Virus record (IMG/VR): IMGVR_UViG_3300042890_002687
Location: 1 to 38,812 of that record
Length of the DNA: 38,812 nucleotides
Source: a virus
Reading direction: 5' to 3' (one strand)
Shown here: one piece after another, positions 1-38,812 of the stretch
How positions within the stretch are numbered: the first letter of the stretch is position 1
How the letters are laid out: each line of letters begins with the position of its first letter
Notes under the pieces: generated by a model
What the model was told of the DNA's origin: nothing
What the model saw: the letters and a program-made list of their open reading frames with translations, nothing else
Database searches by the model: none
Program-made: the position numbers and the translations under genes

Positions 1-493
1 CTAACCCTAAAAAATTTAATTTTTCGATTTGATTAGTATTTAGTATACTAGAAATAGTTGTTTGATTTATTAATAATGGTTTGATTAAATCACCTTTTAT
101 TATAAATTTTCTTTGCCAAGTATCATGTTTATATAATTTAATTAAATTTTCTATTTTACATGATAATTCATTATTAAAGTCATTAAATATTAAAAATAAT
201 TTTTCTTCTTCTGTGGAACCTAATAGTATTTTTTGTACATGATTTCTATTTTTTTTACATTCTTCAAAACAATTACTTGGTTCGATACATATACCTCTCC
301 AATTTAAATTTTTCTCTAAAAAATATGTCATAGAATTGGTAATACCGTCACTAGCTCCGGCTTCCAAAAAATTTAAATTCGGTTCATCTCCGTATATAAA
401 ATATACAAACTTATCTTCCATTGTTTTATTAGAATAAAATTGAGTATCTTTATTCTTTTCATTAAATTCTAAAATTATATTATCTATATTCAT
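1..493 (-). CDS. FkbM-family methyltransferase, partial (C-terminus outside window)
   Basis: The reading frame starts at the ATG at 493 and stays open for 164 codons to the window edge, so the C-terminus is missing. Residues about 41-70 read FLEAGASDGITNS, then a Trp-Arg-Gly stretch and IEPS. This matches the SAM-binding start of FkbM-type O-methyltransferases (family pattern: VEIGANDG, then IEP). The ATG overlaps the TGA of the radical SAM gene upstream (ATGA), so the two are probably translationally coupled. In this family the usual substrate is a hydroxyl on a sugar or secondary metabolite. The neighbours (glycosyltransferase, radical SAM) make a glycan substrate likely. The exact acceptor cannot be told. 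Confidence 0.75.
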   Translation of the reverse strand, partial: MNIDNIILEFNEKNKDTQFYSNKTMEDKFVYFIYGDEPNLNFLEAGASDGITNSMTYFLEKNLNWRGICIEPSNCFEECKKNRNHVQKILLGSTEEEKLFLIFNDFNNELSCKIENLIKLYKHDTWQRKFIIKGDLIKPLLINQTTISSILNTNQIEKLNFLGL

Positions 494-1566
494 AGTTTTA
501 CGTATTCACTTAAATTTCCAAAATCAATTTTATCATAATTAAAATTTTGATTTATTACATCAAGAAAATGTTTATGGTTAGGATGATTTAAATCAAAAAT
601 GTTATGTTCTTTAAATTCTTCATCCGTATAAGTCCCTCTTCCCCAATTTACTATTCTAGATAAATAACAATGAAAATTGTAATTTTTTGCTATGTTTATA
701 AAAGTGCCAATTTCTTTATAATTTTTGTTTTGAACGACACAATCCAATCTTACAAATTTTAATTTATTTTCTTTATACAAAGTCGAAATAAATTCTAAAT
801 TTTTCATCAATTTATTCCAATCTCCTCCTCGTCTAGTATAATTATAACTTTCTTCGGTTCCTGCATCTAAACTTATAATTGCTGCAATATGATTTTCATG
901 CAATTTATGAAGTTTATTCCAATTTTCTTCAGTAAATAAGACTCCATTAGTTTGTAAATGAATTTTGATATTACCGTTGAGTTTTCCGTCTATTGATTGT
1001 AAAAATTCCCAGAATAATTTACTAGCAAATGGATCTCCTGAACCAGTAATATTGACTGTAATTGGACGAGTACATTTATACAAGTAATCTAACAACTTAA
1101 TTTGAAATAGTCTTTTTAAATTAAAATCTATCGGGTTTATTTTTTCATTTAAAAACCAAAATGTTGGTCTACAAGATGGACATTTTAAATTGCAACTAAC
1201 ATCATAACACAAATTAATAAAATCAGCATTTTCAGAAATTAAAACATTGTCTTCTATTATTTTTTTGTAATATTCTCCGTGTTTTCCATCACGAATGTCA
1301 TTCTTATCAGGCAAAGAACCATTTTGAATCATCGGACATTCAATTCTATTGCAATATTTAAAACTTCCATCTAAAATACTTTTTCTAAATTCTTTGGATT
1401 TTTCGCCATTCCATATGTTTTCAAAATTGGTATCATAATTCATCTTACCCAAATCATTATGATTTACCCAATTTGGGCAACAATTATATACTTTTAATCC
1501 ACCGTCATCATGAATTTCTAAAAATTCCCACGGTCTACCACAAAATTTTTTATTTAAATCTATCAT
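490..1566 (-). CDS. Radical SAM protein with N-terminal SPASM-like cysteine cluster
   Basis: 358 aa. Residues 125-132 form CNLKCPSC, the CxxxCxxC motif that binds the radical SAM 4Fe-4S cluster. Before it, Cys9, Cys29/30, Cys72 and Cys77 lie in a SPASM-like context (CGRPW, then NCCPNW, then the acidic-aromatic stretch FENIWNG and CNRIECP). SPASM domains normally follow the radical SAM barrel, so this order is unusual. Later segments NITGSGDPF and HLQTNG fit the barrel strands. The gene overlaps both neighbours by ATGA junctions, placing it between a glycosyltransferase and an FkbM methyltransferase. It probably modifies a sugar or a peptide. The radical SAM call is firm; the substrate is unknown. 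Confidence 0.85.
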   Translation of the reverse strand: MIDLNKKFCGRPWEFLEIHDDGGLKVYNCCPNWVNHNDLGKMNYDTNFENIWNGEKSKEFRKSILDGSFKYCNRIECPMIQNGSLPDKNDIRDGKHGEYYKKIIEDNVLISENADFINLCYDVSCNLKCPSCRPTFWFLNEKINPIDFNLKRLFQIKLLDYLYKCTRPITVNITGSGDPFASKLFWEFLQSIDGKLNGNIKIHLQTNGVLFTEENWNKLHKLHENHIAAIISLDAGTEESYNYTRRGGDWNKLMKNLEFISTLYKENKLKFVRLDCVVQNKNYKEIGTFINIAKNYNFHCYLSRIVNWGRGTYTDEEFKEHNIFDLNHPNHKHFLDVINQNFNYDKIDFGNLSEYVKL

Positions 1567-4187
1567 AATGATTGATATATCTCTGATTCTTTCAATTGTT
1601 GTTTAAAATATTCTATTGTTATTTGTTTTCTCTTATCAAACGTCATCAAATATTTATGTGTATCTTTAATTAAATCAATATTATTTAACTTTTCATTGGC
1701 TTCTTTCAATGAATCAAAATAAAATGGATATTCTTCTCCTAAATATTCAATTGTAGCTGGGTGTTTATTAATTAATATCGGAGTACCTCTTGCAATACAT
1801 TCTATTACAGCATTATTTGCACTGGTATCATACAAATCCAAAAACACAATATTTTTTGATAACAATATATCGTAATCATTGTTCTCTAAATGATCTATAA
1901 TTTTTACAGAATCAATTTGTTTCTTACTTAATGTAATGTTATACAAATCTAATTCAATATTAGTTAATCTTAAAATAGTATCCTTACATTTATTGTTAGG
2001 CATTAATCTAATTTTTTCATATTCTCCACTATCCAACAAGAATATAGAATTTAATTTTCTCAACCACCATCCAATATTAACAACTTTTTTGTTTTTATTT
2101 TTATAAAAATCATCAAAACTAAATTTCAACTCGGGTATCTCGGTTGGATGATACAATACATTTACAGGAGTATGATGTAAATAATGTTTCAAAAATCTTT
2201 TATAATAATTTGATAAAACATACAATCCTTTACAATAACTTAATGATTCTTTAAATAATTCATCATTTAGTAATGTTTGGGGATATGAATTATTATCACT
2301 AAACCATAATGGCATATTTGGTGGGTTATGTAAAAACCCAATCCAAGGTTCTTTATATGGTATTATTTTATCCGCAATGTATTGATTTTTACGCCAACTA
2401 AACGCATTTTCAACAAATCCATCAAAATTAACTCCTAGAGGATTATTAAAATCAGACAAATTATGTACAACATAATCCCATCCAGATCTATGTGAATAAA
2501 AAGATGTTTGTACTCCTAAGTTAATCTTACCAGAAACATTAGTGTCTTTTATTCTCACCGTCATTTCACCATAATCACCAACATATTCTGTTACCGATTT
2601 ACCTCCAGCATTAATTTTTCTAACATTTTCGTTTATATAGTTAATTCTAATAACAGGAATATTAACCTCTTTGTTATTAGATAAAACTTTTATCTCAAAT
2701 AACTTACATGATAACTTTCTATCATCTGTAGAAAAATTTGTAGTTTTCGATGGTACGAAAAATCCACTTTCAATTACAATTTTATTTGTATTTTTTACCG
2801 GAATCTTAATACTTTGTTGTCCTTCATTTAGATTAACTACTGATACAATTCCTTTATCATTAACTATTTTAAATATATTAGATTGAATTACATTTATAAT
2901 TTCTAATGTTATATAATCAACGTCTTCATTGATATAAATCTCATTTCTATCACTCATCCATTTGAAATAAACATTGTCAGAAATTTCTAATGAATTTAAT
3001 CCTTCACCAAAATTAATTAAATCTTTAAAATCTATTTTTAGTAATTTTTTTAATAATGATATACAATGATCTTTATCTGATATAGCCCATTTATATGTAT
3101 CATCCAATTTAAATTGGAAAAATACACTTTCATTTGATGATAGTGGAGTTAGTTTATAACCAACTAAACCATTATAATTTTTACCTAGATATTCTGTATG
3201 TCCACCATAACCTGTAATAATTACTTTTTTATCATTATTAAACGCATCAAATGCACCTAAACAAAATCCTTCCGTCTTAGTTAAATGAAAATAACAGTCT
3301 CCAATATCATGTAAAGACTTAATCTCATCATAATTTAAATTGTCTTTAATATAAATTATAGGAGCATGATCATACTTATCTGTAATGTTTACTATTTCTA
3401 ATAAACATTTATGTTGTTCTTCTTTGCTATAATTTAATCTAAATGTTTTAACAAACAATACTACTTTATCTGCAGAAGTAAATGCATTACAAAACGCATC
3501 AATTGTTTCAACAATTCCTTTTCTTTCAATAAGTTGACCTATACAATAGAATTTGTAATATTCATTAAGATTTAAACCTGGAAAATTTTCATCTTTTGAT
3601 ATTACAATACTTTTTTTAGATAATGTTGTAAGTCCAACTTTTTTGTGAGGATAATCTACATATATATGTGGCTCAACTATAATAGGCTTGATTACTCCAC
3701 TATTGATAAAACATTGTTTGTTCCATTCAGTAGGTACACTCACAATATCAACAATACTAGTATTAATTGAATCTACCCAAGATGGCAATAATTTTTCAAA
3801 TTCCCATACAGTTCTACCAATTACTAATTTATTGTCTAATTTAGTATCAGGAGCATTTTTTATAACAACATCCCAAATGTCAGGTGTAGAATGTACAATT
3901 ATTGTATTATACTCAATATCAGATGATGTATTGGAGTTTAAATATTGATGAAATCTATCGTTTTCATTAACTTCATCGCTGCAATTAAAGTATTGTGTTT
4001 TTACTGGTATCTTTTTACCAATATAGTCATAGATGTATCCTTTTGCTGCATTAGCATATCCACTAGTACCATTCTGACAAATATACAATATAGATTTATC
4101 TTTATATGAAACTATATTATTCATTATAACATTCTTCTTTCTAAAGATATAACTATGTAATAAATTAAATTTGTCAGTAGAAACCAT
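1563..4187 (-). CDS. Large glycosyltransferase with two GT-B (GT4-like) modules
   Basis: 874 aa, far longer than a single GT4 enzyme (about 350-420 aa). The first half carries the GT4 features FYCIGQLIERKG (donor-side Rossmann start) and KTEGFCLGAFDAFN followed by GYGGHTEYLG (the E-x7-E-like donor loop) at about residues 215-345. After a beta-rich linker near residues 420-560, a second module starts with an FYSHRSGWDYVV segment. It ends with NNAVIECIARGTPILINKHP and EYLG, another donor-site loop. The start codon overlaps the gp44 stop by one base (TAATG), so expression is coupled to gp44. It could add two sugars in succession, or one module may be inactive. Donor and acceptor are unknown. Confidence 0.85.
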   Translation of the reverse strand: MVSTDKFNLLHSYIFRKKNVIMNNIVSYKDKSILYICQNGTSGYANAAKGYIYDYIGKKIPVKTQYFNCSDEVNENDRFHQYLNSNTSSDIEYNTIIVHSTPDIWDVVIKNAPDTKLDNKLVIGRTVWEFEKLLPSWVDSINTSIVDIVSVPTEWNKQCFINSGVIKPIIVEPHIYVDYPHKKVGLTTLSKKSIVISKDENFPGLNLNEYYKFYCIGQLIERKGIVETIDAFCNAFTSADKVVLFVKTFRLNYSKEEQHKCLLEIVNITDKYDHAPIIYIKDNLNYDEIKSLHDIGDCYFHLTKTEGFCLGAFDAFNNDKKVIITGYGGHTEYLGKNYNGLVGYKLTPLSSNESVFFQFKLDDTYKWAISDKDHCISLLKKLLKIDFKDLINFGEGLNSLEISDNVYFKWMSDRNEIYINEDVDYITLEIINVIQSNIFKIVNDKGIVSVVNLNEGQQSIKIPVKNTNKIVIESGFFVPSKTTNFSTDDRKLSCKLFEIKVLSNNKEVNIPVIRINYINENVRKINAGGKSVTEYVGDYGEMTVRIKDTNVSGKINLGVQTSFYSHRSGWDYVVHNLSDFNNPLGVNFDGFVENAFSWRKNQYIADKIIPYKEPWIGFLHNPPNMPLWFSDNNSYPQTLLNDELFKESLSYCKGLYVLSNYYKRFLKHYLHHTPVNVLYHPTEIPELKFSFDDFYKNKNKKVVNIGWWLRKLNSIFLLDSGEYEKIRLMPNNKCKDTILRLTNIELDLYNITLSKKQIDSVKIIDHLENNDYDILLSKNIVFLDLYDTSANNAVIECIARGTPILINKHPATIEYLGEEYPFYFDSLKEANEKLNNIDLIKDTHKYLMTFDKRKQITIEYFKQQLKESEIYQSL

Positions 4188-5137
4188 TATTTTAAATCTT
4201 TAAGTAACTTGGCAATACAAGCCATGAAAGTAATCTCACGATTAACTACCATAGCACTTTGATATATATATTCCGCAAGAGTTAAAATCACAAGAGACTG
4301 TTTACCATTTGAATATTCGTCTACCTTATCAAACAATACTTCATAAATTTCCTCATAATGTTTGATGTCACTATCCGCAATTAACTGTCTAATGTCATTA
4401 AAGGCAGTTGAACCACGAACTTTTAACAATTCTACAATTTTGTTCTTAACATCAACATTAGTACTATTCAATTCACTGATCTTAATCTTATTATTAATAA
4501 CACTTTGTTGACTATAGTTTAGAACCTTACGGATATCTGGATAATATGTATTAACAATATAACCCAAATCTTCTGGTGTATATTGTACATTTTCCTTATC
4601 TAAAATCATCTTTAGATGTACCGCCACTTCTTTCTTACTTAATGGTTCAATCTTATATGTCTGACAACGAGAAACTATAGGGGGAATAATCTTTTCTACA
4701 TAGTTACAAGTCAAAATAAACCGTGTAGTCAAACTATAAGTTTCCATCATATTACGAAGAGCTGCTTGAGCTTCTGGACTCAAGAAATCAGATTCGTCAA
4801 GGATAATAACCTTAATCTTCCTAAAACCAACACTACTGGCAAAACTCTTAATCTTGGTTCGTACATTGTCTACACTGTTTTCATCGGATGCATTGATATA
4901 CATCACATCACAATCAATATTCTTTGTGATTGCTTTAGCCAATGTAGTCTTACCAGTACCAGCAGTACCATAAAACAACAAATGAGGAATGTCATGTTTC
5001 TCAATATAACCTTTGACAGTATCCTTTAACTGTTGATTTCCAATATAATTCTCCAAAGTGTTGGGACGATACTTCTCAACCCATAGATAATGTTGCGTTT
5101 CCGTTTGTTTAACTTCTTCAAATGCAATAAAACTCAT
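4187..5137 (-). CDS. 44: Clamp-loader large subunit (T4 gp44-like AAA+ ATPase)
   Basis: 316 aa, close to T4 gp44 (319 aa). It is the ATPase of the sliding-clamp loader, which opens gp45 and places it on primed DNA with gp62. Visible motifs are Walker A GTAGTGKTT (residues 57-65), Walker B VIILDESD (110-117), sensor 1 RFILTCN (139-145) and the SRC arginine-finger motif (156-158). The N-terminal WVEKYRPNTLENYIG is typical of clamp loaders. The gene has its own promoter just upstream, directly after the terminator of gp45, with only 9 bp between the -10 element and ATG. Downstream it overlaps the large glycosyltransferase. The gp62 partner is about 29 kb away, unlike the adjacent 44-62 order in T4. 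Confidence 0.96.
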   Translation of the reverse strand: MSFIAFEEVKQTETQHYLWVEKYRPNTLENYIGNQQLKDTVKGYIEKHDIPHLLFYGTAGTGKTTLAKAITKNIDCDVMYINASDENSVDNVRTKIKSFASSVGFRKIKVIILDESDFLSPEAQAALRNMMETYSLTTRFILTCNYVEKIIPPIVSRCQTYKIEPLSKKEVAVHLKMILDKENVQYTPEDLGYIVNTYYPDIRKVLNYSQQSVINNKIKISELNSTNVDVKNKIVELLKVRGSTAFNDIRQLIADSDIKHYEEIYEVLFDKVDEYSNGKQSLVILTLAEYIYQSAMVVNREITFMACIAKLLKDLK

Positions 5138-5146
5138 ATCTTTATT

Positions 5147-5174
5147 AGTTTACCATACGAAATCCAAATGTCAA
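5147..5174 (-). promoter_or_regulatory. Promoter for gp44, probably near-leaderless
   Basis: On the minus strand TTGACA (5174-5169), a 16-bp spacer and TAAACT (5152-5147) precede the gp44 ATG. Nine bases separate the -10 from the start codon, so transcription would begin within about 3 nt of ATG. The -35 lies directly after the T-run of the gp45 terminator. Assigned from hexamer match and spacing only. Confidence 0.65.
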
Positions 5175-5179
5175 CCAAC

Positions 5180-5211
5180 AAAAAACCCCGTATACTTTAC
5201 AATATACGGGG
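5180..5211 (-). terminator. Intrinsic terminator after gp45
   Basis: Perfect 9-bp stem ccccgtata (5186-5194) and tatacgggg (5203-5211) with an 8-nt loop. On the minus strand it is followed by six T residues (5185-5180). It lies 20 bp past the gp45 stop codon and just before the gp44 promoter, so it separates gp45-polymerase transcription from gp44 and the glycan genes behind it. Confidence 0.9.
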
Positions 5212-5231
5212 TAACATTTTATGAATAACTA

Positions 5232-5969
5232 TTAATCAATACTCTTGACTTCAACAAGGTAATATTCGGCAGTAATATCACCACATACAAATTCAACACT
5301 CGCCAATCCTGCTTCACTAACTTTCAAATGAGCATTGGTACAATCCTTATTAGCAACAAGAATTTCCTTCAAATGATTAGCATTGAAGTTAATATTCTTG
5401 GTAACAGTATCTTTGCCTTCAACCGCATTTACTGCCAATTTAATGCGATTACTATTGATACTAGAATAACCAATAATCATTTCCAACTTACCCTTCTTAT
5501 TCATGGTCAATGTAAATGTATCTACATCAGCCAATGCACCCTTAGATGATACGAACTTCGAAATAAAGTCAGCATCCAAGGGAATCTCCACAGTAAATGG
5601 AGGAACTTTCTTAAGTGGAGGAGCAGATGGAATTACACTCAAATCCGCAATTACATACTGTACATCAGTAGTTTCGTCACTAAACAGTACGCTGGTAAGT
5701 TTGTCTCCAGTCTTATTATATTCGGCCTTGATTTCATCCTTTAATACACCAAGAAGTTTAACCAACTTAGATGTATCGTTGATACCCAACTCACCATCTT
5801 CCAATTCACTGAAGTTATTGAGAGTAACCTTCAATAGAACATTCTTATCCTCAGTAATTGCATTTGTAATCAACTGTTTGTTTGATGTATTTGCAACCCA
5901 CTTTACGGATTCAATTGTTCCACCTAGATAATATTTATTGATAAATGTTTTTAATGTTTCTTTTGTCAT
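5232..5969 (-). CDS. 45: Sliding clamp, DNA polymerase processivity factor (T4 gp45-like)
   Basis: 245 aa, slightly longer than T4 gp45 (228 aa). It forms the trimeric ring that tethers the polymerase and, in T4, also activates late transcription. It lacks simple catalytic motifs. The call rests on length, the repeated clamp-fold pattern (for example MNKKGKLEMIIGYSSINSN and a C-terminal AEYYLVEVKS) and its position next to gp44 and polymerase. It starts 41 bp after the 138-aa hypothetical gene and has its own promoter in that gap, ending 8 bp before ATG. A strong terminator follows. Codon use is less AT-rich than in the sugar genes, which fits high expression. Confidence 0.88.
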   Translation of the reverse strand: MTKETLKTFINKYYLGGTIESVKWVANTSNKQLITNAITEDKNVLLKVTLNNFSELEDGELGINDTSKLVKLLGVLKDEIKAEYNKTGDKLTSVLFSDETTDVQYVIADLSVIPSAPPLKKVPPFTVEIPLDADFISKFVSSKGALADVDTFTLTMNKKGKLEMIIGYSSINSNRIKLAVNAVEGKDTVTKNINFNANHLKEILVANKDCTNAHLKVSEAGLASVEFVCGDITAEYYLVEVKSID

Positions 5970-5977
5970 ACTTTTTT

Positions 5978-6006
5978 AATTTACCACCGTTTTTTTGTTT
6001 TGTCTA
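5978..6006 (-). promoter_or_regulatory. Promoter for gp45, probably near-leaderless
   Basis: On the minus strand TAGACA (6006-6001), a 17-bp spacer ending in GGTGG, and TAAATT (5983-5978) lie 8 bp before the gp45 ATG. The arrangement matches the gp44, uvdE, nuclease and ddhC-like promoters. Predicted start site falls within a few bases of ATG. Confidence 0.55.
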
Positions 6007-6010
6007 TTTT

Positions 6011-6427
6011 TTATTTTGATTCGAAATCAAAAAATTCTTTGGCTGTTTCAGTGTAATCATCAGGTAAAACCATACATGAAGATCCGTCAACTTTATATAA
6101 ATCACTAGGTGAGATATAAAAATATCCTATCTTGTAGTCTGCATAAGCTACACTTCTCATTTGATAGTACACTTTTACATCACAATCAGTTGTTCTAAAT
6201 TCAATGTAATATACTTTTGGGTCACTTAATCTATATAACTGACTACACGGTATATGCAATGCATTACAAATGATTTGATTTTTATTAAATTCTACATATG
6301 GTCCCCGTTGTCCTATAACCACTCTGTTATAACCTTTAGAAATAGCAAAATGTGGTGCATTTAGATACAAAGGGATATTTGATCCATCCTCTATTGGGAT
6401 GGTTAGCATTTCTTTATATTTACTCAT
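6011..6427 (-). CDS. Hypothetical protein between polymerase and clamp
   Basis: 138 aa, not recognised. It is rich in aromatic and beta-strand-like segments, with a motif VIGQRGPYVEF near residue 40 and a region YYIEFRTTDCDVKVYYQMRS near the middle. No signal peptide or membrane segment is visible. It starts 5 bp after the polymerase stop and is probably translated from the polymerase mRNA. The placement suggests a role in replication or its control (in T4 the translational repressor regA sits nearby), but I see no RegA likeness strong enough to name it. Confidence 0.75.
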   Translation of the reverse strand: MSKYKEMLTIPIEDGSNIPLYLNAPHFAISKGYNRVVIGQRGPYVEFNKNQIICNALHIPCSQLYRLSDPKVYYIEFRTTDCDVKVYYQMRSVAYADYKIGYFYISPSDLYKVDGSSCMVLPDDYTETAKEFFDFESK

Positions 6428-6432
6428 AACAA

Positions 6433-8967
6433 TTAAAATCCGAAAAACTCACTAGCTTTTGCATCATTTTCATTGGGATAATCCCAACCAAGAACCTTAT
6501 AAAAGTCTTCTAGTTTACTCTTTAGTTCTTGTTCATACATTGCCTCACGATCAACATACTTTAAAATGAAATCCATAATTTGATCAGGATCAGTACCATC
6601 AGCTTTCATAGCCAATCCTTCAATACCATATTCATTTTGTTTCATATACACCCACTTGATCTTTTGTCCATGTAGAATCTTTGGTACTGATTTGACCAAG
6701 TTCCACTTAACAAGTAGATCATTATAAGCCAAAGCTGCTTTAGCTTGTGCAGGAGTACCACTTACAAACTTAAATGCTGGTCGTTTATTACTATCATACA
6801 CCTTTGTTTTATCTTGACTGCTAAATTTAACACTGGTGTTCTTAGCAATATCAATAACATTCAATGTCTTGATACTTTCTTTGAAATCCAAGATGTTCTT
6901 ATCAATGGTTTCTTTTTCTACCTTTTTTAAGAGATCAATCAAGAAACCATGCATGAATGTACGGAATTTGGCTGGAAACGATGTTCTAACAACATCAATA
7001 CCTTTAACTTCCAATTCATCACACACTACACCACCTTTATTGATAATGAATTGTGCATATCTTTTCTTAGCCAACCAGAATGATGTTTTGGCAATTACTT
7101 CTTGTTTTGCGTCAAATCTATGTTTTTGAACATTAAACATACGATCTGCCATAACATCAAACATCTTGTTTACGAAGGATTGTACTTCACCACAAACTTT
7201 CAAGATTGCTTTGGTCATTTGTTCTTCATCTTTGAGATCAATATCTGGCATTGTCTTTTGAATGATAGGTAAAGCACTAGCAAAACAAGAGTCGGTATCA
7301 GTGTAAATAAGATAATCACCATCTTCCTTTAATACAGTTTTATAATATTGATTGATTGATTTACCCGCAGTTTTAATAATATCAACACCAGTCAAAGTGA
7401 CTGCTTCAGCATTGTCCTTATCATAAAAACGGAATACGGGTAGACCCAAACATCCATAAATAGAGTTAAGCAAAATCTTCTGAATCTTTTGACGATTATC
7501 ATAAAATTCATACAATTCCCATTCTTTAGCATCTGCGTGTTTCTTAGCTAACTTTCGTAAGTTTTTACGTTCATCGAACCACTTGACTAGAATACTAGGA
7601 ATAGTTCCCATATCACCATTTTCTTCTGGTTTCTTATACAAGACACCATTACTAGCAATACTCAAATTATTCTCCGTCAACATTGACTTAAAATCAGAAG
7701 GAGTATATGGATTTCCAGAAATATAAATATTATTCAATCCATTCTTAACATATTCTTCCACATTCCAATTGTCTACTTTACCTACCTTAGTCTCTGGACT
7801 GATGTTAAGACTGATGATGATATTCGGATACATTGATGTAAGGTCCAAGTCAAACACCCAATCATAACGGCCGGGAATAGGATCTTTAACATAAGCACCT
7901 TCAAAACCTTCTTCATTTTGTTCCAACTGGTTTTCATATTCAGCCCGTCCTTCCAATGACTTGTTAGGAGCAACCTGTTTCTTTCTACGTAGATAAATAA
8001 GAATAGCACCTTCCAAAAACCTAGAACTCATACCAAAGTTCTCATATCCTACATGTCCAGTATGACAAATACCTCTAGCCAAATCAATAAATTGTAACTT
8101 TTCATCAAGAGCAACAACGATCTTAACGTCATTCAAGTTATATTCAATGTACTTGTTAATATCTTCTTTATACAAGTCATTCAAACTACCCTTGTAACTG
8201 ATCTTATCAATATTAACAACCTTCTTACCAATAGCACCTAGAGCATAACTTGGTTCATTCTTACCACTGAACTTCTTGTATAGAATCATATAGTCCAAAC
8301 AAGATACCCCTGCAATAGTCATACGTTCTTGAAACTTGTTAAAGTAACAAATACCAATAGAACTTAGACGTTTAGCATTGGTTTCACCAACAACACGTTT
8401 TGCACGGTTGTATAAATATACCATATCAAATCCATCAATGTTCCAACCAGTAACAATGGTTGGTTGAATTTCTTCCCATTTGGTAAAGAAATGCATCAAT
8501 AGTGATTCTTCATTATCATATGATTTAATCTCAACGTTATCATTGATACTATCTTGTATCTTCATTTCCCTATCCAAGATGAATACAGTATATTTCTTTG
8601 TAGCATCATCATGAATAGCAATAGCAGTGATTTCTTTATCACCTTCTTCAATGACAGGAAATCCACCTTCGGAACTAACTTCAATGTCAATTGTGACTAC
8701 ACGATGTCCTTTTGATGGTTCATCACTGTCTTCATATGCATCAATTAGAATACGAGTTTCTGTTGGAACATCACTTTCAAACAATGATGGATCTCTTGGA
8801 TTAAAGTTATAAATCTTCTCTAACTTATCACCATAGATTGAACGATAAATACCATTAGGACTTTTTCTGTATGCATAATGTCTAAATGGAAATGTAACGT
8901 AACCTTTTTCATCGTCCCAAAGATGCACGATGTTTTCTTTTTTATCAACGAATATATTCTGATACAT
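6433..8967 (-). CDS. 43: Family B DNA polymerase with 3'-5' exonuclease (T4 gp43-like)
   Basis: 844 aa (T4 gp43 is 898). It is the replicative polymerase. Exonuclease motifs are DIEV (residues 94-97, Exo I), TGWNIDGFD (173-181, Exo II) and YNLNDVKIV (Exo III). Polymerase motifs follow: DLTSMYPNIIISLNISPET (motif A), KILLNSIYGCLG (motif B), YTDTDS (motif C with both catalytic Asp) and AKKRYA. All catalytic residues appear intact and no intein or intron interrupts the gene. It sits directly after the 75-aa gene (2-bp gap) and 5 bp before the 138-aa gene, in one minus-strand transcription unit with gp45 behind it. Confidence 0.97.
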   Translation of the reverse strand: MYQNIFVDKKENIVHLWDDEKGYVTFPFRHYAYRKSPNGIYRSIYGDKLEKIYNFNPRDPSLFESDVPTETRILIDAYEDSDEPSKGHRVVTIDIEVSSEGGFPVIEEGDKEITAIAIHDDATKKYTVFILDREMKIQDSINDNVEIKSYDNEESLLMHFFTKWEEIQPTIVTGWNIDGFDMVYLYNRAKRVVGETNAKRLSSIGICYFNKFQERMTIAGVSCLDYMILYKKFSGKNEPSYALGAIGKKVVNIDKISYKGSLNDLYKEDINKYIEYNLNDVKIVVALDEKLQFIDLARGICHTGHVGYENFGMSSRFLEGAILIYLRRKKQVAPNKSLEGRAEYENQLEQNEEGFEGAYVKDPIPGRYDWVFDLDLTSMYPNIIISLNISPETKVGKVDNWNVEEYVKNGLNNIYISGNPYTPSDFKSMLTENNLSIASNGVLYKKPEENGDMGTIPSILVKWFDERKNLRKLAKKHADAKEWELYEFYDNRQKIQKILLNSIYGCLGLPVFRFYDKDNAEAVTLTGVDIIKTAGKSINQYYKTVLKEDGDYLIYTDTDSCFASALPIIQKTMPDIDLKDEEQMTKAILKVCGEVQSFVNKMFDVMADRMFNVQKHRFDAKQEVIAKTSFWLAKKRYAQFIINKGGVVCDELEVKGIDVVRTSFPAKFRTFMHGFLIDLLKKVEKETIDKNILDFKESIKTLNVIDIAKNTSVKFSSQDKTKVYDSNKRPAFKFVSGTPAQAKAALAYNDLLVKWNLVKSVPKILHGQKIKWVYMKQNEYGIEGLAMKADGTDPDQIMDFILKYVDREAMYEQELKSKLEDFYKVLGWDYPNENDAKASEFFGF

Positions 8968-8969
8968 AA

Positions 8970-9197
8970 TTAATAACCTAACTTACTTCTAAGTGAAGTG
9001 TAGATGCCAATGTACTCTGGTTTGACATACTTGTCAAATTGAATCACTCGGTCTTTGAGTTTATGATCTTTTATAAAAGGGAAAAGTGATGGTTCTACTT
9101 GTTGTCCAGATAATACAGGAGGATTTCCCATATTAACTATACCCCAAAGCATTGTAACTTCGTCTTCTGTTAGTGAATGTAACTGGTCTAATGTCAT
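8970..9197 (-). CDS. Small hypothetical protein upstream of polymerase
   Basis: 75 aa, not recognised. The sequence begins MTLDQLHSLTEDEV and has a proline-glycine stretch NMGNPPVLSG, then a Lys-rich middle; no membrane segment or metal motif is visible. Its ATG overlaps the stop of the FecR-like gene (4 bp) and its stop is 2 bp from the polymerase ATG, so it is embedded in the replication unit. The tight packing supports a real gene. Confidence 0.7.
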   Translation of the reverse strand: MTLDQLHSLTEDEVTMLWGIVNMGNPPVLSGQQVEPSLFPFIKDHKLKDRVIQFDKYVKPEYIGIYTSLRSKLGY

Positions 9198-9928
9198 TTT
9201 AGTTTAATACCAAATATATTGGTACTATAACTAACGAACAAAACATTGTCAAGTTTATTTTTTAATTTTTCTAATTCTTTTGTATGAATTTCTTTTTCTG
9301 CATCATCTACTTCTTTGACGCTGAAACTATTTCCAGTATTAATACCTACATTGCTTCTTGGACTTAGATTAACTTGTGGAGTAATAACCAAATAATCTCC
9401 TTCTTTTAATTGTTTCATTTTACTGGATTTACCATCCAATACTAGAATTGTACCTTCTACTACATATATGTGTGTGTATTTTGCACCAGATTTAGCAAAG
9501 AACTTACATTTACCACAATTAATAAATCCCATAGCAGTACCGATGTTGTATACATTAGTGGTTGCGTTGACACAATAAATCTCTCCGTCAAATGTAAAAT
9601 TAAACAAACTTTCCTTTACTTTAACGATATTTGGCAATTTGAAATCATTTTCATATACTGTTTGTGTTTGGCTAAAATATACAGATGTATTTTCCAATTG
9701 ATTTACTGCAATTTGATGTGGAAATACATAGTTAGCATAATCATTAGTCTTTGTGGTAATAGACAATCCATTTGATAAAGTGAATGTTTTACCACTAGTA
9801 GTTGGCAATAAACTTAATTTGTTATCAACGACTTCAGATAGTTCGGTCTTTTCGTTTGCGTCATATAAAAATAATTCGTTGGCAAACAAGGACATACAGC
9901 TTAATAGGATGATTATAATATTCTTCAT
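9194..9928 (-). CDS. Secreted FecR-like domain protein
   Basis: 244 aa. The N-terminus (MKNIIIILLSCMSLFANE) is a typical signal peptide: Lys, a hydrophobic core, then a likely cleavage after Ala17. Residues about 125-190 (IGTAMGFINC, then THIYVVEGTILVLDG, then LKEGDYLVITP) resemble the FecR beta-roll seen in periplasmic sensor proteins. The C-terminal part has a short charged helix (KEIHTKELEKLKNKLDN). It is the first gene of the polymerase unit and faces the nuclease gene across a 57-bp divergent promoter gap. A secreted product in a replication unit is odd. It may act at the host envelope or be part of a virion; no function is assigned. Confidence 0.7.
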   Translation of the reverse strand: MKNIIIILLSCMSLFANELFLYDANEKTELSEVVDNKLSLLPTTSGKTFTLSNGLSITTKTNDYANYVFPHQIAVNQLENTSVYFSQTQTVYENDFKLPNIVKVKESLFNFTFDGEIYCVNATTNVYNIGTAMGFINCGKCKFFAKSGAKYTHIYVVEGTILVLDGKSSKMKQLKEGDYLVITPQVNLSPRSNVGINTGNSFSVKEVDDAEKEIHTKELEKLKNKLDNVLFVSYSTNIFGIKLK

Positions 9929-9951
9929 ATATGATAAATAGTTGTTATAAA

Positions 9952-9979
9952 TTGACTTATGTTAATTATAGTGTAAAGT
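9952..9979 (+). promoter_or_regulatory. Promoter for the RecB/Cas4-like nuclease gene, probably leaderless
   Basis: TTGACT (9952-9957), a 16-bp spacer and TAAAGT (9974-9979) end 6 bp before the ATG at 9986. Transcription would start at about the A of the start codon. It lies in the divergent gap between the FecR-like and nuclease genes; a minus-strand promoter for the FecR-like gene must share this gap but is not clear. Confidence 0.6.
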
Positions 9980-9985
9980 ATACAA

Positions 9986-10894
9986 ATGGAATTACAAGAA
10001 ATAAAAAAGAAAAAAGTAAGTTTCAGTCAATATTCTATGTGGATGAAGTGTCCGTATAGTTGGAAACTTAACTACCTAGAAGGTAAACGAATCTATGATG
10101 CGAGTTTAAATATCTTCTTTGGTACTGCTATTCATCATTCAGTTCAAACATTCTTACAAACATTGTATACAGAATCTGTTGAAAAAGCTGATAGTCTCAA
10201 TCTGTATGAATTGTTCAAAGTTAAGTTTGAAGAAGAAATCCAAAAAGAAAAGAGTAAACCAGGTTCTAAGTTCACTTATACTGATGATGAATATACTGAA
10301 TTTGTATTTGATGGTGAAGATATCTTAAAGACTTTCCTAAGTTCTAAGAATCGTCTCAAATACTTTCCGTCACAAAAATATGAATTTGTTGGTATTGAAG
10401 TACCACTGGATATGTCTATTAAAAATAATGTAGATTTTATTGCATATCTAGATTTGGTTCTTAAAGATAAAGAAACTGGTAAATATAAGATTTATGACTT
10501 TAAAACCAGTTCTAATGGATGGAATAAATACCAAAAGGAAGATCCAGCGAAGTATAGTCAGATCTTACTATATAAAGCATTTTATGCGAAGAAGTTCGCT
10601 GTAGATTTGAACATGATAGAAGTAGAATTCTTTATCTTAAAGAGAAAACTATATGAAAATGTAGATTTCCCGCAAAGTCGTATTCAAATTTTTGAACCAA
10701 TGCATAATAAACAAGCAGTAATATCTACTATTAATGACTTTGGTACATTTGTAACAGAGTGTTTTACTGTAGACGGAACATATAATGTAAGTGGTTCATA
10801 TCCAAAGATTCCTGGTAAAGCTAAGAAGAATTGTAAATATTGTTCACATCATAAGGTAAATTGTGACGGCAAAGAAGATAAATTATTAAATTAA
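9986..10894 (+). CDS. PD-(D/E)XK nuclease with RecB/Cas4-type Fe-S cysteines
   Basis: 302 aa. Nuclease residues are visible: His50 in FGTAIHH, Asp156 in YLDLVL, then Asp171-Phe-Lys173 in YDFKTSS, and a Gln/Tyr-rich helix (KYSQILLYKAFY) as in RecB-family motif IV/V. Cys22 (MKCPYSW) with Cys283, Cys286 and Cys293 (CKYC, then C) matches the one-plus-three cysteine pattern of the 4Fe-4S cluster in Cas4 and AddB. It probably trims single- or double-strand DNA ends in recombination or replication. It opens the plus-strand block and has its own promoter. No Cas genes or CRISPR are nearby, so a CRISPR role is unlikely. Confidence 0.85.
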   Translation: MELQEIKKKKVSFSQYSMWMKCPYSWKLNYLEGKRIYDASLNIFFGTAIHHSVQTFLQTLYTESVEKADSLNLYELFKVKFEEEIQKEKSKPGSKFTYTDDEYTEFVFDGEDILKTFLSSKNRLKYFPSQKYEFVGIEVPLDMSIKNNVDFIAYLDLVLKDKETGKYKIYDFKTSSNGWNKYQKEDPAKYSQILLYKAFYAKKFAVDLNMIEVEFFILKRKLYENVDFPQSRIQIFEPMHNKQAVISTINDFGTFVTECFTVDGTYNVSGSYPKIPGKAKKNCKYCSHHKVNCDGKEDKLLN

Positions 10895-10902
10895 AATTAA
10901 TA

Positions 10903-10930
10903 TATATGTATATATACATATACGTATATG
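10903..10930. repeat. Two overlapping perfect palindromes, candidate operator
   Basis: A 20-bp perfect palindrome (10903-10922) overlaps a 14-bp one (10917-10930, centred on TACGTA). Both lie in the 40-bp gap directly before a gene for a ribbon-helix-helix-like protein. RHH repressors often bind adjacent palindromic half-sites before their own gene, so an operator is plausible. The DNA is almost pure alternating AT, so chance or a simple cruciform is the alternative. Confidence 0.45.
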
Positions 10931-10934
10931 TTGT

Positions 10935-11165
10935 ATGAAATATGATAGTATAACAACAATAAAAGTAAACAAACAGTTATACGATTCATTTAAGATTGAC
11001 AATATTAAGAGTAAGTTCAATTTACAAGATTTAGTTAGTCGTTCAATGTATTTGTATATGAACGACAAAGAGTTTAGAGATAAACTTTATAATTTTATAT
11101 TGCCGATATTAAGTGAAGCGTCACAACAAACAGTTTTAAACATTTCAGGATCTAAAAAAGTATGA
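10935..11165 (+). CDS. Small ribbon-helix-helix-like DNA-binding protein
   Basis: 76 aa. Residues 6-20 (ITTIKVNKQLYDSFK) look like the basic beta strand and first helix of an RHH protein, and LQDLVSRSMYLYMND fits the second helix. RHH dimers contact DNA with the strand pair and often repress their own gene. Palindromes lie immediately upstream. The stop overlaps the start of the next glycosyltransferase gene (ATGA). It could be a regulator of the plus-strand block. The family call rests on pattern alone. Confidence 0.55.
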   Translation: MKYDSITTIKVNKQLYDSFKIDNIKSKFNLQDLVSRSMYLYMNDKEFRDKLYNFILPILSEASQQTVLNISGSKKV

Positions 11166-11692
11166 GTAAAAAGAAAATTCTATTATTATCCGACGATTTG
11201 CGTATGCATAGTGGTATTGCTACTATGTCAAGAGAATTGGTTTTGGGTACCGTTCATCATTATAATTGGGTACAAATTGCAGGAGCAATTAAACATCCAG
11301 AAGCAGGTAAAGTCGTTGATTTGAGTCAAGCAACAAAAGATATGGTTAAAATTCCAGATGCTTATGTTAAATTGTATCCTACTGATGGTTATGGTAGTGA
11401 CCAGATGTTATTCGCAGTAATGCAAGCAGAAAAACCAGATGCAATTATGCATTTCACTGATCCTAGATTCTGGGGATGGTTATATGCAATTGAAAAACAA
11501 GTTCGTGCAAAGATTCCACTAACATATCTTCACATTTGGGATGATTTGCCATATCCTATGTGGAATAGACCATTCTATCAGAGTTGTGATGCATTGTTTG
11601 CTATTAGTAAACAATCAAATAATATTGCTAAACATGTATTAGGAGCAGAAAACTGTTTCTCACTAGACGAAGTAAACAACCAACCAGTTTAA
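11162..11692 (+). CDS. Glycosyltransferase, N-terminal half (split GT-B gene)
   Basis: 176 aa with the N-terminal Rossmann features of a GT4-type enzyme: KILLLSDDLRMHSGIATMSR at the start (the glycine-containing acceptor loop), then PDAIMHFTDPRFWGW and PLTYLHIWDDLPYP. It stops at a TAA just where the second domain should follow. The next gene, 7 bp on and in the +1 frame, supplies that domain. The +1 frame is open from 11676, so one base change or a programmed shift near 11676-11692 would join them. See the following entry. Start overlaps the RHH gene stop. Confidence 0.8.
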   Translation: MSKKKILLLSDDLRMHSGIATMSRELVLGTVHHYNWVQIAGAIKHPEAGKVVDLSQATKDMVKIPDAYVKLYPTDGYGSDQMLFAVMQAEKPDAIMHFTDPRFWGWLYAIEKQVRAKIPLTYLHIWDDLPYPMWNRPFYQSCDALFAISKQSNNIAKHVLGAENCFSLDEVNNQPV

Positions 11693-11699
11693 TAAAGTT

Positions 11700-12686
11700 A
11701 TGCCATTTAAAAATAAAAAACATTTGTTACATTTAGTTCCCCACGGTATCAATAGTGATGTATTTAGACCATTGAGTTCTACCGAGAAAATTATTAAAGA
11801 CAAGAAGAAACAACTATTCGGTGATAAACAATACGATTTCGTTTTGTTTTATAATAGTCGTAACGTCCAACGTAAGAAGACTAGTAATGCAGTATTAGCT
11901 TTCAGAGCTTTCTGTGATAATCTTACACCAGAACAAGCTGCTAAATGTGCATTTGTATTACACACCGAAAAAGTACAAGATGCTGGAACAGACTTGCCAG
12001 AAGTAATTAAGGCTTTGTGTCCAAATTATGATGTAATATTTGTTGAACATAAGATTAGTCCGGAAGAAATGTGTGCAATGTATAATATTGCAGATGCAAC
12101 AATTCTAACCAGTTCCAACGAAGGATTTGGATTGAGTATTGCCGAATCAATTATGTGTGGTACTCCAGTAATTGTTAATGTCACTGGTGGATTACAAGAT
12201 CAAATTGGTCAAGTTGATGATGATGGTAAACCAGTTGAATTTGACTTGAATTTTGGTACTAATAGTACCGGAAAATATAGAAATCACGGTGTATGGGCAA
12301 AACCAATTTGGCCATGTGTTAAAACAATTCAAGGAAGTGTACCAACCCCATATATTTTTGATGATGTGTGTACATGGGAAGAATCAGCAGAAGCAATCAT
12401 GTATTGGTATTTAATGTCATCTGAACAACGTGAAAAGTGTGGTTTGGAAGGTCGTCGTTGGGCAATGAATGAAGGTGGTATTAATGCAAAGAATATGTGT
12501 AATCAATTCATTAAAGCAATGGATTATACTATCAATAACTTTGTTCCTGAATCTGGTTTTGATTTGTTTACACTTAAAGATCATGTTGGAAATTATCAAC
12601 CACATAATAGTATTGGTGTAGAAATTCCAAAGATTGATATTGACAAATTGAAAAATGAAATCAATACTACAGTAGCTAAACTATGA
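11700..12686 (+). CDS. Glycosyltransferase, C-terminal half (split GT-B gene)
   Basis: 328 aa beginning at the GT4 hinge (LLHLVPHGINSDVFRPL, residues 9-25). The donor-binding domain has FVLFYNSRNVQRKKTSNAV and the E-x7-E loop SSNEGFGLSIAESIMCGTPV followed by GGLQDQIG. It lacks the N-terminal acceptor domain, which is encoded by the preceding reading frame. The two could be separate subunits, products of frameshifting, or one gene broken by a real or sequencing indel. The start codon at 11700 follows the upstream TAA by 7 bp, so coupled re-initiation is possible. The stop overlaps the dUTPase start. Confidence 0.82.
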   Translation: MPFKNKKHLLHLVPHGINSDVFRPLSSTEKIIKDKKKQLFGDKQYDFVLFYNSRNVQRKKTSNAVLAFRAFCDNLTPEQAAKCAFVLHTEKVQDAGTDLPEVIKALCPNYDVIFVEHKISPEEMCAMYNIADATILTSSNEGFGLSIAESIMCGTPVIVNVTGGLQDQIGQVDDDGKPVEFDLNFGTNSTGKYRNHGVWAKPIWPCVKTIQGSVPTPYIFDDVCTWEESAEAIMYWYLMSSEQREKCGLEGRRWAMNEGGINAKNMCNQFIKAMDYTINNFVPESGFDLFTLKDHVGNYQPHNSIGVEIPKIDIDKLKNEINTTVAKL

Positions 12687-13390
12687 AAATTCAAGTTTTA
12701 AAGAATGAGACTTATCAGTCTACTGATACTCTACCCAAAAAGGGTACTGATAGAGCTACTGGTTTTGATGTAGTTGTTACAAGTGATCCAGAAATTGTTG
12801 GTGATCAGTATGAGAATGGTACATATAAACGAATCGATTATATTCAATATAAAACCAATCTTAAGTTGGCAGTTCTAAAAGATCGGCAATTTAGTAACTT
12901 TGGTTATAACGATTTGGATTATGACATTCTAGCATTTCCTCGTAGTAGTGTCAGTAAGTATAACCTAGTGTTAGCCAACTGTATTGGACTAATTGACGCA
13001 GATTATCGTGGTGAAGTATTGCTTCGATTTAAATATATTTGGCAACCAGAAGATTATAGTATATATCCCCATCTATCAAATGACGGATCTCCATTTTACA
13101 ATTATATAGTAGGAAAACCAAATATTGAAAAACTCTATAATAAGGGTGATAAAGTTTGTCAACTCAAAGTGACCAAAGTAGAAAATGTCGAGTTTGTTTT
13201 GGTAGATGAATTGGACTCTACCAATAGAGGTGAAGGTGGTTTTGGTAGTACCGATAATAAAACAACCGAACCAACAAAAAAACAAATACAAAATATTGCA
13301 GATTTATATGAAAAAATTAGTGGAAATATTACCACTCCATCAAAAAAATATGTAGATTCAATCAAAGAAAGAGAAAAACAATTAGGATAA
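12683..13390 (+). CDS. dut: dUTPase (trimeric type)
   Basis: 235 aa, longer than usual trimeric dUTPases (about 140-170 aa). It hydrolyses dUTP to dUMP and pyrophosphate, keeping uracil out of phage DNA and feeding dTMP synthesis. All five motifs are visible: ATGFDV (25-30), PRSSVSKY (86-93), GLIDADYRGE (102-111), KGDKVCQL (154-161) and RGEGGFGSTD (182-191). The extra length comes from insertions between motifs 1-2 and 3-4 and a 44-residue charged tail. It sits between two glycosyltransferases and overlaps the one before it by 4 bp. Confidence 0.95.
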   Translation: MKIQVLKNETYQSTDTLPKKGTDRATGFDVVVTSDPEIVGDQYENGTYKRIDYIQYKTNLKLAVLKDRQFSNFGYNDLDYDILAFPRSSVSKYNLVLANCIGLIDADYRGEVLLRFKYIWQPEDYSIYPHLSNDGSPFYNYIVGKPNIEKLYNKGDKVCQLKVTKVENVEFVLVDELDSTNRGEGGFGSTDNKTTEPTKKQIQNIADLYEKISGNITTPSKKYVDSIKEREKQLG

Positions 13391-13394
13391 ATTT

Positions 13395-14705
13395 ATGAGT
13401 AAACCATTATGTGTAATTCAAGGTCCAGTTTTTAATAGAAGTGGATATGGCGATTTGGCAACCGATCTAGCAAAAAGTCTTGTTAGATATGGTAAATATG
13501 ATGTAAAGATCAATCCTACTCGTTGGGGTGGATGTCCATCTAAAGCAACAATTGACGATTTGACATCAGAGGAAGACAAACAATTGGCAACAATGTTTCT
13601 CAATCAATCTTTGAATAAACAACCCGATCTATTTATTCAAATCAGCATTCCAAATGAGTTCCAACCAGTTGGTAAATACAATATTGGTATTACTGCTGGT
13701 ATCGAAACCACTATGGCATCTGGTCAATTCGTTGATGGGTTGAATAGAATGAACATGAATATTGTCACCAGTAATCATGTTAAGAAAGTATTTGAATCTG
13801 CTCAATATCAAAAACAATTTGAAGATGGCAGAAAAGAAATTCTTAAGAGTGAAAAACCAATGGAAGTATGTTTTTGGGGTGCGGATACAAACATCTATAA
13901 AAAAACAGACGAAAAGGTTGAATCTATTGAAAGTGTACTTTCTTCTATTCCAGAAAAGTTTGCATTCTTGTTTGTTGGTCAATGGACTCATAGAAGTTTA
14001 TACAATGATCGTAAAGATATTGGAAATCTTATTAAGACATTTAGTAATGCATTTAAAAATAAGTCTCCAGAAAATAGACCATGTTTGTTGTTAAAGACAA
14101 GTGGAGTAAATTTCTCGGTTGTTGATCGTGATGAAATTTTGGGTAGAATCAAACAAATTCAATCAGAAGTTGGTGATAACTGTCCAAATGTATATCTGCT
14201 CCATGGTGAATTGACTCCTACTGAAATGAATGCTTTGTTGAATCATGACAAGGTAAAAGTACATGTAAGTTTTACTCACGGTGAAGGATTTGGACATCCA
14301 TTGTTATTGGCTTCATTGAGTGGTAAACCAGTATTATCATCAAATTGGAGTGGTCATTTGGATTTCTTGAATCCTAAGTATACATCATTCTTTGAAGGAT
14401 CACTCAAACAAATTGATCCAGCATCTGCAAATGATTGGTTGATTAAAGAATCAAGTTGGTTTTATGTTGCTTATGGATTGGCAGAGGATAAGTTTAAACA
14501 ATATTATCATAGTTATACCCAATCTTATACCGATAAAGCAGAACAACTTCGTATTGAAAATTCGGAAAAGTTTAGTCTTACTGCAATGGATACTAAATTG
14601 TGGGGAATTTTGGATAAGTATGTTCCGGAATTTGCAGTTGAAAAGAAGATTGTACTACCTAAATTGAAGAAGATTGAACTTCCAAAATTAAATGTTATTG
14701 AATAA
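13395..14705 (+). CDS. Glycosyltransferase, GT4-like
   Basis: 436 aa, a complete GT-B enzyme. The N-terminal PVFNRSGYGDLATDLAKSL carries the acceptor-site glycine loop. IPEKFAFLFVGQWTHRS starts the donor domain, and THGEGFGHPLLLASLSGKPV followed by NWSGHLDFL is the donor-phosphate loop with Glu-x7-type spacing. A basic, repetitive tail (KKIVLPKLKKIELPKLN) ends it. It is related in plan to the split gene at 11162-12686. An AGGA lies about 7 bp before ATG, one of the few SD-like sequences here. Sugar donor unknown. Confidence 0.85.
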   Translation: MSKPLCVIQGPVFNRSGYGDLATDLAKSLVRYGKYDVKINPTRWGGCPSKATIDDLTSEEDKQLATMFLNQSLNKQPDLFIQISIPNEFQPVGKYNIGITAGIETTMASGQFVDGLNRMNMNIVTSNHVKKVFESAQYQKQFEDGRKEILKSEKPMEVCFWGADTNIYKKTDEKVESIESVLSSIPEKFAFLFVGQWTHRSLYNDRKDIGNLIKTFSNAFKNKSPENRPCLLLKTSGVNFSVVDRDEILGRIKQIQSEVGDNCPNVYLLHGELTPTEMNALLNHDKVKVHVSFTHGEGFGHPLLLASLSGKPVLSSNWSGHLDFLNPKYTSFFEGSLKQIDPASANDWLIKESSWFYVAYGLAEDKFKQYYHSYTQSYTDKAEQLRIENSEKFSLTAMDTKLWGILDKYVPEFAVEKKIVLPKLKKIELPKLNVIE

Positions 14706-14707
14706 TT

Positions 14708-15376
14708 ATGATAAAACCGTTCATATCATATTTAGTAACCACTAAAAACACAGGATTTGAACTTCAATTTCTGTTAGAAAAACTATATAAATATGGTCAA
14801 AATAATGAATGTATTATTTTAGATGATTACAGTGATGAACCGGATACGTTACAAGTATTAAATAACGCATCTGATAAAAGTTTCTTTAAAGTTCATAAAC
14901 ATAAATTAGATAGAAACTATAGTGAACACAAAAATTATGGTAAAAGTTTATGTCAAGGTGAATATATTTTTCAAATTGACGATGACGAATTACCATCTGA
15001 AACATTACTGGAATCTTTAAAAGAATTAATTGAATTAAATAATGATGTTGACTTATTCTGGATTCCTCGTATAAATGATTTTAGAGGAGTAAATAATGAT
15101 AATGCAAAACAATGGGGATGGAGATTAACACAATACGAAGATAGATTAATTGTTAATTGGCCAGATCCACAGGGAAGATTGTTTAAAAATGTACCTTATA
15201 TTGAATGGAAACGTAGACTACATGAAAAAGTAGAAGGTGCAAAGACATATGTCCATTTACCATCCGTATATGAATTATCTTTACATCACAACAAAACAAT
15301 AGAAAAACAAATTCAAACAAATGTAAAGTACAATAAAATGTTTACGGAAGAAGAAAATAAAGGATTTAAAGTATAA
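14708..15376 (+). CDS. Glycosyltransferase, GT2-like (GT-A fold)
   Basis: 222 aa. ISYLVTTKNTGFELQFLLEKL at the start and IILDDYSDEPDT are the nucleotide-binding part of a GT2 enzyme. GEYIFQIDDDELPSE contains the DXD-type metal site (DDD). RLFKNVPYIEWKRRLHEKVEG resembles the RLF..G.. segment of LPS core transferases (WaaE-like). It starts 2 bp after the upstream GT. A 49-bp gap with a promoter follows, so this is probably the end of the first plus-strand transcription segment. Confidence 0.82.
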   Translation: MIKPFISYLVTTKNTGFELQFLLEKLYKYGQNNECIILDDYSDEPDTLQVLNNASDKSFFKVHKHKLDRNYSEHKNYGKSLCQGEYIFQIDDDELPSETLLESLKELIELNNDVDLFWIPRINDFRGVNNDNAKQWGWRLTQYEDRLIVNWPDPQGRLFKNVPYIEWKRRLHEKVEGAKTYVHLPSVYELSLHHNKTIEKQIQTNVKYNKMFTEEENKGFKV

Positions 15377-15389
15377 TTTATATAAAAAC

Positions 15390-15418
15390 TAGACATAATA
15401 TCAATAATGTCATATAAA
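15390..15418 (+). promoter_or_regulatory. Promoter for the sugar cluster, probably leaderless
   Basis: TAGACA (15390-15395), a 17-bp spacer and TATAAA (15413-15418) end 7 bp before the ATG of the DdhC-like gene at 15426. It is the same layout as the gp44, gp45, uvdE and nuclease promoters. It would drive the long run of sugar genes that follows. Confidence 0.6.
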
Positions 15419-15425
15419 GATAAAT

Positions 15426-16739
15426 ATGGATAAAATATTAGAAGAAATTAGTTTTTACATTAAAGAAAAACACGCATCTAAAAAATGGGAAGCAGGCAAA
15501 GATTGGGTACAATATGCAGGTCCATTTTTTGATGATAAAGAATATACAGCTGCAGTAAAGTCATTATTGAATGAATGGTTAGTCTTAGGTCAAGACGCAA
15601 TTACATTTGAAACTAACTTTCCTAAGTTATTCAACAAAGAATATGGTATTCTTACGAATAGTGGTAGTAGTTCTAATTTATTGATGATGTTAGCAATGAC
15701 ATCAAAAAGATTATATAATCTACCAAAAGGAACCAAAGTAATTACACCAATTGCAGGATTTCCTACTACACTTAATCCTATTTTTCAAGTAGGATTTGAA
15801 CCAGTATTTGTTGATATTGATTTAGATACATTAAACCTCAACTTAGACCAAGTTGAAGAAGTAGCAAAGAAAGGCGCAAAAATCATTACATTTGCTCATG
15901 TATTAGGTAACCCACCCAATATGAAGCGTTTGATGGAAATAGTTAAACAATACAATTTAATTCTATTGGAAGACTGTTGTGATGCGCTTGGTTCAACTTA
16001 TGATGGTAAACCACTTGGTAGTTTTGGAGAACTAGCAAGTTGCAGTTTCTACCCTGCACATCACATGACTATGGGTGAAGGTGGATTTGTTGCATGTAAT
16101 ACTAAGATACAAGAAATAGTTACTCGTAGTTTCCGGGAATGGGGACGTGGATGTTATTGTGTTGGTAAAAAAGCAGGTCTATTGAAAAATGGTAGTTGTG
16201 GCAATAGATTTTCTAATTGGTTACCAGAACTACCAGATGAAGTATTTGATCATAAGTATGTATATGATGAAATTGGTTATAATTTAAAACCAATCGAACT
16301 ACAAGCATCTATTGGACTTGAACAAATGAAGAAATTGCCAGAAATTCATCGTAGAAGAAAAGAAAATCACGCAAGACTTGTAAATATCTTCAAACCATAC
16401 GAAGAATTTTTTATTCTACCAAAAGCAACAGAATTATCCAATCCAAGTTGGTTTGCTTTTGCAGTAACAATTAAAAACAATAATAAGTTTAAAAGAAAAG
16501 ATATCGTAAATCATTTAGAATCAAATAAAATTCAAACTAGGCCATATTTTGCTGGTAATATTATGTTACAACCAGCATATGATGGATTGATTGATAAAAA
16601 CGAAGTAATTACAAAATACCCAAATGCAAGAAAGATTACAACTGATGCATTCTTCTTAGGAACTAGCCCGGTAATTACATCTATTCAATTGGATTATGTT
16701 GAATCAATAGTCCAAAACTTTTTAAAAAAAAATGAATGA
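15426..16739 (+). CDS. ddhC: CDP-4-keto-6-deoxyglucose 3-dehydrase-like (E1, DdhC/RfbH family)
   Basis: 437 aa, the size of DdhC/RfbH. This family removes the C3 hydroxyl of CDP-4-keto-6-deoxyglucose using PMP and a 2Fe-2S cluster, starting 3,6-dideoxyhexose synthesis. It has the DegT/AAT fold, but where aminotransferases carry the PLP lysine the sequence is SFYPAHHMTMGEGG, so His212 replaces Lys. Cys243, Cys245 and Cys258 (WGRGCYC, then GSCGNRF) plus Cys184/185 (LLEDCCDALGS) fit the Fe-S ligands of E1. A reductase (E3, DdhD/AscD) is needed but is absent from the window. It opens the sugar cluster behind its own promoter. The nucleotide carrier (CDP or other) is inferred from the family. Confidence 0.88.
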   Translation: MDKILEEISFYIKEKHASKKWEAGKDWVQYAGPFFDDKEYTAAVKSLLNEWLVLGQDAITFETNFPKLFNKEYGILTNSGSSSNLLMMLAMTSKRLYNLPKGTKVITPIAGFPTTLNPIFQVGFEPVFVDIDLDTLNLNLDQVEEVAKKGAKIITFAHVLGNPPNMKRLMEIVKQYNLILLEDCCDALGSTYDGKPLGSFGELASCSFYPAHHMTMGEGGFVACNTKIQEIVTRSFREWGRGCYCVGKKAGLLKNGSCGNRFSNWLPELPDEVFDHKYVYDEIGYNLKPIELQASIGLEQMKKLPEIHRRRKENHARLVNIFKPYEEFFILPKATELSNPSWFAFAVTIKNNNKFKRKDIVNHLESNKIQTRPYFAGNIMLQPAYDGLIDKNEVITKYPNARKITTDAFFLGTSPVITSIQLDYVESIVQNFLKKNE

Positions 16740-16758
16740 TAATTCAAATTAATATATA

Positions 16759-17727
16759 ATGTATATGACAAAAATAGTTTATATTACAGGATGTTTAGGT
16801 TTCATAGGATCATATGTTACTAGGGAATGTTTAAACAAAGGATGGTATGTAAGAGGAATAGATAAAATCACTTATGCCGCACAACCAAATTTGCTCGAAG
16901 AATTTAATAAATACGAAAAATTTAGTTTTGAACAAAAAGATATATGTGATTTAGACAGATTAATTGAATGTGATTATTTTATTAATACAGCTGCAGAGTC
17001 TCATGTTGATAATTCTATAAGACACAGTGAAGAATTTTTACATTCAAATATTAATGGTGTATATAACATTTTGGAATTATTGAAACAACATAGCAAAAAA
17101 GAAGGTGGTATTTGTCCTGTATTATTACACTTTAGCACAGATGAAGTATATGGTGATATAGACATAGGAGAACACATTGAAACTGACATACTAAAACCTA
17201 GCAATCCATATTCCGCTACAAAAGCAGCCGCTGATCAATTAATTTTAGCTTGGTCAAGAACTTACAATATTCCTTATGTAATAGTAAGACCTACAAATAA
17301 TTATGGTATTGGACAATATGTTGAAAAATTAATACCAAAAACATGTAAATTCCTAACTATAGGAAGAAAGATTCCATTGCATAATGATGGTACTCCCGTG
17401 AGAAATTGGCTTCATGCAAATGATACTGCAAAAGGTATAATAAAAATCATTGAATCCGAAATTAAAAATGAAATTTTTAATATTGCAGGAGGATTTGAAC
17501 AATCTAATATAATTACAGTAGAAAAAATAATTTCAAATTATATAGGTCATTTATCCGACAATTATAAAGAAAAATATTTGGATTTTTCTTTCCAAAGACC
17601 AGGACAAGATGTTAGATATGCATTAAATGATAATAAATTAAGATCTCTTGGATGGAAACCGGAAGTTAATTTTGATGATGTTATTGGTAAAATTGTAGAG
17701 TATTACAAGAAAAATTTTATATGGTAA
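16759..17727 (+). CDS. NDP-glucose 4,6-dehydratase-like SDR (RmlB family)
   Basis: 322 aa. Extended SDR with GCLGFIGSYV (NAD-binding, residues 11-20), DKITYA, AAESHVDNSI, FSTDEVYGD (catalytic Thr-Asp-Glu), YSATKAAAD (catalytic Tyr-x3-Lys) and VRPTNNYG, all characteristic of RmlB. The enzyme makes NDP-4-keto-6-deoxyglucose, the substrate class of the DdhC-like gene just upstream. The family likeness is to dTDP-specific enzymes, but the pairing with DdhC would suggest CDP. A second ATG six bases in (16765) gives the more usual N-terminus MTKIVYITG and may be the real start. Confidence 0.9.
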   Translation: MYMTKIVYITGCLGFIGSYVTRECLNKGWYVRGIDKITYAAQPNLLEEFNKYEKFSFEQKDICDLDRLIECDYFINTAAESHVDNSIRHSEEFLHSNINGVYNILELLKQHSKKEGGICPVLLHFSTDEVYGDIDIGEHIETDILKPSNPYSATKAAADQLILAWSRTYNIPYVIVRPTNNYGIGQYVEKLIPKTCKFLTIGRKIPLHNDGTPVRNWLHANDTAKGIIKIIESEIKNEIFNIAGGFEQSNIITVEKIISNYIGHLSDNYKEKYLDFSFQRPGQDVRYALNDNKLRSLGWKPEVNFDDVIGKIVEYYKKNFIW

Positions 17728-17730
17728 ATT

Positions 17731-18366
17731 ATGATTACAAAAGATTCGTTAATTAAATTTGAAGAAGATATTGGTAATTTGTTTAATCAAAAACAGATTA
17801 AATCCCCTGTCCATTTATATCACGGAAACGAAGATATAATGATGGAAATATTCAAAAAAGTAGATATTGAAAATGATTGGGTATTTTGTACTTGGCGAAA
17901 TCATTATCAAGCATTGTGTAAAGGTATCCCAGAACACATTTTAAAAGAACAAATTTTAAATGGTAAATCTATGATTATGAATTTACCGGAATATAAGTTT
18001 TTCTGTAGTTCTATTGTTGGTGGAGTAACACCAATTGCTATGGGAACATCATTAGCAATAAAATTAAAAAAGTCTAAATCAAAAGTTTGGTGTTTTCTGG
18101 GAGATATGTCTGCCGAAACAGGAACATTTCATGAATCATATAAATACAGTTTAAACTTTGATTTACCAATTACATGGATTATAGAAGATAATTCTAAATC
18201 CGTATTAACACCTACACCAGAAATATGGGGTAGAACGCAGCCATATTATATTGATGTCAATAAGTTCAAAGAAAATGAACTTTATAATCACAATAAAATA
18301 ATATATTACAGATATCAAAATGATAAATATCCACATGCAGGTGCAGGAGTAAGAGTTCAATTTTAA
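17731..18366 (+). CDS. ThDP-dependent E1 alpha-like subunit (copy 1)
   Basis: 211 aa, short for a dehydrogenase E1 alpha (about 320-400). WRNHYQALCKG matches the conserved R-x-H region. SIVGGVTPIAMGTSLAIK matches the family's IVG-x2-P-x-A-x-G stretch. FLGDMSAETGTFHESYKYS, then WIIEDN, is the ThDP-diphosphate/Mg motif (GD, then N about 28 residues later). The protein ends YPHAGAGVRVQF, shared with the second copy at 25608. It is followed 3 bp later by its beta partner. No lipoyl E2 or E3 genes are present, so a classical 2-oxoacid dehydrogenase is unlikely; transfer of a two-carbon unit to a keto sugar is a possible role. Confidence 0.82.
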   Translation: MITKDSLIKFEEDIGNLFNQKQIKSPVHLYHGNEDIMMEIFKKVDIENDWVFCTWRNHYQALCKGIPEHILKEQILNGKSMIMNLPEYKFFCSSIVGGVTPIAMGTSLAIKLKKSKSKVWCFLGDMSAETGTFHESYKYSLNFDLPITWIIEDNSKSVLTPTPEIWGRTQPYYIDVNKFKENELYNHNKIIYYRYQNDKYPHAGAGVRVQF

Positions 18367-18369
18367 GTT

Positions 18370-18906
18370 ATGAAATATTTAAATCAAATAATAAAATCAA
18401 TGGATTTACTTTCATCTGATAGTAAAACTATATTCATAGGTCAATCAATTAAATACGGTGGTACAGGATTATATGATACATTATTAAATGTTCCTGACGA
18501 AAAGAAAATTGAATGGCCGGTTGCAGAATATTTACAAATGGGTGCAAGTATTGGTATGGGATTGGAAGGATTTACCGTAGTTACAATGTTTCCTAGATGG
18601 AATTTTCTATTAATGGCTACAGATCAAATCGTAAATCATTTAGATAAACTTACTATCATGTCAGACGGTAAATGTGTTCCTAAATTAATAATAAGAGTAT
18701 CCGTAGGAAGTGAATATCCAGTAGATCCACAATGTCAACATAAAGGTAATTTTTCTGATGCATTTAGACTGATGTGTAAAACATTGGATATAATAGATCT
18801 AAAAGAACCCGAAGACATTTTTCCTGCATATGAAAAAGCATTAAATAGAACAGATGGTAAAAGTACTATGTTAGTAGAATACGCAGACTTTTTAAAAACA
18901 AAGTAA
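18370..18906 (+). CDS. ThDP-dependent E1 beta-like pyrimidine-domain subunit (copy 1)
   Basis: 178 aa. It corresponds to only the pyrimidine-binding domain of E1 beta or transketolase; the C-terminal transketolase domain (about 120 aa more) is missing. WPVAEYLQMGASIGMGLEG holds the glutamate that activates ThDP. FPRWNFLLMATDQIVNHLDK, then RVSVGSEYPVDPQCQHKG, follow the family order. It pairs with the alpha-like gene 3 bp upstream, and its stop overlaps the next ATG. A paralogous pair lies at 25608-26757, with the same start MKY and the same PRWNFLL core. Confidence 0.82.
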   Translation: MKYLNQIIKSMDLLSSDSKTIFIGQSIKYGGTGLYDTLLNVPDEKKIEWPVAEYLQMGASIGMGLEGFTVVTMFPRWNFLLMATDQIVNHLDKLTIMSDGKCVPKLIIRVSVGSEYPVDPQCQHKGNFSDAFRLMCKTLDIIDLKEPEDIFPAYEKALNRTDGKSTMLVEYADFLKTK

Positions 18907-19814
18907 TGAATATTTTAGTCACAGGTGGAAATGGATTCTTAGGATCTAGTATTGTTAAAAAGTTAGTAAAAGAAAATCATAATGTATTAGTTGTATCAAA
19001 AAACAATAACAATATTAAATCTGTTGCGGATAAATGTAAATTCATATGTTCTTACATTGATGAGTTAGATGTTCACATCAACGACATTGAATCTTTTTCA
19101 CCTGATGTAATATTATTATTTGGATGGAATGGTGCAAATAGTTACAAAGACATTCATCATATAGATCAATACCATAAAAATATACCAGATCATATAAAAT
19201 TTATAGAGTCAATTAATAAGTTCAAAAACAAACCAAAAATTATAGGAGTAGGAAGTATTGCAGAATACGGAAATTATTCGATTCCAATTACAGAAGAGTT
19301 TTTTGAACGTCCTAATAGTTTATATGGATTGTCTAAATTCACATTTAAACAATATAGTGAAATGTTCTGTAAACAAAACGATATGAATTGGGGATGGATT
19401 CGTCCTTGTTATATTTATGGTCCAAACGATGTAAATACAAGATTAATTCCGTCACTAATCAATAAGTTTTTAAAAAATGAAAATGTATGTCTAGATGAAT
19501 GTAATACGATAATAGATTATTTATACATCGATGACTTTGTAAATTTTGTATATAGATTAGTTATATCAAATAATAACGGAGTATATAATATATGTTCGGG
19601 CAATCAATATAAATTAAAGAATATTATCAATCTTATACAACAATTAACCAATAGTAAATCCGAAGTAATATTTGATAAAAAATTAAATAGAACAACGAGT
19701 AATGGATTTATATGTGGGGATAATACAAAAATAAAGAATATATCTGGTGTAAATAACTTTACAGATATTAACGATGGATTAATTAAAACAATAAAATTTT
19801 TAAATGAATTATAA
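18906..19814 (+). CDS. NAD-dependent epimerase/dehydratase/reductase (extended SDR)
   Basis: 302 aa. ILVTGGNGFLGSSIV is the Gly-rich dinucleotide site and YGLSK (near residue 145) the catalytic Tyr-x3-Lys. GVGSIAEYG supplies the preceding Ser. The C-terminal RPCYIYGPND and DYLYIDDFVNFV are typical of nucleotide-sugar SDRs. Its length and position after DdhC-, RmlB- and ThDP-type genes fit a 4-ketoreductase or epimerase finishing a deoxy sugar (compare abequose or paratose synthases, or YerF-type reductases), but I cannot tell which. It overlaps the next gene by 11 bp. Confidence 0.83.
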   Translation: MNILVTGGNGFLGSSIVKKLVKENHNVLVVSKNNNNIKSVADKCKFICSYIDELDVHINDIESFSPDVILLFGWNGANSYKDIHHIDQYHKNIPDHIKFIESINKFKNKPKIIGVGSIAEYGNYSIPITEEFFERPNSLYGLSKFTFKQYSEMFCKQNDMNWGWIRPCYIYGPNDVNTRLIPSLINKFLKNENVCLDECNTIIDYLYIDDFVNFVYRLVISNNNGVYNICSGNQYKLKNIINLIQQLTNSKSEVIFDKKLNRTTSNGFICGDNTKIKNISGVNNFTDINDGLIKTIKFLNEL

Positions 19815-20724
19815 AATTACATGTCATTTAATGCCTTGGGAATTAGATTATGCAATATTGTCTTTTACCCAATTAAAGAAATCCAAATATCATTTGAGTA
19901 ATGATGATACTGTATATGTAGATGTTACATTAAATCTATCAAGTTATCTAATTGATTGGGAATCTACTAAAATCCCAAAAGATTTCTTTATAGATAAGTT
20001 TAAATCATTACAGCCGTTATTAAACGAGTATAAATGTAATTTTAAAATTTATGATGGTAATGAATTGTACGGCGTACTTAATACAATGTTAGAGTCTACG
20101 GAATGTCATATTGATTATTATATGGTATTAAATTCTGATATGTACTTTACAGAACATTTATTGTCTATACTCGTACAGTCATCTAAAATTATAGATAATG
20201 AATTTTTTATAATATCTCCTCAAATTCCAAAATTGTGGGATGATACTTGGGATGTAATATCTAATTCAAATTATAATCATATTTCATACAAAGATTATAA
20301 TAAAATTGATGTATATGATGTTCGTAATTATATGAAAGATAACGATCTTGAAATCGAATTATGTCCTATAAATACATTTAAATTTGCTGGTTGGATGGAT
20401 TTATATAATAAAGATACATGGGAAAATTTTATTATACAAAAAGGATGGAAAGGATATGGTGGTTGTGATTTCTATGCAATGATATTATCAAATTTTGCAA
20501 AGAATAAAGGAGCGAACATTCAACAATATATAATAAAAAATCAGATTACTACTGAATATTGTTATGGTTCGATGAACAATACTGGTTATACCAGTTATTA
20601 CAAAAAATTGATAAAATTAAATGACATTCCAAATCAAAGAAAAGACTTTGATTTAAAAATGAATGGATATATAAATGTCGGAATACAAAATTTAATAGAT
20701 AAAAAAATAATCAAAACTTTATGA
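19804..20724 (+). CDS. Putative GT-A glycosyltransferase
   Basis: 306 aa. YYMVLNSDMYFTEHLL near residue 110 looks like the DXD-containing strand of a GT-A enzyme, and FKFAGWMDLYNKDTWE with GWKGYGGCDFYAM resembles the acceptor-side region of such proteins. No membrane segment is visible. It overlaps both neighbours (11 bp before, 4 bp after, ATGA), so it is part of the same coupled run. The exact GT family is not clear. Confidence 0.65.
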   Translation: MNYKITCHLMPWELDYAILSFTQLKKSKYHLSNDDTVYVDVTLNLSSYLIDWESTKIPKDFFIDKFKSLQPLLNEYKCNFKIYDGNELYGVLNTMLESTECHIDYYMVLNSDMYFTEHLLSILVQSSKIIDNEFFIISPQIPKLWDDTWDVISNSNYNHISYKDYNKIDVYDVRNYMKDNDLEIELCPINTFKFAGWMDLYNKDTWENFIIQKGWKGYGGCDFYAMILSNFAKNKGANIQQYIIKNQITTEYCYGSMNNTGYTSYYKKLIKLNDIPNQRKDFDLKMNGYINVGIQNLIDKKIIKTL

Positions 20725-21596
20725 AAATATTTTCAAATTTTAGACCAGATACATGTCATACTTATGATGAGTTTAAAAAAGTATGTAAAGATAAACCCAT
20801 TACTTTATTTTATGATTACGTACCAAAAAGTCTTGATCAGTTAAATATAAATCCATATAATTTTATAATATTAGTTGAACCGAATGAATTTTTCGGTCTT
20901 CAATCTTGGGTTTTGCAAAACAGTCATTTATTTACAGGAATTATAACATGGAATGATACTCTATTTAAAGACTGTTCTAATGCAATATTCTTCCATTATA
21001 TTGGAGATGGTGGCGCTGGTGATATCAATCACAACTATTTAGAAGATTTTAATGATAAATATCCAACTAAAAAGTTTGAAGTAAGTTTCTTGTGTGGTGC
21101 TAAAAGATTAGTAGAAGGACATAAATTTAGACAAGAAATTTATAAAATAGAAGACAAAATTACAATTCCTAAAAAATGGTTTTATACATTAAAAGACTTT
21201 GACGTTGAAAACTTTAATAAAGGTGGTATTGGTAGACCTGATGATATTTGGGTACAAAAACAAATATGTTATCAAGAATCAATGTTTCATATCGGAGTAG
21301 AAAATGTAAAATACAACAATTGGTGTACTGAAAAAATCTGTGACGCTTTTGCAACTAAAACTGTTCCTATTTATTGGGGATGTCCAAATTTAGAAGAACT
21401 TGGATATGATGAACGAGGTGTAATTAGATTCAATTCAATTGATGAATTGGTGTCAAAAGTAAACAATTTAACATCTGATGACTATTATAGTAGATTGCCA
21501 TACATTGAACATAACTATAAAATGATTAAAAATTTTAGATTTAAAGATGTTATTGCCAGATTGTTTAAAGATTTTATCTCCGAAAATAATATATGA
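20721..21596 (+). CDS. GT10 fucosyltransferase-like glycosyltransferase
   Basis: 291 aa. FHIGVENVKYNNWCTEKICD, followed by AFATKTVPIYWGCPNLEE, is the donor-site motif of alpha-1,3/4-fucosyltransferases (family pattern: F-ENS-, then TEK and VPV-WG). KFEVSFLCGAKRLVEGHKFR fits the upstream arm. GT10 enzymes use GDP-fucose or close analogues. A ColD-like enzyme in the same region could provide a 3-deoxy-fucose (colitose-like) donor. Both ends overlap neighbours by ATGA. Confidence 0.88.
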   Translation: MKIFSNFRPDTCHTYDEFKKVCKDKPITLFYDYVPKSLDQLNINPYNFIILVEPNEFFGLQSWVLQNSHLFTGIITWNDTLFKDCSNAIFFHYIGDGGAGDINHNYLEDFNDKYPTKKFEVSFLCGAKRLVEGHKFRQEIYKIEDKITIPKKWFYTLKDFDVENFNKGGIGRPDDIWVQKQICYQESMFHIGVENVKYNNWCTEKICDAFATKTVPIYWGCPNLEELGYDERGVIRFNSIDELVSKVNNLTSDDYYSRLPYIEHNYKMIKNFRFKDVIARLFKDFISENNI

Positions 21597-22099
21597 ATTA
21601 TATAATTGTGTCGGCATTAGAACAAGAATTTCCGTTTGATAAGGAATTAAATGTATTATATACAGGAGTTGGTAAAATAAATGCTAGTATATCGTTATTA
21701 ACTTATTTATATAACAACCCACATATTGATACTGTTATTAATGTTGGAACTGCGGCTGGAATAATAGAAAAAAAGAATCAAGTAGTAAGTTGTGGAACGT
21801 TTATAGAAGGAGAACTTGACTATCCAAGTTATGTATTAGAACCTATAATTATAAATCCAAATTTATATACACTCGCCACATTTGATTCATTTCAAACATC
21901 AGTTCCAAAACGTAAATGTGACTTTGTTGATATGGAAGGATATGCATTTGCGAAAATATGTAAAATAAAGAAAATTAATTTCTTCTGTTATAAATATATA
22001 TCTGATATAATCGGAGAACAAAATCAAGAAGAAACATGGCTTTATAATTATCAAAATGGCCGAACTCTTCTTAAAGAAATGGTTATTAAACATATATGA
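21593..22099 (+). CDS. MTA/SAH nucleosidase-like protein (short nucleoside phosphorylase family)
   Basis: 168 aa versus about 230 in MTA/SAH nucleosidases. The N-terminus YIIVSALEQEF aligns with the GAMEEE start holding the catalytic Glu. VINVGTAAGI is the nucleoside-site glycine loop. VDMEGYAFA (Glu115) and KYISD (Asp138) match the substrate-binding Met-Glu and the catalytic Ser-Asp. About 60 residues of the middle are missing. The family splits S-adenosylhomocysteine, methylthioadenosine and 5'-deoxyadenosine, products of methyltransferases and radical SAM enzymes, both of which are encoded close by. Overlaps both neighbours by 4 bp. Confidence 0.8.
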   Translation: MNYIIVSALEQEFPFDKELNVLYTGVGKINASISLLTYLYNNPHIDTVINVGTAAGIIEKKNQVVSCGTFIEGELDYPSYVLEPIIINPNLYTLATFDSFQTSVPKRKCDFVDMEGYAFAKICKIKKINFFCYKYISDIIGEQNQEETWLYNYQNGRTLLKEMVIKHI

Positions 22100-23040
22100 A
22101 AAAAATACTAATTACTGGTGGTGCTGGATACTTGGGATCTGTTTTGACTGAAACTCTATTGAAAGAAGGTCATTCCGTAACTATCCTTGATAATTTATCC
22201 TATAATCAATTATCATTAGGTGGGTTCTGTTCAAATGAAAATTTCAATTTCGTACTAGGAGATGTAAGAAATGAATCTTTATTGGAAAAATTGGTAAATG
22301 AAAACGAAGTAATTATACCACTAGCTGCAATTGTGGGAATGCCTGCGTGTAAATCAAATCCTCAAGCTGCGATTGATATAAATCTAAATCAAATTAAAAA
22401 TGTAATCAAATTTTCAAAATCTGATTCTAATAAAAAAATCATTCTTCCAAATACAAACAGTCAATATGGATCATCCACCGAGATTATTACAGAAAACAGT
22501 CCATTTAAACCATTATCATTATATGCAGAAACTAAATGTGATGCTGAAAAAACACTTTTAGACTCAGGAAATGGTATTGCATTACGTCTAGCAACTGTAT
22601 TTGGTATGTCATATAGAATGAGAATGGATCTTCTGGTTAATGATTTGACATATAAAGCATTAACCGATGGTTATTTAGTATTATTTGAATCCCATTTTAT
22701 TCGTAATTATGTTCATGTTCGTGATGTAGCAAATACATTCTCTTTCATGATTCGTAATTACAATCAGTGTAATCAATCTGCATATAATGTTGGATTGACA
22801 TCAGCAAATTGTAATAAACTTGAATTGGCAGAAACTATTAAGAAGTATGTGCCAGAATTAGTAATAGTTCAAAATGAATTTAAGAAAGATTTTGATCAAA
22901 GAAATTATAGAGTTTCAAATCAAAAATTAGAATCATTAGGATGGACTGCTAATTATTCATTGGATCACGGTATTCAAGAATTATTAAAAGGATATAAAAT
23001 GATTGTAAAATTCAAAAATAAAGATTTTACCAATCTATAA
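22096..23040 (+). CDS. NAD-dependent nucleotide-sugar epimerase/dehydratase (extended SDR)
   Basis: 314 aa. ILITGGAGYLGSVLTETLL is the NAD site, IIPLAAIVGMPACK is the conserved region after the fourth strand, and YAETKCDAE carries the catalytic Tyr-x3-Lys. NYVHVRDVANTF and YNVG near the end are typical of sugar SDRs. The SQYGSS segment in front of the Tyr gives the Ser. The product is not predictable; it is the third SDR in the cluster. Starts in an ATGA overlap with the nucleosidase gene. Confidence 0.85.
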   Translation: MKKILITGGAGYLGSVLTETLLKEGHSVTILDNLSYNQLSLGGFCSNENFNFVLGDVRNESLLEKLVNENEVIIPLAAIVGMPACKSNPQAAIDINLNQIKNVIKFSKSDSNKKIILPNTNSQYGSSTEIITENSPFKPLSLYAETKCDAEKTLLDSGNGIALRLATVFGMSYRMRMDLLVNDLTYKALTDGYLVLFESHFIRNYVHVRDVANTFSFMIRNYNQCNQSAYNVGLTSANCNKLELAETIKKYVPELVIVQNEFKKDFDQRNYRVSNQKLESLGWTANYSLDHGIQELLKGYKMIVKFKNKDFTNL

Positions 23041-23065
23041 AATTTAACAATTAGTTATATTTAAA

Positions 23066-24031
23066 ATGGATAAAAATTTATTAGTTGTATACAATATTTG
23101 TGGGATTAAACACGATAACATTGAAATGTGGGTTAATCATCTACAAGATATTGTAGATCAAACGTATAACAACTTTACTGTTGCAATATCAGGATGCAAG
23201 ATATCAGAGTCATCTAAGAAAACACTTATCGAATTTAAAAATAAATATAAAAATGTAGTTTTTAATTTCACTGATGAAACTTTACCAGTAAATGTTACTT
23301 TTAATCATACCACGCAGATTTGTTCATCTGAATTTGGTACATTTGACGGATATATTTATGTAGCATCAGATGTAAAATTCGGAACAGATTATGATGTATT
23401 AACCAAACTCAGTCATTTACATTTTAGTACTAATAGTGCCATGACATACGCATTAGTAGATAATGATCATGGATTGGATGGGTGGTACAATGAATGTTGG
23501 GATGAATTGAATCAATTATTAGAAAAAGATCATTTTTGTATTAATATCGGAAAAACAGGAAACATGCATGTAATATTATTTGACAAAGAATTGTATGTCA
23601 AATATGATACTAAAATAATTCCTGATATTTTTGCATCTCATTGTACAGAAACAACTTATAGTTATTTAGCCGCATCCATTAACAAAAAGATTACAGTTCA
23701 CAATAAAAGTGTAATGTTAAAACATATTGGATTTGCAGACGGACATAGTGTTGGTTTCATGGATGAAATAGGATGGAATCATAAATTAGCATGGAAACAC
23801 TTTTTCAAATGTAAATCAACAGCAGAAGAAAGATTGTTGTCAAATGAAGCTAAAGAAGTAGGATTTGGTTATGTTGATTTTTATGGAGGATTTAAACACG
23901 ATTCAAATTTATATGATGAAAATGAAAATCATATACAACCAGAAAAACTGTTCAATTTTCTAAAAAAGAGTGTATATCTTTCAAACGAAGAATTCAATTA
24001 TAGTGAGATTAAATATAGTTTTATAAAATAA
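23066..24031 (+). CDS. Putative GT2-like glycosyltransferase
   Basis: 321 aa. The start (LLVVYNICGIKHDNIEMWVNHL, then DQTYNNFTVAISGCKIS) resembles the first Rossmann strand and helix of GT2 enzymes. FDGYIYVASDVKFGTDYDV near residue 95 would hold a DXD-like site (S-D-V). A conserved-looking HCTETTYSYLAASINKKI lies in the acceptor half. It has no membrane segment. There is a 25-bp gap before it and 2 bp before the B12-type radical SAM gene. Family call moderate. Confidence 0.65.
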   Translation: MDKNLLVVYNICGIKHDNIEMWVNHLQDIVDQTYNNFTVAISGCKISESSKKTLIEFKNKYKNVVFNFTDETLPVNVTFNHTTQICSSEFGTFDGYIYVASDVKFGTDYDVLTKLSHLHFSTNSAMTYALVDNDHGLDGWYNECWDELNQLLEKDHFCINIGKTGNMHVILFDKELYVKYDTKIIPDIFASHCTETTYSYLAASINKKITVHNKSVMLKHIGFADGHSVGFMDEIGWNHKLAWKHFFKCKSTAEERLLSNEAKEVGFGYVDFYGGFKHDSNLYDENENHIQPEKLFNFLKKSVYLSNEEFNYSEIKYSFIK

Positions 24032-24033
24032 AT

Positions 24034-25572
24034 ATGAATGTATTATTTATCAATCCGGGAAACAAAGAAACAATTTATCAAGGATTATCAACAACTTATT
24101 CTGCAATTGAACCCCCAACATGGGCATTACTATTAGCAGAATCTTGTCGTTCTATAGGGAAAACAGTTTCTATCTTGGATATTAACGCAGAAAATCTATC
24201 AGTAGAACAATCGTTTGAACGTATTAAGGATATCAATCCAAAACTCATATGTTTTGTAGTATATGGTCAAAATGTAAATGCTGGAACAGTAAGTATGAGT
24301 GGTGCAGTTGCACTTTCCAATTATATTAAACAACAAAATTGTAATATTCCTATTGCTTTCGTTGGTTCTTATGTCCAAGCATTACCAAAAAAGGCATTGT
24401 TTGAAGAAAAATCAATTGATATTGTATTCACAAATGAAGGTGTTTACGCATTAAGAAATCTAATATCACAAGATTATATTGATGTAAATAATCTAGATCA
24501 CATCAAAGGAATTGCATGGAGAAAAAATGGATTCCCAACATTAAATGCACCTGAAAGTGTTGTTCCACAAGATAGATTGGATATTGATTTACCAGGCTAT
24601 GCATGGGATTTGTTACCATATAAAGAAAAACCATTGGATTTATACCGTTCTCCAATGTGGCATGCAGAATACGATCATAATAAACGTACACCTTATGCTG
24701 CAATTCAAACATCATTGGGATGTCGATTTGGATGTGATTTTTGTATGATTAATATTGTTAACAGAAATGATAATGATGAAATCGGCGTTGCATCGAATTA
24801 TAGTTCTATGAGATATTGGTCTCCAGAATTCATTATTAATGAATTTGACAAGTTAGTTAAAATGGGTGTAGAAACCATTCGTATTGTAGATGAAATGTTT
24901 CTATTGAATAAAAAATATTATGTTCCTCTATGTACTATGTTGAAAGAAAGAGGATATGGTAAAAATTTAAGAATGTGGGCATATTCTCGTATTGATACTG
25001 TATCAAATCCAGAACTACTAAAGTTGGTAAGAGAAGCTGGTATTAAATGGCTTTGTTTAGGAATCGAAAGTGGAGATAGAAATGTAAGATTGGAAGTGTC
25101 CAAAGGTAAATTTCAAGACGTAGATATTCAAAAAGTAATTCAATACATTCACGATTCGGATATAGAAATCATGGCAAATTATATATTTGGATTACCTGGT
25201 GACACTTTTGATAGTATGCAAAAAACATTGAATCTTTCTAAAGAATTATGCACATTTGGTTGGAATGCATATGCTGCAATGGCATTACCAGGAAGTAAGT
25301 TGTATAAAGATGCAATTGATAAAGGTCGTCCAATACCAAAAACATATGAAGGATTCTCATTTCATTCATATGAAACATTACCTTTGCCAACAGATGCATT
25401 GACCTCTGCACAAATTATAAAATTTAGAGATAATGCGTTTGAAGAATATCATTCATATCCACCATTTTTAGAAAAAGTTGAACGAAAATATGGTGCGACA
25501 GCGGTAAATAATATTAAAGAAATGTTAAAAATTAAGTTAAAAAGAAAGATTGTAGAAGAAGAAATAAAATAA
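24034..25572 (+). CDS. Radical SAM protein with N-terminal B12-binding-type domain
   Basis: 512 aa. Residues 1-165 look like the cobalamin-binding Rossmann domain of class B radical SAM enzymes (NVLFINPG, then PPTWALLLAESCRSIGKTVSI, then LICFVVYGQN). Residues 230-237 (CRFGCDFC) are the 4Fe-4S motif CxxxCxxC. IRIVDEMFLLNKKYY, LRMWAYSRID and WLCLGIESGD are typical later barrel strands. Such enzymes methylate unactivated carbons or rearrange skeletons, often in sugar or lipid pathways. The classical B12-ligand motif DxHxxG is not seen, as in several members. It lies between a glycosyltransferase and the second ThDP pair. Confidence 0.88.
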   Translation: MNVLFINPGNKETIYQGLSTTYSAIEPPTWALLLAESCRSIGKTVSILDINAENLSVEQSFERIKDINPKLICFVVYGQNVNAGTVSMSGAVALSNYIKQQNCNIPIAFVGSYVQALPKKALFEEKSIDIVFTNEGVYALRNLISQDYIDVNNLDHIKGIAWRKNGFPTLNAPESVVPQDRLDIDLPGYAWDLLPYKEKPLDLYRSPMWHAEYDHNKRTPYAAIQTSLGCRFGCDFCMINIVNRNDNDEIGVASNYSSMRYWSPEFIINEFDKLVKMGVETIRIVDEMFLLNKKYYVPLCTMLKERGYGKNLRMWAYSRIDTVSNPELLKLVREAGIKWLCLGIESGDRNVRLEVSKGKFQDVDIQKVIQYIHDSDIEIMANYIFGLPGDTFDSMQKTLNLSKELCTFGWNAYAAMALPGSKLYKDAIDKGRPIPKTYEGFSFHSYETLPLPTDALTSAQIIKFRDNAFEEYHSYPPFLEKVERKYGATAVNNIKEMLKIKLKRKIVEEEIK

Positions 25573-25607
25573 ACATATAAAAGTAAAACTACATAAGTAT
25601 ATTGACT

Positions 25608-26216
25608 ATGATAAAAAATTATACTCCATCAGAATTAATATCATTTGAAGAAGACATTGCGGAACAGTTTAATAATTCAAAAATTAAAGCGCCTATTCAT
25701 TTGTATAACGGTAACGAATCACAAATGATTCAAATATTTGATGATATTAAAGAAGAAGATTGGGTTTTTTGTACATGGAGATCACATTATCAATGTTTGT
25801 TAAAGGGAGTACCACCAGAAACCGTTAAATCCGATATTCTCAAGGGCAAATCAATTACTTTGTGTTATCCAGAATATAAAGTATATTCATCTGCAATTGT
25901 AACGGGAAATATTCCTATTGCAACTGGAGTAGCATTAGACATTAAAAGAAAAGGTTCCAATGAAAAGGTTTGGTGTTTCGTTGGTGACATGACATCTGAA
26001 ACGGGTACCTTTTTTGAAAACTGGAAATATTCAGTGAATCATGACTTACCTATCACTTATATTATAGAAAATAATGGAAAATCTGTTTGTACAGATACAT
26101 TGAAAGTGTGGAATTGTGAAGAATTATTCTTTGCAAAAGAAACTCGTAAAATTAAATATTACAAATACGAAACAAAGTATCCTCACGCTGGCGCAGGCAA
26201 AAGAATTCAATTTTAA
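25608..26216 (+). CDS. ThDP-dependent E1 alpha-like subunit (copy 2)
   Basis: 202 aa, clearly paralogous to the gene at 17731 (by eye roughly half of residues identical): FEEDI near the start, GNES, DWVFCTWRSHYQ, YPEYK, then FVGDMTSETGTFFENWKYS with YIIENN as the ThDP/Mg motif, and the end YPHAGAGKRIQF. The ATG at 25608 is preferred over a TTG two codons upstream because MIKNYTPSEL aligns with the start of copy 1. It is followed after 4 bp by the matching beta gene, in the same order as copy 1. No E2/E3 genes accompany it. Confidence 0.82.
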   Translation: MIKNYTPSELISFEEDIAEQFNNSKIKAPIHLYNGNESQMIQIFDDIKEEDWVFCTWRSHYQCLLKGVPPETVKSDILKGKSITLCYPEYKVYSSAIVTGNIPIATGVALDIKRKGSNEKVWCFVGDMTSETGTFFENWKYSVNHDLPITYIIENNGKSVCTDTLKVWNCEELFFAKETRKIKYYKYETKYPHAGAGKRIQF

Positions 26217-26220
26217 TATT

Positions 26221-26757
26221 ATGAAATATTTCGACGAACTTAAAAAATCAATGGATTGGTTGGCAACTAAAGAAAACACTTTGTTTTTAGGTCAGGCAGT
26301 AGAATATGCCGGTACTGGTATGACAAATACATTAAAAGATGTAGACAGATCTAAGCTATTAGAAATGCCTGTCAATGAAGATATGCAAATGGGTATGTCA
26401 ATTGGAATGGCATTAAATGGCACAGTTCCTATTTCTATATATCCTAGATGGAATTTTCTATTACTAGCCGCAAATCAATTGGTAAATCATTTGGATAAAA
26501 TGAAAATTATGTCTGATGGAGGATATAAACCAAAAGTAATTATTAGAACATCAATTGGTTCTCAACGTCCATTACACCCACAACATCAACATATCAGTGA
26601 TTTTTCAGGAGGATTTAAAGCAATGTGTGATACAGTTGATATCATTCGATTGGATGAACCACATCAAATTTTTGAATCATTCCAATATGCTTATGAACGA
26701 ACTGATAATAGATCTACTATCTTAGTTGAATGGGGTGATTATTACGGAGAAAAATAA
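26221..26757 (+). CDS. ThDP-dependent E1 beta-like pyrimidine-domain subunit (copy 2)
   Basis: 178 aa, the same length as copy 1 at 18370. MPVNEDMQMGMSIGMALNG contains the ThDP-activating Glu; YPRWNFLLLAANQLVNHLDK and RTSIGSQRPLHPQHQH follow in the same order. The start at 26221 was chosen over an in-frame ATG 105 bp upstream because that lies inside the alpha gene and MKYFDELKKSMD matches MKYLNQIIKSMD of copy 1. The C-terminal transketolase domain is absent. It is followed 1 bp later by the kinase gene. Confidence 0.82.
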   Translation: MKYFDELKKSMDWLATKENTLFLGQAVEYAGTGMTNTLKDVDRSKLLEMPVNEDMQMGMSIGMALNGTVPISIYPRWNFLLLAANQLVNHLDKMKIMSDGGYKPKVIIRTSIGSQRPLHPQHQHISDFSGGFKAMCDTVDIIRLDEPHQIFESFQYAYERTDNRSTILVEWGDYYGEK

Positions 26758-26758
26758 C

Positions 26759-27721
26759 ATGACTATCGTTAAATCGCCATTTAGAATATCATTATTTGGA
26801 GGATCTACCGATTATAAAGGATTTTATGAAAAATACGGGTCATTTATAATAGGTACAACTATTAATAAATATTGTTATCTTTCTATGAGGTATCGACCAT
26901 CAATACTCTCAAAACAATATTTATGCACATATTCAAAGTATGAATTAGTGGATACTATAGAACAAATACAAAATCCACTAATTAGAGCAACATTAAAATA
27001 CTATAATGTAGATAAACCGATTGAATTTTTTTCATATTCAGACATTCCAGCAAGAACCGGACTAGGTGGTTCATCAACATATTGTGTAGGAATGTCATAT
27101 TTAATCCACAAACTCCAAAACAAACAAATAAATAAAAAAGAGATAATCAAATCTGCGATTAAAATAGAAAGAGAAATTCTCAATGAAAGTGGTGGCATTC
27201 AAGATCAAATTTGGCCTTTTGCAAAAGGTTTAAACTCCATAGAAATTGATAAAAACGGAGAATTTAGTATAAAACCATTACCATTAACAGAAGAATTTTT
27301 AGTAGAATTACAGAAATCATTTACACTAATATATACTGACGAACAACGAAATACAGATCAAATTGCTAAATCTCATGAAAATGATATAAACAATAAATTG
27401 AATATATTAGAATTAGCAAAAGAATCATACTCCGCATTCTTAAAAGAAGATATAAAATCAATAGGATGTTTGTTGTATCAAAGTTGGATCAATAAAGAAA
27501 AAATATCCCCATTAATTTCTAATAATAAAATAAAGCAAATAATCGATGATGTAATGTCAATGGGTGCATATGGTGCAAAATTATTAGGAAGCGGAGGATG
27601 TGGATTTGTGTTAGTTGTATCAGATCCTATTATAAAAACCAAAATACTTGAAAAATATAATGGTAATGTATTAGAATTCGATTTTGAAAAATCAGGAACA
27701 TCTGAAATTTTTTCTAGTTAA
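26759..27721 (+). CDS. GHMP-family sugar kinase (HddA-like)
   Basis: 320 aa, starting MTIVKSPFRISLFGGSTDY, the N-terminus of GHMP sugar-1-kinases. IPARTGLGGSSTYCVGM is the ATP-binding loop and AYGAKLLGSGGCGFVLVV the C-terminal GHMP motif. GGIQDQIWPFAKGLNSIEI matches the family's GxQDQ region with the catalytic Asp. HddA phosphorylates D-glycero-D-manno-heptose 7-phosphate at C1; related enzymes act on fucose or galactose. Together with the nucleotidyltransferase 3 bp downstream it could activate a sugar. No heptose isomerase (GmhA) or phosphatase (GmhB) is in the window, so the substrate is open. An upstream ATG at 26726 overlaps the E1 beta gene and is less likely. Confidence 0.85.
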   Translation: MTIVKSPFRISLFGGSTDYKGFYEKYGSFIIGTTINKYCYLSMRYRPSILSKQYLCTYSKYELVDTIEQIQNPLIRATLKYYNVDKPIEFFSYSDIPARTGLGGSSTYCVGMSYLIHKLQNKQINKKEIIKSAIKIEREILNESGGIQDQIWPFAKGLNSIEIDKNGEFSIKPLPLTEEFLVELQKSFTLIYTDEQRNTDQIAKSHENDINNKLNILELAKESYSAFLKEDIKSIGCLLYQSWINKEKISPLISNNKIKQIIDDVMSMGAYGAKLLGSGGCGFVLVVSDPIIKTKILEKYNGNVLEFDFEKSGTSEIFSS

Positions 27722-27724
27722 TAT

Positions 27725-28150
27725 ATGAAAATAGGAATAGTATCTGGGTATTTTAATCCCGTCCACTATGGACATATCGAATATATCAATTCTGCAAAAG
27801 AAAACTGTGATAAATTAATTGCAGTCATCAATAGTGATTACCAACGTGAATTAAAAGGAACAAAAGAATTCATGGACGAAAATCATAGATCTAAAATTAT
27901 ATTTAATTTGAAATCAGTTGATGATGTATTTATTTCTGTTGACAAAGACAAAACTCAATGTCAGACTCTTAGATACTTAAAAAATAAATATAAAGAAGAT
28001 CACTTGATATTTTTTAACAGTGGCGACAGAAAAGGTTCAAATTTAGTTACTGCAGAATCAGATGTATGTAAAGAAATTGGAATAGAAGAATCAATTCTTG
28101 AACTACCAAAAATATACTCATCAAGTGAACTATTGAAAAGTTATGAATAA
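27725..28150 (+). CDS. Small HxGH nucleotidyltransferase (cytidylyltransferase-like)
   Basis: 141 aa. NPVHYGHIEYI holds the HxGH motif (His14, His17) and IYSSSELL near the end is the ISSS/T-like phosphate site. The size fits glycerol-3-phosphate cytidylyltransferase (TagD) or the adenylyltransferase half of HldE, which transfer NMP to a sugar or polyol phosphate. It follows the HddA-like kinase by 3 bp and overlaps the ColD-like gene by 8 bp, so it probably loads the kinase product onto a nucleotide. Which nucleotide is used cannot be told. Confidence 0.85.
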   Translation: MKIGIVSGYFNPVHYGHIEYINSAKENCDKLIAVINSDYQRELKGTKEFMDENHRSKIIFNLKSVDDVFISVDKDKTQCQTLRYLKNKYKEDHLIFFNSGDRKGSNLVTAESDVCKEIGIEESILELPKIYSSSELLKSYE

Positions 28151-29318
28151 TTTTTACCTACCATTAATGGAAGACAATATTGACAGAGAAGATGTCAATA
28201 CACTAATAAACTTTCTAAATCAAACACCAATTCCAAAACTAACCAATGGACCAAAAGTAGTTGAATTTGAAAATGCGTGGGGTCAATGGTTGGGTACTAA
28301 GTATAATTTGATGGTTAATAGTGGTGCTAGTGCAAATGAATTGACAATACTTGCATTAAATGAACTGTACGAAGACGGAGAAGTGATTTTACCACCCCTA
28401 ACATGGATATCAGATGTTTCGTCAGTAATATTTAGCGAATTTACACCCGTATTTTGTGATATCAATCTAAAAAATCTATCTTTTGATTTGGAAAAACTTA
28501 AGAAACTAATTACACCAAAAACAAGAGCAATATTTTTGACCCATGTTTTGGGAATTAATGGTCTCACAGACGAACTATTGAACATTTGTAAAGAAAATAA
28601 TATTCATTTGATTGAAGATGTATGTGAGTCACATGGCACTACATTCAAAGGTAAAAAAGTAGGATCATATGGATTTGTAAGTAATTTTAGTTTTTACTTT
28701 GCACATCACATGTCCACCATTGAAGGTGGTATGATTTGTACAAATGATGAAAGATTTTATCAAATTTGTAGAGCACTAAGATCACATGGCATGATTAGAG
28801 AAATGACTAATGAATCCATGAGAAATGAAATTATTAATAAAAATCCAGATCTCAACAAAGATTTTATTTTCCTGCGTCCATCTCATAATTTTAGAAGTAC
28901 CGAACTTAATGCTGTATTAGGATTGTCTCAATTGAAAAAATTAGACAAAAATAACAAAAATAGAATAGACAATTATAACTATTTTATGAGTAAGTTGGAT
29001 TCTTCCAAGTATGTCACTGATATTGAATTGGATGGACAGTGTAATTATGCATTTACAGTAATCTTAAAAGATCCTTCTTTTGTTACTCAACTAAATGTAG
29101 AATTGAGATTAAAAGAAGCCCGTATTGAATTTAGAAGAGGAATGTCTGGTGGTGGAAATCAACTTCGTCAACCATACATCAAAAAACATTTCAATATCAA
29201 CTATGATGATTTTAAAGTAGTAGATCACGTTCATAATTTTAGCTGGTATATTGGAAACTATCCTGGACTACAAAGAGAAAAAATTGATACTCTATTAAAG
29301 GTATTAAATAATATATGA
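28143..29318 (+). CDS. ColD-like 3-dehydratase of the DegT fold (PLP Lys replaced by His)
   Basis: 391 aa, very near the length of ColD (388). Fold and order fit DegT/DnrJ/EryC1/StrS proteins: NSGASANELTILAL (cofactor phosphate loop), PPLTWISDVSS, LIEDVCESHG (Asp on the pyridine nitrogen), but at the lysine site the sequence is FYFAHHMSTIEGGM, giving His188. ColD carries a catalytic His at this site and removes C3-OH from GDP-4-keto-6-deoxymannose with PMP and glutamate, without an Fe-S cluster; no E1-type cysteine cluster is seen here either. So a dehydratase rather than an aminotransferase is predicted. It sits between the nucleotidyltransferase and an RmlC-like gene. Confidence 0.85.
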   Translation: MNNFYLPLMEDNIDREDVNTLINFLNQTPIPKLTNGPKVVEFENAWGQWLGTKYNLMVNSGASANELTILALNELYEDGEVILPPLTWISDVSSVIFSEFTPVFCDINLKNLSFDLEKLKKLITPKTRAIFLTHVLGINGLTDELLNICKENNIHLIEDVCESHGTTFKGKKVGSYGFVSNFSFYFAHHMSTIEGGMICTNDERFYQICRALRSHGMIREMTNESMRNEIINKNPDLNKDFIFLRPSHNFRSTELNAVLGLSQLKKLDKNNKNRIDNYNYFMSKLDSSKYVTDIELDGQCNYAFTVILKDPSFVTQLNVELRLKEARIEFRRGMSGGGNQLRQPYIKKHFNINYDDFKVVDHVHNFSWYIGNYPGLQREKIDTLLKVLNNI

Positions 29319-29830
29319 ATTCTAAAATAAAAGAATGTAGTACTACTATTAATGATCTAATAGTAATTCAACCTGATTCATTTTACGATCATAGAGGTGA
29401 AAACTTTGAAACATACAATGAAGAACATTACTCTAAAATGTTCAAATCGGATCTGAAATTTGTTATTGATTCATTTTCTAACTCAACCAAAAATGTTTTA
29501 AGAGGATTTCATGGAGATACCGACAATTGGAAATTAATTGACGTATTAAAAGGAAATGTGTATTTTGTAGTCATTGATGTACGATTAAATTCATCTACAT
29601 ATAAAAATATACAGTATTTCCAGTTAAATGATAAAAATAGATATCAAGTTCTTGTTCCTGCGGGATGTGTTAATGCACATTTAGTTACATCCGACGAATG
29701 TCTATTTCATTACAAACTGACAAAAAGTTATGTATCAATAGAAAAACAAATTCACATTAAGTGGAACGATCCAGAATATAATGTATTTTGGCCAATTAAA
29801 GACCCAATTCTTTCAAAAAGAGATAAATAA
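29315..29830 (+). CDS. RmlC-like cupin (NDP-4-keto-sugar 3,5-epimerase family)
   Basis: 171 aa, a usual RmlC length. DHRGENFETYNE at the start, DSFSNSTKNVLRGFHGD (catalytic His66), KLIDVLKGNVYFVVIDVR (Lys73), VLVPAGCVNAHLV and the end WNDPEYNVFWP with ILSKRD match the family order. RmlC epimerises C3 and C5 of dTDP-4-keto-6-deoxyglucose; relatives act on other keto sugars at one centre. Here it follows a ColD-like enzyme that removes C3-OH, so C5 epimerisation alone would make chemical sense. ATGA overlap with the gene before. Confidence 0.87.
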   Translation: MNSKIKECSTTINDLIVIQPDSFYDHRGENFETYNEEHYSKMFKSDLKFVIDSFSNSTKNVLRGFHGDTDNWKLIDVLKGNVYFVVIDVRLNSSTYKNIQYFQLNDKNRYQVLVPAGCVNAHLVTSDECLFHYKLTKSYVSIEKQIHIKWNDPEYNVFWPIKDPILSKRDK

Positions 29831-29838
29831 AAAAAGTT

Positions 29839-31455
29839 ATGTCAAACGAAACATTTAATTTTAGAAAAGATAGATTTCAAAAAATAATTGATAAAGACTG
29901 TGTTGCAATTGATATAGGTGCTCACATAGGAGAATTTTCAAAACTATTTGCCAAGTGTGCAAAAAAAGTAATTGCGTTTGAACCAAATAACTTTGTATTT
30001 CAAAGTCTAGAATCAAATCTAAAAAAAGAAAACTATCTAAATGTAGACATATATAACTTAGCATGTACCAAAGAAAACAAAAAGTACATGTTCAACTATA
30101 GCGATCCTAAAATACATAAAGACGGTTCCAATGGTGGATTTTTATCAAATTTAGAAAATAAAGGATTTTGCAAACATCATTCATATGAACAAGAAGTAAA
30201 CGGTGTAAATCTTTTAGATTTTATTGAACAGAAATATAGCACTGATATTGATAATATTAAATTTATTAAAATTGATGCGGAAGGATATGACAAAGAAATA
30301 CTAAAAACCATAATTCCTTTAATCAATAAAAATAAACCTGTTCTAATGGTAGAAGCATTCAAGTTTTTAACAGAACTGGAACTTGAAGATTATTTTAATG
30401 TTATAGATTCATTAGGATATAAAATCTATGACATATCTCCATTAGACAATATTGTTGATTGTGCCGGACCATTGGATCAAGATGAATTTAAGTATTTTAC
30501 ATATAACGTATGTGACAATGGTAATTTCTTGTGTGTACATAAAGATGATATTAAAAAATATAATCTACCAGATAAAGTAAAGGGTAAAACATGCGTTGTT
30601 GTTTTCGGTAGAAACGATGGTTATAAAGAAAAAGAACGTTTTAAAATTCATATCACCAAAATGTTAGAAACATTTGATGAAGTGATTTATGTCGATTGGA
30701 ATTCTGAAAAAAGAAGTTTCTTGTATGAGATTATCGACGAAATTCCTAAAACAGGAAGATTAAAACATTTTGTAATTGAACCAAAAATTGCTAAAATTTT
30801 AGAGAATTACGATCCAAATGCACAAGCATGTTCTACAGTATTCTCATTTAATATTGGTATGCGAAGAACAGATGCGGAATATATAGTTCTATCTACTACC
30901 GATATTATTCCTCCTACAAAAGAAATTCTACAAGAATTTATTAATAAAACCAATAAAAATACAATGTATGTTCTTAGTAGACGAGATATCGAATATAAAG
31001 ACGTTATTGCTAATAAAGACAATTTAAATGATTACATTGACCATTTAAACATTACAAGTAAACCAAGATATTTTCCAGCAAGAGTTACGCCTAACGATAA
31101 CTATAGTCTGTTTAATTGTTGTGGTGACTTTCAATTTGCTACAAAAAATATCTGGTTTAAAGTTAGGGGATACGAAGAACAAATGAAATATGCGTGCTTT
31201 GTAGATACTAATGTTCAAAAGAAATCAGTATTATATGGATTTCAATTAAAAGACATATATGATGTTCCTTTATATCATATGAGCCATACTGGTATGTCTA
31301 ATGACGGAAGTTCTCCAAGCAAAAAGTTTTATAACAACGCAATGGATTGGGTAGAATATTTTGGTACTTATACAGATCACGGACATATCATGATATCAAA
31401 AAATGACGAATGTTGGGGATTTTCAGAAACAGAAATTGAATACGAAATAATATGA
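29839..31455 (+). CDS. Fusion of FkbM-type methyltransferase and GT-A-like glycosyltransferase
   Basis: 538 aa. Residues about 14-190 form an FkbM methyltransferase (CVAIDIGAHIGEFSKLFA, KVIAFEPNN, then IKFIKIDAEGYDKEIL). Residues about 248-520 form a second domain (CVVVFGRNDGYKEKERFKIH, DEVIYVDWNSEKRS, AEYIVLSTTDIIPP) with the look of a GT-A nucleotide-binding region. The junction near residue 245 is basic and short. Such a fusion could add a sugar and methylate it, or cap a chain by methylation. Overlaps the LhgO-like gene by ATGA. Confidence 0.8.
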   Translation: MSNETFNFRKDRFQKIIDKDCVAIDIGAHIGEFSKLFAKCAKKVIAFEPNNFVFQSLESNLKKENYLNVDIYNLACTKENKKYMFNYSDPKIHKDGSNGGFLSNLENKGFCKHHSYEQEVNGVNLLDFIEQKYSTDIDNIKFIKIDAEGYDKEILKTIIPLINKNKPVLMVEAFKFLTELELEDYFNVIDSLGYKIYDISPLDNIVDCAGPLDQDEFKYFTYNVCDNGNFLCVHKDDIKKYNLPDKVKGKTCVVVFGRNDGYKEKERFKIHITKMLETFDEVIYVDWNSEKRSFLYEIIDEIPKTGRLKHFVIEPKIAKILENYDPNAQACSTVFSFNIGMRRTDAEYIVLSTTDIIPPTKEILQEFINKTNKNTMYVLSRRDIEYKDVIANKDNLNDYIDHLNITSKPRYFPARVTPNDNYSLFNCCGDFQFATKNIWFKVRGYEEQMKYACFVDTNVQKKSVLYGFQLKDIYDVPLYHMSHTGMSNDGSSPSKKFYNNAMDWVEYFGTYTDHGHIMISKNDECWGFSETEIEYEII

Positions 31456-32621
31456 AAAATGTAGTTATCGTAGGTGGAGGAATTGTTGGATTAGCCGTTG
31501 CATATAAATTATCATCCAATAAAAATTTAAATATTACAGTACTAGAAAAAGAAAACGATGTAGGACAACACCAAAGTACCCATAATAGCGGAGTATTACA
31601 CTGTGGTTTGTATTATAAACCTGGATCATTAAAAGCACAATTATCTGTAAACGGTATAAAACAAATGACTGATTTCTGCATCAAACATAATATTCCACAT
31701 GAAATATGCGGAAAATTAGTAGTATCTACAAATCAAGAAGAATCTATAAAATTAAATGAATTGTTTGACCGTGGAACAAAAAATGGATTAAAAAATCTTA
31801 GAAAATTAAACAAACAACAAATGCTTGAAATTGAACCAAATGTAGGAGGAATAGAAGCTCTACACGTTCCACAAGAAGGAATTGTTGATTATAAAAAAGT
31901 AATACAAAAACTGTCAGAACTAATTACAAATAACGGACATACAATAAAATTAAACTCCAAAGTAACTAATATTACTAAAGATAAAGTATTTGTCAAAAAT
32001 GAACAATTTAATTATGACATTTTAATTAATTGTACAGGATTACATTCTGATAAGATCTCAAAATTTACTACCAAAATTAAATCTAAAATTATTCCATTTA
32101 GAGGAGAATATTATAAATTAAAATCAGAATCTAGTCATTTAGTTAATAATCTAATTTATCCAGTACCAGATCCTAAATATCCATTTTTAGGAGTACATTT
32201 TACCAGATTAATTAACGGTGGAATTGAAGCCGGACCAAATGCAGTATTGGCATTCTCAAGAGAAGGATATTCTCTATTTAATATAAATCTACTTGATATA
32301 TTCGATTATATTACATTCAAAGGACTTTGGAAATTTATTCTTAATCACAAATATATGTGTTTTAAAGAATTATACCAATCAATTAGTAAAAAACAATTTA
32401 CTAAAGCATTACAAAAATTAGTTCCAAATATTAAAGAAAGTGACTTGATCAGGGGAGATGCAGGTGTAAGAGCACAAGCAATGTCAAATACAGGAGAATT
32501 AATTCAAGATTTTGAAATAGTTATTAAAGATAATGTATGTAATGTTGTAAACTGTCCAAGTCCTGCTGCAACATCGTCTTTATCAATTGCAGATTATATT
32601 ATCAAACAAATTAAATTATGA
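31452..32621 (+). CDS. FAD-dependent oxidoreductase, L-2-hydroxyglutarate oxidase-like (LhgO)
   Basis: 389 aa, close to LhgO (about 400). VVIVGGGIVGLAVAYKL is the FAD Rossmann motif; STHNSGVLHCGLYYKPGSLK (residues 42-61) is highly characteristic of LhgO. VPQEGIVDYKKV, FLGVHFTRLINGGIEAGPNA and RGDAGVRAQA also fit. LhgO oxidises L-2-hydroxyglutarate to 2-oxoglutarate and passes electrons to quinone. In this cluster it may act on that substrate, linking to glutamate/2-oxoglutarate used by PMP or ThDP enzymes, or on another hydroxy acid. Such a gene is unexpected in a phage. Overlaps both neighbours by ATGA. Confidence 0.87.
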   Translation: MKNVVIVGGGIVGLAVAYKLSSNKNLNITVLEKENDVGQHQSTHNSGVLHCGLYYKPGSLKAQLSVNGIKQMTDFCIKHNIPHEICGKLVVSTNQEESIKLNELFDRGTKNGLKNLRKLNKQQMLEIEPNVGGIEALHVPQEGIVDYKKVIQKLSELITNNGHTIKLNSKVTNITKDKVFVKNEQFNYDILINCTGLHSDKISKFTTKIKSKIIPFRGEYYKLKSESSHLVNNLIYPVPDPKYPFLGVHFTRLINGGIEAGPNAVLAFSREGYSLFNINLLDIFDYITFKGLWKFILNHKYMCFKELYQSISKKQFTKALQKLVPNIKESDLIRGDAGVRAQAMSNTGELIQDFEIVIKDNVCNVVNCPSPAATSSLSIADYIIKQIKL

Positions 32622-32950
32622 TTGGAATTATATTTATATACACATTCATATTAATAATATGGTTCAACACCGAAGCATTTGTTGAATACATTCACTTATT
32701 AAGACTTAAATGGTTTAAAGTAAATGACTATTTAAATTCAAAAGAAACAGATTTTACACTCACATATCATTCATATCTACTACAAAAACATAATAGTTTT
32801 TTTACTAGATTGATTACATGTCCATTTTGCTTAAATTTTTGGTTGATTTTAATAGGAAAATTTATTTTTGGTTATTCATTTCTAGAAATACCTACTATTT
32901 ATGTAACATCACTAATTACATATTTTGTATTCAATAAGTTATCACCATGA
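32618..32950 (+). CDS. Small membrane protein with a CPFC motif
   Basis: 110 aa. A hydrophobic N-terminal segment (IIFIYTFILIIWF) and two later ones (FWLILIGKFIFGYSF, then TIYVTSLITYFVF) predict about three membrane spans. TCPFCLNFW lies at the start of the second span; CPxC can bind metal or act in redox. It overlaps the LhgO-like gene before and the Cys-rich gene after by 4 bp, so it is part of the same run. Not recognised beyond this. Confidence 0.68.
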   Translation: MIGIIFIYTFILIIWFNTEAFVEYIHLLRLKWFKVNDYLNSKETDFTLTYHSYLLQKHNSFFTRLITCPFCLNFWLILIGKFIFGYSFLEIPTIYVTSLITYFVFNKLSP

Positions 32951-33240
32951 GAATCTCCAATTTAAATGAATTATACAATTATATCAAAACAAAAGAACAA
33001 TTAACATCCAATGGAAGTTTAATGCAAATATGTGCTTGTGTAGATCAATTTAAAAATATATGCAGTTGTAAAGCAAAAGAAAAAGGTCAAAAATTATTTG
33101 ACTGTAATAACAAATATGTTTCTACAATAAATAACATTGACCAACAAACCATAGATTTATTGTTCTCAGTAACAGATGACAAATCAATAGAATTTTATGA
33201 TAATTCTATTCACATCAAAACTATTTCAGTATCTCCTTAA
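32947..33240 (+). CDS. Hypothetical cysteine-rich small protein
   Basis: 97 aa. Cysteines cluster at residues about 29-53 (ICACVDQF, ICSCKAKE, FDCNN), suggesting metal binding. It is preceded by an ATGA overlap with the CPFC membrane protein. Its end overlaps by 20 bp the convergent end of the dNMP kinase on the other strand. Not recognised. It is the last gene of the plus-strand block; no hairpin terminator is seen in the convergent junction. Confidence 0.6.
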   Translation: MRISNLNELYNYIKTKEQLTSNGSLMQICACVDQFKNICSCKAKEKGQKLFDCNNKYVSTINNIDQQTIDLLFSVTDDKSIEFYDNSIHIKTISVSP

Positions 33241-33871
33241 GACAATCCTCTACAATAAGATTTAAATTCGGATTGTTAATCAAATCACTGTGATTTTTAT
33301 CAGTAACTATTTGTTCCCATTCAACTTTATAATCAGCAAGAAATCTAATCTTAGGATCATTCAACGCTTCATGTTGATTAGGAGATTCTGTATAGATTTT
33401 CTTACTTTTATCATTGATTCTATAATGTCTTCCATCAGTAGCAAATCCATAAGTATATTTACTAATATGAACCAACTTGCCACCCAGTTGTTTCTTCAAC
33501 CAAAATACTTCATCATCGGTATATTCTACATAACGAATGTCGCTGATAAAATTAACATCGTTAGTATCTTTCTTTAACTCTTCATGTAATAACCCCGTCC
33601 AATATTTACCTTCAGTCTGTTTTCGTTTTACACCGCCATACCACACCAACATTTCTCTAAAAGCATTCTTATCCTCGGTCTTTTCACTAAAAGCACTTAA
33701 TCCCAACTTTTCTTGAATAAACGGTTCACAATCTTTTTTCAAGAAATATGCGAGTGCATATGTTTTAGATGTCAAATTATACTTTTCTTTCAATACTTTT
33801 TGCGCAATATCACAAAATAAATTCTTACCACTTCTAGCAAATCCAGATACTCCTATATAAATTTTATTCAT
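33221..33871 (-). CDS. 1: Deoxynucleoside monophosphate kinase (T4 gp1-like)
   Basis: 216 aa (T4 gp1 is 241). It phosphorylates dNMPs, including modified ones in T4, to feed replication. The P-loop GFARSGKN is at residues 10-17. LVWYGGVKRKQTEGKYW, NFISDIRYVEYTD and GGKLVHISKY follow the order of phage dNMP kinases. It is downstream of and overlaps gp62 by 8 bp, so dNTP supply and clamp loading are co-expressed. The C-terminus converges on the plus-strand Cys-rich gene. Confidence 0.88.
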   Translation of the reverse strand: MNKIYIGVSGFARSGKNLFCDIAQKVLKEKYNLTSKTYALAYFLKKDCEPFIQEKLGLSAFSEKTEDKNAFREMLVWYGGVKRKQTEGKYWTGLLHEELKKDTNDVNFISDIRYVEYTDDEVFWLKKQLGGKLVHISKYTYGFATDGRHYRINDKSKKIYTESPNQHEALNDPKIRFLADYKVEWEQIVTDKNHSDLINNPNLNLIVEDCLKEILK

Positions 33872-34391
33872 TTTCCATTAACCCTTCTATTTCTTTTTCC
33901 GATTTTCCATACTGTTTACATATATCAATCAGACTATTAATACCACTTTCCGTTCTGAAAAATAGTACACAATAACTATAGGCATCATCTTTGCTTACCT
34001 CAAATTTATTTGATACCAATTGAATTAAATCTTTGTTGAATTTTACTTTGTTAGGTTTAATCCACTTACAAAACCGTCTGCCACGTGGTACAAAGTCACA
34101 TAATACCTTATAAAGATGTTTCTCAGATAAGATGTCAAAATACTTGGATACAAACGCAATTTCTTCAATAATCATTTGATCCATACCAAGTCCCATCAAT
34201 AATGTATACTTATTGAACGATTTAATATCTGCAGCAGTAAGTGTATCAAAATACTTAGGATTCTTAACTTCCCTAATTTGATTGATATGATCAAATAAAG
34301 ATTTAGTCTTCGTTAAGTTCTGAGTCTCTTCGTTCGATTGATTTGAATCGTTCTTTGAGAGAGGGGTTTTTTGTTTTTTGGGTCTTCCCAT
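33864..34391 (-). CDS. 62: Clamp-loader small subunit (T4 gp62-like)
   Basis: 175 aa (T4 gp62 is 187). CDFVPRGRRFCKWIKP closely matches the VPRGKRYGKWAK motif of T4 gp62; before it, LFDHINQIR and DIKSFNKYTLLMGLGM fit the gp62 N-terminal region. gp62 joins four gp44 subunits in the clamp loader. Here it is about 29 kb from gp44. The first ATG gives a basic, low-complexity N-terminus (about 30 residues) that overlaps the membrane-protein gene by 89 bp; homologues often start near LFD, so a later non-ATG start is possible. Confidence 0.85.
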   Translation of the reverse strand: MGRPKKQKTPLSKNDSNQSNEETQNLTKTKSLFDHINQIREVKNPKYFDTLTAADIKSFNKYTLLMGLGMDQMIIEEIAFVSKYFDILSEKHLYKVLCDFVPRGRRFCKWIKPNKVKFNKDLIQLVSNKFEVSKDDAYSYCVLFFRTESGINSLIDICKQYGKSEKEIEGLMENE

Positions 34392-34662
34392 AATGATTGT
34401 TGATTCGTGCTCTTAAAGCATTAATAACCGATAATACAGTCTTTTGATTCAAATACAAGGTATTTAATTCCTTTTCCAATTTTTTCTTATCGTCATCAAT
34501 ACTAACAAGAATTGCGTTTTTATATTCTTCCAATTTATAACTTAAATAAAAAGAATGTAACGCCAACCACATTACTGCGAATGGCGTTACACTCTGAAAC
34601 TTAAGTGATAATGAAAATAATACTACATTAATTATTATGACAACTATTGATTTAATATTCAT
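34303..34662 (-). CDS. Small membrane protein with coiled-coil tail
   Basis: 119 aa. The N-terminal 40 residues (IKSIVVIIINVVLFSLSL, then FAVMWLALHSFYLSY) form one or two membrane spans. Residues about 55-90 (DDDKKKLEKELNTLYLNQKTV) form a likely coiled coil, and the end is charged. The ATG overlaps the stop of the 49-aa gene upstream; the last 89 bp overlap the start of gp62. Role unknown; it might tether something to the membrane. Confidence 0.65.
   Translation of the reverse strand: MNIKSIVVIIINVVLFSLSLKFQSVTPFAVMWLALHSFYLSYKLEEYKNAILVSIDDDKKKLEKELNTLYLNQKTVLSVINALRARINNHYGKTQKTKNPSLKERFKSIERRDSELNED
34557..34590 (-). other. Intragenic hairpin resembling a terminator
   Basis: A 9-bp perfect inverted repeat, gtaacgcca (34557-34565) and tggcgttac (34582-34590), with a 16-nt loop lies inside the membrane-protein gene. 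Read on the minus strand it is followed after a few bases by a T-rich stretch (TTCTTTTTATTT). It could attenuate transcription into gp62 and the kinase, or simply be coding sequence. Confidence 0.4.
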
Positions 34663-34801
34663 TATCTACTTCATCTTGGTAATTTCTTACCTTCCCTCCT
34701 TTATTTAAATATGGTTTATTTACCTTTGACAATTTTTTATTTTTCTTAAACTTAGAACTTTTCGTTCTAAAATCATTGTCTCTTCTAAATGTTTTTCCCA
34801 T
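34652..34801 (-). CDS. Small basic protein
   Basis: 49 aa, starting MGKTFRRDNDFRTKSSKFKK and rich in Lys and Arg. The stop TAA overlaps the first codons of the membrane-protein gene, and the start lies 14 bp after the stop of the 69-aa gene, so the packing supports a real gene despite its size. The basic composition suggests nucleic-acid binding. Function unknown. Confidence 0.55.
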   Translation of the reverse strand: MGKTFRRDNDFRTKSSKFKKNKKLSKVNKPYLNKGGKVRNYQDEVDNEY

Positions 34802-34815
34802 ACTCAAACCAAAGA

Positions 34816-35025
34816 TTACTTAACTCGGGAAGCAGTAGCAAGAACCTTGCGTAGTGCCTTAACTTGACGGCCGTTCAAGTCAATACGAGTCTTACCATTG
34901 CGGATAGTCAAACGAGTACCAGCTCGCTTGGTTCCAGCAAATGGATACGAGATGAATGTTTCTACCTTAGCAGCACTATTATACACGAAATTAGTCTGCA
35001 TCTTGCTGTTTTTACGAATAATCAT
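34816..35025 (-). CDS. Small basic protein, probably highly expressed
   Basis: 69 aa, Lys/Arg-rich (AGTKRAGTRLTIRNGKTRID, then GRQVKALRKVLATA). Not recognised. Codon use is noticeably richer in C/G third positions than most neighbours, as expected for strong expression. It has a good promoter (35115-35087) and a leader of about 55 nt that begins with a small hairpin and then is A-rich with an aaataaataaaataaataaa run before ATG. Nucleic-acid binding or a minor structural role is possible. Confidence 0.68.
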   Translation of the reverse strand: MIIRKNSKMQTNFVYNSAAKVETFISYPFAGTKRAGTRLTIRNGKTRIDLNGRQVKALRKVLATASRVK

Positions 35026-35060
35026 AACTTTATTTATTTTATTTATTTGTTTTATATTTC

Positions 35061-35078
35061 GTTAGTTTCATTACTAAC
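35061..35078 (-). promoter_or_regulatory. 5'-end hairpin in the leader of the 69-aa gene
   Basis: gttagt (35061-35066) pairs with actaac (35073-35078) around a 6-nt loop. With the predicted start site near 35080, the stem lies at the very 5' end of the mRNA. It could protect the transcript or be an operator. Confidence 0.4.
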
Positions 35079-35086
35079 TTGAGATT

Positions 35087-35115
35087 ACTTTACACCATGT
35101 TCACTGTTCCGTCAA
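35087..35115 (-). promoter_or_regulatory. Promoter for the 69-aa gene
   Basis: On the minus strand TTGACG (35115-35110), a 17-bp spacer and TAAAGT (35092-35087). Unlike the leaderless group, about 55 nt separate the predicted start from ATG. Confidence 0.6.
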
Positions 35116-35126
35116 CATCTTTTTAA

Positions 35127-36041
35127 TTATAATTTAAATTCTTTTTCAAACCGTTCAATAGCATAATCTTTAGCCTTGAATTCAAATTCATAATCAACAT
35201 TATCCATGTCAACATATTCTTCAGGAATACTGCGAACATAATCACCATGCGCTCGTGGATTTTTGTTGGTAGTATCATTGTCACTAAAATGAAACAATGG
35301 ACGATAATTACCCCATGTAGACATTGCCAATTTCATTGCATCTTTAGCTGTCAATTTGCCAGCGTTACAACGAAAATGAAGATTGTCGTAAGTAATAGGA
35401 ATACCAGTATTTGAATAAATCAAATCATACAATTCTTCTACTTTCCAACTGTTGGGTTTGTCTTCATTTTCAAGAACAAGACGAGACTTAACATTAACAG
35501 GAAAATCATTGTATACATCAATAAACCGTTTGGCAATATCTTTGGTATCACCTTTGTAACAATTCATATGAATATTCATTGGAGCTTCGTATGATTGAGG
35601 TAAACCAAACAAATCCATAATTGTAGCATGATTTTTTAGTTCAACAATGGATTTTTCTACTACAGATTTCGTAGCACTTGCAGGTACAACAAATTGATCG
35701 GGATGTGTACTACATCGTAAATTATTCTTTTTGATAATATCTGCACCACGCTTGAATTCGGCATAAATACGATCTTTATCAGGAAGAACATCAAATGATA
35801 GATTTGCTTCTGGCAAAGTAGCCAGTGGAAACAAGTCACTACTAATTCTATAATTCCAACCTTTACTTGCACAAAATGCAAATGTATTCACCGCAACATG
35901 TACATTGTTAAGCGTTCGTTGTGAAATAGTAGATAAAGCATTTTTGCGTTCCAATGTCAAGAACCTAGTCTTGGTCATGGTATTAGCTTTATAACCTTTT
36001 TCTTGAAGTTGAAGAGAAATACAACACAATGATTTTTTCAT
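35127..36041 (-). CDS. uvdE: UV-damage endonuclease UvdE
   Basis: 304 aa, the usual length. UVDE nicks DNA 5' of UV photoproducts. Motifs visible: NYRISSDLFPLATL, HPDQFVVPAS, IHMNCYKGD, LVLENED (metal-binding Glu), TYDNLHFRCN, LFHFSDND and AHGDYV, all part of the TIM-barrel metal site. It has its own promoter ending 7 bp before ATG. The upstream 126-aa gene ends 40 bp away. UvdE is found in several T4-like marine phages as a repair gene. Confidence 0.93.
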   Translation of the reverse strand: MKKSLCCISLQLQEKGYKANTMTKTRFLTLERKNALSTISQRTLNNVHVAVNTFAFCASKGWNYRISSDLFPLATLPEANLSFDVLPDKDRIYAEFKRGADIIKKNNLRCSTHPDQFVVPASATKSVVEKSIVELKNHATIMDLFGLPQSYEAPMNIHMNCYKGDTKDIAKRFIDVYNDFPVNVKSRLVLENEDKPNSWKVEELYDLIYSNTGIPITYDNLHFRCNAGKLTAKDAMKLAMSTWGNYRPLFHFSDNDTTNKNPRAHGDYVRSIPEEYVDMDNVDYEFEFKAKDYAIERFEKEFKL

Positions 36042-36048
36042 TGTTTAT

Positions 36049-36077
36049 ATCTTACCACAAAAATATAAAAATGTCAA
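36049..36077 (-). promoter_or_regulatory. Promoter for uvdE, probably leaderless
   Basis: On the minus strand TTGACA (36077-36072), a 17-bp spacer ending GTGG, and TAAGAT (36054-36049) lie 7 bp before the uvdE ATG. Predicted transcription starts at or within a base of the start codon. Confidence 0.65.
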
Positions 36078-36081
36078 GAAC

Positions 36082-36462
36082 TTAATAGTAAGTATATGGA
36101 ATTGGACAAGCAGCACAAGTACTATCAAATGGACAAGTATATCCCAAAAATTTCCAAGACTTTTCAGTGGAAGAACTATTTTTAATCCAAGTAGCTTTTT
36201 TATTTATTCCGCTTGTAAGTAATCCACTTTTTGCATCTACTACGGTTTTGTAATAACTAGAAATATTAGTAAATTCAGTATCAGTATTTGTTCTGTACAA
36301 TATATCTTTACCGTCTTTTACCAAAACTGTGCCAATATCTCCATCAAAAATTCCATTAGGACTGTCATCTATATATGCACTATCAGTTTGATTCAATGAA
36401 TTAAAAGCTAATTTATTGATAAACTTAGGAAATCTATTATCTTTGATAAAATTGACGATCAT
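36082..36462 (-). CDS. Hypothetical protein with Cys-rich tail
   Basis: 126 aa. No family recognised. It has a Ser/Asn/Thr-rich middle and ends GYTCPFDSTCAACPIPYTYY with four cysteines in 12 residues, suggesting metal binding or disulphides. It contains beta-like segments (GDIGTVLVKDGKDILYRTN) as in phage structural or decoration proteins. It begins 19 bp after the DruA-like gene and is probably co-transcribed with it. Confidence 0.65.
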   Translation of the reverse strand: MIVNFIKDNRFPKFINKLAFNSLNQTDSAYIDDSPNGIFDGDIGTVLVKDGKDILYRTNTDTEFTNISSYYKTVVDAKSGLLTSGINKKATWIKNSSSTEKSWKFLGYTCPFDSTCAACPIPYTYY

Positions 36463-36481
36463 TTGTTATATAAATATATAA

Positions 36482-37663
36482 CTATCGTCCAACTTCATTA
36501 AAAAACTTTGATTTAGCTTCATCATATGTCATTCCCATCATTTTGTTATAATATAGAATGTCAGATTTAATATTACCCTCGCCATGAAGTTTTTTATATC
36601 TTTCTATAGCTTTTGGTTTCCACCAGTCCAAAACACCTTGTACATCCTTATTAAACAATTCCTTTAACTTCAAATCTTTTTCAGTTATCTTATTTTGTAA
36701 GAATTCTTTGGTGTTTTCATAAAAACAACTATAATATACTCCTCTTTCATATCCATGAGTATAATCACTTGATTTAATTCCTAGTGTCTGGAATATCATA
36801 TTAATAACCCTAGTCTTTGCACCAGTAACAGGTCCACTAACACCTTCTTTTTGGGTCATTGCTTTATTATACTGTTCTGTTCTATTATCTTTTATCCATT
36901 GATGCCATACTTCATATACACTATCATCTGGTTTAATCATCATCTTACCAGTACTTGACCCACACTTATGCCACCATTTAAGACTATTATACATACTATA
37001 ACTACCATACAATGATGTGGTAGTCATGCCAACCAATTCTTCATCATATAGTTTCTTCCAAATTTCTCTGGTTTTGGATGTAGTAATCAATGCAGCTACT
37101 AACTTACCACCCAAGAAATTATAACCAAATGGTTGAGTACTCATAATACAACTACCAATTGCACTATGTACCAATCGTTTATCCTTTAACTTATTATCAG
37201 CAGTCCATCCAATGTAATCGTCTCTATCAGTAATTACAATAACATCACTGGATATACTTACCGCACCCAAATATCGTGGATTATCCACATTACCATCAGT
37301 AATCAGCAATTTAATGAATCTACCTGGTGTTTGAGCATACTCCATAGTATGACAAAATAACCTCAACATCAACCAGTCGTGTTCATATGGACTTCCAGCA
37401 GTTACATGAACAATAGTTGGATTCAAATTTTCTAATTCTTTGATCGTCAAATCTATATTGGTAATATCAGTAGGAGTCCATATCTTAGCTTTAACTACAC
37501 CAGATTTATTTAAATAATCTTTATAAGTTTGTACCTCTACCCACTTCTTATAAAATGTCTGTTCTTCAGCAGACATACTCTTCAAATAATCAATGTTTTT
37601 GATAAACTTAGATTTCTCCAGTTCAAATTCAAACTCACCAGCATCAAAAAATTCGTTTCCCAT
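36482..37663 (-). CDS. DruA-like protein (DUF4338)
   Basis: 393 aa. RYLGAVSISSDVIVITDRDDYIGW, split here as LGAVSISSD and RDDYIGW (near residues 150-175), matches the LG-x5-S, RD-x2-IGW signature of the DUF4338/DruA family. QPFGYNFLGGKLVAALITTS and TTTSLYGSYSMYNSLKW continue the pattern seen in phage-encoded members. DruA is a component of the Druantia defence system, but its chemistry is not clear. Here the large DruE helicase and other Druantia partners are absent, so this is either an accessory phage version or a gene with another role. It starts opposite the divergent 77-aa gene. Confidence 0.68.
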   Translation of the reverse strand: MGNEFFDAGEFEFELEKSKFIKNIDYLKSMSAEEQTFYKKWVEVQTYKDYLNKSGVVKAKIWTPTDITNIDLTIKELENLNPTIVHVTAGSPYEHDWLMLRLFCHTMEYAQTPGRFIKLLITDGNVDNPRYLGAVSISSDVIVITDRDDYIGWTADNKLKDKRLVHSAIGSCIMSTQPFGYNFLGGKLVAALITTSKTREIWKKLYDEELVGMTTTSLYGSYSMYNSLKWWHKCGSSTGKMMIKPDDSVYEVWHQWIKDNRTEQYNKAMTQKEGVSGPVTGAKTRVINMIFQTLGIKSSDYTHGYERGVYYSCFYENTKEFLQNKITEKDLKLKELFNKDVQGVLDWWKPKAIERYKKLHGEGNIKSDILYYNKMMGMTYDEAKSKFFNEVGR

Positions 37664-37676
37664 ATTTATATTTAGT

Positions 37677-37910
37677 ATGACATTTAAAAAACCAGATCCA
37701 ACTCAAAAAATATACCACTATATTGAGATAGATTCAACAACAATCGCTCTGTATGATAGTTTAATGGATCAACCAATATCATACGGCAGTAAAGTCAAAA
37801 TTCAAGTGGATATAAATAAATTGTTACCCAAAGATATAACTATCTACTATTATACCCTAAAACAATTAATAAAATTAAAACCAATAAAACCATATATAGG
37901 TAAAAAATAA
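37677..37910 (+). CDS. Small hypothetical protein on the plus strand
   Basis: 77 aa starting MTFKKPDPTQKIYHYIEIDS; an in-frame ATG 84 bp upstream lies inside the opposing DruA-like gene and is rejected. The protein is basic with beta-like segments (KVKIQVDINKLLPKD, then TIYYYTL). Divergent from the DruA-like gene by 13 bp. A terminator hairpin follows at its stop. The only plus-strand gene in this part. Not recognised. Confidence 0.6.
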   Translation: MTFKKPDPTQKIYHYIEIDSTTIALYDSLMDQPISYGSKVKIQVDINKLLPKDITIYYYTLKQLIKLKPIKPYIGKK

Positions 37911-37948
37911 TGCCGTATGAATACACAAAGTACCCACACGGCATTTTT
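37910..37948. terminator. Bidirectional intrinsic terminator
   Basis: atgccgtatg (37910-37919) pairs with cacacggcat (37935-37944), 10 bp with one G-T pair, loop 15 nt. Five T follow on the plus strand (37944-37948) and, on the minus strand, a run of six T lies just past the stem (37907-37902). It separates two convergent genes, 37677-37910 and 37963-38346. Confidence 0.85.
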
Positions 37949-37962
37949 ATGTATCTTACAGA

Positions 37963-38346
37963 TTAAGCAACTACTTCGTTAGTCTTTGACTCAGTTACGG
38001 TTTCATGTCCAGATGTATCAGTCTCAGCCTTAACATCAAGAACATTTACGGTATTATACTTGTCAACAAGTACAACACCAGCAGAACGAGCAGCAGTAAT
38101 AGCCGATTCAGTAACTGGACTCATTGCGAAAGCAAGCTTAGGACGACCCTTACCACCATGTACAGTTCCAATTTGGGTTACAACACCCTCATCAAGAGCA
38201 TTCTTCAAACGAACTCGTAGTGTAATCGCAATAAAATCCTTATTGAGATTTGTCAACTCACTTACACCAAAGTAAGTGTCGTTTGATGGCCAATTTACAG
38301 TTAGGTTTGTCTTGTTCTTGCGATCTGTCTTCTTAGTATTACTCAT
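37963..38346 (-). CDS. Putative winged-helix DNA-binding protein
   Basis: 127 aa. Residues about 20-75 (TYFGVSELTNLNKDFIAITL, RVRLKNALDEGVVTQIGTV, then GGKGRPKLAFAM) have the helix-turn-helix plus wing pattern of winged-helix proteins, with a basic wing tip GKGRPK. The acidic C-terminal tail (AETDTSGHETVTES) is low complexity. Codon use is less AT-rich than in neighbours, suggesting abundance. A promoter and a 15-nt palindrome lie in its leader, a possible self-operator. A bidirectional terminator follows. Alternative: a small structural or nucleoid-type protein. Confidence 0.62.
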   Translation of the reverse strand: MSNTKKTDRKNKTNLTVNWPSNDTYFGVSELTNLNKDFIAITLRVRLKNALDEGVVTQIGTVHGGKGRPKLAFAMSPVTESAITAARSAGVVLVDKYNTVNVLDVKAETDTSGHETVTESKTNEVVA

Positions 38347-38378
38347 ATATTTAGTTTTGTTTTTTGTTTATGTTTATT

Positions 38379-38393
38379 GGTTGAACTTCAACC
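38379..38393 (-). promoter_or_regulatory. 15-nt palindrome in the leader of the winged-helix gene
   Basis: ggttgaa and ttcaacc flank a single central base. On the minus-strand mRNA it would fold as a 5-bp stem with 5-nt loop, 3-5 nt from the predicted 5' end. It could be an mRNA-stabilising hairpin or an operator for the winged-helix protein. Confidence 0.45.
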
Positions 38394-38403
38394 TTATAAA
38401 TAC

Positions 38404-38430
38404 TTTATATTATATCCTCCAAAATGTCAA
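38404..38430 (-). promoter_or_regulatory. Promoter for the winged-helix gene
   Basis: On the minus strand TTGACA (38430-38425), a 15-bp spacer and TATAAA (38409-38404). The spacer is short; an overlapping TATAAT (38414-38409) is too close. The -35 overlaps the stop region of the vWA gene. Leader about 50 nt. Confidence 0.5.
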
Positions 38431-38812
38431 TGACTTTTTTCAAGAAACATCCTGTTCATTGTTTTGGCAACCTGCAATAGATTGTTTGGATTAATGAATG
38501 AAGCATTTGTTCCATACATTTTTTTAAACAACTCTACAGAGCTTGGATTAACATAATCATTGCACTTGATAAAATAACTCAAAACAGAATACCCGTTGTT
38601 CTTGATCTTTGTTACTTGTTTCTTGGTATGAAGTGCAGCAGATTCTTGACTATAACTGATACGATCACCGTTCTGTGTGGTATAGTTCATAGCTGGTTCA
38701 CCATCACTGAAATTTAGAAAATAATAATCTGAATCTGCGGATGTTTCCGGCAAATGTTTCATAATTGCTTCATATGACAATCCTTCTGGAGTAGATCCAT
38801 TTGGACTCAAAT
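38427..38812 (-). CDS. vWA-domain protein, partial (N-terminus outside window)
   Basis: The frame is open to the right edge, so only about the last 128 residues are present; a TTG at 38810 is not taken as the start. YYFLNFSDGEPAMNY matches the LTDGEP strand of von Willebrand A domains, whose Asp belongs to the MIDAS metal site. NGYSVLSYFIKCND and SFINPNNLLQVAKTMNRMF fit the following strands and final helix, as in CobT-like proteins. The DxSxS part of MIDAS would lie beyond the window. Some marine T4-like phages carry CobS/CobT-like gene pairs, so a CobS-like AAA+ partner may be nearby. Confidence 0.72.
   Translation of the reverse strand, partial: LSPNGSTPEGLSYEAIMKHLPETSADSDYYFLNFSDGEPAMNYTTQNGDRISYSQESAALHTKKQVTKIKNNGYSVLSYFIKCNDYVNPSSVELFKKMYGTNASFINPNNLLQVAKTMNRMFLEKSH

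Follow-up and report, generated by a model that had tools for sequence, protein, structure and literature searches.

Enzymes that use SAM are inhibited by the by-products that they release. In the portions available, PMC8102628 reports that 5'-deoxyadenosine inhibits radical SAM enzymes and PMC10986504 that Pfs of E. coli acts on, and clears, SAH, MTA and 5'-deoxyadenosine, and the same portions of the two papers describe all three compounds as inhibitors of SAM enzymes and E. coli as dependent on one nucleosidase. Shortened members of the family occur as well, such as Chlamydia CT263, with solved chains of 187-195 residues, and PRK05634 (NF004168) and its relatives, found in SAR11, SAR86, Acinetobacter, Dehalococcoidia and cyanophage C48C1. 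At the level of the active site, we take Glu12 and Asp197 (E. coli numbering) to be catalytic, Met173-Glu174 to bind ribose and Phe151 to stack on adenine; PDB titles of Glu12Gln and Asp197Asn mutants are consistent with this numbering. We further assume that the loop at residues 106-116 (F105-P113) of MTAN is supplied by the partner subunit and walls or closes the 5'-alkylthio pocket.

The window analysed here, an IMG/VR virus record of 38,812 bases, carries a short ORF of this kind within a run of genes on the same strand. Its features are as follows:

490-1566, minus strand: radical SAM protein, SPASM/twitch type
16759-17727: GDP-mannose-dehydratase-like protein (anchor of the control loci)
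20721-21596, plus strand: glycosyltransferase family 10-like protein, directly upstream of the nucleosidase (PF00852, E 6e-6)
21593-21596, plus strand: ATGA overlap of 4 bp between the nucleosidase start and the stop of the upstream glycosyltransferase gene
21593-22099, plus strand: short MTAN-like adenine nucleosidase, 168 aa, ATG start (Pfam, NCBIfam, AlphaFold, structure alignment)
22096-22099, plus strand: ATGA overlap of 4 bp between the nucleosidase stop and the start of the downstream epimerase gene
22096-23040, plus strand: NAD-dependent epimerase/dehydratase, directly downstream of the nucleosidase (Pfam)
23066-24031, plus strand: conserved cluster gene with no Pfam match, not at the same position in some relatives
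24034-25572, plus strand: B12-binding-domain radical SAM protein (PF04055, E 3.9e-18; PF02310, E 6.7e-9)
25602-26216, plus strand: thiamine-diphosphate E1 alpha-like half (PF00676, E 1.6e-17)
26116-26757, plus strand: E1 beta-like (Transket_pyr) half (PF02779, E 3.5e-7; boundaries as the ORF caller lists them)
26726-27721, plus strand: GHMP sugar kinase, heptose-7-phosphate kinase-like
27725-28150, plus strand: sugar-phosphate nucleotidyltransferase
28143-29318, plus strand: DegT/RfbH-like PLP enzyme
29315-29830, plus strand: RmlC-like cupin
29839-31455, plus strand: FkbM methyltransferase domain protein (PF05050, E 7.6e-13)

The preliminary description had read the ORF at 21593-22099 as an MTA/SAH nucleosidase type, and both profile searches and structure prediction confirm it as a real, MTA/SAH-nucleosidase-like protein. 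Pfam PNP_UDP_1 (PF01048) places it in the superfamily at E 7.9e-9 and 35.7 bits, above the curated cut-off of 25.1, and the best NCBIfam match is the 185-aa model NF004168 'nucleosidase', which covers residues 3-166. Its scores stay below the cut-offs of the narrower classes: 55.8 bits against 129 for the PRK05634 (NF004168) equivalog, 30.8 against 73.8 for the MTAN equivalog TIGR01704, and 35.8 and 15.6 against 124.7 and 187.1 for futalosine hydrolase and HpnG, respectively. The AlphaFold model of the single chain is confident (pLDDT 95.3, pTM 0.90) and has the MTAN fold, with 166 of 168 residues aligned to S. aureus MTAN 3bl6 by VIA-align (Z 21.9, rmsd 1.7 A) and a Foldseek match to 4qez_A at E 2.8e-12. 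BFVD returned three matches at E <= 0.001, all of them giant-virus purine or nucleoside phosphorylases, and no PHROG matched. A scan for promoters and terminators gave no more than shuffled sequence would: 112 promoter-like sites where 113.9 were expected, and 4 terminators where 4.3 were. The superfamily is also that of the PNP-domain effectors of anti-phage systems, and a distant relative of the window protein weakly matches a PN-superfamily effector (E 0.009). However, the window protein itself matches no PADLOC family at E <= 0.01 and is a stand-alone single domain inside a glycan operon, so that a nucleosidase for defence or counter-defence is barely credible here.

Conservation of the active site was followed in two alignments, one of 139 distinct sequences including E. 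coli Mtn and one of 96 rows. The key residues first picked out by eye, namely Glu12 in ALEQEF, Met114-Glu115 in VDMEG and Ser137-Asp138 in YISD, all fall at their E. coli equivalents: E12, F100, M114-E115, S137 and D138 of the window align with E12, F151, M173-E174, S196 and D197. Residues were counted in 94 rows (7 window-clade, 15 second-arrangement, 27 other viral and 45 bacterial; locus L016 was left out because its ORF is broken). E12, F151, M173, E174 and D197 are identical in 94 of 94, the window among them, and the S196 position is Ser or Thr in every row. The earlier figure of about 60 missing residues holds against E. coli Mtn (232 aa) but is misleading as a sign of damage. The gaps lie at about E. 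coli 20-40, 106-116, 120-133, 160-167 and the C-terminus, and all but 106-116 are common to most or all short relatives, so that the shortening is mostly normal for a common subfamily of short proteins from marine bacteria and phages. Only the loop at 106-116 (about 11 residues) is lost specifically in the window's clade; its P113 is missing from all 7 distinct proteins of that clade, the window's own included, but stands in 14 of 15 rows of the second arrangement, 24 of 27 from other viruses and 43 of 45 from bacteria. The preliminary description had proposed structure prediction to see whether the shortened fold keeps its active site: the MTAN fold is confident and the catalytic residues are conserved in the alignment, but the partner-subunit loop of MTAN is missing. 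Since that loop walls the 5' pocket in MTAN, the pocket of the window clade may be more open. Loss of the loop is a property of the clade and no proof of lost activity. The confident fold, and the similar length of seven distinct proteins of the clade, rule out a truncation artefact.

The gene is also under visible purifying selection. Between the window and six clade members dN is 0.27-0.54 and dS, near saturation, 0.76-1.67, and with dN below dS in every pair a pseudogene is ruled out. The nearest orthologue among the matches listed, at 9995-10491 of L016 (best-segment identity 61%), is interrupted by frameshifts, which reflect either a pseudogene or a sequencing error; the neighbouring cluster genes read open, and L016, L170 and L253 lie on one contig. 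The missing loop raises another explanation, namely that the fold has been kept for some other nucleoside or 5'-substituted adenosine, in agreement with the absence of P113 and neighbouring loop residues in 7/7 window-clade proteins and the presence of P113 in most others. We regard this as improbable, given that nucleosidases of the second arrangement keep the loop yet accompany the same radical SAM protein, and that the residues contacting adenine and ribose are unchanged.

The nucleosidase has no close homologue in named phages, where tblastn found no match at E 1e-5 and, at E 10, seven weak records. The clearest relative there is CDS0109 of cyanophage C48C1, near ribonucleotide reductase genes; the adjacent-numbered CDS0110 of this phage (L003 8455-8949, 164-aa translation) is annotated 'NAD synthetase' and presumably is, by its motif, more like a GIY-YIG type nuclease. 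Scans with the single protein returned only one 100% identical contig or nothing. A search built on a six-sequence alignment reached much further, with relatives encoded by at least 538 of 599 matching viral stretches and at least 451 of 589 matching bacterial stretches; the 80 bacterial loci kept are largely from marine lineages (SAR11, SAR86, SAR116, Chloroflexi) and Acinetobacter.

At the level of gene context, loci L009-L014 and L016 share an RmlC-like cupin, the nucleosidase (broken in L016), the epimerase (81-85% identical to 22096-23040), the B12 radical SAM protein and the halves of the thiamine-diphosphate (TPP) enzyme. In L009, L010 and L018 the gene immediately before the nucleosidase is a cupin homologue, and in L018 the nucleosidase stands directly between the cupin and the radical SAM gene. 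Because of this shared neighbourhood the search was repeated from the radical SAM side. There, 258 of 277 matching viral stretches encode relatives, of which the best 80 were kept. Among these best 80 of 258 B12-radical-SAM loci, 28 contain a nucleosidase homologue, a proportion of 19/45 after de-duplication at 90% radical SAM identity and of 17/30 among de-duplicated loci whose flanks are long enough and whose radical SAM identity is 60% or more. Counted among these 17 are the broken L170 and also L169, in which the genes of the cluster match those of the window at 100% identity. The gene keeps its place in the operon in two orders, either upstream of the epimerase, as in the window, or downstream after DegT and the cupin, often before FkbM. 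It is absent from 13 of the 30 clusters within the DNA examined and from 22 of 22 loci whose radical SAM protein is only 48-53% identical, and is therefore not obligatory. Such optional presence (17/30) agrees more with a helper role than with a step of the pathway.

The control set comprised 80 phage glycan loci, with the window's GDP-mannose-dehydratase-like protein as anchor. A nucleosidase was found in three of them. In two, the locus itself includes a radical SAM gene; L253, the remaining one, shares its contig with L016 and L170, and these reveal a radical SAM gene beyond its flank. De-duplication left 61 control loci, and 58 after the three with a nucleosidase and a radical SAM gene (in the locus or on the contig) were set aside. 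The nucleosidase is thus present in 17/30 B12-radical-SAM clusters versus 0/58 control loci (Fisher 2e-10, a value that is optimistic given kinship), which supports by comparative gene context the link to SAM-consuming glycan enzymes proposed at the outset. For FkbM, 12 of the 30 clusters have both an FkbM relative and the nucleosidase, 5 the nucleosidase only, none FkbM only and 13 neither (Fisher 8.7e-5, confounded by kinship). The best-supported partner is the B12-binding radical SAM protein at 24034-25572, with the single FkbM second.

Nucleosidases of the second arrangement (L171-L187 and others) have TTDYF where others have GDSF and one residue fewer in the QRDMD motif, and form a distinct lineage in the tree. 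From the tree, the two gene-order groups seemed likely to have been recruited separately; a single origin was, however, not rejected by the AU test (p 0.143), and we therefore make no claim of separate recruitment.

Several other genes of the window deserve mention. Two split thiamine-diphosphate E1 alpha/beta-like pairs lie in one glycan cluster, at 17731-18366/18370-18906 and at 25602-26216/26116-26757 (plus strand), and could possibly add two-carbon branches to sugars. At the end of the sugar cluster, 31452-32621 (plus strand) encodes a protein resembling L-2-hydroxyglutarate oxidase (NCBIfam score 499.6 bits, cut-off 299). On the minus strand, 35127-36041 encodes a UvdE-type UV endonuclease (E 4.3e-40) and 36482-37663 a DruA-like protein in a phage (Pfam DruA E 1.1e-21; PADLOC DruA E 5.7e-18); Druantia is a defence system.

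Turning to the SAM-dependent partners, the preliminary description counted two radical SAM proteins and two FkbM methyltransferases in the window. Profile search recovered both of the former, at 490-1566 (minus strand) and 24034-25572 (plus strand), but only one FkbM is detectable, at 29839-31455, by Pfam and by an FkbM HMM built from the cluster; a division of this protein into two FkbM units found no support, as its halves are unrelated. The radical SAM protein at 24034-25572 has 512 aa, with C230, C234 and C237 invariant in 42 aligned sequences, and its model (pLDDT 90.5) has AprD4 as best fold match, followed by TsrM, MgmA, CysS, OxsB and TokK; AprD4 and 9ccb are matched by sequence too. 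AprD4, a diol dehydratase of the radical SAM class, has a solved structure that includes its substrate, paromamine. In named phages the protein has no close relative, only one of 22% in Streptomyces phage SF3. AprD4-type and B12-methylase chemistry each release 5'-deoxyadenosine, and the usual B12 methylase type also SAH. We propose the protein at 24034-25572 as the main source of 5'-deoxyadenosine and FkbM 29839-31455 as a source of SAH; the SPASM/twitch protein at 490-1566 is possibly another source of 5'-deoxyadenosine.

A biosynthetic nucleosidase has also to be weighed. HpnG acts after HpnH, and MqnB after MqnE, to remove adenine from a 5'-deoxyadenosyl adduct. By analogy, the phage enzyme might strip adenine from an adduct made by the radical SAM protein and leave a ribosyl on a sugar or lipid. 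It shares its superfamily with the HpnG and futalosine hydrolase models, the B12 radical SAM protein resembles HpnJ in NCBIfam, although below cut-off, and the 5' pocket of the window clade may be open. Nonetheless, 13 of the 30 B12-radical-SAM clusters do without a nucleosidase, unlike a pathway step, and the nearest radical SAM folds are AprD4 and B12 methylases, so that we hold this role to be very improbable. Equally far-fetched is its extended form, in which the B12-radical SAM protein would adenosylate a sugar or lipid carrier; the nucleosidase, with a 5' pocket opened through the missing partner loop, would then clip the adenine to yield a C-linked ribosyl on a phage-directed glycan.

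The genomic context of the wider family is more varied. Among the neighbours of 25 viral nucleosidases outside B12 clusters, Radical_SAM is the commonest Pfam family (11 of 138 genes), and the CxxxCxxC motif likewise occurs in 11 of the neighbour proteins, confined to L055, L061 and L068 (two of them related), where a phage nucleosidase lies among SPASM-type radical SAM genes. On the phage contigs of L055 and L061, five or six radical SAM-like genes stand in a row in about 6 kb around the nucleosidase, and the L055 contig carries a T4-type Gp23 match. With the CxxxCxxC motif as the test in place of a family model, a radical SAM-like gene lies within 6 kb in 10 of 34 viral nucleosidase loci, which are hand-listed representatives skewed to the window's kin, versus 5 of 77 control loci (p 0.002); leaving out the window clade reduces this to 6/30 versus 5/77, which is not significant (p 0.07). 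The other 24 of the 34 viral loci are in replication, tail or other contexts, and the same motif test found no such gene within 6 kb of 80 bacterial relatives (0/80). The radical SAM link is thus strong for the B12 cluster and the SPASM arrays, and no rule for the family.

This variety bears on whether the enzyme serves instead a general clean-up of SAH, MTA and 5'-deoxyadenosine for the infected cell, in the SAM cycle and nucleotide salvage, its adjacency to radical SAM genes being a chance of operon history. Relatives are encoded by no fewer than 538 viral stretches, many in replication or structural contexts or beside RNR, the bacterial relatives have no radical SAM genes nearby, and the available parts of PMC7678222 describe the nucleosidase, SAM synthetase and methyltransferases of Baikal VP_139 as a SAM-cycle set. 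Yet a general role sits poorly with the strong B12 radical SAM co-occurrence and the absence of the nucleosidase from all 58 comparable loci lacking that radical SAM gene, with the two gene orders within one kind of cluster, and with the start and stop overlaps inside the operon, and we consider it doubtful.

We favour, with a probability of roughly 0.6, a phage-borne, shortened MTAN-like adenine nucleosidase that clears the 5'-deoxyadenosine and SAH arising from enzymes of the same cluster. Made within the sugar-nucleotide/glycan operon, and presumably dimeric, it would hydrolyse the adenine-ribose bond of 5'-deoxynucleosides. It would remove 5'-deoxyadenosine from the B12-binding radical SAM enzyme, and perhaps from the SPASM one, and SAH from FkbM, as well as from the B12 enzyme if this is a methylase. 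Low-turnover SAM enzymes would thereby be kept from stalling on their own by-products during infection, to the likely benefit of the phage. The step from E. coli Pfs to the phage protein is one of analogy. If correct, a phage with a B12-type radical SAM enzyme and a clean-up partner would be a virus that brings a maintenance enzyme together with a demanding one, and the pairing would point to a modified sugar as the thing to find. The window protein would also be of use as an MTAN-like scaffold of very small size and as a marker in the annotation of comparable phage clusters.

Compared with known systems, in Lake Baikal VP_139 a phage nucleosidase likewise accompanies radical SAM proteins and methyltransferases, a set which the available parts of PMC7678222 read as SAM cycle/PQQ in methylotroph phages, with no glycan cluster or B12 radical SAM pairing in those parts. 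A search of the open-licence PMC literature found no phage nucleosidase described as the partner of a glycan cluster with a B12 radical SAM protein; by inference, the two would be associated here. With MtnN/Pfs (EC 3.2.2.9) of E. coli and S. aureus the window protein shares its fold (166/168 residues, Z 21-22) and equivalents of Glu12, Phe151, Met173-Glu174, Ser196 and Asp197, but it is 64 residues shorter than the E. coli enzyme, lacks the partner-subunit 5'-pocket loop, is phage-borne and falls below the NCBIfam cut-offs. CT263, another shortened MTAN, reaches a Z of about 20 to the window model at only 18-19% identity. From the PRK05634 subfamily the window protein differs in lacking the QRDMD...GFxxGxTPF stretch, while the match is nearly full-length, with the same trimmed elements, K for R193 and W for F207.
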